DNA of 49,666 bases from Nitrospirota bacterium (GCA_023476565.1 JAMCVZ010000062.1:1-49666); one strand, 5' to 3'; numbered from the stretch's first letter, positions 1 through 49,666 are shown. The notes: generated by a model not told the origin, from the sequence alone. Translations and numbers: made by a program.

Positions 1-69
1 TTTTCACAGGCATGGGCATTGTGATATTGATATCCTCAAAAACACCCGGGGAATAAGCCTTTCAGCCTG

Positions 70-106
70 AAAAAATACCGCCCGCCTGCTCCGCAGTCGG
101 GCGGGC
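70..106 (-). terminator. Possible intrinsic terminator reading leftward
   Basis: A perfect 7-bp stem (80-86 with 100-106, GCCCGCC/GGCGGGC) has a 13-base loop. On the minus strand it is followed, after about four bases, by a run of six U (70-75). It lies over 400 bases beyond the end of the minus-strand NrfD gene, so it may close that operon or a lost gene. The distance lowers confidence. Confidence 0.4.
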
Positions 107-164
107 CAAGCCCCAAAAAACAAACCGCTGTTAACTCCCATCGCAAATTCTAAAAAAGCATGGA

Positions 165-340
165 TAGTGTGGTGTTTCATAAATACATGGAATAAGTCTG
201 TCCTTCGGCAGCGAAGCGAAGAAGCTTGCCGTGAGATTGCTTCGGGAATCCTTCCCTACCGGGGGACTGTCACTATTTACCAACAGTAGGTGGTTTACCA
301 CGGACGAAGCAGCAGCGGAGTCGTAGAATAGGGACTGTCA
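165..340 (+). repeat. Repeat element, long copy
   Basis: The left boundary TAGTGTGGTGTTTCA (165-179), an internal GGGGACTGTC (262-271), GGACGAAGC (302-310) and the right boundary GGAGTCGTAGAATAGGGACTG (317-337) all recur in the same order, inverted, at 21788-21870. The copy here is about 90 bases longer in the middle. No transposase is nearby. It is best read as a small non-autonomous or REP-like palindromic repeat family. Confidence 0.6.
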
Positions 341-527
341 CCTCACTCCCACATGAAACGTGGAGCCGGGACAATAACTCCGTGCGATCAAGCGATCTTT
401 TTCAGCAGGCTGTCAGGAGTGAATACGTGCTTTGCATCTTGTACGGTTGCTTTCTTTACTGATTATGGCATGATTACATTCCCCATTGCAGACCCGGTAA
501 GGGGGTGCTCCGGGCAGCCGGTCACCT

Positions 528-1772
528 TCAGGTGGTGGATACAGAAGTGTCTCCCTTTCCCTTGGTTTCAAATCTGAGCTTTCCCGTATATACGGGGACG
601 GCAAATTTGAGCAATATGGTATAGAGCAGCGCCCCTATGGCCCATATTCCCATGGCTACCAAAATCTCCTGAGTGCTGGGGGAGTATTCATAGATCTCCC
701 CGAGAGTATCAGGGACAAAGCCTGGGACCACAAGGCCCATACCTTTCTCTATGTATACGCCGGTTATTACAAAGAGGCATCCCATGTTAAGCGTCGTAAA
801 GTTCTCACGGGTCTTCGGAAAGAGAAACAGGAAGAATGCGGTAATGTTCAATACAGTTGCAAACCATATCCATGGAACAAGGCCAACCTTTCCATGGAGG
901 CCGAAGTAGAGATATTCGATGGGATAGGAATGTATACTCCCCGAATAAAATTCTTTAAACGCCTCTGCGCCGAGAAGGAACAGGTTCAGACCCATTGCGT
1001 AAGCGATCAATTCGGCAATCTTGAAAATCGCACGGTTTTCGATCTCCACATCCGAGCGCTTTCTGATAATCTGAAAGAGAATAAGCATTATGGCCGGGCC
1101 GGAACAGAATGCAGAGGCGAGGAACCGGGGTGCCAGGATCGAAGCATTCCAGTACGGCCTGGCCGACAGACCGTTATAGAGGAATGCCGTCACCGTATGT
1201 ATGCTGACTGCCCACGGTATGGAGAGTATGATTAAAGGCCCGATAACGGACATTTTGTATTCTTTTCCTATGGAGAGCCTGTACAGGACATAAAAAACGA
1301 TAATGGTGTTGATGGCGAGATAACCGTTTAATACTACCACATCCCAGGCTAAGAGGGATGACGGAAAGTTCATCGCCCCGATTGCGGGCAGGATATGCCA
1401 AACCCTGAGCGGCTGGCCGAGGTCGACCATGATAAAAAGTATGCACATGATAATAGCCGTTATGGCAAGCAGCTCCCCGAACAATACTATTTCCTTTATC
1501 GGCTTGAAATTATAGATGTAAGCGGGGACGACCAGCAGCACTGCCGCTGCAGCAACACCGACAAGGAAGGTAAAGTTCGAGATATAAAATCCCCATGAAA
1601 CCTGGTCTCTCATGGCAGTCGTAATGAGCCCTCTATGAAGCTGACCGATATATGCGCTTGCACCGAGGAGAATGAAAAACGACAGGAATCCAAGCCAGCA
1701 GTAATAACTCCTGCTCCCTGTGCAAACCTGCCGTAAGGCTATGAAAAAATTCTTTATGATACTGACGGCCAT
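528..1772 (-). CDS. NrfD/DsrP-type integral membrane quinone-interacting subunit
   Basis: A 414-residue polytopic protein with about ten hydrophobic segments, the typical size of DsrP/HmcC/NrfD-family subunits. The C-terminal stretch IEKGMGLVVPGFVPDTLGE, followed by an EYSPS motif, is the hallmark end of DsrP/HmcC-like proteins as I recall the family. These subunits exchange electrons between membrane quinones and a partner four-cluster Fe-S protein. The start has an AGGAGG site about 8 bases upstream. It is the last gene of the second cytochrome/Fe-S/NrfD module, 12 bases after the Fe-S gene. Direction of electron flow cannot be read from sequence. Assignment to the superfamily is firm; exact orthology to dsrP is not. 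Confidence 0.88.
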   Translation of the reverse strand: MAVSIIKNFFIALRQVCTGSRSYYCWLGFLSFFILLGASAYIGQLHRGLITTAMRDQVSWGFYISNFTFLVGVAAAAVLLVVPAYIYNFKPIKEIVLFGELLAITAIIMCILFIMVDLGQPLRVWHILPAIGAMNFPSSLLAWDVVVLNGYLAINTIIVFYVLYRLSIGKEYKMSVIGPLIILSIPWAVSIHTVTAFLYNGLSARPYWNASILAPRFLASAFCSGPAIMLILFQIIRKRSDVEIENRAIFKIAELIAYAMGLNLFLLGAEAFKEFYSGSIHSYPIEYLYFGLHGKVGLVPWIWFATVLNITAFFLFLFPKTRENFTTLNMGCLFVITGVYIEKGMGLVVPGFVPDTLGEIYEYSPSTQEILVAMGIWAIGALLYTILLKFAVPVYTGKLRFETKGKGDTSVSTT

Positions 1773-1784
1773 AATATCATCCTC

Positions 1785-2711
1785 CTATACTCCGTAAGCA
1801 AAGAAGTAGTAAAACTTCGGGTTTGTATTCAGGTCCTCTTTGAGCCTGAAGACCCTCTTGTGCTCGATGGCATACCGTATCTCGCTGTTCGGATCAAGGA
1901 GATTCCCGAATTTTCTTGCACCCACAGGGCACGCCTCCACGCATGCAGGATACTTTCCGTTCCTTGTCCTCTGTATGCAGAAAGTACACTTCTCTACAAC
2001 TCCTTTGTATCGCGGCCGGTTCCCGAGATAGTGTGTCTTCGGATTTATCTCCTCCGGCTTTCTGTTCGGCTCCGTCCAGTTGAAACGTCTCGCCCCGTAA
2101 GGGCAAGCAGCCATACAATACCTGCAGCCTATACACCAGTTATAATCTACCACGACGATACCGTCGGGTTCCTTCCAGGTTGCCTGTGTCGGACACGCCC
2201 TCACACAAGGGGGATTTTCGCACTGCTGACACTGAACAGGCATATAAAAGTATCCGGGCTCAGGGACCTGTGAAGGGTTATAGTATTTCTCGGATTCCTC
2301 AAGGTCGACCCATTTCTCACCTTTTTTAAAGCGAAGAACTGTTATCCAGTGTATCTGGGGATCTTTGGACTGATTATTCTCTTCAACACATGCGTAGACA
2401 CACCTTCTGCATCCAATGCACCGTGAAAGATCAAGGCCATACCCGAACAAAACCCCCGGTATGGCGCTCTCGTTGCCGACTTTGATCTCTTTTTTATATT
2501 TCTGTTCGTATTCTCTTTCCAGGCGCTGAATGACTTTCTTCTTCTCGGCATCATTCATTTCCCTGAAGTGCTTCTGGAAGAACGCCTCCCAGAAAGAGGC
2601 ATCCGCTTTATTGAGAGGAAGCATGGCGCCGGCCAGCCCGGCCGCAGCGCCTTTCAAGAAGGTCCTCCGGTTTATATTCAGTTCTCTTTTCTTTCCTTTT
2701 ATTCTTTTCAT
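1785..2711 (-). CDS. Tat-exported four-cluster [4Fe-4S] protein, DsrO/NrfC/PsrB-like
   Basis: A 308-residue protein. The N-terminus carries a twin-arginine signal (NRRTFLKGAAAGLAGA), so it acts outside the cytoplasmic membrane. Four cysteine groups follow in the DmsB/PsrB order: CIGCRRCVYAC near residue 98, CQQCENPPCVRACP near 160, CIGCRYCMAACP near 190, and CTFC...CVEACP near 240-260, enough for four cubane clusters. It would relay electrons between the tetrahaem cytochrome encoded upstream and the NrfD-type protein encoded 12 bases downstream. It resembles DsrO by context and layout, but no dsrAB, dsrC or dsrMK gene is in the window, so the symbol is withheld. Confidence 0.88.
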   Translation of the reverse strand: MKRIKGKKRELNINRRTFLKGAAAGLAGAMLPLNKADASFWEAFFQKHFREMNDAEKKKVIQRLEREYEQKYKKEIKVGNESAIPGVLFGYGLDLSRCIGCRRCVYACVEENNQSKDPQIHWITVLRFKKGEKWVDLEESEKYYNPSQVPEPGYFYMPVQCQQCENPPCVRACPTQATWKEPDGIVVVDYNWCIGCRYCMAACPYGARRFNWTEPNRKPEEINPKTHYLGNRPRYKGVVEKCTFCIQRTRNGKYPACVEACPVGARKFGNLLDPNSEIRYAIEHKRVFRLKEDLNTNPKFYYFFAYGV

Positions 2712-2732
2712 AGCGCCCCTCGATGGTCCTCT

Positions 2733-3251
2733 CTATTTTATATCTGACGGTCTTACCGGAGGCGGTAAGGGTTTGATAGGCTTAAACCTCGGCTCATGCG
2801 GCCAATGGCAGTGGACGCATAACCTGTATTGTTTCTCTCCATTCCACATCCCTGTTCTCTTGCCGTGGAGCCCCGCCTTCCATTCGCGGAGTATTGTGCC
2901 GTGACATTGGCCGCAGAGGTTGTATGACTCCTCAAAGCTTACCGATTTGCCGTTTGCAAGTCTTAACTTATCCCTGTTATCAGGATTATGGCAGTCGAAA
3001 CACCACCCACCGGGCATATGTTTGAGTACGATATCCTGGTGCATTTGTTCGAGTTTTCTTGGTTTCCTGTTAACAGGCATACCCTGGTGGCATTGTGAGC
3101 ATGGGAATATTCCCGGTGAGAAAGGCGGGGGAGGGACTAAGAAATGCTTTGGCACATCCTGCTCTGCTGACTCAGCAAAAGAGGATTGCAAAAGGAATAA
3201 AAGAAATACTCCTGCAAGGACGATAAGCCCTGTCTTTTTGTATTTTTCCAT
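2733..3251 (-). CDS. Periplasmic tetrahaem cytochrome c of module 2
   Basis: A 172-residue protein with a cleavable Sec signal (residues 1-26) and four CXXCH haem sites: CSQCH, CFDCH, CGQCH and CVHCH. A proline-rich tail (KPLPPPVRP) follows the last site. It heads the second cytochrome/Fe-S/NrfD module and lies just after a strong terminator at 3322-3355, so this module may have its own promoter in the short gap or depend on read-through. Its role is probably that of electron entry or exit subunit for the Fe-S/NrfD pair, by analogy with DsrJ/HmcA-type partners. It is not a canonical trihaem DsrJ. Confidence 0.85.
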   Translation of the reverse strand: MEKYKKTGLIVLAGVFLLFLLQSSFAESAEQDVPKHFLVPPPPFSPGIFPCSQCHQGMPVNRKPRKLEQMHQDIVLKHMPGGWCFDCHNPDNRDKLRLANGKSVSFEESYNLCGQCHGTILREWKAGLHGKRTGMWNGEKQYRLCVHCHWPHEPRFKPIKPLPPPVRPSDIK

Positions 3252-3321
3252 ATTGTCGCCTCGAAACTTTCCCAGTTATTATATAGATAGCGGGGGGCGT
3301 ATTTCAAGTATTTTTCCATCG

Positions 3322-3355
3322 AAAAAAATCTCCCCGACGATCTCCATCGGGGAGA
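3322..3355 (-). terminator. Strong intrinsic terminator between the two NrfD modules
   Basis: A perfect 9-bp stem (3329-3337 TCTCCCCGA with 3347-3355 TCGGGGAGA) with a 9-base loop is followed on the minus strand by seven U (3322-3328). It sits 20 bases after the stop of the NrfD gene of module 1 and about 70 bases before the start of the module 2 cytochrome. It is oriented to end leftward transcription. Confidence 0.88.
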
Positions 3356-3374
3356 CGGCAAGAAAAAAACTATT

Positions 3375-4628
3375 TTAATGGGATTCCTTGTAATTAAAGA
3401 TGGGGAATATCTTGCTAAACACCCAGAACAGCACAAAGGGCATAATAAAGATACCGACCGCGCCGAAAAAGCCCTCTTTCAAAGTCTCTATATCATGCGG
3501 AATTATCGGCATGTGGTAATGCATGTAGCCTGCAAAAGTCAAAGAGAACGCCTGTCCGCCGATGACGACATTATACCTCATCATGAAGACGCCGAAGAGG
3601 ACAAGAATGACACCGACGACGGTTCTTCTCAACGTCAGCTTCGGCAGCAGGAAGAGAATAAACGGCACAAGATTTCCGAGCCCGTATTGGAGAATAAAAA
3701 TATCGGTAAAGTCCCTCCCGTAAATGACGCTTCTCAAAACATCCCATGATTTGACCGCGGTGTATCCCCTGAAGATGAGGTCCAGCAGCTCGAGGCTGAT
3801 GGCTAATATGAGGAAAAACAACAGGTATTTCGCGGTCATCTGTATCACGTGGATCTCGACGCTCTTTATCTTCTCTTTGGACTGATAGCCCGCATACTGA
3901 GCCTTTTGGCGCGATACGAACATCTTCCTCAGCTCCATAGTGACTATATAGGTGAGCATGCAGAGCGCAATCCCCGACACAACGGCAGACATAATGAATA
4001 TGACGGGCATGAGCGGCGTCATCCAGAGCGCGTTCGCCTTAACCGAACCAAAGATGAAGCCCGCATACCCGTGAAGAAAGCAGGCGACGGGAATACCAAA
4101 ACCCGCAAGCACCTTAATGGCCTTTTCATCTCTCTTCAGGGCTCCCTCGCTTATATCATATACCCCGAGGGTCAGGGTACAGAAAATGAAATACCCGATC
4201 CATTCAAACCGGCTCTTGTCCTGCTTTTCCCTGAGGGCCTGGGCCGTCTCGACGAAATGCTTCCTGTATAAAAACCAGAGCTCAGATGCAACAATGGCGC
4301 CGTAGGAGAAGAACACGATACCGAAGGCGGCGATGGCGGAAGTAAAATGCGGGGTCATCATGACATTGATGCCCCTGAACGGGTGCTGGAGATGCAAAAT
4401 AATAGGCACGGGCGCGGCAAAAAGAAGGGCAAAGGAAAAGACGAGCGCAAACCGCGCAATGTCCTTCAGTTCCTTTATACCGAAAACATGGTAGAGGGAC
4501 GAAAGGACAAAGGCGCCAGCGACGAGCCCCGTCATAAAGGGATACATGACAATCTGAATGCCCCAATAAATATATTCATTCGGAGTGACAAACAGCTCCT
4601 TTAACGTCCAGACTTCTCCGTGAACCAT
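3375..4628 (-). CDS. NrfD/HybB-type integral membrane subunit of module 1
   Basis: A 417-residue protein with about ten membrane segments. The motif MRYNVVIGGQAFS near residue 350 is typical of the NrfD/HybB branch, distinct from the DsrP-like branch at 528-1772. It would be the quinone-reacting anchor for the Fe-S protein encoded immediately upstream (2-base gap). The gene is the last of module 1 and is followed by a strong terminator. The two NrfD-type proteins in this locus belong to different branches, which argues against a recent tandem duplication and for a composite complex or two separate complexes. Confidence 0.87.
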   Translation of the reverse strand: MVHGEVWTLKELFVTPNEYIYWGIQIVMYPFMTGLVAGAFVLSSLYHVFGIKELKDIARFALVFSFALLFAAPVPIILHLQHPFRGINVMMTPHFTSAIAAFGIVFFSYGAIVASELWFLYRKHFVETAQALREKQDKSRFEWIGYFIFCTLTLGVYDISEGALKRDEKAIKVLAGFGIPVACFLHGYAGFIFGSVKANALWMTPLMPVIFIMSAVVSGIALCMLTYIVTMELRKMFVSRQKAQYAGYQSKEKIKSVEIHVIQMTAKYLLFFLILAISLELLDLIFRGYTAVKSWDVLRSVIYGRDFTDIFILQYGLGNLVPFILFLLPKLTLRRTVVGVILVLFGVFMMRYNVVIGGQAFSLTFAGYMHYHMPIIPHDIETLKEGFFGAVGIFIMPFVLFWVFSKIFPIFNYKESH

Positions 4629-4630
4629 GG

Positions 4631-5413
4631 CTATCTTACCTCCTCATCAAGACCTATGTAATAGACCTGCGGTTTCGTTCCGTATTCGCTCTTCAATATC
4701 CCTACCCTCTCCGTCATGATTATCCTTGCTACAGGGTCGTTGGGGTCCTTGATGTTTCCTATTCTCCGCGCTCCGAAGGGACATGCCTCGACGCATGCGG
4801 TCTGCATCCCTTTGCTGATCCTGTGATAGCAGAAATTGCATTTCTCAGCCGTATGGTATTTCGGGTGGAAAAACCTGGCTCCGTATGGGCATGCCATGAT
4901 GCAGTACCCGCAGCCGATGCACCATGTCCTGTCTACGAGGACAACACCGTCCGGTGCCTGATAGGTGGCGCCGACCGGGCACACCTGCACGCAGGGCGGG
5001 TTCTCGCACTGGTTGCAGAGTTTGGGGACAAAGAAGGCTTTCCTGATATCCTCTTTCTTAATGTCCTGATATTTACCTAATCCGAGATCGATCTTATTTG
5101 TTGTAAAGCCGTCCCGTGCGCCTTTCGGCGTATCGGCAAAGAGTTTTCCATCCTTGGTAAGGACATATCTTTCAACCCATGTCCTTGTGACATTGGCATC
5201 ATAGGGAATCTCATTCTCGTTCTTGCATGCCTTAACGCACAAGCCGCAGCCTACGCATTTGTAAGTGTCGACAAGGAATACCCACCTCACTTTGGATGGG
5301 CCGGATTTTCCTGCAAGGAGTTTTTTCGGATTTATCATTTCCAGAGCGGTAAGAGGCGCTGCCAGCCCCGCCACTCCAACCGCGTATTTTAAAAGTTCCC
5401 TTCTCGTTATCAC
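4631..5413 (-). CDS. Tat-exported four-cluster [4Fe-4S] protein of module 1
   Basis: A GTG start at 5413 is preferred because AGGAGG lies 6 bases upstream and it yields a compact twin-arginine signal (TRRELLKYAVGVAGLAAP). Longer frames would overlap the cytochrome gene upstream. The product is 260 residues. Four cysteine groups are seen: CVGCGLCVKAC, CNQCENPPCVQVCP, CIGCGYCIMACP and CNFC...CVEACP, the DmsB/NrfC/PsrB pattern. It should pass electrons between the tetrahaem cytochrome (10-base gap upstream) and the NrfD protein (2-base gap downstream) on the periplasmic side. Confidence 0.88.
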   Translation of the reverse strand: MITRRELLKYAVGVAGLAAPLTALEMINPKKLLAGKSGPSKVRWVFLVDTYKCVGCGLCVKACKNENEIPYDANVTRTWVERYVLTKDGKLFADTPKGARDGFTTNKIDLGLGKYQDIKKEDIRKAFFVPKLCNQCENPPCVQVCPVGATYQAPDGVVLVDRTWCIGCGYCIMACPYGARFFHPKYHTAEKCNFCYHRISKGMQTACVEACPFGARRIGNIKDPNDPVARIIMTERVGILKSEYGTKPQVYYIGLDEEVR

Positions 5414-5423
5414 TTCAATCCTC

Positions 5424-5894
5424 CTATCGTATACTGAGATTAGGTTTATGCGGGTTATGACACGTAGAGCATTCAAAATCCCGGTTATGCCTGTCAGGGT
5501 CTATTCCTCTGATCTTTGCCCTTCCGCTCGTCGGATAAGGAAGGGGATAGTGACACCTGAGGCACAGTTGCCGGCTCCGGTCAATGGTTAATTTTGGAGG
5601 ATTAGCCGGATGATCGACGGCAGGTCCGTGGCAATTCTCACACTGGATGATCGCATGCGGCGATCTCATGATACTCTCGTATTTATCGGAATGACAGTCT
5701 TTGCAGTAATCTCTCCCCTGGTACTTAACCTGTACTTTTTTCCAATCCTCTATATTGCCTTCCCTGTACCAGCCGTACATATAACCTCTTTCATGAACGC
5801 CGAAGTCGTGCGGCACATAGAAGGATCTCGCAATCAGGATCAGTATGATAATCCCTATTACGACAAAGAGCGGCCTAAAAACGTGATTCCCCAT
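5424..5894 (-). CDS. Membrane-anchored tetrahaem cytochrome c of module 1
   Basis: The start at 5894 is chosen because GGAGGT lies 6 bases upstream; the longer frame has no ribosome site. The product is 156 residues with one N-terminal membrane segment (about residues 6-24) that lacks a clear cleavage site. Four haem sites follow: CKDCH, CENCH, CLRCH and CSTCH. It lies between the 11-haem cytochrome and the Fe-S protein, suggesting it passes electrons between them. It is not obviously a duplicate of the module 2 cytochrome: haem spacing and anchoring differ. Confidence 0.85.
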   Translation of the reverse strand: MGNHVFRPLFVVIGIIILILIARSFYVPHDFGVHERGYMYGWYREGNIEDWKKVQVKYQGRDYCKDCHSDKYESIMRSPHAIIQCENCHGPAVDHPANPPKLTIDRSRQLCLRCHYPLPYPTSGRAKIRGIDPDRHNRDFECSTCHNPHKPNLSIR

Positions 5895-5996
5895 ACAATT
5901 ACCTCCCGAATATGGTACAACTAAAATCCTCAAATCTACCGGAGGCAAAGAGGAAGCGCCCCTTTACCCCCCTTTTTTTATCATTTCTTGCGCCTG

Positions 5997-6998
5997 TTAC
6001 GATCCTATGAATTTCTTCGGATCCCTGTATTCATGACATTTTATACAATCCTTCTTGGCCTGGGCCTGGGTAATCCGCCATACATGCGGTTTGTGGCAGT
6101 CCATGCACTTCATGTTCATCATTTTAATATGCAGGCCGTGCTTACCGACGCCCGGCTGGACCTTGTGGCACTTCAGGCAATCGCCCATATCGGGCTTGAC
6201 CTTTGCGTGCGGCTTATGGCACACATAGCAGTAGAACTGCATCGGCGCATCAGCGGGAACGTTTATCTTTATCGCCTTTTTGACAAGCCGTGACGACGGC
6301 TGGAAATATTTCACATCGATTGTGCCGTCGGCAATGAGCTGCTTCCTTATCTGCTCGCCGCCATGGCAGAACAGGCACTTCGTCCGCCCCGGTTTCAGGT
6401 CCTTGGTGCGGTCGGTATGGCAGTTGAGGCAGGCGAGCTTTTCCATTCCCGTTCCATGCACCTCCCTGTCCTTATGGCACTTGAGGCAGAACCTTTCCTC
6501 GGGCAGGAACTGGTGCGTAATATACCCGTGGCATTTGGAGCACTCTATCTGCTCTATGAATACATGCTTGGCATGGTAGCGGGAGTGGTTTACCAGAGGC
6601 GCGTTGGGATATTTGCTGTTCCTCTCCCAGTGGCACTGTATGCAAATCTTCCATGCCACGATAATCGCGCCGTGCCTCGGCGATACGGTCCTCTGTCCCA
6701 GGACCGCAAACCGGTACATCTGGATGACCTGGTCCTTCTTGGTGGAGTGGTGGCATTCGTGGCAGTTGACTGTTTTATGAACGCTGTGCGCCCACGCCTT
6801 GTTCGCCTTGTCGTGGACATGACACATCAGGCAGGCATTGGGATCGTTCTCGAAATAATCGTTGATCTTATAGCCTATGAGACCCATGCCGACAAAGAAC
6901 AACAACGCGAATGTTATAAGAATCATTCTGGCCCTTGCCGAGATCCCCTCATTGAACCAGGCGATAATTCTTTTTAAGAGTGTAAATGGGTTGAACAT
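5997..6998 (-). CDS. NapC/NirT-type undecahaem cytochrome c
   Basis: A 333-residue protein with a single N-terminal membrane anchor (about residues 24-46) and eleven CXXCH sites: CLMCH, CHECH, CIQCH, CSKCH, CLKCH, CLNCH, CLFCH, CYVCH, CLKCH, CMDCH and CIKCH. The N-terminal part resembles NapC/NirT quinol dehydrogenases, normally four or five haems; the C-terminal two-thirds is an added haem array. It is first in the locus, 76 bases after hemL, and would act as an electron conduit on the outer face of the membrane. GGGGAGG lies about 11 bases before the ATG. The terminal partner is unknown. Confidence 0.87.
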   Translation of the reverse strand: MFNPFTLLKRIIAWFNEGISARARMILITFALLFFVGMGLIGYKINDYFENDPNACLMCHVHDKANKAWAHSVHKTVNCHECHHSTKKDQVIQMYRFAVLGQRTVSPRHGAIIVAWKICIQCHWERNSKYPNAPLVNHSRYHAKHVFIEQIECSKCHGYITHQFLPEERFCLKCHKDREVHGTGMEKLACLNCHTDRTKDLKPGRTKCLFCHGGEQIRKQLIADGTIDVKYFQPSSRLVKKAIKINVPADAPMQFYCYVCHKPHAKVKPDMGDCLKCHKVQPGVGKHGLHIKMMNMKCMDCHKPHVWRITQAQAKKDCIKCHEYRDPKKFIGS

Positions 6999-7074
6999 CT
7001 GCTGAAAACCTCCCCTTTATGCTTGAAAATTACAGCGCCCCTGCAAATTCCGAGAAACCTGCGCAGCCCCTGTA

Positions 7075-8364
7075 TCATTTTTTCAGCCCGGACAGGACCT
7101 TGTATGCAGCCCCGGCGGTCTTGTCTATATCGGCCTTTGTATGGGCGAGGGAAATGAATCCGGCTTCGAACTGCGACGGTGCAAGGTTTATCCCCTGATC
7201 CAGCATCCCCCTGAAAAACTCTGAAAAGCTCTCTTTATTTGAAGTCTTTGCTGTTTTGTAGTCAACGACGTCCGTATCGGTAAAATAGGTGCAGAACATG
7301 GAGCCGGCCCTGTAAAATCTGGTCTTGACCCCGGCCCTTTTCGCCGCATCCCTCAGACCCTCTTCGAGCTGCCGCATTGCCTTTTCAAGCTTCTCATAGG
7401 CGCCTTTTCGTGAAAGTATCTTCAATGTCTCAATGCCCGCCGTCATCGCAAGGGGGTTCCCCGACAGTGTCCCCGCCTGATAAACGGGTCCCTCGGGGGA
7501 TATCTTCGACATGATCTCCCTTTTGCCTCCGTATGCGCCGACAGGCAATCCTCCACCGATAACCTTTCCGAGGCATGTCATATCAGGCTTTATTCCGTAA
7601 TACGCCTGGGCGCCGCCGTAAGATACCCTGAAGCCTGTCATTACCTCGTCGAAGATAAGGATGATGCCGTACTTTTTGGTCTCTTTTCTCAATGTTTCCA
7701 GGAAACCGGGCACGGGCAGCACACAGCCGATATTCCCCACGACAGGCTCGACAATGACGCATGCTATGGATTTCCATTCCCTGCCCACCAGATCCTTGAA
7801 AGCTTTGATATCGTTGAAAGGGAGCGTCATGGTGTTCCTGGCGCATGCTTTCGGAACACCGGGGCTGTCGGGGATACCGAAGGTCGCCGCACCCGAACCC
7901 GCTTTGACGAGAAGACCGTCGGCGTGGCCGTGGTAGCACCCTTCGAACTTTATTATCTTGTCCCTTCCCGTAAATCCCCTCGCGGCCCTGACGGCGCTCA
8001 TGGCGGCCTCTGTGCCGGAATTGACCATTCTTATCTTCTCTATGGAAGGATAGGCCCTGATAACCATTTGGGCGAGCTCTATCTCAAGGGGCGTCGGCGC
8101 TCCGAAGCTGGCGCCGTTTTCGACGGCCGCCTTGAGTGCCCTCACCACCGAGGGGTGGGAATGCCCCACGATCATCGGCCCCCAGGAAAGCACATAATCT
8201 ATATATTCGTTTCCATCGACATCGTAAATTTTTGAACCTTTTGCCTTTTTGATAAAAAGCGGAGAGCCGCCAACCGCCTTGAATGCCCTGACCGGACTGT
8301 TCACTCCTCCGGGCATCAAGCCGACTGCTTTTTCATAGAGAGTCTTTGATTTAATCAGTTTCAT
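7075..8364 (-). CDS. hemL: Glutamate-1-semialdehyde 2,1-aminomutase
   Basis: A 429-residue PLP enzyme that converts glutamate-1-semialdehyde to 5-aminolevulinate in the C5 route to haem. Signatures include the N-terminal [13 protein letters not shown], the NSGTEAAM phosphate-binding stretch, FDEVMTGFR with the cofactor Asp, and the AGTLSGNP stretch after the catalytic region. The ATG at 8364 begins the family-typical N-terminus; the longer frame adds 32 atypical residues. Placement directly upstream of an 11-haem cytochrome operon fits the haem demand. A sigma-70 type promoter is visible at 8388-8417. Confidence 0.96.
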
Positions 8365-8387
8365 ATCTGTTAAGCTTAAAACATGAA

Positions 8388-8417
8388 AATGTATCACAAA
8401 CATTTCATATTTGTCAA
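8388..8417 (-). promoter_or_regulatory. Sigma-70-type promoter for hemL
   Basis: On the minus strand a perfect TTGACA (-35, 8412-8417) is followed after 18 bases by TACATT (-10, 8388-8393). The hemL start codon lies about 24 bases downstream of the -10 box. Confidence 0.5.
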
Positions 8418-8600
8418 AAAAATAGAGGAAAGGCGCAGGAAACCGTGATTGCGGATGCAAGAGAGCCCCCGCTTTTCACAGCGCACTCGAACTTATGAAA
8501 TCGGCTGTTTCATTCTAAACAGCGGGGGGACGTTCAAACCCTGCCGTGCTGACCGGCCGGGAGGGGGAGGACACGGAAAGGGACCGCTCTGCGTAACCGC

Positions 8601-8894
8601 TTAATTCTCCACATGCAACGTCTTTACCGCCTCAAATTTCCGCCCCTTGTTGTCGATAAACACCGCCTTAACCTCCGATGACCGGGCAGCCTTCAGGAAA
8701 AAACTCACCCTCGGATCGTCGCTTACCCCGGGGGTCATGGCATACTGGAATACCAGCGTACCGCCGTAGTAGACCATGAGTTTTTGAAGGTATTCCTGCG
8801 ATTTCATGGCATGGTTTATCCTTACTTTCACCTCCACGGTATCGCCCTTTTTCACCTTTTCCGGCAATGCCAATTCAGGCGTCGTCTGGTTCAT
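8601..8894 (-). CDS. soxZ: Sulfur-oxidation carrier subunit SoxZ, copy 1
   Basis: A 97-residue cytoplasm-type start with no signal peptide; SoxZ is normally co-exported with Tat-targeted SoxY. The start at 8894 has AAGGAG nearby and leaves a 2-base gap after soxY. SoxZ forms the beta-sandwich partner of SoxY, the sulfur-carrying heterodimer of the Sox cycle. Typical features are the INHAM segment with KSQEYLQK, the YAMTPGVSDDP stretch, and the C-terminal strand. This copy belongs to the unit DUF302-rhodanese-soxY-soxZ. No soxAX or soxCD gene follows. Confidence 0.88.
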   Translation of the reverse strand: MNQTTPELALPEKVKKGDTVEVKVRINHAMKSQEYLQKLMVYYGGTLVFQYAMTPGVSDDPRVSFFLKAARSSEVKAVFIDNKGRKFEAVKTLHVEN

Positions 8895-8896
8895 GG

Positions 8897-9349
8897 CTAA
8901 TTCTCCTTGCACTGGCCGCCGACGGCGCTGAGATGAAAGACCGTCTCCCATTTTCCGTGCTTGCTGCACTCGGCAATCACCCGCACCGCATGCTTTCCGT
9001 CGGCCATTTTGAGCCGCGTTGATACAGTCGCCCTGCCGAGGGCAGGGGTAAGCGAAAATATTCCCTTTTCCTTCACCACACTCTGCGGGTCGATGATCTC
9101 AATGCTCTTTATGTAGTGGTCCTCATCCATCGGATGCTCCGGCAGTTCTACCCTGAAGGGGACGAATCTCCCGTCCTGGGGGAGTTTCGGGGCCCTGACT
9201 ACAGGCGTATGAATCCTCTCGAAATCAGAAAGGTTTGACGGATCTTTGGGCCTCTGTATTCCCTCTGCAACCAGCCTTGCGGGGACGGAAAAGAGCGTCA
9301 ATATTCCCCCTGCTCCGACCAGCTTGATGAAGGTCCTTCTGTTGATCAT
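8897..9349 (-). CDS. soxY: Sulfur-carrier subunit SoxY, copy 1, with altered C-terminal arm
   Basis: A 150-residue protein with a twin-arginine signal (NRRTFIKLVGAGG). The mature part is a SoxY beta-sandwich with HPMDEDHYIKSIEIID and a late CSKHGKW segment. SoxY normally ends GGCGG, the Cys carrying the sulfur substrate. Here the end is VGGQCKEN: a Gln is inserted between the glycines and Cys, and the tail is Lys-Glu-Asn. The start overlaps the rhodanese stop by one base (TGATG). It pairs with soxZ 2 bases downstream. The altered arm may change which enzyme docks with it; this is inference. Confidence 0.88.
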   Translation of the reverse strand: MINRRTFIKLVGAGGILTLFSVPARLVAEGIQRPKDPSNLSDFERIHTPVVRAPKLPQDGRFVPFRVELPEHPMDEDHYIKSIEIIDPQSVVKEKGIFSLTPALGRATVSTRLKMADGKHAVRVIAECSKHGKWETVFHLSAVGGQCKEN

Positions 9350-9831
9350 CACTTCCCTCCTTTTTTGAGCGGGAGACCCTGAAGATCCCACTCCTCGATT
9401 CCCCCTTTGACCGCAAGCGCCCTGTAACCGAGGATCTCGAGCAATGACACCATCTGGTTCGAGATCCCGCCTGTATAGCAAAGCACCATGATCTCCTTAT
9501 CCCTGGGGAGCCTTTTCAGATTCGCTTCCTTGAATACATCCTTGAACGGGATATTGACCATCCCGGCGCCGCCGGCGCCGTCGATCCTTTTCTCCTGATA
9601 ATCCTTTCCTGCCCTGACGTCAAGGATAAACACCTTTGGATCTTTTTTTTCGAGCCTGTCCTGCAGCGCCGTGTTTTCAATGCCCCTCGGCTTTTCCCTC
9701 GGCGATACGTTGAAAAACTTATCGGCCTCCTCAATTATTATCCTTTCCCTCCCGGAAAAGGCATGGGCATTCGTCCCGAAAAGGTATACGGCACACAACA
9801 GACCAAGTAAAATGAAAACCCCGCGTCTCAC
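9349..9831 (-). CDS. Periplasmic single-domain rhodanese-like sulfurtransferase
   Basis: A 160-residue protein with a Sec signal (about residues 1-24) and one rhodanese domain. The active-site loop is CYTGGISNQM (Cys near residue 117), preceded by the strand FILDVRAGKDY. It would move sulfane sulfur in the periplasm and is translationally coupled to soxY through a one-base overlap, suggesting it delivers sulfur to, or removes it from, this SoxYZ pair. It is a different protein from the tandem-domain rhodanese at 31516. Confidence 0.85.
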   Translation of the reverse strand: MRRGVFILLGLLCAVYLFGTNAHAFSGRERIIIEEADKFFNVSPREKPRGIENTALQDRLEKKDPKVFILDVRAGKDYQEKRIDGAGGAGMVNIPFKDVFKEANLKRLPRDKEIMVLCYTGGISNQMVSLLEILGYRALAVKGGIEEWDLQGLPLKKGGK

Positions 9832-9843
9832 GAATCCTCCTTT

Positions 9844-10344
9844 TTATTTCACCGCATCGATAATTTCTTTCATCTCTTTTTCCACCTGCTCCGCCAGGCC
9901 CATCAATGAGGGGTCGCCGAAGGTCTTCACCACAAAGGTCGGCCTCATGGTCATAATCACCACCTCGCCCCTGTCTTCGTAGATGTTCGCCCTGCACGGC
10001 ATGAGCACGCCGAATCTCAGGTCCTTTGTCAAAAGCTTTTCCGCAAGGCTGAGATTGCAAAACTCGTAAATCTTGTATTTGCCTATGGGGGGCGCCCCTG
10101 TTCTGCCCGAGATCCCTTTCTGTATGTCCGACACATTGACGATTTTATAGTTGTGGTCCATTATGGAGTCCTTGAGATCGTCGATCACCGCGTCATAGCT
10201 TTTCTTTATCCTTACCGTATAGGAAATATCATCGGGCTTCACCGTATAGGCATCATTCCCCGCTGCATGAAGTTTCGATGACGGCGCACCGGCTGCCATA
10301 AATGCCGCTGTCATCACCAAGCACACCAGTAATCCCGTTTTCAT
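9844..10344 (-). CDS. Periplasmic DUF302 protein
   Basis: A 166-residue protein with a cleavable signal (about residues 1-28) followed by a DUF302 domain: YDAVIDDLKDSIMDHNYKI, then CNLSLAEKLL and the FGVLMPCRANIYED segment. DUF302 proteins are small alpha/beta proteins of unknown function often found beside sulfur-oxidation and redox genes. It leads the short unit after an internal terminator, 12 bases before the rhodanese. Two cysteines (in EFCNL and LMPCR) are conserved-looking and could be redox-active; that is a guess. Confidence 0.8.
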   Translation of the reverse strand: MKTGLLVCLVMTAAFMAAGAPSSKLHAAGNDAYTVKPDDISYTVRIKKSYDAVIDDLKDSIMDHNYKIVNVSDIQKGISGRTGAPPIGKYKIYEFCNLSLAEKLLTKDLRFGVLMPCRANIYEDRGEVVIMTMRPTFVVKTFGDPSLMGLAEQVEKEMKEIIDAVK

Positions 10345-10367
10345 ATTTATCTCTCCTTTACACCCGC

Positions 10368-10408
10368 AAAAAAATTAGCGGCCCCTTTCCTGTCTTTCAG
10401 GGGCCGCT
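10368..10408 (-). terminator. Intrinsic terminator inside the Sox locus
   Basis: A perfect 10-bp stem (10377-10386 AGCGGCCCCT with 10399-10408 AGGGGCCGCT) with a 12-base loop is followed on the minus strand by AA and seven U (10368-10374). It lies 16 bases after the soxZ copy 2 stop and 24 bases before the DUF302 start, splitting the Sox locus into two transcription units or attenuating the second. Confidence 0.88.
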
Positions 10409-10423
10409 TGAGTACGGGGGGTG

Positions 10424-10795
10424 TTAAACCTTTATATCCATTACATCTTCAAACCTGTTTCCAACATTGCAGGTCATCACCACTTTTAACGGCGCGGACC
10501 TGTCAACCTTCAATTTAAAAGCAAGAATAGGGTCGCTGCTGAGCCCCGGCGTTGCATCATAGCTGCAGAGGGGTTCATTGTCCCAGAAGGTCTCTATTTT
10601 GGTAATATAATGCCTGGGTAGTATCTTTCCGGTTATCCTGTCCTTTCTCCCCCCAATGTCCTGAGGGTGCTCGATCTTTACCCTGACCTCTATGATATCT
10701 CCCTTTTTAGGCGTTTTGGGTTTAAGGATTATCCTCGGTTTCTGGGTCTCCTTCCCCTTGAGCTCAAGTAGTTCCTGCGGTATTGTTTCCGGCAT
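10424..10795 (-). CDS. soxZ: Sulfur-oxidation carrier subunit SoxZ, copy 2
   Basis: A 123-residue SoxZ-family protein without a signal peptide. Core features are KKGDIIEVRVKIEHPQDIG, the YDATPGLSSDP stretch and the terminal strand MDIKV. It carries an extended loop (RKDRITGKILPRHYI) absent from copy 1, and is about 25 residues longer. It follows soxB by 47 bases and is the last gene before the internal terminator. Its likely partner is the soxY at 14422, which belongs to the same transcription unit. Confidence 0.88.
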   Translation of the reverse strand: MPETIPQELLELKGKETQKPRIILKPKTPKKGDIIEVRVKIEHPQDIGGRKDRITGKILPRHYITKIETFWDNEPLCSYDATPGLSSDPILAFKLKVDRSAPLKVVMTCNVGNRFEDVMDIKV

Positions 10796-10842
10796 CTTGT
10801 ATTAACCTCCTTAATTTTTTCTTGTTATCTGATCCCAAACTG

Positions 10843-12501
10843 CTAATACAACGGCACTCCCATAAACATAAACTTCTTCTGGCCCCTGAGGATGTTGCCA
10901 TCCTTATCCTTTACCCTGCCGTCCAGTTGAGAGCTGATCGGCGAATTGGCCTTGATGTACTCCATCAACGCAACCGGCGCAATCTTTCCTGTATCGGTCC
11001 TTGAAGCGCAGGCCGGGTGGTTCTGCACAAGGCCCCCCGCAGTCGCAACCTTATAAATCTTGTTCGGGTCGTACGGCTTTCCGCCGATAAGCAGCTTGAC
11101 AATCCTCCGGCCAAACGGCTTACTCGTATCTATCCATACCTCCATACCGGAAAACCTCATCAAATCGCCGCCCAAGATAAGATACGGATCCTCGTTCAGG
11201 ACATTATCAATGGCGCCCTCAAGAACACCCTTAATGGACGCCCCGTCAAGGCCGACAACCCATATGGGGTCCTTTACGGGAACCATGTTGTAAACATCAT
11301 CAACCGTTATGTCGCCGGGGAGTATTGTTGCGCCGAACCTCCACGCGGGACCGAAGGCCACATCAGCGTTCTCCATCTTCCTGTACGCGTCGGTGATAAA
11401 GTTGTCCATGGTGTTCTGCCATGTCGCCCTTCTCCAGAGAAGGCTCTTTGTCTTCCCTATAACATCATCCATCCATTTGTATTTTGCATACTCCTCATCG
11501 ATGATCTTCTGTATCTCGGGGTCGGGCTTGATCTCATTTGCCCTGATCCTGTATATCTCGTGCTCATGCCGCACGATCTTCCCATCCTTTACCCAGAGGT
11601 CGAGGCGACCAAGGTTTTTGCCGTGGGAGCCTGCCTGACACACGAGTGTGGTCCTGCCCTCCGGGTTTTTCACCTCAACAGGAGGGTCTATGAGGTCATG
11701 GGTATGTGAACCGAGGATCACATCAAGGCCTTTAACCCTCGATGCAAATTTAATATCAGCGCCTTTCCCCATGTGGGAAATGGCTATAACAACATCGCAT
11801 TTGTGTTTCCCCCTGAGTTCCTTCGCGAATCCTTCGACCTCTTTCTCCCTGATCCCGAAGCTCCAGCCCTCTGTCAGGGCCCGCTCTCCTGTTTTGGCGG
11901 CCCATTGATAGGTCAATCCTATCACGCCGACCCTGACCCCGTTCAGTTCCTTGACAATATAGGGCTTGAGCACAAGATCGTCGGTGTCCATATCCGAGAG
12001 GTTCGCCGCGATTACCGGGAAATTGCACTCCTTCACCCTTTGCAGCACCACATTTTTCGGATAAAGGTATTCCACATTACCCAGGGTCATCGCATCATAC
12101 CCCATCTTGTTCATGATCCTGACCACTGATCTCCCTTCTTCGAACAGGGGCACGCCGGTTCCATGCCAGGTGTCCCCTGCATCGAAGAGCGCGGTATCGG
12201 CGGGCATCTCCGCCCTCAATTTCTTCACGAGGGTGGCGACATGGGCCATGCCCCCCAGCTTCCCTTCTTTTTTCGAGAACGAGATAAAGTCCTGATCCGA
12301 CATTGTGTCATAATAATCCCTGTGGTAAAGGGGCCTCAGATACCCGTGCATATCGTTTGTCCATAGAAGCCTTATCTTCCTGGCAGCCGGATCAGCCTGC
12401 ACCCCCTTTTCCAGACCCAAAAAACCAAATGCTGCAATGCCGAGCACAACAACAAAAAAGACTAGCAAAAGCTTATTTTTACCTGCACTTTTCAATTCCA
12501 T
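10843..12501 (-). CDS. soxB: SoxB-like thiosulfohydrolase
   Basis: A 552-residue protein of the metallophosphoesterase/5'-nucleotidase fold. SoxB hydrolyses sulfate from SoxY-bound thiosulfate with a dimanganese centre. Visible metal motifs are WTNDMHG, DAGDTWHG, LGNVEYLY, ISHMG and GSHTHD, followed by a nucleotidase-type C-terminal domain. The GN(H)E motif has Val where 5'-nucleotidases have the catalytic His, which supports a SoxB-type over a nucleotidase role. The N-terminus is a plain hydrophobic signal or anchor, not the Tat signal I recall for many SoxB proteins. The ATG at 12501 is chosen; ATGs at 12519 and 12543 are alternatives. Confidence 0.87.
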   Translation of the reverse strand: MELKSAGKNKLLLVFFVVVLGIAAFGFLGLEKGVQADPAARKIRLLWTNDMHGYLRPLYHRDYYDTMSDQDFISFSKKEGKLGGMAHVATLVKKLRAEMPADTALFDAGDTWHGTGVPLFEEGRSVVRIMNKMGYDAMTLGNVEYLYPKNVVLQRVKECNFPVIAANLSDMDTDDLVLKPYIVKELNGVRVGVIGLTYQWAAKTGERALTEGWSFGIREKEVEGFAKELRGKHKCDVVIAISHMGKGADIKFASRVKGLDVILGSHTHDLIDPPVEVKNPEGRTTLVCQAGSHGKNLGRLDLWVKDGKIVRHEHEIYRIRANEIKPDPEIQKIIDEEYAKYKWMDDVIGKTKSLLWRRATWQNTMDNFITDAYRKMENADVAFGPAWRFGATILPGDITVDDVYNMVPVKDPIWVVGLDGASIKGVLEGAIDNVLNEDPYLILGGDLMRFSGMEVWIDTSKPFGRRIVKLLIGGKPYDPNKIYKVATAGGLVQNHPACASRTDTGKIAPVALMEYIKANSPISSQLDGRVKDKDGNILRGQKKFMFMGVPLY

Positions 12502-12547
12502 ATTCGCCAAGCACCTCATCTCTTGATTAACCACGCACGGCATTTTA

Positions 12548-12570
12548 AGCGGGGGCAGTATGCCCCCGCT
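12548..12570 (-). other. Perfect hairpin between cytochrome and soxB
   Basis: A 10-bp perfect stem (AGCGGGGGCA/TGCCCCCGCT) with a 3-base loop lies just past the cytochrome stop. On the minus strand it is followed by UAAAAU rather than a U-run, so it is more likely an mRNA-stability or processing element, or a weak terminator, than a full stop. Confidence 0.6.
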
Positions 12571-12575
12571 CCCGT

Positions 12576-14399
12576 CTAGTGCATGAATTTGCCGGTTTCG
12601 TATTCTTTCTTCACCTTTTCATAAAGCTTCTTGTTCTTTATCTTCGGCAAAGCAAAATTCCCTCTGATGTCCCATTTATCCTTGAACGGCTCCAGCCCTT
12701 TTGCCATAGGCCCTCCATCCGGCCCCTTGAAGTCCACAACACGCAGTCCTTTTTCATCGGCAAGGATTGTGTACTCGCCGTCCTCCACATCCTTGTACAT
12801 AAGGAAGTCCTTGCCTTTCGGACCGAACTCGAATTTTGTAGTGACCTTCTGCGCGGTAGAGGCATGGCAGCTCTCGCACGTCCTGGCCTTGCCGGTCCCG
12901 TGCGCGATCCTGTCGACATTGAGCCACGCAATTGTGTCATGGTCCGTGTTATCAAGGTTCTTTACAAGCCCCGTTATGGCGTAAGAGTCATTGGAAAAAT
13001 AAAGCCTGTCTATCTTCGAATCAGGCCTGTTCCTGTATAAAAGCTTTTTCGAGAGTTTTACCTCGTCGGCCTTTACATTCCCCGAGGTATGCGGAACCAC
13101 ATGCACCGGTATCCATACACCCCTGGGGTTCTTTATTATAGTCGGCTGGATTGCATCCACATAATACTCCTGCAATCTTGTCAGAGGATTCTCCTTGCCT
13201 GCATCACCCCTTGCCGTCCAGAAGTTGAAGGCGTATCCACCCATAAGCGCAGAATGGCAGGAGGCGCAATCAACCTTCTTGTGCGGCCCTTTATCGTGTG
13301 CTGCAACGGTTTTGGAATGGCATTTTGCGCAGTTAACATCCCTTGTGAGGTCGCCGTGATAGCCTGTTTTCTTGTTCGGCTCGTGACATTCGACACAGGT
13401 GATATTCTTCTGCATGTGTATATCTATCTTATCCTTCAGTATCTTCTTGCCTTCCGCAGTAGCCTGTGTGAACTCCGCCCTGAAATAACCGTCACCGCGT
13501 CTCCTGTCAAGGGGGCCGGCATGACAGCTAAAGGATTTCCCACCGCCGTAACATGAAAGGGTTGTGGGTTTTTTAGAAAATGTGTGAGGTCCCTTGCTTA
13601 TATCATTGTGATCCTTTTTCTGCGGGTTCATATGGCAGTCGAGACAGCCGACATGACACTGGTTACATGTCCTCTGGGTGTTGTATGCGGCATTTTGAGG
13701 TATCGGCATGGTGGAGTGTTTATTGAAATTCTTAATGTTTTCGTCAGTAAACTTATCCTGCCCCGGTTTTGAAAGTGAGCCTATCCAGAGGCCGCAACTG
13801 TTCAGCCCCTCCGGTCCCGTCCAGGTGAGATACTGGCTCTGGGCGTGTGCCCCTTTCCCTCCTCCCATCGGGCTCTTCAAGAAGCTCTTCACGATATCGG
13901 CATGGCAGATACCGCAGGTTTTTTCAGCGATCTCAGGATTAAAGGCGAGCGTTTCCGGATTCCTGTCATGATAAATGATAAGCCTGAAGTCGGGATTGTC
14001 CGCGAGCTTGCCCTTGAATGCGAGCTTCGGGCCGAGCTGTGTCGCCCTCTTCTGGCCCCTCGGCTCGAGATTCGACCAGTCCTTCAAATCCAGCTTGTTC
14101 ATTTTATCCCTTGTGACCCCGTTCCACTTTGCTCCGATGGCCGTAAGAGTAAGACGGCCTTTGTGGGCCTCCTCCTTAGTTGCAGCCTGAGGATTGCCCA
14201 TGTGACAGTTCGTGCAGGACGCGGGCATCTTTGTCTGCGCCTGGATCCCGGCGCCCGTTACGACAAACTGAGGGTAGCCGAGTTCTTTCATCTTTTCGGC
14301 ATTTCCGTGGCAGCCGACACAACTTTCTTCAGCATAGGCATAACTGCCGAATATCATAAAAACACCGATTAACAAATAAAACAGTCTCCGTTTCTTCAT
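12576..14399 (-). CDS. Periplasmic multihaem cytochrome c of the Sox locus (9 CXXCH plus one CX8CH)
   Basis: A 607-residue protein with a Sec signal (residues 1-23, ending AYA). Haem sites: CXXCH at about residues 27, 62, 162, 245, 252, 335, 357, 378 and 508, plus an unusual CX8CH at 283-293 that may bind a tenth haem. The 13-residue N-terminal extension of the longest frame is dropped because GGAGGGG lies just before this ATG. It sits between soxY and soxB, where soxAX or soxCD would be expected, so it probably accepts electrons from SoxY-bound sulfur. A membrane-anchored paralogue lies at 37771-39750 with the same site order, including the odd site. Confidence 0.87.
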   Translation of the reverse strand: MKKRRLFYLLIGVFMIFGSYAYAEESCVGCHGNAEKMKELGYPQFVVTGAGIQAQTKMPASCTNCHMGNPQAATKEEAHKGRLTLTAIGAKWNGVTRDKMNKLDLKDWSNLEPRGQKRATQLGPKLAFKGKLADNPDFRLIIYHDRNPETLAFNPEIAEKTCGICHADIVKSFLKSPMGGGKGAHAQSQYLTWTGPEGLNSCGLWIGSLSKPGQDKFTDENIKNFNKHSTMPIPQNAAYNTQRTCNQCHVGCLDCHMNPQKKDHNDISKGPHTFSKKPTTLSCYGGGKSFSCHAGPLDRRRGDGYFRAEFTQATAEGKKILKDKIDIHMQKNITCVECHEPNKKTGYHGDLTRDVNCAKCHSKTVAAHDKGPHKKVDCASCHSALMGGYAFNFWTARGDAGKENPLTRLQEYYVDAIQPTIIKNPRGVWIPVHVVPHTSGNVKADEVKLSKKLLYRNRPDSKIDRLYFSNDSYAITGLVKNLDNTDHDTIAWLNVDRIAHGTGKARTCESCHASTAQKVTTKFEFGPKGKDFLMYKDVEDGEYTILADEKGLRVVDFKGPDGGPMAKGLEPFKDKWDIRGNFALPKIKNKKLYEKVKKEYETGKFMH

Positions 14400-14421
14400 G
14401 TCCCCTCCCATACTTACCATA

Positions 14422-14892
14422 TTAACAGCCACCAAGAGTGACTTTTACCACATTCTCACCCGCCCATTTGCCGTGGACATTGCATTCGGCAATAGCGGTC
14501 ACCGTGGCGCTCTCCGCAAGCTTTATCCTCGTCATGATATACGCCTCGCCGTTGCGGTAGGTAAGATTGAACTTCCCCTTGCTCTTTATCGGGCTTACAT
14601 TGTCGATTATCTCGATGCTCTTGATGTAATGATCCGGTGTCATGGGATGATTGACGGTCACTTTCACCGGGACAAACCTTCCGTCCTCCGCGATCAGGGG
14701 GAGATCGACTTCAGGCACGTGCATCTTCTCCATGTCCGTCATTTTCTCGGGGTTCCCGGGTCTTTTTATATCGTCCGCCGCATAGGCCCTGCCGCCGAGG
14801 ATCGACTTCGGGAAAAGGCTTGCAACCGCAAGGGCCTTTGCAGTCAGGCCGAGAAACGACCTCCTGGTAAGATGTTCAAAACGTCTTTGCAT
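14422..14892 (-). CDS. soxY: Sulfur-carrier subunit SoxY, copy 2, ending in Gly-Gly-Cys
   Basis: A 156-residue protein with a twin-arginine signal (TRRSFLGLTAKALAVASLF). The mature domain has the SoxY segment HPMTPDHYIKSIEIIDNV and the terminal strand VVKVTLGGC. The carrier Cys is the very last residue, whereas canonical SoxY continues with two glycines. The start at 14892 has AAGGAGG a few bases upstream; longer frames overlap the thioredoxin-like gene in the wrong phase. It is probably the main SoxY, in one unit with the multihaem cytochrome, soxB and soxZ copy 2. Confidence 0.9.
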   Translation of the reverse strand: MQRRFEHLTRRSFLGLTAKALAVASLFPKSILGGRAYAADDIKRPGNPEKMTDMEKMHVPEVDLPLIAEDGRFVPVKVTVNHPMTPDHYIKSIEIIDNVSPIKSKGKFNLTYRNGEAYIMTRIKLAESATVTAIAECNVHGKWAGENVVKVTLGGC

Positions 14893-14903
14893 TTCCTGCC
14901 TCC

Positions 14904-15383
14904 TTAGTATTTTGATCTGGACTTGCTCCTGAGATAACTCCTCAGGTCCATTGTTCTGTGCTGATCTTTTCCTGCATACTCGAGGAAGGCCCTGTATTCG
15001 CCTTTTTCGAGCAACCCGGGTATTTTCACGAGCCTTTCTCCCTTTGCGTTCAGCAGCCAGACGGTCGGGTACGCCATAACCTCGAATTCCGCGGCAATAT
15101 CCCGCTGCGCGGTTCCGTCGACCCTGGAAAGGACAAAGTCCTCCGTCATCATCTTTCTGATCCCGGCGTCGGCAAAGTACTGTTCGTCCAGGGTCTTGCA
15201 ATACCGGCATCCGGGCATATAGAAATACAGAAGAACCGGCTTCCCCTTCTCTTTTGCCGTGCTGAACACTTTCGGATATTCGATCCATCGGAGGGACGCC
15301 CCGCTGCAAAAATCGCCGGTAAGCAGAACTGCCGCGAGCAAAATTCCTATTGATGCATAAATAAATCTCACGGAGAGGAGCAT
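14904..15383 (-). CDS. Periplasmic thioredoxin-fold protein, SoxW/DsbD-gamma-like
   Basis: About 159 residues with an N-terminal hydrophobic signal, then a thioredoxin fold: KPVLLYFYMPGCRYCKTL with a CXXC pair, and the cis-Pro segment AYPTVWLLNAKGE. SoxW-type thioredoxins keep Sox cysteines reduced. It is the first gene of the minus-strand Sox operon, 12 bases before soxY. The start is uncertain: ATG at 15383 lacks a clear ribosome site; TTG at 15401 and GTG at 15371 are alternatives. The GTG gives a tidy signal peptide (RFIYASIGILLAAVLL) and would be the only start downstream of the candidate sigma-54 promoter at 15386-15400. Confidence 0.8.
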   Translation of the reverse strand: MLLSVRFIYASIGILLAAVLLTGDFCSGASLRWIEYPKVFSTAKEKGKPVLLYFYMPGCRYCKTLDEQYFADAGIRKMMTEDFVLSRVDGTAQRDIAAEFEVMAYPTVWLLNAKGERLVKIPGLLEKGEYRAFLEYAGKDQHRTMDLRSYLRSKSRSKY

Positions 15384-15385
15384 AA

Positions 15386-15400
15386 GCAAATTGAATGCCA
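15386..15400 (-). promoter_or_regulatory. Candidate sigma-54 promoter for the Sox operon
   Basis: The minus strand reads TGGCATTCAATTTGC, matching the TGGCAC-N5-TTGC consensus with the required 12-base GG-to-GC spacing. Transcription would begin near 15374, inside the longer reading of the first gene, which favours a downstream start codon or makes this a chance match. Confidence 0.4.
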
Positions 15401-15552
15401 AATCAATTTTTTGCTGCTTTTGCTTGCAGGCATGGGGTTCCCTTGATCGATGGAGGGGGCGGCGTTGTCCCTATAGGCGCAGGTTGGCCCGAAATGGCCC
15501 GATCGGAACAGCCGCATGAAGAGAAACCATATATTCACTATCCTTCCGGGCA

Positions 15553-15568
15553 TGGCATAATTCTTGCT
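15553..15568 (+). promoter_or_regulatory. Sigma-54 promoter upstream of the DsrE-like gene
   Basis: TGGCATAATTCTTGCT matches the -24/-12 consensus with GG at 15554-15555 and GC at 15566-15567, 12 bases apart. Predicted start of transcription is near 15579, leaving a leader of about 28 bases with AGGAGG before the ATG at 15607. A direct repeat TGGCCCGA at 15485-15492 and 15495-15502, one helical turn apart, is a possible activator site. Confidence 0.65.
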
Positions 15569-15606
15569 CCAATTTAGAGCATTCTACATGAGAAAGAGGA
15601 GGAAAC

Positions 15607-16044
15607 ATGAGGGTCAAGGGTGTTTTGATACTCCTGGCAGCGGCATTCTTGTTTGCCGCAGCGCAGGGGCGGGCAGAAGAGGCAGGGAAGAAGGTAAAGG
15701 TGGTCTACCATTTTAACTCCGCTGATCCGAAACTCCACAAGGCGGGGCTTATAAACATCCAGAATCATCTCGACGCCGAAGAAGGAGAGGTGGAGATCAT
15801 CGCGGTCGCCCACGGCGACGGACTGACCATGTTCCAGGAAGGAAAAACCGAGCCCGACAATTTTTTGAGGATAAGGAACCTCAAAAAACAGGGGGTCAAG
15901 TTCAAAATATGCTCCGTCACCATGAAGCGGAAGAAGATCGACATTTCGGAGCTGAAAGAATGCAGCGCCGGGGATATTGTCAAATCAGGGGTGGCTGAGA
16001 TTGCAAGGCTTGAGCAAAAAGGATATGCATATATCAAACCATAA
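15607..16044 (+). CDS. Periplasmic DsrE-family sulfur-relay-like protein
   Basis: A 145-residue protein with a Sec signal (residues 1-23) followed by a DsrE/DsrF-like domain: VKVVYHFNSADPKLHKAGLINI, EIIAVAHGDGLTMF and KFKICSVTMKRKKID. The Cys in FKICSVTM occupies the usual reactive position of the fold. Most DsrE proteins are cytoplasmic; this branch (COG1416-like) is exported. It is divergent from the Sox operon across about 200 bases and starts behind a sigma-54 promoter, so it is probably co-induced with sulfur oxidation. AGGAGG lies just upstream of the ATG. Confidence 0.83.
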   Translation: MRVKGVLILLAAAFLFAAAQGRAEEAGKKVKVVYHFNSADPKLHKAGLINIQNHLDAEEGEVEIIAVAHGDGLTMFQEGKTEPDNFLRIRNLKKQGVKFKICSVTMKRKKIDISELKECSAGDIVKSGVAEIARLEQKGYAYIKP

Positions 16045-16054
16045 ACAGTCTGAT

Positions 16055-16082
16055 ACAGGGGCATGATAGACCATGCCCCTGT
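16055..16082 (+). other. Perfect hairpin that buries the next start codon
   Basis: An 11-bp perfect stem (16055-16065 with 16072-16082, ACAGGGGCATG/CATGCCCCTGT) with a 6-base loop. The downstream arm contains the ATG (16073-16075) of the next gene. It may act as a weak terminator (followed by TATTTCTATTATT) or as a translational gate. Confidence 0.6.
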
Positions 16083-17149
16083 TATTTCTATTATTACTAT
16101 TGTTTTCTCCAAGCACAGCCCATGCCGACCCGCCGGGTTCATGGGGCGGACTCTTCAGCAGACATGGGAGCGCGGGCGTATGGATCCCGGAGAACGGCGC
16201 ACTTACAGTTGAAGCAGCGCTCTCCTTTTCATCCGATAGTGAATTCTCATACCTCGGGACAAACAAAGGACTCTTCAGAAGAAAAGGCGCTGGTGAGTGG
16301 GTTAAACTGGAGCATGTTCCCGGCAGCATGCCATTCTCACTATTACCGGCAGGCAATGACCTCTATATCGCCACAGAAGAAGGCGTTTCCCTAAGTTCAG
16401 ACAGAGGGAATTCATGGACTCTGCTCAGGGAAGGAATATTTTTCTCTCTTGTATCTGACGGCAAAAGGGTGGCTGCAGGAGGCAAAGACGGTGTTTTTAT
16501 TACAGGAGACAGGGGCAGGACATGGATACCTGCCAAAGGCATTCCGCCGGGAGACGTCCGCAGTATGGCATCCGGGCCCAACGGAATCTATGCAGTATTA
16601 TCCGGCAGCCTGTATCAAAGCACAGACGGATATGAATTCAGCCGTGTTGAGATTAACAGGGAGAAAAAGCTGCAGGCATACTGCGTATATTATTCAACGC
16701 CGGTGAAAAAGCTCTACCTCGCCACAGATGAAGGGCTCATGACCAGCGAATACGGCACAAACTGGACAAGGACGCGAAAGCATAAGGATATATATTACTT
16801 TTCTCCGGTTATCTCCATGGCCGTAAACCCGCTCAACCCCGGGATCATCCATATTGCGTCAGAAGATGCCTTTATTGTAAGCAGGGACGGCGGGGAGAAC
16901 TGGGAGGCGGATGCAGAGGGGCTGCCGAGCCACAGACCGGTAAACCTGGTCGTGTTTCCTGATGCTGTCACTGACAAGGTATACGCCCTTTCTTCCACAA
17001 TGCCCTATCAATTCATTACAGAACAGGCCATGAAACGGATCGATACAAAAAAAGTTTTAGTTATGACAGCAGGTTTTATTGGAGCGCTTGTAATCGTTGC
17101 GGCCGTCTCATTTAAATTTGTAAAAAAACACTATAAAAGAGGAGAGTAA
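16073..17149 (+). CDS. Secreted Asp-box (BNR/sortilin-like) beta-propeller protein with C-terminal anchor
   Basis: A 358-residue protein with an N-terminal signal (about residues 1-18) and at least three Asp-box repeats: SSDRGNSW, TGDRGRTW and SRDGGENW. These turn motifs occur in beta-propellers such as sialidases, sortilins and the photosystem assembly factor Ycf48. A C-terminal membrane segment (about residues 328-350) is followed by a basic tail, so the propeller faces the periplasm. Enzymatic function is unlikely to be readable from the motifs. It follows the DsrE-like gene by 28 bases, and its start lies in a hairpin without an obvious ribosome site, so expression may be coupled or restrained. 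Confidence 0.75.
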   Translation: MPLLFLLLLLFSPSTAHADPPGSWGGLFSRHGSAGVWIPENGALTVEAALSFSSDSEFSYLGTNKGLFRRKGAGEWVKLEHVPGSMPFSLLPAGNDLYIATEEGVSLSSDRGNSWTLLREGIFFSLVSDGKRVAAGGKDGVFITGDRGRTWIPAKGIPPGDVRSMASGPNGIYAVLSGSLYQSTDGYEFSRVEINREKKLQAYCVYYSTPVKKLYLATDEGLMTSEYGTNWTRTRKHKDIYYFSPVISMAVNPLNPGIIHIASEDAFIVSRDGGENWEADAEGLPSHRPVNLVVFPDAVTDKVYALSSTMPYQFITEQAMKRIDTKKVLVMTAGFIGALVIVAAVSFKFVKKHYKRGE

Positions 17150-17154
17150 GATTT

Positions 17155-17904
17155 ATGTTGAGCCTTATGGCATCAGCCTTCAGCCTCGGCGCCATGCATG
17201 CCTTGACCCCGGGGCATGGGAAAACCATTATGGGGGCGTATCTGATCGGATCAAGGGGAAGGATAATCGACGCGATTATTCTCGGCTTGATCGTTACTAT
17301 AACACACACAAGCGGCGTGCTTCTTCTCGGCGTGCTCTCTACTGTTGCCTCACACTATTTCATGCCGGAACGGATTCAGGTTTACACCTCGCTTATCGCG
17401 GGATTCATCATACTGGCTTTCGGGATCTGGTTATGTTACAAAAGGCTGGGGACGTTACTGCACGGCCATGACCATTCCCATGGACATTCGCACAGCCCTT
17501 ACCATAGTCATCACAACGATAAAAACGCCCCGCATAGCCATGAGCCTCCGCACAATCATCACCACCATGAAAACAGCCGGAGGCCGACCCTCGGTGTACT
17601 TGCGGGGCTCGGAATATCAGGCGGGATTGTGCCATGTCCCGAGGCCTTTGCGATTCTCCTCGCCGCCATATCAAAAGGTATGATTGCAGGGGGTATCGTC
17701 CTTGTCCTCACCTTCAGCCTGGGACTTGCCGTAGTGCTCATCGGGATAGGCATAGGCATCATAAAAAGCGGGGATTTCCTCCTGAAGAGAACCGGCGTTC
17801 AGAGCAGCCAGAGGATCGGGCTTGTGGTCGGAATGTTATCCTCAGCGGTGATCACCGTGCTGGGTATCTATCTGACTGCGGAGGCCTTAAAGAGGGTCGT
17901 TTAA
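17155..17904 (+). CDS. NicO/RcnA-family transporter with His-rich loop
   Basis: A 249-residue membrane protein with about six hydrophobic segments. The motif HALTPGHGKTIMGAYL near residue 15 and GGIVPCPEA near 160 are signatures of the NicO/RcnA nickel-cobalt efflux family. The central loop (about residues 102-140) contains 16 histidines in under 40 residues, a likely metal-binding segment. Distance to the preceding gene is 5 bases. In a sulfur locus a metal-export or sulfur-compound-export role are both possible; the family evidence favours divalent metal. The 3' end overlaps the convergent regulator gene by 18 bases. Confidence 0.82.
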   Translation: MLSLMASAFSLGAMHALTPGHGKTIMGAYLIGSRGRIIDAIILGLIVTITHTSGVLLLGVLSTVASHYFMPERIQVYTSLIAGFIILAFGIWLCYKRLGTLLHGHDHSHGHSHSPYHSHHNDKNAPHSHEPPHNHHHHENSRRPTLGVLAGLGISGGIVPCPEAFAILLAAISKGMIAGGIVLVLTFSLGLAVVLIGIGIGIIKSGDFLLKRTGVQSSQRIGLVVGMLSSAVITVLGIYLTAEALKRVV

Positions 17905-19224
17905 CAATATGCCGTGGTTTTTCATCCGCGTCCTCAGTTGTTTCCTCGAAATTCCCAGGAAGACGGCGGTCTTCGTCTGGTTCCACCGGTTAAGCTGCAG
18001 CGCGTCGAGGATCATCTTCTTCTCGAAGTCTACCAGCACCCCTTTCCCTGAAGGATTGACAATGCTCGCCTTATGGACAAACAGCCGCTTCGGCAGGTTA
18101 TCCGCGGTGATACGGGCGCCGAGGCAGAGGACAACCGCCCGCTCCATGGTGTTTTCCAGCTCCCGCACATTCCCGGGCCACGGGTATTGCTTCAGGACGT
18201 CCATGGCTTCAGGCTCGATATCGAGTATCTCTTTGTTGTTCTTCTCGGCGTACTTGCACGAAAAATATTGTGCGAGCAGGGGGATGTCCTCCCGCCTCTC
18301 CCTCAGCGGCGGCACCTCTACAGGAATGACATTGATCCGGTAAAACAGGTCCTCCCTGAACCGTCCCGCCTTCACCATTTCTTCGAGGTTCCTGTTCGTT
18401 GCAAAGACGAACCTGCAGGCCGCCTTTATCACTTCCGCTCCCCCAAGCCTTACAAACTCCCGCTCCTGCAACACCCTGAGCAGCTTTGCCTGCAGGGGAA
18501 GAGAGATATCGCCGAGTTCGTCGAGGAAGACGGTGCCCTCCTTCGCCTGTTCGATTTTCCCGGTCTCCCTCTGGTACGCCCCGGTAAAGGAACCCTTCTC
18601 GTGGCCGAAAAGCTCGTTCTCGAAGAGGGCTTCCGGGATGGCGGAGCAATTGACCGCAACAAAAGGATGGTCCATCCGGCAGGACAGCCTGTGAAGCGCC
18701 CGTGCGATAAGTTCCTTGCCCGTGCCGCTCTCTCCCGTCACCAGCACGTTTGCCCTGCTGGAGGCTACCATCTGCAGGGTCTGGAATATTCCCTTTATCG
18801 CCCTGCTCTCCCCGATGATCCCGCAAAACAAGGTATTCTTCGGAAGCGTCCCGGACCTTTTCTTCTTGAGGAGATAATCGATCTTTTCGAGAAGCTCCCG
18901 GTCATTGATGGGTTTTGACAGGTAATGGTCCGCCCCCAGCTTTATCGCGCTCACCGCGTCGTCGATGGACCCGTACGCGGTAATTATCATGAAGGGGGTC
19001 TTCATCTCTTTTTCCCGTATTCTCCTGAGAAATTCAAGGCCGCCGATTCCCGGCAACCTCTGGTCGCTGATGATGACATCAACCCCTTCTCCCTCTGCTG
19101 CGAGGAACTTCAACGCATCCTCGGCATTCAGGAACGCCACCACCTCATGTCCCTCTTCGAGCAGCAAGGCGCTGATGACCTTTAAAATGTTTTTCTCATC
19201 GTCGATTAAAAGAATCTTTGCCAT
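17887..19224 (-). CDS. NtrC-type sigma-54 response regulator (locus 1)
   Basis: A 445-residue protein with an N-terminal receiver (phospho-acceptor Asp in VDVIISDQRLPG), a central AAA+ domain (Walker A GESGTGKE near residue 170, Walker B VFLDELGD) and a C-terminal Fis-type helix-turn-helix (TKTAVFLGISRKQLRTRM). The sigma-54 contact loop reads GSFTGA instead of GAFTGA, a tolerated variant. It follows its kinase by 24 bases. A plausible target is the sigma-54 promoter at 15553, about 2.3 kb away, and perhaps the one at 15386. Confidence 0.93.
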   Translation of the reverse strand: MAKILLIDDEKNILKVISALLLEEGHEVVAFLNAEDALKFLAAEGEGVDVIISDQRLPGIGGLEFLRRIREKEMKTPFMIITAYGSIDDAVSAIKLGADHYLSKPINDRELLEKIDYLLKKKRSGTLPKNTLFCGIIGESRAIKGIFQTLQMVASSRANVLVTGESGTGKELIARALHRLSCRMDHPFVAVNCSAIPEALFENELFGHEKGSFTGAYQRETGKIEQAKEGTVFLDELGDISLPLQAKLLRVLQEREFVRLGGAEVIKAACRFVFATNRNLEEMVKAGRFREDLFYRINVIPVEVPPLRERREDIPLLAQYFSCKYAEKNNKEILDIEPEAMDVLKQYPWPGNVRELENTMERAVVLCLGARITADNLPKRLFVHKASIVNPSGKGVLVDFEKKMILDALQLNRWNQTKTAVFLGISRKQLRTRMKNHGILLNDPL

Positions 19225-19248
19225 AAGTTCAACTCCCCATGCGCTTTC

Positions 19249-20901
19249 CTAAATATTCATTGCAGGAATCCTCCGGGGGCCTTTCTCCCCTGCCCTGTCC
19301 GGAGGCATGAAAGGCATATGTACCGTAACCTCCGCCCCCTTTCCATAGACGCTCCTGACCTCTATATGGCCGCCGTGCGCCCTGACTATTTTGTTCACCA
19401 CCGCGAGCCCAAGACCGGTGCCTTTCGTTTTCGTCGTGAAAAAAGGATCGAATATCCTGCCTAGGTTCTCCTTCTCGATGCCGACCCCGTCATCTCTTAT
19501 GCTGATCCGGCAGCCCTTTTCTTCAAGAGCCGTCGCGATATGGATAGTCCCCCCGCCGGGCATTGCGTCAACCGCGTTCAACAAGAGATTCAACATGACC
19601 TGTTTCATCTGGTTGACATCATAGTGCGCCTCTCCAGTCCCGGCAAGGTCCAGGACAACCGAGACGCCCATATCCTCCATCTCGGGCTCGATAAGCTTGA
19701 CCGCATCCTTTATTGTTTTTTCAACAGGCTGCAGGGAATACCTGAGCTTGACCGGCTTCGCGTAATTGAGAAAGCTGTCTGAAAGGTCCTTGAGCCTGTG
19801 GATCTCGTCCCTGATCACGGAGCCGAACTCCTTTACCGTGGGGGAATCGACGTTCCTGTCGATGTAGGAAAACGCCCCCCCTATGGAATACAGGGCGTTC
19901 CTTATCTCGTGGGCCACTTTTGCGGACATCTCTCCTATCGCGGCCATGCAGTATAATTCCTGCTTCTCCCTGTTGGCCTGTTCCAGTTCCTTGATGCCGC
20001 ATTTGATTTTTTTGAGCATCTCATAGAACGTCTCTCTCAGCTCCCCGATCTCGTCGCCGCAGCTTTTCTTATAGACCGGGCAGTCCGTGCAGTCACCGGG
20101 GCTCCCGGCATACGCGCCCCTTATCTCATCGCACTTCGTCCCCATTGCAAGCCAGCAGCGCGCGCCGGGCCTGCCGTATACGGAACATTCCTTCATATCG
20201 CATTTCATCATTTCCCAGCAGTTTATCAGCATGGGGCTGTCCACGGGAATGTCCAGATTGCCGCCGTGAATGGTCGCCATTTTCTCCCTCAGTTCCTTAA
20301 TGGGCCGCGCCAGGAAATATGCAATCGGATAGCTCCCGGCGAACCCGACCCCGAGCACGACCAGGGCAAGCACCGCGAGCCTGCCCTGCGTTTCCTTGCT
20401 GTTCCTCTGTATTCTCGCCTTCAATTCGTTGTTGTCAAACACCACTTCCGCTGTCCCCCAGCGTTCGTCGCCTATCACCACGGGAACCGACAGGGAGGTA
20501 TATAACTCATTCCGGAGATTCGATATCTGCACAGCGCCGCCCGCATCTGCCGCAGCCGCGGACCGTTTCCATCTTTCATCGTGGGTGCCGAGCAGCCTCT
20601 TGTCGCTCGAACCGACGATCCTGCCCTCCGCATTGAAAACCGTGACCTTATGGATCCCCGGGATTTTCAGGAGGCTTTCGATAAGATTGTCGATCCCGAG
20701 AAAGTCCTCCTCAAACATGGGCTGTTTGAGGTTGAGGGCTAAATTCTTCAGTATGGCCCTGTTCCTGAGGTTCTCCTGCTCCCAGAGGTCTTTCTTGACC
20801 CCTCTCACGCCGATCACTCCTGTGGTGAAGACGATCAGAACGATCAGGCCCGCAAACGCAAGATACAGCTTATGCTGCAGTTTCAGTCCCCTGAAGGTCA
20901 T
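19249..20901 (-). CDS. Membrane sensor histidine kinase with Cys-rich two-CW insert
   Basis: A 550-residue protein. Two membrane segments (about residues 12-32 and 173-195) enclose a periplasmic sensing domain. After the second comes a HAMP-like region (RPIKELREKMATIHGGNLD), then a Cys-rich block of about 55 residues (CWEMMKCDMKECSVYGR, ARCWLAMGTKC, CTDCPVYKKSC) resembling the two-CW domain. HisKA follows (AHEIRNALYSIGG) with a HATPase domain (N-box LLNAVDAMPGG, DDGVGIEKEN, GTGLGL). The Cys block suggests metal or redox sensing on the cytoplasmic side. It overlaps the upstream PhnD-like gene by 4 bases and precedes its regulator. Confidence 0.93.
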   Translation of the reverse strand: MTFRGLKLQHKLYLAFAGLIVLIVFTTGVIGVRGVKKDLWEQENLRNRAILKNLALNLKQPMFEEDFLGIDNLIESLLKIPGIHKVTVFNAEGRIVGSSDKRLLGTHDERWKRSAAAADAGGAVQISNLRNELYTSLSVPVVIGDERWGTAEVVFDNNELKARIQRNSKETQGRLAVLALVVLGVGFAGSYPIAYFLARPIKELREKMATIHGGNLDIPVDSPMLINCWEMMKCDMKECSVYGRPGARCWLAMGTKCDEIRGAYAGSPGDCTDCPVYKKSCGDEIGELRETFYEMLKKIKCGIKELEQANREKQELYCMAAIGEMSAKVAHEIRNALYSIGGAFSYIDRNVDSPTVKEFGSVIRDEIHRLKDLSDSFLNYAKPVKLRYSLQPVEKTIKDAVKLIEPEMEDMGVSVVLDLAGTGEAHYDVNQMKQVMLNLLLNAVDAMPGGGTIHIATALEEKGCRISIRDDGVGIEKENLGRIFDPFFTTKTKGTGLGLAVVNKIVRAHGGHIEVRSVYGKGAEVTVHMPFMPPDRAGEKGPRRIPAMNI

Positions 20902-21776
20902 TCCTCTCTCCAGTTGATTCCCACCTTCCCGACGAGTTTCCTGACAGGCGCATACTCTTCATCCCTTGCAAGCTCAAAGCCGTTGAACGCGGGGCCCAGG
21001 CTTTTCAGTATCGCCTTCCCCTCCCGGTCCTTTGAGAGGGCGGTCAAGATCTGCCGCAGCCTGTCCTTGAGCTTCCCGTTCATATTCTCTTTGACGGCGA
21101 ACACAAAGTTCGGAACCGGCTCCGACATGGCAACATACCTGAGCCCCATTTTCAGATAGGGCGATGCGAAGGACTCCGTTACCCCGGCCGCGTCATGGAA
21201 TCCGCTCATCACGGAAAGGATGGCCCTCTTGTTGTGACCCATGACATCGATGGTAAACAGGTCCTCCTCTTTAAGCCCCGCCTCCCGTATCGTCAGTCTC
21301 GGCAACAGATTGCTCGACGCGCAATACCTGCTGCCGAGGGCAAGGGTCCTCCCCCTGAGGTCCCTGACAGTGCGAATATCGCTGTCGTTCCTCACCACGA
21401 TTACCCCCCTCTCGGCGCCGCTCCCGTTTTCTATCGCCTTCACCAGAGGAACATAGCGGTAAGCGTCATGGGCAAGGACATAGAAAACCGAACAAATGTA
21501 CGCCATATCGACCTTATGCCCTTTCAGGTCTTTTACCGCCGCCGCCCCGCTTTTCGCAACAACCAGTCTGACCCTGCGGCCGACAGCTTTTTCTATATAC
21601 CTCGTGAGAGGAAGGAAGCTCTCGTACATTGTCGCCGGAGACTCCACCGGCAGGATCATCAGCGTCAACGGTTTTTCTGAAGCCTCGGAAAAAGACGGGA
21701 TACCCCAGAAGCCGAGAAGGCCAAAGATCAAAAAAAATATTCTCATAACCATTTTCATGTGCACCCTGTTCCTCAC
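20898..21776 (-). CDS. PhnD-like periplasmic binding protein, probably a sensor partner
   Basis: A 292-residue protein with a signal peptide (about residues 1-32) and a PhnD/phosphonate-type substrate-binding fold: PLTRYIEKAVGRRVRLVV, DMAYICSVFYVLAHD and DLRGRTLALGSRYCASSNLLPRL. No ABC transporter permease or ATPase gene is near. The 4-base overlap with the histidine kinase suggests it binds a periplasmic ligand and reports to that kinase, as TorT-like and other binding-protein/kinase pairs do. The ligand could be a sulfur oxyanion, given the locus; this is inference. Confidence 0.87.
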   Translation of the reverse strand: MRNRVHMKMVMRIFFLIFGLLGFWGIPSFSEASEKPLTLMILPVESPATMYESFLPLTRYIEKAVGRRVRLVVAKSGAAAVKDLKGHKVDMAYICSVFYVLAHDAYRYVPLVKAIENGSGAERGVIVVRNDSDIRTVRDLRGRTLALGSRYCASSNLLPRLTIREAGLKEEDLFTIDVMGHNKRAILSVMSGFHDAAGVTESFASPYLKMGLRYVAMSEPVPNFVFAVKENMNGKLKDRLRQILTALSKDREGKAILKSLGPAFNGFELARDEEYAPVRKLVGKVGINWREE

Positions 21777-21787
21777 CGTAATGAGGG

Positions 21788-21870
21788 GACAGTCCCTATT
21801 CTACGACTCCTCTTCGCTTCGTCCATCGTGTCCGGGGACAGTCCCCTCGGTGTTGTGAAACACCACACTA
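21788..21870 (-). repeat. Repeat element, short copy
   Basis: Reading the minus strand, TAGTGTGGTGTTTCA (21856-21870), GGGGACTGTC, GGACGAAGCGAAG and GGAGTCGTAGAATAGGGACTG appear in the same order as the copy at 165-340. The first three bases of the element supply the stop codon TAG of the DUF3365 gene. The outer parts carry GGGGACTGTCCCC-type palindromes. Confidence 0.65.
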
Positions 21871-22932
21871 GCTTCCCTTCGATGACCCGTCGATATCCAC
21901 GATCTTTTTCCCCCTGAGGTAATCCTTGGTCTTGTAGCTCGTAATATTCAGCATCTTTTTGATTACGTCGTTCATTTTTTTAGTCTGGTCAACAATGATA
22001 TTCATCTCCTCTTCCGCCAAAGGTTCGCGGTTTTTCAATCTTTCGCTGAAAAGCGTTACGAGGTTTTGAATCACCGTCATCGGCTGCCTCAGCTCATGGG
22101 CGGTCGCCCCCGCCAGTTCGACGGCCGCAGCCAGCTTCTTCTGTTCTATGTTTTTTTCTATCTTCCGGCTGAGGCGTCCCGACAAATAGATGGTGATCGC
22201 CGCAATAAAAAGGAAGCTGACAGCGCCGACCGCCAGTATGGAAATCACTGTTCTCCGGATCTTCATGGACTGAATGCGGTCATACTGGACCATGGGGATG
22301 ATTATGCTGACGCCTCCCCTGATGGCGCCGTGGCGGAAGCCCTCTCCTGCATGGCACTTGAGGCAGGGGTCCTCTATTTTGATCGGTGCGATGTACTTAA
22401 ATGCCCTTTTGCCGTCGCGCTCTTTGTAAACCGTCACGGCCTCGGCAGCCTTGCCTTTCTCGAATTCCTCCAGTGCGTTCTTTTCCCATGCATCGGGCGC
22501 ATTGTACAGATTTATAGGGGTAAGGCTCACGATGTGGAATTTGTACCCGTGTGTTTTGTTCGCGATCTCGGACAACTGCCTGGTCATGTACGCCGGGTTT
22601 ATTTTGGTATACCTCCTGCCGTCGGTAGACACCATATCCCTATGGGGGTCGTTTCCAAGGTAGGGGTTGGGAGGGGTATCAGGGGTGACTTCGACGTATA
22701 CGCCGCCGTGGCCCGCGTTCCAGGTACGCGAAACCATGATCTGCTCGAAAAAAGCCCTGGAAACCTCCTTCAGTTCGGAAATCTCGTCCTCTCCGATCTT
22801 CTTGCTCTCCCACGCGATAAGAGATAAGAAAATCGCGGTCAAGGCAATCAAGGAGGGGATTAAAAAAAACAGGGTCAGCCTGAAGGGGCTCGCGGATTTG
22901 CCGGTCCCCAAGTTGGTAAAAATGGGTTTCAT
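21868..22932 (-). CDS. DUF3365 (Tll0287-like) haem-c sensor with HisKA domain only
   Basis: A 354-residue protein with an N-terminal membrane segment (about residues 19-42), a periplasmic DUF3365 domain containing one haem site CLKCH near residue 196, and a second membrane segment (about 232-252). The cytoplasmic part holds a HisKA-like helix pair with ATAHELRQPMTVIQNL, then stops after about 70 residues without any ATPase domain. A haem-based redox or gas signal could be passed to another kinase in trans. The stop codon coincides with the edge of a repeat element, so truncation is possible, though a naturally short form is also plausible. Confidence 0.85.
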   Translation of the reverse strand: MKPIFTNLGTGKSASPFRLTLFFLIPSLIALTAIFLSLIAWESKKIGEDEISELKEVSRAFFEQIMVSRTWNAGHGGVYVEVTPDTPPNPYLGNDPHRDMVSTDGRRYTKINPAYMTRQLSEIANKTHGYKFHIVSLTPINLYNAPDAWEKNALEEFEKGKAAEAVTVYKERDGKRAFKYIAPIKIEDPCLKCHAGEGFRHGAIRGGVSIIIPMVQYDRIQSMKIRRTVISILAVGAVSFLFIAAITIYLSGRLSRKIEKNIEQKKLAAAVELAGATAHELRQPMTVIQNLVTLFSERLKNREPLAEEEMNIIVDQTKKMNDVIKKMLNITSYKTKDYLRGKKIVDIDGSSKGS

Positions 22933-23107
22933 TCGCTATTTTGACATTTATGGAAGCATTCGTACAAGTGGGCCGGGGCCCGGATTAAGGGGTTGCCGGT
23001 TATTATTGACAACAGCCGGGCGGAATAATTAAAGTGTTTGATACCGGGTTTGAGCCGGTATAGAGCCGGTATAGAGACAGACACCTCATAGATGAAGGGG
23101 CATTCAT

Positions 23108-23887
23108 TTGGAAGGACTTGTTCCACAAGGCGACGAATACAGGACCGGCCCGGGAGGCATTTCCCTGTGTGCGCGGGCGCTGCCTTCCCTGAGCTTTTAC
23201 CGCACAATGGCGGCGATTGTCTTCAGGGCAAGCTCGCTGGCAAAGCGTTCGCGCTATAAAACCAAGGAATGGGCGCACAGCAGCCTCGATATCGCGCGCG
23301 CGCTCGAAAGCGTGGGAGTAAAGATTTCAGTCACCGGGGTCGACCATTTCAGGAACCTTGAAGGCCCGTGTGTATTCATTGCCAATCATATGAGCACTCT
23401 CGAGACATTTGTCCTCCCGGCGATAATCGCGCCCATCAAAGATGTCACCTTTGTCGTGAAGCAAAGTCTTGTCGATTATCCCGTCTTCAGGCATGTAATG
23501 AGATCAAGGGACCCGGTAACCGTGGGGCGCACCAACCCCCGTGACGACCTCAGGGCCGTACTGGAAGGCGGCGCCGGGCGCTTGGGGGCGGGCCGGTCGA
23601 TGATCATATTCCCCCAGACCACGAGAGCTCTCGATTTTGATCCCGGGATGTTCAATACGATCGGCATCAAGCTTGCCAAAAAGGCAGGGGCGCCCGTGGT
23701 TCCCATCGCGCTGAAGACCGACGCATGGGGCAACGGGAAACACCTTAAGGATTTCGGCAGGATCGACCCGTCGAAAAAGGTGCACTTCGCTTTCGGCGAG
23801 CCCTTATTGATTAAGGACCGCGGCACAGAAGAGCATGCCCGTATAATAGAATTTATCGCCCGTAAGCTCGAGGAGTGGAATGGATAG
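23108..23887 (+). CDS. PlsC-like 1-acylglycerol-3-phosphate acyltransferase
   Basis: A 259-residue protein that starts at TTG with AAGGGG upstream. The acyltransferase box reads NHMSTLE, i.e. His-X4-Glu instead of the usual His-X4-Asp. The glycerol-phosphate binding motif appears as FPQTTRA in place of FPEGTRS, and KKAGAPVVPIALKTDAWGNG follows. The family acylates lysophosphatidate in membrane lipid synthesis. The substitutions suggest a distinct subgroup; the substrate may differ. A short repeat of CCGGTAT (23055-23061 and 23066-23072) lies in the leader. The gene stands alone and is unrelated to the sulfur loci. Confidence 0.85.
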   Translation: MEGLVPQGDEYRTGPGGISLCARALPSLSFYRTMAAIVFRASSLAKRSRYKTKEWAHSSLDIARALESVGVKISVTGVDHFRNLEGPCVFIANHMSTLETFVLPAIIAPIKDVTFVVKQSLVDYPVFRHVMRSRDPVTVGRTNPRDDLRAVLEGGAGRLGAGRSMIIFPQTTRALDFDPGMFNTIGIKLAKKAGAPVVPIALKTDAWGNGKHLKDFGRIDPSKKVHFAFGEPLLIKDRGTEEHARIIEFIARKLEEWNG

Positions 23888-24012
23888 AGAACGCATGCAT
23901 GGAGAACAGTGCAACCCGGTGGGGCTTGCGGGAATAAGGGCCCCTGTACGCCGTGCAGTTACTGCGCTGATATTGTTGCATAATCGTTAATAAATCTGTA
24001 GTATAGTTGATT

Positions 24013-24144
24013 ATGTTTTACAAGGATTATGGAACTCACGGACTCGTGTCCGTGTCGAAAAAGAAATCCCGCTGGGTAGCCAAAGCCGTCCTTGCTGCTG
24101 TCGCCCTGGCCGGACTTGCCGCCCTTATCTATTTCATAAGTTGA
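24013..24144 (+). CDS. Possible 43-residue membrane peptide
   Basis: A short frame beginning ATG at 24013: a basic N-terminal half (SKKKSRWVAK) followed by one hydrophobic segment of about 18 residues ending the protein. TATAGT at 24002-24007 could serve as a -10 box with little or no leader. No ribosome site is visible. It is not recognised; the positive-inside topology is the only support beyond codon use. It lies convergent with tex, 14 bases from that gene's end. Confidence 0.35.
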   Translation: MFYKDYGTHGLVSVSKKKSRWVAKAVLAAVALAGLAALIYFIS

Positions 24145-24157
24145 GCAGTTTGATCCG

Positions 24158-26308
24158 CTACGGAGCTTTTCGCGCCCCGGCCTCTTTCATCGAGAGGGAA
24201 ATTCTCCTTCGCTCCAGGTCCACTGCAAGCACCGTGACCATAACCTTCTGATGGACTTTCACCGCGTCGGCCGGGGTTTTTACAAAGCGGTCCGACAGCT
24301 CGCTTATATGCACCAGGCCGTCCTGATGCACGCCTATATCCACAAAGGCGCCGAAAGCCGTGATATTGGTGACAATCCCCGGCACCTTCATCCCCGGCTT
24401 TACATCCTCGATCTTCCCGAGGCCTTCGGCAAACCCGAAGGCCTCGAACTGCTCGCGCGGATCGCGGCCGGGCTTCGACAACTCGGACATGATATCGTTC
24501 AGCGTGGGAATGCCAACCCTGCCGGTCACATATTTCGAGAGGTCGATATTTCTCCTCAGCTCCCCATTGCGCATCAAATCCGGCGCCGAGCACCCCATAT
24601 TCCGGGCCATGGCATCGACAACAGGATAACTTTCAGGATGTACGGCGCTGGAGTCAAGGGGATTTTCACCGTCTCTGATGCGGAGGAACCCCGCTGCCTG
24701 CTCAAAAGCCTTCGGCCCGAGGCGGGGCACCTTCCTGAGGTCTTCCCTTGAGTTGAACGGGCCATGCTCGTTCCTGTATGACACAATATTACCGGCAAGC
24801 TGCGGCCCCAGCCCCGAAACATAGGCGAGGAGCTGCTTGCTCGCGGTATTGACCTCGACCCCGACGCCGTTCACACAACTGACGACCACGTCATCCAGAC
24901 TGCGCTTCAACGCACCCTGGTCGACATCATGCTGGTACTGTCCGACACCGATGGATTTGGGTTCTATCTTCACCAGCTCAGCCAGGGGGTCCATGAGCCG
25001 CCTGCCTATGGACACGGCGCCGCGCACCGTTACATCATAATCCGGGAACTCCTCGCGGGCGATTTCCGAAGCAGAGTATATCGATGCCCCGCTCTCATTG
25101 ACCATTACGATGTGTATTGCTTTAGGGAGATCAAGCGCCCGGATAAAGGTCTCGGTCTCCCTTCCCGCTGTCCCGTTCCCTACAGCAATCGCCTCAACCG
25201 AGAAACGGCTGCACAAATCCTTTATTTTTGCGGCGGCCTCAGAACGGGCCTTTTCCGATTGATGGGGATAGATCGTATCGTTATGCACCAGCTTGCCCTG
25301 TTTATCTATGCATACCGTTTTGCAGCCGGTACGGAAACCGGGGTCCAGGGCAAGAATATTCTTCTGCCCGAGCGGCGGCGAGAGCAGGAGCTGGCGCAGG
25401 TTCCCGGCGAAGACCCTTATGGCTTCTTCATCGGCCCGCTCCTTTGCGGCAAGGCGCGTTTCGGTCTCCATGGACAAAGACAGGAGCCTTTTGTAACTAT
25501 CGTGGACCGCCATCCTGACCTGCTGAGAGGCCGGACCGTTGCCTTTTATAAAAAGCGCCTCCAGCGAACAAAGCGCCTCATCCCCGGGCGCAACCGCGCG
25601 CATTATGAGAAAGCCCTCGCCCTCTCCGCGCCTCATCGCCAGGATCCTGTGCGAGGGGGCTTTTGCAACAGGCTCCTCCCAATCAAAATAATCCTTGTAT
25701 TTGACGCCGCCGGCCTCTTTGCCCGAAACCACCTTTGATCTGAATACCCCCCTGGCGGAATAAAGGTCCCGCATTTTTGCGCGGGCAGTCCGGTCCTCAC
25801 TCACCCACTCCGCAATAATGTCGCGCGCGCCTGCAAGGGCCTCCTCGATTGTCTCAACGCCTTTTTCAGCATCCACAAGAGCGGCTGCTTCAGCCGCAGG
25901 GTCCATATCGTCCTGCGCAAAAATTCGTAAGGCAAGGGGTTCGAGCCCTTTTTCGCGCGCAATGGTCGCGCGGGTACGGCGCTTCGGACGGTAGGGCAGG
26001 TAAATATCCTCGAGCTCCGTCATGATCCCGGCCCCGGAAATCTTCTCTTTTAACTCATCCGTAAGCCGGCCGCGCTCTTCAAGGGACTTGAGAATAGCCT
26101 CACGCCGCTTATCCAGCTCCTCCAGTTGAACGAGCCGGTCGCGGACGGCCGTAATATTAAGCTCATCCAGGCTCCCGGTTGCTTCCTTCCTGTACCGGGC
26201 GATAAACGGCACTGTCGCCCCCCCGGCAAGGAGGGCGGCGGCAGCCCTGACCTGCTTCGCGGACACATGCAGTTCTCCTGCGATTTTCGAAATATGCAAT
26301 TCGTTCAT
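24158..26308 (-). CDS. tex: Tex-family S1 RNA-binding transcription accessory protein
   Basis: A 716-residue protein, near the usual 720-780. Order: N-terminal helical domain with VPFIARYRKEATGSLDE, the YqgF-like domain (ILALDPGFRTGCKT), helix-hairpin-helix region (YVSGLGPQLAGNIVSYRNEHG) and C-terminal S1 domain (VPGIVTNITAFGAFVDIG, HQDGLVHISELS). Tex binds nucleic acid and acts with RNA polymerase; its exact role is unsettled. The ATG at 26308 has GAGGAG just upstream. It stands apart from the sulfur genes. Confidence 0.95.
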   Translation of the reverse strand: MNELHISKIAGELHVSAKQVRAAAALLAGGATVPFIARYRKEATGSLDELNITAVRDRLVQLEELDKRREAILKSLEERGRLTDELKEKISGAGIMTELEDIYLPYRPKRRTRATIAREKGLEPLALRIFAQDDMDPAAEAAALVDAEKGVETIEEALAGARDIIAEWVSEDRTARAKMRDLYSARGVFRSKVVSGKEAGGVKYKDYFDWEEPVAKAPSHRILAMRRGEGEGFLIMRAVAPGDEALCSLEALFIKGNGPASQQVRMAVHDSYKRLLSLSMETETRLAAKERADEEAIRVFAGNLRQLLLSPPLGQKNILALDPGFRTGCKTVCIDKQGKLVHNDTIYPHQSEKARSEAAAKIKDLCSRFSVEAIAVGNGTAGRETETFIRALDLPKAIHIVMVNESGASIYSASEIAREEFPDYDVTVRGAVSIGRRLMDPLAELVKIEPKSIGVGQYQHDVDQGALKRSLDDVVVSCVNGVGVEVNTASKQLLAYVSGLGPQLAGNIVSYRNEHGPFNSREDLRKVPRLGPKAFEQAAGFLRIRDGENPLDSSAVHPESYPVVDAMARNMGCSAPDLMRNGELRRNIDLSKYVTGRVGIPTLNDIMSELSKPGRDPREQFEAFGFAEGLGKIEDVKPGMKVPGIVTNITAFGAFVDIGVHQDGLVHISELSDRFVKTPADAVKVHQKVMVTVLAVDLERRRISLSMKEAGARKAP

Positions 26309-26511
26309 GCTCTCCTCTTTTTTATAATCGACGCGAGTTACGCGCAAGCTCTTATGGCCACATGGTGTGGCCGGATTTTGGATACCGGGACTTCAGATTC
26401 GCAAACAGGGGATATAGCGACCTCCCCCGGCAAAAACTTGTATAGATTATCAGAAGGGAGAAAAGAGAGTAAAGCGGATTAAGATGTAGCACGTTCCCTG
26501 CGCGTTTGTTA

Positions 26512-26517
26512 TATAAT
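26512..26517 (+). promoter_or_regulatory. Perfect -10 box, candidate leaderless promoter
   Basis: TATAAT ends 8 bases before the ATG of the YedE gene, so transcription should start at or next to the start codon (26525). No ribosome site is visible before the ATG, in contrast to most genes in this window. The -35 region has no good match. Confidence 0.45.
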
Positions 26518-26524
26518 AGTGAAG

Positions 26525-27643
26525 ATGGCTGAGCAGCCCGGCTTTACCCACATCGTTTTTTTGAACCTTTTAATAGGTGTAATACTGGGGATCGTCTTTC
26601 ACCGGTCCGATTTCTGTATGGCGGGGATGTTCCGTGATATGTTCCTGTTCAAACAGACCTTCATGGTCAGGATCATCGTGCTGCAAGTTGTTGTTACCAT
26701 GATCCTGTTTCTCATTGCAAAAGACCTCAGGCTCATTCAGCTCTACCCGCCTCCAAACCTCTCTTTTGCATCTTCAGGCACCCTGATCGGCGGAGTGGTG
26801 TTCGGGATGGGAATGGTATTGGCAGGGGGATGCGTTATCGGGACCCTCTATAAAATGGGGGCCGGGAGCATTCCCAGCGTGATCGCATTCGGGGGTCTCA
26901 TCATCGGAAGCGGGCTCTATGCGGAATTACATCCCCTCTGGAAGCACATTACGGAGAAAACCGTCATCTCCAGGGCCATACTCCTGCCCCAGCTTCCAAA
27001 CGGCCGTTTTCTCCTGCCTGCCGTACTGTTCACAGCATCCCTGCTCATTCTCAGGTGGGTGCGTCTCGGGATGCTCTCACAGAGATCATATGCGGAGGGG
27101 TATATCCTTCACTGGAAAACGGCTGTTATCGTTTCTGTGCTGAACCTGGCGGTTTACATAAGCTCTGAAACGCCGCTAGCCGTCAGTACCGGGTACGCAA
27201 AGATGGCCGCGTACATAGAAAGGTTGCTCATGCCCGGACATTATGAAGCTTTATCGTTCTTTAAAAAAGCGTCCTTCTCCGTCCCCCATCCCGCAGGCAA
27301 CTCTATGATTGCCGGCGGGCCCGGCGCACAGGTCGACCATATCTTTATCACTGAAGTCACGCTCATTGCCGGGGTAGTCCTTGGGGCGTTCATATCCGCC
27401 GTCTCCTTGAAGGAATTCAAATGGAAAATCTGCAACTTCCCGCCTCCCCGGCAGGCCCTTTCCGTTCTATCCGGTGGCATATTACTTGCTTTAGGTTCAA
27501 GAATGGCAGGGGGGTGCAACGTAAAATTCATTATGAGCGGCCTTCCGCTGCTCTCTATCCAGGCCCTTCTCTTTCTGGCCGGCATATCAGCAGGCGCCTG
27601 GATGGGCACTCATCTGCTGAAGCAGTGGATTATCAAAAAATAA
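26525..27643 (+). CDS. YeeE/YedE-family sulfur-compound transporter, copy 1
   Basis: A 372-residue membrane protein with about ten hydrophobic segments. Conserved Cys motifs of the family are visible: SDFCMAGMFRD near residue 27, AGGCVIGTLYK near 100 and AGGCNVKFIMSG near 330. Characterised members take up thiosulfate by relaying it along membrane cysteines. A tusA-like gene follows 14 bases later, as in other thiosulfate-uptake pairs. Start: ATG at 26525; an in-frame GTG is 6 bases upstream. Together with TusA and the kinase/regulator pair it makes one plus-strand unit. Confidence 0.9.
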   Translation: MAEQPGFTHIVFLNLLIGVILGIVFHRSDFCMAGMFRDMFLFKQTFMVRIIVLQVVVTMILFLIAKDLRLIQLYPPPNLSFASSGTLIGGVVFGMGMVLAGGCVIGTLYKMGAGSIPSVIAFGGLIIGSGLYAELHPLWKHITEKTVISRAILLPQLPNGRFLLPAVLFTASLLILRWVRLGMLSQRSYAEGYILHWKTAVIVSVLNLAVYISSETPLAVSTGYAKMAAYIERLLMPGHYEALSFFKKASFSVPHPAGNSMIAGGPGAQVDHIFITEVTLIAGVVLGAFISAVSLKEFKWKICNFPPPRQALSVLSGGILLALGSRMAGGCNVKFIMSGLPLLSIQALLFLAGISAGAWMGTHLLKQWIIKK

Positions 27644-27657
27644 GAGGTGAGCTCAAG

Positions 27658-27918
27658 ATGCGCAACAAAACGATAAGTCTTGATATCATCGGACAGATGT
27701 GTCCCGCGTGCCTCCTCCTTGCCCTGAAAGAGATCAACCGGAACAAGGGCCTCCTCAGGAGCGGCAAGGCGAACCTGATCGTCAAGACCGACCACCGCGA
27801 CGCCACGAGAACGATACCGGGCGCAGCCTCAGCAATGGGATACGCGGTTTCCGTGGCAAAGAAGGAAACTCATTACGAGATTAAGATCGAGCAAAAAAAT
27901 GAAGACGAAAACACTTAA
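27658..27918 (+). CDS. TusA-family sulfur carrier with CPAC motif
   Basis: An 86-residue protein with the TusA/SirA fold: LDIIGQMCPACLLLALKEI near the N-terminus and a central DHRDATRTIPG stretch in the position of the usual DP-x-x-D-I loop. The sulfur-carrying Cys is the first of CPAC; the family motif is CPXP, so the second position carries an extra Cys in place of Pro, which could allow a disulfide or persulfide exchange inside the protein. Likely receives sulfur from the adjacent YedE transporter. The stop overlaps the kinase start by 20 bases. Confidence 0.87.
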   Translation: MRNKTISLDIIGQMCPACLLLALKEINRNKGLLRSGKANLIVKTDHRDATRTIPGAASAMGYAVSVAKKETHYEIKIEQKNEDENT

Positions 27919-29206
27919 AGGCAAGAGCCGCCGCCCGGACGGATACGAAAAAACGCTGAAGGAAAATAAGCTGCTCCATCAGTATATCCGCAAAAAGGTG
28001 AACCAGTTGCTGACGATTATGGGGACGAAGCCCCTGAACAGCAGGGGACTGCGCGACGAGGGCATCATTGCCATCGACCCCATCGGTATTATTTCGGAGT
28101 CGTTCGGACAGGTTCTTGAGCACCTGAAAGAGAGCAACAGGCAGTTGCGGATTGCAAGGGATCATCTTCAGGCTGTTTTTGATACTGCCGGCGTATGCAT
28201 ATCCATTGTCGACCGCGATCTGAAGATACTCAAATGCAATGAGAAACAAAAAGAGCTCCTTGCAAAAAACGCCTCCGGCATCATGGGCCGGCACTGCTAC
28301 AGGGTGTACTGCGGTATAGATTCGCCGCCCCTGAGTTGTCCTGCCATAGAGACGCTGGAAACAGGCCGTCCGGTCTTCATAAAGGAGATAACCAAAAAAG
28401 GGAAGGTCTTCCAGATCGTCACCTCCCCTCTCAAAAACGGAGACGGAACCGTCGAAGGGGTTATCGAGGTCTCCATGGACATAACCGAGAAAAAGAAGGC
28501 GGAGGACGCGATGCGCCATACGGAAAAGCTCGCCTCCATAGGGCAGCTTGCAGCGGGCATCGCACATGAATTGAATACGCCGCTGGGAAACATTATCGGG
28601 TATACCAAACTTGTCCTGCAGGACCAGGCAATCGCTCAAGAGCAGAAGACGAAATTGGAGGTTATCGCTGAACAGGCCAATGTAGGGAGCAAGATCATCA
28701 GGGGGCTTCTGGATTTCTCCCACCAGAAAAAACCCGTCCTGGAAAAATTCTCTCTTAACACATTGATCAGAAGGGTCGCGGACTCCCTGCAGGACACCTT
28801 TACAGCGGGCAATATAAGAATTATCAGGAGCCTGGAGCGCGTACCCTCTCTGCAGGCCGACCCAAACCAGATAGAACAGGTCATTTACAATATCATCATC
28901 AATGCCGTCCACGCCCTGGAGGGGCGGGACGGTATCATAAAAATAAAAAGCCGCACCATGAAAAATGAAGTGGAATTCTCGATACAGGATAACGGACCCG
29001 GCATACCGAAGGCGCATATCAACAGGATATTCGATCCGTTTTTCACGACAAAACCGGTGGGGAAAGGCACAGGGCTCGGACTGTCCATCTGCACCGGCAT
29101 AATACAGGAACACGGGGGCTCCATATACGTGGAGAGCGCGCCGGGCAAGGGGGCCACCTTTACGGTAAGGCTCCCCTATAAACCCAAAACGCTCTGCGGA
29201 GGGTAA
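27899..29206 (+). CDS. Cytoplasmic PAS-domain histidine kinase (locus 2)
   Basis: A 435-residue protein without membrane segments. Order: N-terminal helical region, a PAS domain (about residues 88-200) with a Cys cluster (CYRVYCGIDSPPLSCPA), HisKA with phospho-accepting His in AAGIAHELNTPLGN, and a HATPase domain (IINAVHALEG, QDNGPGIPKAH, GTGLGLS). The PAS cysteines are suited to sensing redox state, a metal or reactive sulfur. It overlaps the tusA end and precedes the response regulator by 5 bases; the target is probably the sigma-54 promoter at 30711. Confidence 0.92.
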   Translation: MKTKTLKGKSRRPDGYEKTLKENKLLHQYIRKKVNQLLTIMGTKPLNSRGLRDEGIIAIDPIGIISESFGQVLEHLKESNRQLRIARDHLQAVFDTAGVCISIVDRDLKILKCNEKQKELLAKNASGIMGRHCYRVYCGIDSPPLSCPAIETLETGRPVFIKEITKKGKVFQIVTSPLKNGDGTVEGVIEVSMDITEKKKAEDAMRHTEKLASIGQLAAGIAHELNTPLGNIIGYTKLVLQDQAIAQEQKTKLEVIAEQANVGSKIIRGLLDFSHQKKPVLEKFSLNTLIRRVADSLQDTFTAGNIRIIRSLERVPSLQADPNQIEQVIYNIIINAVHALEGRDGIIKIKSRTMKNEVEFSIQDNGPGIPKAHINRIFDPFFTTKPVGKGTGLGLSICTGIIQEHGGSIYVESAPGKGATFTVRLPYKPKTLCGG

Positions 29207-29211
29207 GCGTG

Positions 29212-30549
29212 ATGTTCGATATCCTGGTCATAGAGGACGACCGGAGAATGCGGTCCCTCCTGAAAGAGGTACTGACCCGTGAGGGGTACTCGGTGCTCAC
29301 CGCCGGCAACGGGGAAGAGGCCCTGGATATCCTGAAGAGGAGGCCCTTTGACCTGATGGTCACCGACCTTAAGATGCCCGAAATGGATGGACTTACCCTC
29401 TTGTCCAGGGCAAAGGAGCTCTATCCTGAAAGTCTGATCATCGTGATCACCGCCTACGGGACGGTCGAGTCGGCAATTCAGGCGATGAGGCTCGGCGCCT
29501 ACGATTACATACAAAAGCCCTTCGACCCCGAGGGCCTGCTCCTGGTAGTCAGGAAGGCGTTGGATTACCAGAGGCTTATAGAAGAAAACCGCAGGCTCTC
29601 CTCTGAACTGGAATCGTGCAGGTCGGAAGAGATCATCGGCTCCAGCCAGCGCATAAGGGAAGTAAAAGAGCTTATCGAAAAAATCGCACCGCTTGATACG
29701 ACGGCGATCATCGAGGGGGAGACCGGGACCGGAAAAGGTCTCGCCGCGAGAGCTATCCATAAACTGAGCAAAAGGGCGTCAAAAAAATTCCTGAGCATCA
29801 ATTGCGGCGCCTTGACGGAAACCCTTCTCGAATCGGAGCTCTTCGGGCATGAAAAAGGGGCCTTTACCGGCGCAATAAAAAGAAAGGAAGGCTTCTTCGA
29901 GGCAGCACACGGCGGGACCCTGTTCCTCGATGAAATAAACAACGCAGGCCAGAGCCTGCAGGTAAAATTGCTCAAGGTACTGGAAGAAGGGAGGATCATG
30001 CGTATCGGCTCGACCGAATCCGTACCGGTCGATGTCCGCATTATTGCCGCAAGCAATCTCCCCCTTGAGAAAGAGGTTGCCGCAGGAAGATTCAGGCAGG
30101 ACCTCTACTACAGGTTAAAGGTCGTTACCATCACCCTTCCCCCGCTCAGGGAGAGGCACGATGATATTCCCCTCCTTGCATATCATTTCCTCGCCCGGTC
30201 CGGTGAAAGGCTCGGGAAAGATATCCAGGGCTTTACGCCAAAGGCAATGGACGCGCTCATCACGTATGATTGGCCCGGCAATGTCAGGGAACTTGAGCAC
30301 GTCATCGAAAGGGCGGTAATCCTGGAGCTGAGCAAAAAGATCGGTTTGTCCTCCCTCCCAAAAGAGATCCTGAGCCGTTCCAAAGAGTCTATAGCGCCAA
30401 AGGGGATCATGAAACTGGAAGATATGGAACGTCAGCTCATACAGTCCGCATTAAGGCACTTTCACGGAAAAAAACATCTGGTTGCCCATGCGCTCGGCAT
30501 AGGCCAGGCCACCCTGTGGAGAAAGATCAAGAGATACGATCTTTCATGA
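29212..30549 (+). CDS. NtrC-type sigma-54 response regulator (locus 2)
   Basis: A 445-residue protein: receiver (phospho-Asp in FDLMVTDLKMPE), AAA+ domain with Walker A GETGTGKG, the sigma-54 contact loop GAFTGA and Walker B TLFLDEIN, then a Fis-type DNA-binding helix pair (HLVAHALGIGQATLWRKI). GGAGGG lies before the start; a GTG at 29209 is an alternative. Three inverted repeats TTTCA-N-TGAAA begin at its stop codon and lie 120-170 bases ahead of a sigma-54 promoter, the standard distance for activator sites, so it very likely drives the operon that follows. Confidence 0.94.
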   Translation: MFDILVIEDDRRMRSLLKEVLTREGYSVLTAGNGEEALDILKRRPFDLMVTDLKMPEMDGLTLLSRAKELYPESLIIVITAYGTVESAIQAMRLGAYDYIQKPFDPEGLLLVVRKALDYQRLIEENRRLSSELESCRSEEIIGSSQRIREVKELIEKIAPLDTTAIIEGETGTGKGLAARAIHKLSKRASKKFLSINCGALTETLLESELFGHEKGAFTGAIKRKEGFFEAAHGGTLFLDEINNAGQSLQVKLLKVLEEGRIMRIGSTESVPVDVRIIAASNLPLEKEVAAGRFRQDLYYRLKVVTITLPPLRERHDDIPLLAYHFLARSGERLGKDIQGFTPKAMDALITYDWPGNVRELEHVIERAVILELSKKIGLSSLPKEILSRSKESIAPKGIMKLEDMERQLIQSALRHFHGKKHLVAHALGIGQATLWRKIKRYDLS

Positions 30550-30586
30550 AATTTCTTTCATTCTGAAATATTCTTTCATTTTGAAA
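30542..30586 (+). promoter_or_regulatory. Three TTTCA/TGAAA dyads, candidate activator binding sites
   Basis: TTTCA-TGAAA (30542-30551), TTTCA-TTC-TGAAA (30556-30568) and TTTCA-TTT-TGAAA (30574-30586). The last two are direct copies 18 bases apart; the first overlaps the regulator's stop codon. They sit about 125-170 bases upstream of the sigma-54 promoter, as enhancer sites do. Confidence 0.7.
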
Positions 30587-30710
30587 TACGCCGCCCGTTC
30601 CCCTGCTATTCATGAATCAAAATCTCACGCCGTCGGCGGATAGCTCCAAAACGGCTTTCCCACCTGTCCGGGAAGACGAAAACTTCTCAGACAGCAACGC
30701 CCTCTCTCCA

Positions 30711-30726
30711 TGGTACGATTGTTGCT
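30711..30726 (+). promoter_or_regulatory. Sigma-54 promoter of the sulfur-relay operon
   Basis: TGGTACGATTGTTGCT matches TGGYACR-N4-TTGCW at every consensus position, with GG at 30712-30713 and GC at 30724-30725. The transcript would start near 30737, followed by AGGAGG and the ATG at 30757. Confidence 0.85.
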
Positions 30727-30756
30727 TTTCATCCTCAAAAATATCAGGAGGTGAAT

Positions 30757-30942
30757 ATGTCCGAAGGAGTAAGAGGAGGCCTTACCTTACCTTGGCTATG
30801 GGTCGCGGTCCTCATCGCTTACCTCGCTCTGGGATTCATGCTGCCCCCGCTCGATAAGCCGTTGAGAGAATTGAGCAAAGTGAAGGCGCAGACCGAGCAA
30901 AAAAGCGATCAGAGCGGGAAGAAGGACGAGATCGTATTCTGA
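30757..30942 (+). CDS. Small single-pass membrane protein leading the operon
   Basis: A 61-residue protein with one hydrophobic segment (about residues 9-29, LTLPWLWVAVLIAYLALGF) and a charged, Lys-rich C-terminal half. AGGAGG lies 5 bases before the ATG. It is the first gene after a perfect sigma-54 promoter, so it is certainly expressed if the promoter is. I do not recognise the family. It might anchor or assemble periplasmic partners such as the GGC-tailed protein encoded next. Confidence 0.75.
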   Translation: MSEGVRGGLTLPWLWVAVLIAYLALGFMLPPLDKPLRELSKVKAQTEQKSDQSGKKDEIVF

Positions 30943-31006
30943 TGGACGCGCAGGTCCGTATGCGCAAGACGCTTTTTATCGCTTATAAAACAAGGAGGGA
31001 GTAATA

Positions 31007-31489
31007 ATGGGTAAGAGAGCAAAGACGTTTTTATGCCTAGCGGGCATTTTCCTGGGTCTTTTTATCGTATCCGATAACGGCCTGAAGGGAACGGCCCGCC
31101 ACGGGTTGTTCAACGAGGTGGAAGCAGCGGAGGCCCAGTCTGCCAGATTTGAGTGGTTTCCCAACAGGCCGGGCATCACGAGGGCGCAGGTCGCATTGGG
31201 GCGGGCCGCAACCCTCAGGTTTGAATTTTCGACCAAGGGGCTCAATGTCTCCAGAGTGAAGGTGGGGATCCCCAAAAAGTTCGCTGACATGGGGATCATC
31301 ATCGACCCGAAGGAAGTTTCCGTCAAGGGAGACAAGGCCACGTCAACGGCGATTTTTGCGACACCGCCCGGCACCCCGCTGGGGAAATTCGATCTGGTAA
31401 TCGTTGCGGTTGATGCAAAGACTGGCAAGGAAATCGGAAGGGGTCTGATCCCCTTTATGCTGCTGCCGGCAGGCGTCGGCGGATGTTAG
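31007..31489 (+). CDS. Exported beta-sandwich protein ending Gly-Gly-Cys, candidate SoxY-like carrier
   Basis: A 160-residue protein with an N-terminal signal (about residues 1-42, with cleavage likely near VEAAEA) and a domain of about 110 residues with alternating strand-like segments (ATLRFEFSTKGLNVSRVKV, KATSTAIFATPPG, KFDLVIVAVDA). The last residues are LPAGVGGC, so the only Cys of the mature domain is the C-terminal residue after two glycines. SoxY copy 2 in this window also ends GGC. I infer a SoxY-like swinging-arm sulfur carrier, though overall sequence similarity to SoxY is not obvious and no SoxZ gene adjoins. GGAGGGAG precedes the ATG. The tandem rhodanese follows 26 bases later. 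Confidence 0.8.
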   Translation: MGKRAKTFLCLAGIFLGLFIVSDNGLKGTARHGLFNEVEAAEAQSARFEWFPNRPGITRAQVALGRAATLRFEFSTKGLNVSRVKVGIPKKFADMGIIIDPKEVSVKGDKATSTAIFATPPGTPLGKFDLVIVAVDAKTGKEIGRGLIPFMLLPAGVGGC

Positions 31490-31515
31490 AAACTAAATAC
31501 ACGGGGAGGTAGCAA

Positions 31516-32523
31516 ATGAAAAGGAGTACAAAAGTTGCGTTTTTAGTGGTCTTCGCTTGTGTGCTGTTTATTTGTTCATCGGTATTTGCCGAGATATTAA
31601 TGACCACGGATGACGTCCAGGGGATCATTGGAAAGCCCGATTGGGTGGTCCTCGACTGCCGCGTAAAGAAGAAATATGATGCAGGGCATATCCAGGGCGC
31701 AATTTCCCTCGGGGACTCCTGCAGAGTGATCTTGAGAGACGGCACCCAGAGGGCTTTGCCAGCAGACAGGCTGGAAAAAATTCTCGGCGGTGCTGGAATA
31801 AGCAACGACAAGCATGTAGTGGTCTACTCAGACGGGGATATTGTCCACGCCACCGTGGGGTACTGGATACTTGAGTACCTCGGCCATGATAAAACTCATT
31901 TCCTCAACGGCGGCATAGTGGCCTGGAAACAGGAAAACAAACCGATGTCCAAAGATGAGACAAAACTCTCTCCCGCGGTGTTTAAAGCCGCTGTTCAGCC
32001 GGGGAGAATAGCCACCACCGAAGAAATATTGAAAATCGCGACAGGCAAGATCAAAAATGTTCAGCTTATCGATTCACGGAGTGCAAAGGAACACACCGGG
32101 TACGATGTCCGTGCGTTGAGGGGCGGGTACATCCCCAACACCCTCATGAACCTCTCCCACGAACTGACCTTCGACAAGAAGACAGGGAAAATACTTCCCC
32201 CTGCCGTCCTCGGCACAGAGCGGTTCTTCGGGAAACTCGACAAAAACAAACGGACCGTCTCCTACTGCCAGACAGGATCGCGCTCAACCCTTACCTATCT
32301 TCAATTGAAACTGCTGGGCTTCAAAAACATCGCCAATTACGATGACTCCTGGATAGTGTACGGGAACCACTTCGCCCCCCCCTATCCTATTGCCGACGAA
32401 CAATGGATGAACCTCGAACCCATGCAGAAAGATCTCCCGAAAATGGAAAAAGAAATGGAAAAGCTGAAGAAAGAAGTGGAGGAATTGAAAACAGCGCTGG
32501 GGACAAAGAAAGAGCATCACTGA
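31516..32523 (+). CDS. Exported tandem-domain rhodanese sulfurtransferase
   Basis: A 335-residue protein with a Sec signal (residues 1-25) and two rhodanese domains. The first has VVLDCRVKKKYDAGHIQGA and a loop without Cys (VVYSDGDIV), so it is catalytically inactive as usual. The second has LIDSRSAKEHTG and the active loop CQTGSRS (Cys near residue 256), matching the thiosulfate:cyanide sulfurtransferase type. A C-terminal coiled coil of about 30 residues (MEKEMEKLKKEVEELK) suggests oligomerisation. It probably generates or moves periplasmic sulfane sulfur, with the adjacent GGC-tailed protein as acceptor. Confidence 0.92.
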   Translation: MKRSTKVAFLVVFACVLFICSSVFAEILMTTDDVQGIIGKPDWVVLDCRVKKKYDAGHIQGAISLGDSCRVILRDGTQRALPADRLEKILGGAGISNDKHVVVYSDGDIVHATVGYWILEYLGHDKTHFLNGGIVAWKQENKPMSKDETKLSPAVFKAAVQPGRIATTEEILKIATGKIKNVQLIDSRSAKEHTGYDVRALRGGYIPNTLMNLSHELTFDKKTGKILPPAVLGTERFFGKLDKNKRTVSYCQTGSRSTLTYLQLKLLGFKNIANYDDSWIVYGNHFAPPYPIADEQWMNLEPMQKDLPKMEKEMEKLKKEVEELKTALGTKKEHH

Positions 32524-32546
32524 AGTTTTCGGCAGGGATGATCGGC

Positions 32547-33080
32547 ATGACAGAAGAGATAAGGATAATTCCGTCAAGCTCTATCGAAGAGGACCTGCTC
32601 TCCGAAGTCGAAAAATGGGTGCGGCAGACCTTCGGGGATGCCGTCACCATAGACAAGGGGGTATTGCAATCCTGCGGGGAGGCTTATGACCCGGAGAGGA
32701 AGCAGTATTCCGCACAGGAATTCCTGGACCACGCGGGCATACAGGCGGAAGACGGCATGAGGGTTCTTTGCATTACAGACGTTGATCTCTATGTGCCCGG
32801 CCTGAATTACATATTCGGGCTTGCCGATGAATTCCGCCCTGTGGCCCTCGTCTCCACGGCACGGTTCAAGAACGGAAACGGCAGGGCAACGGAAAGAACA
32901 GTGAAGACCGCAATACATGAGCTCGGGCATACCTACGGACTTCAGCACTGCAACGACCATAGATGCGTCATGTTCTTCTCCTACACCCTGTCCGATACCG
33001 ACTATAAAGGGAAACACTTCTGCGCTCACTGTCGAAAAGCCCTGGAAAAGAAGCTGCACACAATAAAAGGAGAGATTTGA
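32547..33080 (+). CDS. Archaemetzincin-like zinc metalloprotease
   Basis: A 177-residue protein with the metzincin signature HELGHTYGLQHC, then CVM and a distal CAHC, i.e. HExxHxxGxxHC-x4-CxM...CxxC, the archaemetzincin pattern with one catalytic zinc and a second Cys-rich zinc site. No signal peptide, so cytoplasmic. The ATG at 32547 has GGGATGA upstream; 32538 is an alternative. The stop overlaps the next start (TGATG). Archaemetzincins have no settled bacterial substrate; finding one inside a sulfur-relay operon suggests it processes or recycles an operon protein. That link is inference. Confidence 0.88.
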   Translation: MTEEIRIIPSSSIEEDLLSEVEKWVRQTFGDAVTIDKGVLQSCGEAYDPERKQYSAQEFLDHAGIQAEDGMRVLCITDVDLYVPGLNYIFGLADEFRPVALVSTARFKNGNGRATERTVKTAIHELGHTYGLQHCNDHRCVMFFSYTLSDTDYKGKHFCAHCRKALEKKLHTIKGEI

Positions 33081-33382
33081 TGAAACTCGGCATTTTGGTC
33101 AATAAGGATAAAAATCTCGACCATATCATCGGGATCACAGAGGCGGCAGCCGGAAAGGGCCACGAGGTCGCCATATTCGCCATGGATGAGGGGGTCAGGC
33201 TCCTCAGGGAGCCCGGCTTTGCCGGCCTCCATAAAATACAGGATGTTGCGGTGAGCTTCTGCGACCACAGCACCCATGTTTTCGGCGTTTCAAAAGACGG
33301 TCTTCCCGAAGAGATACTCTGCGGCAGCCAGTACAATAACGCGGTTATGAACCATGACTCCGACAGGGTCATAATCTTATAG
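33080..33382 (+). CDS. Small DsrE-like protein 1
   Basis: A 100-residue protein, MKLGILVNKDKNLDHIIG onward, with the alternating strand/helix pattern of DsrE/TusD-type proteins. Cysteines occur in VSFCDHS (about 62) and EILCGSQ (about 82), the latter near the usual reactive site. It is translationally coupled to the protease by a one-base overlap and is the first of three tiny proteins in a DsrEFH-like arrangement. Those complexes hand sulfur to TusE/DsrC; no dsrC/tusE is in the window. Confidence 0.75.
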   Translation: MKLGILVNKDKNLDHIIGITEAAAGKGHEVAIFAMDEGVRLLREPGFAGLHKIQDVAVSFCDHSTHVFGVSKDGLPEEILCGSQYNNAVMNHDSDRVIIL

Positions 33383-33390
33383 GGGGAAGG

Positions 33391-33660
33391 ATGGACAGCA
33401 AGAAGATAGCCGTGATTGTAAGGGACAGGCAGGCCGAAGCCTTCAGAATGAGCGTCGGCCTTACCATCCTTGAAGATACGATAGACCTGTTTCTGTGCCG
33501 GCCCTTAAAGGCCGAAGAGGAGGTTCTGGCCCAGCTTGAGGGGGTGAAAGAGCTTGACCTGAAGGTCTTTGCGACTTTCCAGGGTGCGGGACTCGAGCAC
33601 CTGACGGCAGAGGATATGGCGGAAAGACTCCTTGATTACGACCACATATTGCCTTATTGA
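33391..33660 (+). CDS. Small DsrF-like protein 2
   Basis: An 89-residue protein, MDSKKIAVIVRDRQAEAFRM onward. Its predicted fold is alternating, like DsrF/TusC: IAVIVRDRQ, SVGLTILEDTIDLFLCR. The only Cys is in LFLCRPL (about 36). Position between a DsrE-like and an even smaller protein is the basis for the DsrF-like label. It starts 8 bases after the previous stop, with GGGGGAAGG just before. Confidence 0.65.
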   Translation: MDSKKIAVIVRDRQAEAFRMSVGLTILEDTIDLFLCRPLKAEEEVLAQLEGVKELDLKVFATFQGAGLEHLTAEDMAERLLDYDHILPY

Positions 33661-33672
33661 GGAGATTGAAAG

Positions 33673-33843
33673 ATGAAGATTTTACATTTGATCATATCCG
33701 GGCCTGATGAAATATCACACAAGATCATGGAGGCACAGGGGAAAAGCCATGAGTTGAAGATTATCGATGTCCCGAAAGACGGGACCTCCTATGAAAGCCT
33801 TGTCGAAGATATATTCCATTACGACAGGGTAATCTCATGGTAA
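33673..33843 (+). CDS. Small DsrH-like protein 3 (56 residues)
   Basis: A 56-residue protein, MKILHLIISGPDEIS onward, ending FHYDRVISW. It is shorter than TusB/DsrH (about 95) and contains no Cys. GGAGATTGAAAG precedes the ATG at 33673, and it is spaced 12 bases after the previous gene. The label rests on position as third of three small genes and on its DsrE-fold-like first strand; a degenerate or accessory subunit is equally possible. Confidence 0.6.
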   Translation: MKILHLIISGPDEISHKIMEAQGKSHELKIIDVPKDGTSYESLVEDIFHYDRVISW

Positions 33844-33895
33844 GGGCGGTCGTGCCTTTCGGCAGTCTCGACAAAAAATCAAGGGAGGTAGCACA

Positions 33896-35302
33896 ATGAG
33901 TGATTTCGATTTCGGAATAAAAGGATGGTGGGATACCTGGTACAAAAAATTTTTCAGGGAGAAGTGGCCGCTCTGGATAGCAGCCATATTCATGGCGCTT
34001 TCCGGGATAATATCATACGGGATCGCCACCTGGTCTCTTGCGAGGACGGTTTCGGGGAGCAACCCTTATGACCAGGCAAAGCCCCTGGGGACATTCCTCG
34101 GGCTCAAGGAACTCGGCGGGATCATAAACAGCGCCCTCGGCAAGATCGGGCTCCCCCATTATCCGTTCAACGGGTACCTATGGCCCGACGGCAAGACCAT
34201 AAGCTATTTCGTGCAGTATCCCAATCCGTTTCTCGAGCCCACGGCAGGCACCATGCTCGGAATACTCTTCGGGGGCCTGATCGCGGCGCTCCTGGCCAAA
34301 GAATTCGCCCTCAAGGTCCCGCTCGACAGGCTCGAATACGGCCTCGCGCTTGTGGGGGGCGTTCTCATGGGGGTCGGCGCGGTGTTCCAGTTCGGCTGCC
34401 CTGTCGTGAGCACCACCAACCTCGGCGCAATGGGCGTCCAGGCGATTATCATGGTCATCGGCATGACCATAGGCTCCTTCTTCGGCGCAAAGATCATAGT
34501 CTGGCTGGAGAAGCGAAGAATAGCGCGCGTGGCATGCATGGCCGACGGCGCAGGGTATATGCCTTTGATGCATTTTGAGAAGACAAGGACTATCTGGCCC
34601 AAGATGCCTGCCCGCGCGGACGGCGGCGAGCCCGGCGGCATCAGATACCAGCCTTTCCTGGCGATAGCGCTGGTCTTCGTAATGGCGCTTGTGCTGTTCC
34701 GCTTCACCAGCATCGGCTACCCCGCGCTTTCAATGTCGTTTCTGGCCGCGACGCTCACGGGTTTTGCCATGCAGAGGGGGGGCATGTGCTTTGCCTATGC
34801 CTACCGTGAACCTTTCCTGACGGGATTCGGCGACATGTCGCGCGCGATGGCGCTCCTCTACGCGCTGCTCGTGATCGGCTTCCTGCCGTTCAAACTCCTC
34901 GGTTCCGTATCCCCGGATATCGCCTACGCCGAGATCTTCGCCATCAGCCCAGCCGGCATAGGGATATTAATAGGCTCGGTGCTCTTCGGCATCGGGATGG
35001 CGCTCAACGGGGCATGTGTAAGCGACAGCCTCTGGAGGACCGCGGAGGGGCAGGTGAAAATATGGGTGGGCCTCATCACGCTTATCTGCATTTCCTCGTG
35101 GCTGTTCCCGATGAGAGAGGAGCCGTGGTTCAAGACCATCTTTGCGCCGTACGGTTCAAAGAATATCAGGGATGTCTATCTGCCCCAGATATTCGGAAGT
35201 TACCCTGTGGCGGTTATTTTCACCATAAGCATAATACTGCTGTGGGCGCTCTTCATGACGTGGTTCTCCGGCAGGACATTCAAAAAATATATGGAAGGTT
35301 AA
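33896..35302 (+). CDS. YeeE/YedE-family sulfur-compound transporter, copy 2
   Basis: A 468-residue membrane protein, larger than copy 1, with two repeats of membrane segments. Cys motifs: FQFGCPVVSTTN near residue 165, QRGGMCFAYA near 300 and LNGACVSDSLWR near 375. The conserved Cys residues relay thiosulfate or sulfane sulfur in characterised relatives. A tusA gene follows 12 bases later, repeating the YedE-TusA pairing seen at 26525. AGGGAGGT lies before the ATG. It is the transport step of the sigma-54 operon. Confidence 0.92.
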   Translation: MSDFDFGIKGWWDTWYKKFFREKWPLWIAAIFMALSGIISYGIATWSLARTVSGSNPYDQAKPLGTFLGLKELGGIINSALGKIGLPHYPFNGYLWPDGKTISYFVQYPNPFLEPTAGTMLGILFGGLIAALLAKEFALKVPLDRLEYGLALVGGVLMGVGAVFQFGCPVVSTTNLGAMGVQAIIMVIGMTIGSFFGAKIIVWLEKRRIARVACMADGAGYMPLMHFEKTRTIWPKMPARADGGEPGGIRYQPFLAIALVFVMALVLFRFTSIGYPALSMSFLAATLTGFAMQRGGMCFAYAYREPFLTGFGDMSRAMALLYALLVIGFLPFKLLGSVSPDIAYAEIFAISPAGIGILIGSVLFGIGMALNGACVSDSLWRTAEGQVKIWVGLITLICISSWLFPMREEPWFKTIFAPYGSKNIRDVYLPQIFGSYPVAVIFTISIILLWALFMTWFSGRTFKKYMEG

Positions 35303-35314
35303 AGGGAGGTTTCA

Positions 35315-35551
35315 ATGTCAACCGAAATCAAAGCTGATAAAGTACTCGATGTGAAGGGCCTGGTATGCCCGAGGCCTATGGTCATGACCATGAACACGCT
35401 GAAGGCCATGGATAAGGGGCAGGTCATCCACGTTATTGCCAATGACAGCAGCACGAAGCACAGCATACCCGCTCTCTGTGAGAGGGCCGGTTACAAGCTG
35501 GTTGAGACGAAAGAAGAAGGGGGCACGTTCACGTTTATCATACAAAAATAG
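35315..35551 (+). CDS. tusA: TusA-family sulfur carrier, canonical CPRP
   Basis: A 78-residue TusA-like protein: LDVKGLVCPRPMVMTMNTLK with the carrier Cys in CPRP, and the DSSTKHSIPALCERAGYKL half. It has a second Cys in PALCER, as do several YedE-linked TusA proteins. It receives sulfur in the cytoplasm, presumably from the transporter encoded upstream. GGGAGGT sits before the ATG. Compared with the TusA at 27658 (CPAC) it keeps the family motif. Confidence 0.93.
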   Translation: MSTEIKADKVLDVKGLVCPRPMVMTMNTLKAMDKGQVIHVIANDSSTKHSIPALCERAGYKLVETKEEGGTFTFIIQK

Positions 35552-35563
35552 GAGGAGGCATCC

Positions 35564-36022
35564 ATGTACAAGCATATCCTCGTACCGACAGACGGCTCGG
35601 AGCTGTCGGAAAAGGCGATCAAAAGCGCCGTCAGTCTTGCGAAAGCGTTGAATGCCCGTCTGACAGGGCTGTTTGTCATACCGAAACCCTCTCCCGGTGA
35701 CATTTGGGATGTATGGACACCCGGGGATAGCGACGACGCGAAAAAATTCAGGACTAAATTCGAAGAGTCCTTCCGGTGCGCGGCTGAGCGTCATCTCTCG
35801 GTGATCAAACAGGCTGCACAGGAGGCCGGCATAACCTGTGAATGCCTCTTCGTAACAGGAGACCTCCCTTCCGAGGACATCCTGAAGGCGGCTGAGGACA
35901 GGGGTTGTGACCTCATCATGATGGCATCACACGGCAGGACCGGAATTAAGGGCACGCTCCTCGGAAGCGTGACAATGAAAGTGCTGGGGAATACTAAAAT
36001 TCCCGTTCTGGTGCATCGCTGA
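35564..36022 (+). CDS. Universal stress protein (UspA family, ATP-binding type)
   Basis: A 152-residue single-domain Usp: MYKHILVPTDGSELSEKA at the start, and the ATP-binding signature SHGRTGIKGTLLGSVT (G-x2-G-x9-G-S pattern) at the end. It has Cys residues at FRCAAE, TCEC and RGCD, more than usual. It is the last gene of the sulfur-relay operon, 12 bases after tusA and followed by a hairpin at 36059-36090. The role is probably stress-linked signalling rather than sulfur chemistry. Confidence 0.92.
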   Translation: MYKHILVPTDGSELSEKAIKSAVSLAKALNARLTGLFVIPKPSPGDIWDVWTPGDSDDAKKFRTKFEESFRCAAERHLSVIKQAAQEAGITCECLFVTGDLPSEDILKAAEDRGCDLIMMASHGRTGIKGTLLGSVTMKVLGNTKIPVLVHR

Positions 36023-36058
36023 AAACCGGCAGACAACTTCCCCCCCCATCTGCCGCAG

Positions 36059-36090
36059 GCGGGGGCGAACCCTCATTGGGACGCCCCCGC
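36059..36090 (+). terminator. Hairpin at the end of the sulfur-relay operon
   Basis: A perfect 9-bp stem (36059-36067 GCGGGGGCG with 36082-36090 CGCCCCCGC) has a 14-base loop and only a weak TTATC tail. A second small hairpin (36152-36158 with 36164-36170, GCCTGAG/CTCAGGC) lies downstream. Confidence 0.5.
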
Positions 36091-36174
36091 TTATCAACCC
36101 CCCTCTTACCCGTCATGCATGGCGATTGAACACGCTGCAATTACAGGGAGGGCCTGAGAGGTACTCAGGCAGGC

Positions 36175-36204
36175 TTGCTTACCGTGCTCTCCTGTCAGTA
36201 TACT
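36175..36204 (+). promoter_or_regulatory. Sigma-70-type promoter for the cytochrome b6f-like operon
   Basis: TTGCTT (36175-36180) and TATACT (36199-36204) are separated by 18 bases and lie about 60 bases before the GTG start of the petD-like gene. Confidence 0.5.
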
Positions 36205-36262
36205 TATACCTATGCGGCGCATCGGGAAAGGGATGCAGCATGAATAAAGTAAAGGGCTGATT

Positions 36263-36652
36263 GTGATAATAAAGCTTCCCGTCAAGACTAAAGAGTTCTA
36301 CCCCGGCTACCTGAGCGAGATACTTATAGCAATCTTCCTCACCCTGTGGATCGTGTTTATCCTTGCAATGCTCTTTCCACCGTCCCTCGGCTGGGAAATA
36401 AACTTTATATCGCCCTATCAGCCGAAGCCTGAATGGTATTTCCTCTGGTTATACCAGGCAGTGCGGTATTTCCCCGGGAAGTGGACATTTATAGGCACTG
36501 TAGCGGTCCCCCTCCTCGCCGTGGCGCTTGCACTCTGCATCCCCTGCATCGACCGCGGGACCGCCGCCTCCGGAAGAATTGCCGCTGTTTGTTTTACTCT
36601 TCTCCTGGGCGGTTTCCTTATACTCACCTTGATCCCTGTCCTGGCGCCGTGA
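36263..36652 (+). CDS. Cytochrome b subunit IV-like protein (petD-like)
   Basis: A 129-residue membrane protein with three hydrophobic segments (about 19-38, 74-92 and 107-127). The quinol-site motif PEWY is at residues 56-59 within QPKPEWYFLWLYQAV. This is the C-terminal half of cytochrome b, split off as in b6f complexes. It starts at GTG with AAAGGG upstream and overlaps the Rieske start (TGATG). It precedes rather than follows the petB-like gene, an unusual order. Confidence 0.9.
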   Translation: MIIKLPVKTKEFYPGYLSEILIAIFLTLWIVFILAMLFPPSLGWEINFISPYQPKPEWYFLWLYQAVRYFPGKWTFIGTVAVPLLAVALALCIPCIDRGTAASGRIAAVCFTLLLGGFLILTLIPVLAP

Positions 36653-37116
36653 TGGGCCGCTTTTATCAAGATACAAGGAGGCGGTTCTTAAAGCGTCTCG
36701 TAAAGGGCGGCTTTACGCTCCTCGCCTCCCTCTTCGGGATCACCGCTGCAGGATTCCTCTATCCTTCAGAGGTGAAGAAACGGACAACAAAGTTTTTCTA
36801 CCTGTTGAATGAGGATGATTTGCCGAAAGAGGGAGTAAAAAAAATGGAGTTGGCGTATGAGCATGAGCAAAGGGCAATGGTCCTCAGGGTCTTTGTGGTA
36901 TGTAATGCCGGAGAAACCTTTGCCCTCTCGTCCGTATGCAGCCACCTCGGATGTCTTGTGGACTGGTCGAGGAGCAAGAAGCGGTTCCTCTGCCCCTGCC
37001 ACGGGGGAAGCTATGACATCGAAGGCCGCGTTCTGTCAGGCCCCCCTCCCCTTCCCCTCACGAGGATTCCCCTGAAAATGGAGGGGGAAAAGGTATTCGC
37101 AGGGGTTAAGGTATAA
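36652..37116 (+). CDS. Rieske [2Fe-2S] protein of the b6f-like complex
   Basis: A 154-residue protein. N-terminal basic/twin-Arg-like segment (TRRRFLKRLVKGG) and membrane anchor (about residues 19-37), then the Rieske fold with CSHLGC (ligands Cys96, His98) and CPCHGGS (ligands Cys114, His117) and the proline-rich GPPPLPL loop. It takes one electron from quinol at the PEWY site. The start overlaps the petD-like stop; the petB-like gene follows 2 bases later. Confidence 0.94.
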   Translation: MGRFYQDTRRRFLKRLVKGGFTLLASLFGITAAGFLYPSEVKKRTTKFFYLLNEDDLPKEGVKKMELAYEHEQRAMVLRVFVVCNAGETFALSSVCSHLGCLVDWSRSKKRFLCPCHGGSYDIEGRVLSGPPPLPLTRIPLKMEGEKVFAGVKV

Positions 37117-37118
37117 AT

Positions 37119-37766
37119 ATGGGCAGGATCTACGATTGGATAGACCGCCGCTTCGGCATCAAACCACCTCACAAAAATTTCCTGCAAAGGCCGGTTCCGC
37201 AAAACCTGAGCTATTTCTATTGCCTCGGGGGAATAGCTTTTACGCTCTATCTCGCAGTGCTGCTGACCGGCATGCTGCTCAGTTTCTATTATGTGCCTTC
37301 GGAAAAAGAGGCCTTCCAGAGTGTCGTAAGGATAACCCGTGAGGTTCATTTCGGAGCTCTCATCAGGGGGCTGCACAAATGGTCGGCCAACCTGCTCATC
37401 CTGTTCGTTATGCTCCATACGGTAAGGGTGTTCGCACAGAGGGCATACCGTCCCCCCCGGGAACTGAACTGGGTGGCCGGCACATTTATCCTGGTGCTCG
37501 CTTTTGCATCCGGCTTCACGGGCTATCTTTTGCCCTGGGATCAAAAGGCTTATTGGGCAACGGTCGTAGGCACCGGCATGGCTGCTACCGTCCCCTTCAT
37601 AGGGAATCACCTCCTCTATCTTGTCCGGGGCGGTCCGGAAGTCGACGGCGCCACACTGGTAAGATTTTACAGCATCCATGTCATATGGATTCCATTAGTG
37701 ACGAGTCTCCTGCTGTGGGCGCATTTCCATATGGTGAAACGGCAGGGCATCTCAGGAGGACTCTGA
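37119..37766 (+). CDS. Cytochrome b6-like protein with Cys35 (petB-like)
   Basis: A 215-residue membrane protein with four helices, the size of cytochrome b6. Haem-b ligands fall at His86 and His100, and His187 and His202, giving the 14-residue gap of b6-type proteins in the second pair, not the 13 of bc1. Cys35 in YFYCLGG matches the cysteine that in b6f attaches the extra haem ci. The Qo-side motif GYLLPWDQKAYWA is present. It should form the core of a quinol-oxidising complex with the Rieske and PEWY proteins. The multihaem cytochrome gene follows 4 bases later. Confidence 0.94.
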   Translation: MGRIYDWIDRRFGIKPPHKNFLQRPVPQNLSYFYCLGGIAFTLYLAVLLTGMLLSFYYVPSEKEAFQSVVRITREVHFGALIRGLHKWSANLLILFVMLHTVRVFAQRAYRPPRELNWVAGTFILVLAFASGFTGYLLPWDQKAYWATVVGTGMAATVPFIGNHLLYLVRGGPEVDGATLVRFYSIHVIWIPLVTSLLLWAHFHMVKRQGISGGL

Positions 37767-37770
37767 AAAA

Positions 37771-39750
37771 ATGAGGACACCGCTTGTTGCAGGCAGGCTC
37801 AGTGAATGGCTTACCCCCAGGACAGTTCTTCTTATCGGCGCAGCAGCCCTTTTTACAACCGTCCTCCTCGGTTATAGAGCCTGGATGGACACCTCCCTGG
37901 AATGTGTGCGCTGCCACGCTGACAAAAGCAGGATGGAACGGCTCAATGCGCCCTGGGCGTATATGACCGACGAAATCGTCCGTAAAGAGAGCCGTCATCG
38001 CCATATCGAATGCAGGGATTGCCATCTGGGCAACGGCAGGGCCAGGGATAAAGACAAGGCACATAAGGACATGCTCAAAATGCTCATCGTTTCCGAAAAC
38101 GGAACTCTTGAGGACCGGAAAACCGGGTATCCATACGGCCTCAGCAGGACCGGCGACAACCTCCTCACCTCGTTCCTGCCGAAGCTTTACCGGAATGGCG
38201 CGTGGTACCCGCTTCCCGTACGGAATATCCTCTGGCATGACCGTGATCCCGAAACCTTTGATTTTGATCCAGGCATCGCCGAAAAGACCTGCGGCAAGGG
38301 CGGCTGCCATCCCCGGGAGTTGGAACAGTTCAAAACATCTCATATGGGTCACAATTACCGCCAGCGCACCATGCAGACCTGGCTTATACCTTACGGGCCG
38401 CACAATTGCGGACCTTCCTTTGCAGACAAGCCCCCTTCGGGGACTCATGAAAGAACCGGTTTCGACTTCTCAAACACCCGCAGGATAGGAGAAGAGATGA
38501 ATGTCCCTTTCAGCCGCGAACAGGCGAAGGATAAACAGAAGTTCTGTAATATTTGCCACGCAGGATGCCTTGATTGCCACTACACTCCGGGCACTCCCGG
38601 AAACGGCAAGGGGTACTCTCTGCAACACGGCGGCGCCCATGTCTTTACAAGAGCTCCCCTTGCCGAGAACTGCGCGGGCTTCAGCCGCGGCAACACGAGC
38701 TGCCATCCGGGGGCAATGCACAGCCGCAGGGGCGAAACTTATCTGGGAGGGGATTACTCCGTGCCCGGAGGAATGGCTGCCGACATACACTATAAAAACA
38801 AGAAAAGGCTCTCCTGTATCGAATGCCACCCCACGGGTGAAGGCGGCATGGGACATATCGAGAGGAAGGCCTCCTGCCAGGACTGCCACCTCGAAATCGA
38901 AGCGGCGCATGCGGGGGATGTTCACAAAAATATGGATTGCGCAGCATGCCATATCAAAGAACTCCGCGGTTATCAGATAACCGTATGGGGGCCCGGACAG
39001 GTAGCTGGAAAAGACACCCCCTTCAACAAATACTCGCTTTACTACGGTACACAGTCGCCTCCCATACTTATAAAGGACCGGAAAGGCATGTGGATGCCGG
39101 TGAAGATCTGGCCCCACAGCCTCGGCAATGTAAAAAAAGATGTACTGCCGTCGAAGGGCATCCGGTTTCGATGGCCGGACGGTGAAACAAGGGATGCTTA
39201 TTACGTGGCAGGCACTTTCACCATTTCACGGGAGGGGATCCCCCCCTCTGCGTTTGACAACAAGCATCTCCTCTGGCTTGAGATCGAACAGGCCGCCCAT
39301 CCCTTCGGGCCTGCGAGGGGCTGCCCTTCCTGCCATAGCTCCTCAAAACAGCTTTCTGTTTCCCATTGGGAATTCGAAGACGCCCAGGGGGCGGAGCCCT
39401 TTACCGGGGGATACAGGATCGTAGCGGATAAAAAAGGCATACGGATCGAAAACCTCAGGGCAACCTCTCCCATAGAACTGCTGCCAGGGTACAAGCTGGC
39501 AGACTTTGCTTCATGGCTTTACCTGAAAGACAAATGGAAAATGCCCGGCGATTTCTCCATCAAAACGGACCCTGGAAAATACAGGAAGTACCATAAAATA
39601 TCAGGAGCGCTGAAAGAGAGGATAAAGCTCCTCGATGCACGTTCCGGCCTCTTTGATAAAAAGTCCCTCCGGAGATACCGGGAACTCAGGGCATCCGCCC
39701 TGCATAACCCGGAGGAAGGGCTGAGAAGGCTGGAAAAAGAATTCCCATAG
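37771..39750 (+). CDS. Membrane-anchored multihaem cytochrome c of the b6f-like complex
   Basis: A 659-residue protein with an N-terminal anchor (about residues 17-36). Haem sites: eight CXXCH (about residues 45, 81, 259, 266, 349, 369, 390 and 518), one CX4CH at 174-180 and one CX9CH at 301-312. It aligns throughout with the Sox-locus cytochrome at 12576, including a conserved non-haem Cys (213 here, 202 there) and the segment KDRKGMWMPVKIWPHSLGN. AGGAGG lies 13 bases before the ATG. It probably replaces cytochrome f/c1 as electron acceptor of the Rieske protein, or links the complex to Sox electrons. Confidence 0.9.
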   Translation: MRTPLVAGRLSEWLTPRTVLLIGAAALFTTVLLGYRAWMDTSLECVRCHADKSRMERLNAPWAYMTDEIVRKESRHRHIECRDCHLGNGRARDKDKAHKDMLKMLIVSENGTLEDRKTGYPYGLSRTGDNLLTSFLPKLYRNGAWYPLPVRNILWHDRDPETFDFDPGIAEKTCGKGGCHPRELEQFKTSHMGHNYRQRTMQTWLIPYGPHNCGPSFADKPPSGTHERTGFDFSNTRRIGEEMNVPFSREQAKDKQKFCNICHAGCLDCHYTPGTPGNGKGYSLQHGGAHVFTRAPLAENCAGFSRGNTSCHPGAMHSRRGETYLGGDYSVPGGMAADIHYKNKKRLSCIECHPTGEGGMGHIERKASCQDCHLEIEAAHAGDVHKNMDCAACHIKELRGYQITVWGPGQVAGKDTPFNKYSLYYGTQSPPILIKDRKGMWMPVKIWPHSLGNVKKDVLPSKGIRFRWPDGETRDAYYVAGTFTISREGIPPSAFDNKHLLWLEIEQAAHPFGPARGCPSCHSSSKQLSVSHWEFEDAQGAEPFTGGYRIVADKKGIRIENLRATSPIELLPGYKLADFASWLYLKDKWKMPGDFSIKTDPGKYRKYHKISGALKERIKLLDARSGLFDKKSLRRYRELRASALHNPEEGLRRLEKEFP

Positions 39751-39856
39751 AGGAGAAGGCAAGCGGTAGTTAGATGCAAACGGGCATTGGTTTTTCGGTT
39801 TATTAAGACGGTCCCTGCATAATCGGCAGCGAGGCTTTTTAATGTTAAAATAAGAA

Positions 39857-40609
39857 GTGGGATTGGTCGTTCAGGAAATTAAAGCTAAATCCATTCTGTC
39901 CAAATCCGGTATCCCCGGTGTCGACTACTGCATAAACCCCTATGTCGGATGCTCGCACGCCTGTAAATACTGCTACGCGACTTTCATGAAAAAATATACA
40001 GGGCACACGGAGGAGTGGGGATATTTTATCGATGCCAAAATCAATGCGCCTGATATACTCCGGAGGCAACTTAAAAAGGCGAAACCTGGCGCCGTCATGT
40101 TAAGCTCGGTGACCGATGCCTACCAGCCTGCCGAGGCCGGATACAAACTGACCAGGCAGTGTCTTGAAACGCTCCTGGAGTATCAATTCCCGGTCGGCAT
40201 ACTTACGAAATCCCCGCTCGTCCTGAGAGACCTCGACGTGATAAAAAAGTTTGATGATATAGAGGTCGGGCTTACAGTCACGACGGACAATGAGAGGATA
40301 AGGAAGATATTCGAGCCGCATGCCCCATCTATTGAGGCCAGAATAAATGCCCTGAAAACACTCCATAAACAGGGGATAAAGACGTATGCGTTCATCGGCC
40401 CGGTGCTGCCGATGGACCCTGAAAGGCTTGCTCAGGAGATACGGCCCTATGTCCATCGTGTTCTCATCGACCGGATGAACTATGTATCAAAAACTCGCGG
40501 CATCTATACCCGCTTCGGTCTGAATCAGTGGTTTGATAAGACCTTTACAGTCAATATCATGCAGAGATTGAAAAGCGAATTCTCCGGAAAAGATGCAAGC
40601 ATCTGCTGA
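39857..40609 (+). CDS. Radical SAM protein of the SPL/Rv2578c type
   Basis: A 250-residue protein with the radical-SAM cluster CSHACKYCY (Cys-x3-Cys-x2-Cys) near residue 35, preceded by DYCINPYVGC. The later LTKSPLVLRDLDVI and LTVTTDN stretches are typical of the spore-photoproduct-lyase-like family. Function is unassigned; members may repair DNA or act on other substrates. It starts at GTG without a strong ribosome site; a TTG 6 bases on is an alternative. About 107 bases separate it from the multihaem gene. Confidence 0.85.
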   Translation: MGLVVQEIKAKSILSKSGIPGVDYCINPYVGCSHACKYCYATFMKKYTGHTEEWGYFIDAKINAPDILRRQLKKAKPGAVMLSSVTDAYQPAEAGYKLTRQCLETLLEYQFPVGILTKSPLVLRDLDVIKKFDDIEVGLTVTTDNERIRKIFEPHAPSIEARINALKTLHKQGIKTYAFIGPVLPMDPERLAQEIRPYVHRVLIDRMNYVSKTRGIYTRFGLNQWFDKTFTVNIMQRLKSEFSGKDASIC

Positions 40610-40774
40610 ATTGCAATTCGGTACGTGGTGTAGACTTGACCACAGAGGCGCTGAGAAAGAGGGAGTTTAGCCGCACTCCGCAACAACCCCTCCTTGACTG
40701 TGCCACCCACGCTCGCAGATAAAACAGCACAAGTCTGCTTGCGCTGAAATTGCCCTTTCCCATACAATAACCGG

Positions 40775-41557
40775 ATGATCGGTCTGATAGGCGGCAGCGG
40801 GCTTTATGAAATCGAGGGGCTTGAGATAACAAAAGAAGTCTCGGTATCCACTCCCTTTGGAGAGGCTTCCTCCGCTTACAAGACAGGCACGCTCGGCGGG
40901 ATTGAAATAGCATTCCTGTCCCGGCACGGCATCCCCCACAGCATCCCGCCCCACAAGGTGAATTACAGGGCCAATATATGGGGATTCAAATCACTCGGTG
41001 TCGAGAGGGTCATATCGGTAAGCGCCGTGGGTGGGATAAACAGCAGCATGCCGCCCGGCTCCATCGTCCTTCTCGATCAGATAATCGATATGACCTTCGG
41101 GGCAAGGACATCCACGTTTTATGATAAAAATAAAGTCATTCATGTAGACTTCACCAGCCCTTATTGCAATGAAATGCGGGGGTTGGCTATACAAGCCTCC
41201 AGGGATACCGGCCTGCCTGCAAAAGAAACCGGGACATACCTCTGTGTCAATGGTCCGAGACTGGAGACCGCAAGGGAGATACAATTCTTCTCCCTGGCAG
41301 GCGCTGACATGGTCGGCATGACGGCAATGCCCGAGGCAGCGCTTGCAAGAGAGCTTGAGATTTGCCTTCTGGGGATTTCTGTAGTGACCAATTACGCCGC
41401 CGGGATATCTGATAAAAAGCTGACGACAACCGAGGTAGTTGAAACGATGAGGAGTTCCATGGAAAAGATAAAATCACTGCTCAAAGGGCTTATTGCGCAT
41501 ATACCCGCCCGCCGCACCTGCCCGTGCAAAGATGCGCTGAAAGATGCGGAACTGTAG
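40775..41557 (+). CDS. MTA/MTI phosphorylase family, probably 6-oxopurine type
   Basis: A 260-residue purine-nucleoside phosphorylase-like protein: GLIGGSGLYEIEGLE, the phosphate site RHG in SRHGIPHSIPPHKVNYRAN, and MTAMPEAALARE. The base-recognition stretch reads VTNYAAGIS: an Asn stands where adenine-specific MTA phosphorylases have Asp, a pattern linked to 6-oxopurine (methylthioinosine) enzymes. It recycles methylthio-nucleosides from polyamine or SAM metabolism, possibly serving the radical SAM gene before it. The C-terminus is Cys-rich (RRTCPCKDAL). Confidence 0.87.
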   Translation: MIGLIGGSGLYEIEGLEITKEVSVSTPFGEASSAYKTGTLGGIEIAFLSRHGIPHSIPPHKVNYRANIWGFKSLGVERVISVSAVGGINSSMPPGSIVLLDQIIDMTFGARTSTFYDKNKVIHVDFTSPYCNEMRGLAIQASRDTGLPAKETGTYLCVNGPRLETAREIQFFSLAGADMVGMTAMPEAALARELEICLLGISVVTNYAAGISDKKLTTTEVVETMRSSMEKIKSLLKGLIAHIPARRTCPCKDALKDAEL

Positions 41558-41623
41558 GCCGCTCAACCGGCGCTGTTTATCGAACATCCGGCTTTGATTT
41601 CATAAGTCATACCCCTCAATTCC

Positions 41624-41653
41624 TTGACAGTATTGGTACAATCCTATTATCAT
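41624..41653 (+). promoter_or_regulatory. Sigma-70-type promoter upstream of yebC
   Basis: TTGACA (41624-41629) is followed 18 bases later by TATCAT (41648-41653), or by TATTAT (41645-41650) at 15 bases. It lies about 90 bases before the yebC start. Confidence 0.5.
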
Positions 41654-41742
41654 AAAGAGTAGACAGCATGCCAATTCCTATTGCGTATCGGCAGTCCACT
41701 GTTAATTTCATTATTATTTGGCAATCAGGAGGGGAATCTTAC

Positions 41743-42495
41743 ATGTCAGGGCATTCCAAATGGTCTCAGATAAAGCATAAAAAGGCTAATACTGACGCCA
41801 AAAAAGGCAAGGCTTTTACAAAAATAGTGAAGGAGATTTCCGTTGCAGCGCGGGCAGGGGGCGGAGACCCTGACGGGAATCCCCGGTTAAGACTCGCCAT
41901 AGAGAAGGCCAAAGAGGCTAATATGCCCTCTGACAATATAAAAAAGGCAATAATGAAAGGCACCGGAGAACTGCCTGGCGCCACCTATGAAGAAAGCGTA
42001 TACGAAGGATACGGACCCGGCGGAGCAGCCCTTCTCATAGAAGTCCTTACCGACAACAAAAACAGAACTGTTTCCGAGATCAGGCACATCCTTTCAAAGC
42101 ACGGCGGGAACCTCGGGGAAGCCGGCTGCGTCTCATGGATGTTCGAGAAAAAAGGCTATATACTCGTCGAGAAATCAAAAGCGGATGAAGACACCTTAAT
42201 GTCGCTCGTCCTTGATGCAGGGGCGGAAGACATGAAAAACGACCCCAAAGAAGACAATTATGAGATCATTACAGAGCCGGAAAATCTTAATGCGGTAAAA
42301 GAAGCCGTTACCAGAGGGGGCATACCTGTTTCACTTGCCGAGACAACGATGCTTCCCAAAAACTACGTTCCACTGGAAGGCAGCGCGTCCGAGCATATGA
42401 TCAGGCTTATCGATACCCTTGAAGACAATGATGATGTTCAGAATGTTTACAGCAACTTTGATATAACGGACGAATCGGTAGCACTGAGAAGCTAG
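41743..42495 (+). CDS. yebC: YebC/PmpR-family translation or transcription factor
   Basis: A 250-residue protein of typical length. The N-terminal signature [18 protein letters not shown] fixes the ATG at 41743, with AGGAGGGG upstream; earlier frames add unrelated residues. Further family stretches are [20 protein letters not shown] and [20 protein letters not shown]. YebC proteins relieve ribosome stalling or regulate transcription. It leads a housekeeping run. Confidence 0.96.
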
Positions 42496-42529
42496 GGGCA
42501 ACTTCCCACCTCCCGCTTAAAGGAGTTAT

Positions 42530-43192
42530 ATGGGCGAATCCATACACATTACCTTCAAGAGGAAATTTCTGGCAGGGCTGATAATTACCATCCCTGTGGT
42601 CTTCACTATCCTCGTCCTCTTCAACCTGTTCAAATTTGTCGACGGCATCCTGAGCCCTTTTTTCGATGCGCTCCTCGGTCGTCATATCGCCGGATTGGGC
42701 TTTATTGCCGCTATTGCCAGCGTATTCCTCATAGGGATCGTCTCGACAAATGTTTTCGGCAAGAAGATCCTGGGATTCATGGAGAGGATATTTCTGCACA
42801 TCCCTGTGTTCAAAAGCATATACACTGCCATAAAACAGCTCGTCGACGCCTTTTCTCCTGAAGACAACAGCTCATTCAAGAAATTCGTCATTGTCGAATA
42901 CCCGCGGGCAGGCGCCTACGCATTCGGCTTCCTGACAAAGGAATGCATAGTGCAGGCCGATGGCCGTGAGGTATGCCTGAAGGCCATATACATACCTACA
43001 AACAACCTGTACCTCGGGGAGGTCGTCCTCCTTAATGAGGCAAGCATTATTTATACCGATATACCGATTGAGGAAGGCATCAGAATTATTCTCTCGGGCG
43101 GCATAGCCGCGCCCTCAAAGATATTGGAATCGCAAGCCGCTCTCAAAAACATTCCAACAAGAGCACTGCTCGATATAGGAAGGAGTTCTTAA
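42530..43192 (+). CDS. DUF502 family membrane protein
   Basis: A 220-residue protein with two hydrophobic segments (about 15-38 and 54-75), then a soluble domain with IPVFKSIYTAIKQLVDAF and YIPTNNLYLGEVVLLN, the DUF502 hallmarks. Function unknown; it is widespread in Gram-negative bacteria. AAAGGAG lies just before the ATG. It abuts glmU with a 1-base gap. Confidence 0.92.
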   Translation: MGESIHITFKRKFLAGLIITIPVVFTILVLFNLFKFVDGILSPFFDALLGRHIAGLGFIAAIASVFLIGIVSTNVFGKKILGFMERIFLHIPVFKSIYTAIKQLVDAFSPEDNSSFKKFVIVEYPRAGAYAFGFLTKECIVQADGREVCLKAIYIPTNNLYLGEVVLLNEASIIYTDIPIEEGIRIILSGGIAAPSKILESQAALKNIPTRALLDIGRSS

Positions 43193-43193
43193 C

Positions 43194-44606
43194 GTGAATC
43201 TTGCTACCGTTATCCTTGCAGCCGGCCTCGGCACGAGAATGAAATCCGCGCTCCCGAAGGCCCTTCACCCGGTAAACGGGAAACCGATGCTCCAGCATGT
43301 TATCGATTCAATAAAGCAGCTCAAGGCACAAAACAACATAGTGGTAATCGGCAGAAATAACGACGGCGTAAGGAACACCCTGGGGGACAATCCTGTTGCC
43401 TTCGCAGTCCAGAAAGAGCCGAAAGGCACCGGTGATGCGCTCAAGGCGGCCGTGCAGCGCCTGAAAGGATTTGACGGCACCATACTTATCGTAAGCGGGG
43501 ATACCCCGCTTGTAAATCCGGCAACCCTGCGCAAGCTCCTGAAGCTCCATAAGAAAAACCGGGAAGATATCTCCATGATATCCTTTATTGCCGGGGGAGC
43601 CCACGCATATGGCAGGATCATCAGGGACGGGCAAAAGGTAACAGCAATCGTAGAGGACAAAGACGCCGGCGAGGAGCACAAGAAAATAAACGAAGTCAAC
43701 AGCGGCATCTATGCCCTTGAATCGCACATGACGGCGCTCCTGAAAGAGATAAAGGTCAATAAGGCAAAAGGGGAATATTACCTTACCGATATCGTGGGGA
43801 TAGCAGTCGGGAAAGGGTACCGGGTCGGCGCCCATATCCTCGGCAATGAGACGGAGCTTACGGGGATAAACACGCGGGCAGACCTTTGCAAAGCCGGCTC
43901 TTATCAAAGGGACAGGATCGTGTCGAAATGGATGGACAGCGGGGTCTCGTTCATCGACAGGGCATCGGTTTTCATACATCCCGAGGCCGAGATCGGCAGT
44001 GATACGGTCATTTATCCCAACGTGCATATCGAGGGCAGAACCGTTATCGGGAGCGGCTGCGTCATATATCCGAATACAAGGATAACCGGCAGTGTCCTGG
44101 GCAATAATGTAACCATAAAGGATTCCACGCTCATTGAATCATCGGTTGTCAAAGACAAGGCGGCAATAGGCCCTTTTGCCCACATCAGGCCGGGCTCCGT
44201 CATCGGCGCGTCAGCAAAAATAGGGAATTTCGTCGAGATAAAAAAATCCCTCATCGGCCCCGGGACCAAGGCATCCCACCTCAGCTATCTCGGAGATGCC
44301 GAAGTAGGGGAGAATGTGAATATCGGGGCCGGCACGATAACCTGCAACTATGACGGCAGGGAGAAGCATAAGACTTTGATCGAGAAAGACGCGTTCATCG
44401 GGAGCGATACCCAGTTCGTCGCACCGGTAAGGATCGGCAAAGGAGCATATGTAGGAGCAGGCTCGACAATTACCAGGGATGTCCCGCCCCTCGCCCTCGC
44501 CTTAAGCAGAACAGGGCAAAGACATATCGAAAAATGGGCGCTGAAAAAACAGATGGGAAATGAGAAATCGGAAATAAAAAATAAAAGGAGGAAAAGTAAG
44601 AAATAG
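43194..44606 (+). CDS. glmU: Bifunctional UDP-GlcNAc pyrophosphorylase / glucosamine-1-phosphate acetyltransferase
   Basis: A 470-residue enzyme of UDP-GlcNAc synthesis. The uridylyltransferase domain opens with LAAGLGTRMKSALPKALHPV; the left-handed beta-helix acetyltransferase domain has repeated hexapeptides and GAGTITCNYDGREKHKT. It starts at GTG 43194 (AGGAGT upstream). The last 17 residues (GNEKSEIKNKRRKSKK) come from a purine-rich low-complexity repeat that continues past the stop, an oddity. glmS follows. Confidence 0.96.
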   Translation: MNLATVILAAGLGTRMKSALPKALHPVNGKPMLQHVIDSIKQLKAQNNIVVIGRNNDGVRNTLGDNPVAFAVQKEPKGTGDALKAAVQRLKGFDGTILIVSGDTPLVNPATLRKLLKLHKKNREDISMISFIAGGAHAYGRIIRDGQKVTAIVEDKDAGEEHKKINEVNSGIYALESHMTALLKEIKVNKAKGEYYLTDIVGIAVGKGYRVGAHILGNETELTGINTRADLCKAGSYQRDRIVSKWMDSGVSFIDRASVFIHPEAEIGSDTVIYPNVHIEGRTVIGSGCVIYPNTRITGSVLGNNVTIKDSTLIESSVVKDKAAIGPFAHIRPGSVIGASAKIGNFVEIKKSLIGPGTKASHLSYLGDAEVGENVNIGAGTITCNYDGREKHKTLIEKDAFIGSDTQFVAPVRIGKGAYVGAGSTITRDVPPLALALSRTGQRHIEKWALKKQMGNEKSEIKNKRRKSKK

Positions 44607-44675
44607 AAAAAGCGGATAGGATATCTTCTTCGTGAGTTCCCATCTCCCATTTCCTATTTCTTATTTGGTTTAGCT

Positions 44676-46502
44676 ATGTGCGGGATAACAGGCTATATCG
44701 GCAATAAAAACGCCATCCCTATAGTAATGGATGCGCTGAGGCGTCTCGAATACAGGGGGTATGATTCCGCAGGCATTGCATACCTTGCGGGCGATAAGAT
44801 AGAGGTTAAAAGATGCAAGGGCAAAATAAACGCCCTGGAAAGCCTCGTCAACAGTCTCAAGGTTTCAAGCAATCTCGCCATCGGTCACACAAGGTGGGCG
44901 ACCCACGGCAAGCCGTCTGATGAAAACGCCCACCCGCACAGGTCAGACGGGATAGTCATCGTCCATAACGGAATAATTGAAAATTATGTCGAGCTCAAAC
45001 ATAGACTCCAGAGCGAGGGATATACCTTCACGTCGGAGACCGATACTGAGGTGCTCTGCCATCTTATCAACAGATACGCGGCCGCCAGTACACTTGAAGA
45101 TGCCGTAAGGGCGGCGGTCAGAGATGTCAGAGGCGCATATGCCTTTGCCGTTGTCAATGAGCATGAGCCTGACAGGATCATAGCGGTCAGGAAAGAGAGC
45201 CCCCTTGTAATAGGGCTCGGGGAGAATGAATACTTCCTTGCATCCGATGTCCCTGCCTTCCTCAGTCATTCAAAGGAAGTCATATTCCTTGATAACAATG
45301 AGATGGCAATCCTGCACAGGGATGGGGTGATCGTAACGGATTTTGAGGGCAATCCCCTCAATAAGAGCGTCTCTACAATATCATGGAGCCCCTCGATGGC
45401 CGAAAAGGGCGGCTATCGCCACTTCATGCTCAAGGAAATTTATGAACAGCCGAGGGCCATTGCCGATACCATCAGGGGGAGGGTCTTTCCTGAGAAAGGG
45501 GAAGTGGCTCTTGAGGAGTTCGGCTTCACCCCGGAAGCGATAAAGGGGATAGATAAAATATTTATCGTTGCGTGCGGCACCTCGTATCACGCCGGGATCA
45601 TAGGCAAGTACATGATAGAAGAGCTGGCGAGGATACCCGTTGAAACCGATATAGCGTCGGAATTCAGGTACAGAAACCCCATAATAAGCGAGGACACCCT
45701 TTTTGTTGCGATAACCCAGTCGGGGGAGACGGCCGACACCCTTGCCGCCTCAAGAGAGGCCGGGAGACTCGGCGCAAAGGTCCTGAGCATCTGCAACGTC
45801 ATAGGCAGCACCGCTTCGCGCGAATCCGATTTTGTATTTTATACCCATTCCGGCCCCGAAATAGGCGTTGCGTCCACAAAGGCGTTCACAGCGCAGATTG
45901 TGGCGCTCTATCTCCTTGCAATTGCACTGGGCAGGGCCAAAGGGACCCTTACGGAAGAGGCCGCCTCAGGGCTTATTGAGGAACTCCTCCATCTGCCTGC
46001 AAAGGTGGAATATGTGCTTGAGCTGGACAATCAGATAGGCGCCCTCGCAAAAGACTTCATTAAAGCAAGGAATTTTCTCTATTTGGGCAGGGGTATAAAT
46101 TACCCGATAGCCCTGGAAGGCGCGCTTAAACTGAAAGAAATATCATACATCCACGCCGAGGGGTATCCTGCGGGCGAGATGAAGCACGGTCCCATAGCCC
46201 TCATCGACGAAGAGCTCCCCGTCGTCGTTCTTGCTCCTTCCGGAAAACTCTATGAAAAAGTCACGTCCAATATGGAAGAGGTCAAGAGCAGGGGGGGCAC
46301 CATAATAGCCATTACTTCAAAAGACAAAAAAAGCATAAATAATCTTTCCAAATATTCCATTTCTATAAACGAAAGCAACGCTTATCTCAATACGGTATTG
46401 CTGACGGTCCCGTTACAGCTCCTTGCATACCACATTGCCGTCTTAAGGGGCTGCGATGTGGACCAGCCGAGGAACCTCGCAAAGAGCGTAACGGTTGAAT
46501 AA
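44676..46502 (+). CDS. glmS: Glutamine-fructose-6-phosphate aminotransferase (isomerising)
   Basis: A 608-residue enzyme. The N-terminal glutaminase starts MCGITGYIGN with Cys2 as nucleophile and contains GHTRWATHGKPSDENAHPH. Two SIS domains follow (ACGTSYHAGIIGK, TQSGETADTLAA), ending DQPRNLAKSVTVE. It makes glucosamine-6-phosphate for cell-wall synthesis, upstream of GlmU in the pathway. The 69-base gap after glmU holds a pyrimidine-rich repeat and no visible ribozyme. Confidence 0.97.
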   Translation: MCGITGYIGNKNAIPIVMDALRRLEYRGYDSAGIAYLAGDKIEVKRCKGKINALESLVNSLKVSSNLAIGHTRWATHGKPSDENAHPHRSDGIVIVHNGIIENYVELKHRLQSEGYTFTSETDTEVLCHLINRYAAASTLEDAVRAAVRDVRGAYAFAVVNEHEPDRIIAVRKESPLVIGLGENEYFLASDVPAFLSHSKEVIFLDNNEMAILHRDGVIVTDFEGNPLNKSVSTISWSPSMAEKGGYRHFMLKEIYEQPRAIADTIRGRVFPEKGEVALEEFGFTPEAIKGIDKIFIVACGTSYHAGIIGKYMIEELARIPVETDIASEFRYRNPIISEDTLFVAITQSGETADTLAASREAGRLGAKVLSICNVIGSTASRESDFVFYTHSGPEIGVASTKAFTAQIVALYLLAIALGRAKGTLTEEAASGLIEELLHLPAKVEYVLELDNQIGALAKDFIKARNFLYLGRGINYPIALEGALKLKEISYIHAEGYPAGEMKHGPIALIDEELPVVVLAPSGKLYEKVTSNMEEVKSRGGTIIAITSKDKKSINNLSKYSISINESNAYLNTVLLTVPLQLLAYHIAVLRGCDVDQPRNLAKSVTVE

Positions 46503-46581
46503 AACCCGTTTCAGCCACGGATGAAGCAGGTATATACCTTGTCTTTGACTGTTGCAATTGATTATAATTAAGGAGAACAAG

Positions 46582-48693
46582 ATGGCGAAAGAAGTCTTTT
46601 TAGAGGATGCTAACCCCCAGCAAAAGGAGGCTATCCTGCATGCAAAGGGGCCGCTCCTTGTACTTGCCGGTGCGGGCAGCGGTAAGACAAAGGTTATAAC
46701 CTGCAAATTTGCCTACCTTGTCAAAAAGAAAAAGCATTCCCCGTCCTCGATCTTCGCGGTAACCTTCACCAATAAAGCCTCAGATAAAATGAAAGAAAGG
46801 ATCTGCCAGTCCCTTGAAAGCGATATCAAGAATGCCTGGATAGGCACATTCCACTCCCAATGCAACAAAATCCTGCGCAAAGAGATAAAAGCGCTTGGAT
46901 ACAAGCCGGATTTTTCAGTATATGACGATGACGACCAGTGCAATCTCGTTCGCCACATTCTTAAAGAGCTCAATATATACGAGGCATTGTACAAAGGCGT
47001 TGCCTCAAGGATAAGCATTCTTAAGGCATCCCTGATCTCCCCTGAAGAATTCCTGTCCCAGGGGGACGGGTTCAGCTTCGACGAAAAGCTCGGCAGGGTA
47101 TACCTTAAATATCAGGATGAACTCAAGCGCTGCAATGCCCTCGACTTTGACGACCTTACCATGCTCACCGTCAGGCTTTTCGAAGAGAATCCCGATATAC
47201 TGAAAAGATATACGGAACTGTTTCCGTATATCCTGGTGGATGAATTCCAGGATACTAACCCCGCGCAGTACAGGCTTCTGAGATTGCTTTCATCAACCCA
47301 CAAGAATATCTGTACCGTAGGCGATGACGATCAGAGCATATGCAAATCCAGAGGCGCCGATGCCGGCAATATCCTTAACTTCGAGAAAGACTTTCCCGAA
47401 GCCAGGGTCATAAGACTTGAACAGAGCTACAGATCGACCCAGAACATCCTGGATGTCTCAGGGGCCGTAATCTCAAAAAACCCCCGGAGAAAGCCCAAAA
47501 GGCTTTGGACGGACAAGGGCTGCGGGGAGAAGGTCTTTTACTGCAGGTTCAATACGGAGGATGAAGAGGCCCGGTACGTCGCACGGACCGTAAAGGATAT
47601 TTACCTCAAGAACAACTATGAATACGATGATTTCGCAATTCTTTACAGGATCAATCTTCAGGCAAGGGCGATAGAGGACTCGCTGAGAGAGGAGGACATT
47701 CCTTACCATGTAATAAGCGGGACGAGCTTTTATTACAGGCGGGAAATAAAAGACCTCACCTCTTACATGAGGCTTGCGCTGAACCACAATGACAACGTCA
47801 GCCTGAGGAGGATAATCAACAGCCCGCCGAGGGGCATAGGCGCATCCACCATAACAAAAATCGAGCAGGAGGCCAGGAAAAATTCGATCAGTCTTCTCAC
47901 TGCGATGAATATAATGCTCAAATCGAACAATGCGGCGCCGTCACTTAAAGAGAAATTGAACGATTTCGCCAGGATCATCAGTTGCATATCTTCCGCATCT
48001 TACAAAACCGCCGCCGACATGTTAAAGGACATAGTCGAGAGGACCGGCTATATCGAGGATATAGAAGAAGAAAGATTGCAAAACATTATGGAATTGATAG
48101 CATCCGCCGATAATATTTCCGCCAGGGATTTTATTGAGAGGATTTCGCTTGCCCCGCCGACCGGCAGCGACGCTCCCAGAAAGTCGTCAGTCTCTCTCAT
48201 GACCCTGCACAGTGCAAAGGGGCTTGAGTTCCCCGTGGTATTTATTGTCGGGTTGGAGGAAGGGATACTCCCTTATTTCAAGGCCATGGAGGAGCAAGCG
48301 GAAATGCAGGAGGAGCGGAGGCTCTTTTATGTCGGCATGACCAGGGCAAAGGACATCCTTTGTCTCAACGGCGTCAAAAAAAGAAGGCTCTACTCAAAAG
48401 TCCAGGAGCAGGAGCCCTCGAGATTCCTGAGCGATATTCCTAAAAACTGTTGTCAATGGGTAGAAAAAGCCGTTCCGCAGAAACCCGTAACGGCTCTAAA
48501 ACCAACCGGCCTCCCGCCTAAAAAGCACTTACAGGCGTATATTGTCGGCAGCAAGGTAAAGCATCCGGCATGGGGCATCGGCATAGTGAGGGATTGCTGC
48601 GAGGACGGCGGCGATACCAAGGTGACGGTCAATTTCCCGAGCGTCGGATTAAAGCGGCTCTCCGTCAGACACGCACAACTGGAAAGGATCTGA
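46582..48693 (+). CDS. UvrD/PcrA/Rep-type DNA helicase
   Basis: A 703-residue superfamily 1A helicase. Motifs: Q-motif NPQQKEAI, Walker A AGAGSGKTKV, motif II VDEFQDTN, GDDDQSI, motif IV EQSYRSTQNIL, TLHSAKGLEFPVVF and the VGMTRAKDIL end motif, with a C-terminal PcrA-like tail. The residue pair after DDQSI is Cys-Lys-Ser-Arg instead of the usual Tyr-x-Trp-Arg. The ATG at 46582 has AAGGAG before it. Used in DNA repair and replication restart. Confidence 0.94.
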   Translation: MAKEVFLEDANPQQKEAILHAKGPLLVLAGAGSGKTKVITCKFAYLVKKKKHSPSSIFAVTFTNKASDKMKERICQSLESDIKNAWIGTFHSQCNKILRKEIKALGYKPDFSVYDDDDQCNLVRHILKELNIYEALYKGVASRISILKASLISPEEFLSQGDGFSFDEKLGRVYLKYQDELKRCNALDFDDLTMLTVRLFEENPDILKRYTELFPYILVDEFQDTNPAQYRLLRLLSSTHKNICTVGDDDQSICKSRGADAGNILNFEKDFPEARVIRLEQSYRSTQNILDVSGAVISKNPRRKPKRLWTDKGCGEKVFYCRFNTEDEEARYVARTVKDIYLKNNYEYDDFAILYRINLQARAIEDSLREEDIPYHVISGTSFYYRREIKDLTSYMRLALNHNDNVSLRRIINSPPRGIGASTITKIEQEARKNSISLLTAMNIMLKSNNAAPSLKEKLNDFARIISCISSASYKTAADMLKDIVERTGYIEDIEEERLQNIMELIASADNISARDFIERISLAPPTGSDAPRKSSVSLMTLHSAKGLEFPVVFIVGLEEGILPYFKAMEEQAEMQEERRLFYVGMTRAKDILCLNGVKKRRLYSKVQEQEPSRFLSDIPKNCCQWVEKAVPQKPVTALKPTGLPPKKHLQAYIVGSKVKHPAWGIGIVRDCCEDGGDTKVTVNFPSVGLKRLSVRHAQLERI

Positions 48694-48740
48694 AAACCGT
48701 ACCGCGTTATGCGTAGCGCGTGACAGGTGACGAGGCATTA

Positions 48741-49028
48741 ATGAGAATAACGAAAGATGAAGCGGTACACATTGCGCGGCTGTCGAGGCTCTCACTGTCC
48801 GAGGGCGATATAGACACTTTCAGCGGGCAGTTGAATACGATGATAGAATATGTGGAACAGTTAAACAGGCTCGACACCGGCGGCGTTGAGCCGACATCCC
48901 ATGTTCTGCCCCTCAACAATGTCATGAGGGATGATGTGCAGGCAGCCTCGCTCCCGGGGGATGAGGCTTTGAGGAACGCACCTGATTCCACCGGGAAATT
49001 CTACAGGGTCCCGAAAATAATAGAATGA
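48741..49028 (+). CDS. gatC: Asp-tRNA(Asn)/Glu-tRNA(Gln) amidotransferase subunit C
   Basis: A 95-residue protein with the GatC pattern: MRITKDEAVHIARLSRLSLS, LNTMIEYVEQLNRLDTGGVEP, and RDD...APDSTGKFYRVPKIIE. It belongs to the GatCAB complex that corrects mischarged tRNA. gatA is not adjacent; panD follows instead. The ATG at 48741 has GAGG nearby. The upstream 47 bases are repeat-like and share an 11-base string with the sequence at its own stop. Confidence 0.94.
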   Translation: MRITKDEAVHIARLSRLSLSEGDIDTFSGQLNTMIEYVEQLNRLDTGGVEPTSHVLPLNNVMRDDVQAASLPGDEALRNAPDSTGKFYRVPKIIE

Positions 49029-49040
49029 AAACCGTAACAG

Positions 49041-49120
49041 GTGATGCGTAATGCGTAATGAGTTAAGAATAATTTCTTTTAAAACCTCGTTATTTTCTTT
49101 TTTTACGCATTACGCATCAC
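49041..49120. repeat. 18-bp perfect inverted repeat between gatC and panD
   Basis: The arms GTGATGCGTAATGCGTAA (49041-49058) and TTACGCATTACGCATCAC (49103-49120) are perfectly complementary with a 44-base A/T-rich loop. A related ATGCGTAGCGCGTGAC string occurs at 48709-48724 in front of gatC. Confidence 0.8.
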
Positions 49121-49133
49121 GGGGTGTTATTTT

Positions 49134-49517
49134 ATGCTTAGATGCTTTTTGAGATCAAAGATCCACATGGCCACTGTCACGGAATCGAACCTCGCCTATG
49201 AAGGGAGCATCACCATCGACAAAGAGATAATGGATCTGGCGGGAATGCTCCCTTATGAGCAGGTCATGATAAGCAATCTGAATAACGGCGAAAGGTTTGA
49301 GACCTATGTCATACCGGGGCGGCACGGCTCACGGGAGTTTTGCCTGAACGGCCCCACAGCCAGAAAAGGCATTGTGGGCGACAGGATAATAATCTTCTCC
49401 TATTGCTACATGGCTGAACACGAGATAGAAGGTTTCGGGCCGGAGATCATAAAGCTCGACGGCAGCAACAATCCCATCAAGCCTCCGGCACGGCAGATTA
49501 AACAAAAAAGACGCTGA
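49134..49517 (+). CDS. panD: Aspartate 1-decarboxylase (pyruvoyl enzyme)
   Basis: A 127-residue proenzyme. The self-cleavage site Gly-Ser is in YEGSITIDKE (near residues 24-25), giving the pyruvoyl group. Other family stretches are MLRCFLRSKIHMATVTE, RHGSREFCLNGPTARKG and GDRIIIFSYC. It makes beta-alanine for pantothenate and CoA. The inverted repeat at 49041-49120 ends 14 bases before its start, so it lies in the leader. Confidence 0.96.
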   Translation: MLRCFLRSKIHMATVTESNLAYEGSITIDKEIMDLAGMLPYEQVMISNLNNGERFETYVIPGRHGSREFCLNGPTARKGIVGDRIIIFSYCYMAEHEIEGFGPEIIKLDGSNNPIKPPARQIKQKRR

Positions 49518-49522
49518 AGTCG

Positions 49523-49666
49523 ATGCAGCGGATCGCAGCTTTTTCGATATTTTTAAATGTGATATTCTTTATATACGGGACTATTCCGATCACCGGCGCC
49601 GGGCACAATTTTTTCAGGACCTCAGGGTTTGTTTTCTCGGCGATACTTCTTCCCGGAGGGGAGGAA
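49523..49666 (+). CDS. Unrecognised gene cut by the window end
   Basis: An open frame from ATG 49523 to the last base, 48 codons: MQRIAAFSIFLNVIFFIYG at the start looks like a membrane segment or signal. The 5-base gap after panD suggests co-transcription. Too little is present to name it. Confidence 0.45.
   Translation, partial: MQRIAAFSIFLNVIFFIYGTIPITGAGHNFFRTSGFVFSAILLPGGEE

Follow-up and report, generated by a model that had tools for sequence, protein, structure and literature searches.

The YTD gene cluster, which joins yedE, tusA and dsrE with genes for two small proteins, is reportedly to be credited to Umezawa et al. It has been proposed as a marker of sulfur disproportionation, and its five proteins are more abundant during thiosulfate disproportionation in Desulfolithobacter (PMC9751629). 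The three small YTD proteins were identified in 2026 as DsrEFH type II, with sulfur transfer to DsrC in vitro; the genes adjoin tusA and yeeE/yedE in Desulfobacterota and Nitrospirota, and the cluster goes with reductive DsrAB (PMC13293266). Cable bacteria and Desulfurivibrio have this core cluster, and their mode of sulfur uptake has been stated to be unknown (PMC13293266). In Hyphomicrobium, SoxT1B serves in signaling and SoxT1A in the import of sulfur, and the sensing of outside sulfur by regulators has been called poorly understood (PMC11582611). In Acidithiobacillus caldus, a sigma-54 two-component system, TspS/TspR, is located before sox-II (PMC6335251).

Here, we describe a unit of ten genes at 30757-36022 of a 49,666-nucleotide stretch of Nitrospirota bacterium DNA (GCA_023476565.1; hereafter the window), which is contig C23 in a host assembly of 2.67 Mb and 73 contigs. 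An earlier note, made from the sequence, had claimed a ten-gene sulfur-relay operon at this place, and ORF calls and family scans recovered all ten ORFs, co-oriented, in the order given there and with the families assigned there:

30757-30942, + strand: 61-aa protein with a single TM segment; the 12 genomes (of 296) with strong matches all have the GGC protein
31007-31489, + strand: exported Ig-fold GGC protein with the C-terminus ...LLPAGVGGC, candidate periplasmic sulfur carrier; invariant tail, AlphaFold model
31516-32523, + strand: exported tandem rhodanese, active loop CQTGSRS (Cys251); two Rhodanese domains, 2.4e-28 (Pfam)
32538-33080, + strand: archaemetzincin (Peptidase_M54, 1.7e-21), HELGHTYGLQHC..C..CAHC intact; Pfam, NCBIfam
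33080-33382, + strand: DsrE (type II-like), CGSQ motif, Cys81; Pfam DsrE, 1.1e-5
33391-33660, + strand: Chp2, DsrE/F/H-like subunit; no family match
33673-33843, + strand: Chp3, 56 aa, third subunit, ends VISW; no family match
33896-35302, + strand: YedE sulfur transporter, 468 aa; Sulf_transp, 5.8e-36
35315-35551, + strand: TusA, CPRP motif; Pfam TusA, 2.6e-22
35564-36022, + strand: Usp (universal stress protein); Pfam Usp, 5.1e-32; the unit's last gene in five relatives too

Four of the ten (the small TM protein, the GGC protein, Chp2 and Chp3) fall in no family of Pfam or NCBIfam, and a search of PHROGs gave no matches. The gaps between the ten ORFs are, in order, 64, 26, 14, -1, 8, 12, 52, 12 and 12 bp, so that the tight or overlapping spacing that had been read from 32547 onward is valid for the gaps of -1, 8, 12, 12 and 12 bp and fails at the 52 bp before yedE. 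In a terminator scan, sites were no commoner than in shuffled sequences, and none was found 3′ of the Usp gene.

The unit is a real, conserved gene set. A search of the phylum for conserved synteny of the ten families had been proposed, and among 296 Nitrospirota genomes all ten were found together in five besides that of the window (G116, G067, G090, G118 and G040, from two families of one order). The order in those five is rhodanese, archaemetzincin, DsrE, Chp2, Chp3, small TM protein, GGC protein, YedE, TusA and Usp. In the window, the pair of small TM and GGC genes stands first, before the rhodanese gene, and it is this order that is the exception, because the five relatives place the pair directly before yedE. 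G120 has a nearly full set, in which no Usp was found. In the regions fetched from G288, G272, G264, G146 and others, the GGC protein, often in two copies, has YedE-TusA and an archaemetzincin nearby, and the DsrEFH genes are away from the unit or absent from the fetched stretch. The putative carrier pair is thus present where DsrEFH is non-adjacent, and therefore the two need not share one pathway. The GGC protein has matches in 16 genomes, 14 of them strong, and the 12 genomes with strong small-TM matches all fall within these 14 (Fisher 1e-19). The membrane protein that accompanies it is some 55 aa long, and an archaemetzincin is mostly there too. A second dsrE-chp2-chp3 set lies elsewhere in all five ten-family genomes; the window's genome has a single Chp2 relative. 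The named GGC homologues in an all-species scan lie on contigs from uncultured bacteria, with Nitrospirae or Thermodesulfovibrionales in nearly every title; the scan consisted of two narrow peptide patterns that distant relatives outside Nitrospirota may escape.

The predicted unit also includes the switch genes at 26519-30549 and the paired dyads at 30556-30586 that follow them, which the first reading had missed. The switch genes are as follows:

26519-27643, + strand: YeeE-type membrane protein of the switch, 374 aa; Sulf_transp, 6e-51; a homologue precedes the kinase in relatives
27658-27918, + strand: TusA-like protein with a CPAC motif, signaling paralogue; Pfam TusA, 3.7e-10
27899-29206, + strand: soluble histidine kinase with a Cys-rich PAS domain; PAS, HisKA, HATPase_c
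29209-30549, + strand: NtrC-type response regulator; receiver, AAA+ with GAFTGA, Fis HTH (HTH_8)

Cysteines 33, 105 and 333 of the switch YeeE are kept in 10 of 10 sequences, and Cys 113, 133, 138 and 147 of the kinase PAS domain in 11 of 11; the TusA-like protein has CPAC instead of CPRP at all 11 loci compared. A CYxxxC...C-type motif occurs in 20 of 22 kinases of the module, and cysteine motifs of this general kind are known in other PAS domains, which counts against the reading preferred below. Four kinases were checked for TM segments, and none was found. The sensor cassette is more widely spread than the operon. The triad of YeeE, TusA and kinase is present at the 11 loci compared and at 13 of 14 further loci, some of which have a far larger kinase with no NtrC found beside it, and four of which have NtrC followed by a rhodanese gene. 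A profile search with the CPAC-TusA gave matches at E<=1e-18 in 31 of the 296 genomes, and the 13 that match best (E<1e-41) are GGC genomes without exception. A YeeE/YedE-TusA-kinase module is not described in the papers matched by our literature search, and the genes added to the YTD core may have been mentioned earlier.

Between ntrC and the operon there are two TTTCAnnnTGAAA dyads and a sigma-54 site:

30556-30586, strand not assigned: candidate activator sites TTTCATTCTGAAA and TTTCATTTTGAAA, 18 bp apart; relatives' loci have paired dyads as well
30711-30726, + strand: sigma-54 promoter TGGTACGATTGTTGCT, -24/-12 element TGGTACG-ATTG-TTGCT; 11/12 to consensus

A shorter candidate site, TTTCATGAAA, is found at 30542-30551. 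The site at 30711 is the best sigma-54 match of the window on either strand, and a site scoring 9-12/12 is present in the equivalent stretch of nearly all the regions examined from relatives. The unit is very probably controlled by sigma-54, as had been claimed. A sigma-54-like match at 27475, inside the YeeE gene, was taken as chance. Relatives have the dyad pair in their regions too, some copies being degenerate. In a genome-wide search of 16 genomes allowing up to two mismatches, the pair occurs once in the window's own genome and is present in 14 of the 16, the two genomes that lack it being the two without the GGC protein. Most of the matches precede the operon; those of G288 and G213 are elsewhere, that of G288 before its YeeE gene. 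In G116, ntrC is set off from the operon by two genes; the dyads and promoter remain with the operon. At the four loci where NtrC is followed by a rhodanese gene, one or two similar dyads precede the latter, and in three of them the dyads are followed by sequences that, judged by eye and unscored by the pattern, are near to a sigma-54 site.

The central part of the unit has been described before. The set as a whole had been thought unfamiliar, and five of its ten genes make up the published YTD (yeeE-tusA-dsrEFH type II) cluster: at 33080-35551, yedE, tusA, dsrE and two genes for small conserved proteins are contiguous as they are there. Cys81 in the CGSQ motif of DsrE is invariant (9/9), as is Cys251 of the rhodanese, and Cys 168, 298, 374 and 398 of YedE are kept in 11 of 11 sequences. 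The predicted model of Chp2 is an alpha/beta structure (pLDDT 91.7) whose best PDB match is weak (2pd2, E 5e-3), and the DsrE profile found nothing meaningful among PDB sequences. In the window's genome, dsrAB and dsrC are located on contig C58, with DsrMK beside them and a DVU0298-family gene nearby.

The GGC protein consists of a hydrophobic N-terminal stretch, a conserved domain with PGxxxAQxxLG and an MLLPxGVGGC tail, which is identical in 14 of 14 sequences save one position, GVGGC itself being invariant in all 14. In the AlphaFold model the N-terminus is unstructured, residues 46-155 form an all-beta domain, mostly with pLDDT >90, and a short free tail follows. Cys160 is the sole cysteine outside the signal region, that is, in the mature protein; some relatives have one extra cysteine, in FxCPPG, and paralogues end in CLC or CSC. 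A structure search matched the fold to general Ig-like domains with Z up to 10, with no SoxY or SoxZ among the matches listed. The Ig-like fold is a common one, which counts against a reading as a carrier. The family profile found nothing meaningful among PDB sequences, and the protein has no Pfam family at E<=0.1 and shows no relation in sequence to SoxY or to any other known carrier.

The label "Sox-like" given to this gene in the earlier note is accordingly not borne out. The SoxY model, PF13501, matches the same contig at three other places (14425, 8915 and 8610) but not at 31007, and identity with SoxY was rejected by sequence. Nor is there a SoxZ gene beside it, the neighbors being the small TM and rhodanese genes. 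Export and a C-terminal Gly-Gly-Cys arm are features that the protein does share with SoxY, as it may a general Ig-like domain, although it stops at the cysteine (GVGGC), without the final GG of SoxY. The Pfam SoxY-family protein encoded at 14422-15309 of the window ends in LGGC, and therefore such an arm exists in the host genome. Since PF13501 does not match it, the GGC protein may work like SoxY rather than be SoxY.

The genes, their conserved linkage, the motifs and the predicted promoter and sites can be read from the sequence itself. Families and synteny support the view, already taken in the earlier note, of a sigma-54-controlled sulfur-relay unit that runs from a periplasmic protein by way of a membrane transporter to cytoplasmic transferases. 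We consider it, with a probability of about 0.55, to be an operon for sulfur capture and import that has a sulfur sensor of its own and feeds DsrC/DsrAB. Its function is most likely the capture and import of sulfane sulfur, switched on by imported sulfur.

An outline of the process, in which we infer the carrier role of the GGC protein, every sulfur hand-over and its order, and the kinase signal, would be as follows: initially, the YeeE encoded at 26519-27643 would admit a small amount of a sulfur compound. On CPAC-TusA the sulfur would form a persulfide or thiosulfonate, and the signal would go on to the soluble kinase through its Cys-rich PAS domain. The kinase would phosphorylate the NtrC-type regulator; this would then bind the paired sites and activate the sigma-54 promoter at 30711. 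Of the induced proteins, the exported rhodanese would charge the GGC protein, a putative periplasmic swinging-arm carrier, with sulfane sulfur at its C-terminal cysteine; the carrier would pass the sulfur to the long YedE with the small TM protein as a docking partner. Cytoplasmic TusA would take the sulfur from YedE and hand it to DsrE/Chp2/Chp3 (DsrEFH type II), and these to DsrC and DsrAB, whose genes lie in another part of the genome. At DsrC/DsrAB the sulfur would finally be oxidized, whether in plain oxidation or as the oxidative half of disproportionation.

The archaemetzincin is left without a part in this model. It scores 158.7 bits against a cut-off of 145 in the NCBIfam archmetzin model, and its HELGHTYGLQHCNDHRCVM...CAHC fits the M54 motif, HEXXHXXGXXHCX4CXM...CXXC (PMC3427221), but with 16 rather than 17 residues between Met and Cys. 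It is well conserved with an intact active site, and it is therefore argued to be no passenger. Our literature search found no paper joining archaemetzincin, sulfur and operon.

Of the other explanations, the one that survives best, although we hold it to be rather unlikely, is that YedE imports thiosulfate directly and TusA splits it, with no periplasmic carrier and the GGC protein otherwise employed. YedE and YeeE belong to the superfamily of TsuA, for which uptake of thiosulfate has been published, but the constant company of the GGC and small TM proteins would then go unexplained. In addition, SoxT1A, of the same superfamily, does not import thiosulfate (PMC11582611), and TusA and DsrEFH type II of the cluster in cable bacteria are not persulfidated by thiosulfate (PMC13293266).

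It also seems doubtful that the unit is an ordinary YTD cluster in which only DsrE, Chp2, Chp3, YedE and TusA matter and the rest are neighbors without a shared function. The published core does occur with or without the rest, Chp2 having relatives in 99 of the 296 genomes and the GGC protein in 16; however, strong small-TM matches are confined to GGC genomes, the pair keeps to YedE even where DsrEFH is non-adjacent, and not only the ten families but also the promoter and sites recur in other genomes. Equally doubtful is a structural or metal-chaperone role, in which the terminal cysteine of the GGC protein would bind a metal or form a disulfide with YedE or the small TM protein. Ig-like domains are common scaffolds and the CLC or CSC ends of paralogues could bind metal, but the single cysteine of the window's mature protein, the sulfur-transfer proteins that make up most of its neighbors and the LGGC end of the window's SoxY-family protein speak against it. 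Persulfide detoxification or sulfur assimilation in place of energy metabolism is improbable: rhodanese, TusA and Usp are families known in stress and assimilation settings, but DsrA and DsrC are each above cut-off in 15 of the 16 genomes tested, and the published type II cluster accompanies reductive DsrAB.

As far as the searched papers show, the putative GGC carrier, the small TM protein, the protease and the putative sensor cassette appear new, the YTD core being known. We tentatively suggest, at somewhat less than even odds, that YeeE and CPAC-TusA are a dedicated pair that passes imported sulfur to the Cys-PAS kinase, in a cassette reused before different sulfur operons, and that a new one-cysteine GVGGC carrier with its small TM partner loads YedE without SoxYZ. 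The carrier, its membrane partner and the transporter-TusA-kinase triad are testable candidates for sulfur uptake and sensing, and they are found in dsrAB-bearing Nitrospirota, here known from uncultured genomes alone.

Compared with the known systems, the locus shares with the TsuA-TsuB (YeeE-YeeD) thiosulfate uptake system a YeeE-family transporter and a TusA-family partner, but the window's proteins are far below the cut-offs of the NCBIfam TsuA and TsuB models. In TspS/TspR, as here, a two-component system, sigma-54 and an upstream activator sequence drive a periplasmic sulfur operon; its activator sequence, TGTCCCAAATGGGACA, is unlike that of the window, and no transporter-TusA pair is described alongside it in the review (PMC6335251). 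The system of SoxT1A/SoxT1B and SoxYZ in Hyphomicrobium denitrificans likewise has two YeeE-like proteins, one by the sulfur genes and one by the regulator (PMC11582611), and a periplasmic protein with a C-terminal cysteine. The signaling YeeE has three conserved cysteines in both, a match by count. The regulator is a histidine kinase with NtrC and sigma-54 here and the ArsR-type repressor SoxR there; the putative carrier here is not SoxY by sequence, and the sulfur would reach DsrEFH/DsrC here whereas it reaches sHdr there. With the YTD cluster the locus has in common yedE, tusA, dsrE and the two small proteins, the invariant cysteine of DsrE and the presence of DsrC and DsrAB in the genome, to which the window adds the exported rhodanese, the GGC protein, the small TM protein, the archaemetzincin and Usp, together with a dedicated sigma-54 two-component switch.

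The window carries a Sox-like gene cluster on the minus strand (8601-15309), composed as follows.

Sox-like genes and neighbours, all on the minus strand
8601-8969 and 10424-10795, minus: SoxZ-like
8897-9481, minus: SoxY-like
9349-9831, minus: rhodanese-like ORF
10843-12543, minus: SoxB-like 5′-nucleotidase (TIGR04486, 399 bits, under the cut-off of 550)
12576-14435, minus: multihaem cytochrome
14422-15309, minus: SoxY-like, C-terminus LGGC

The window also encodes two sets of NrfD/DsrP-like and DsrO/TtrB-like subunits with a small cytochrome-like protein in between (528-5476, minus strand). The region 3′ of the ten-gene operon (36263-39750, plus strand) holds genes for the C-terminal part of a cytochrome b, a Rieske protein and a cytochrome b, plus one for a CxxCH-rich protein of 659 aa. 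At least one of the latter cytochrome b, Rieske or CxxCH-rich genes lies close to the corresponding unit in four relatives (G288, G213, G264 and G146).

Next to a phosphonate-binding-type periplasmic protein, the stretch 17887-21776 (minus strand) encodes another histidine kinase together with another NtrC-type regulator. The cassette of YeeE, CPAC-TusA, kinase and NtrC-type regulator also occurs 5′ of a rhodanese gene at four loci (L191 6477-11919, L193, L195 and L197), accompanied by dyads similar to those of the operon, in genomes that give no match to the GGC protein. Elsewhere, the GGC gene adjoins a second GGC-type paralogue with the C-terminus CLC (L040 8883-9419, L058 2-517 and L070 8558-8977), and remoter relatives end in CSC (L023 and L024).

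The dsr locus of the window's own genome, on contig C58 (L139 4671-17741), comprises dsrAB, DsrN-like CobB, DsrC and DsrMK, with a 91-aa winged-helix-like ORF 3′ of dsrB and a DsrE-family gene adjoining a TusA. In relatives of this genome, dsrE-chp2-chp3 occurs a second time, accompanied by a short YeeE (loci L103-L108) and located mostly 3′ of a 604-aa gene resembling a potassium transporter.
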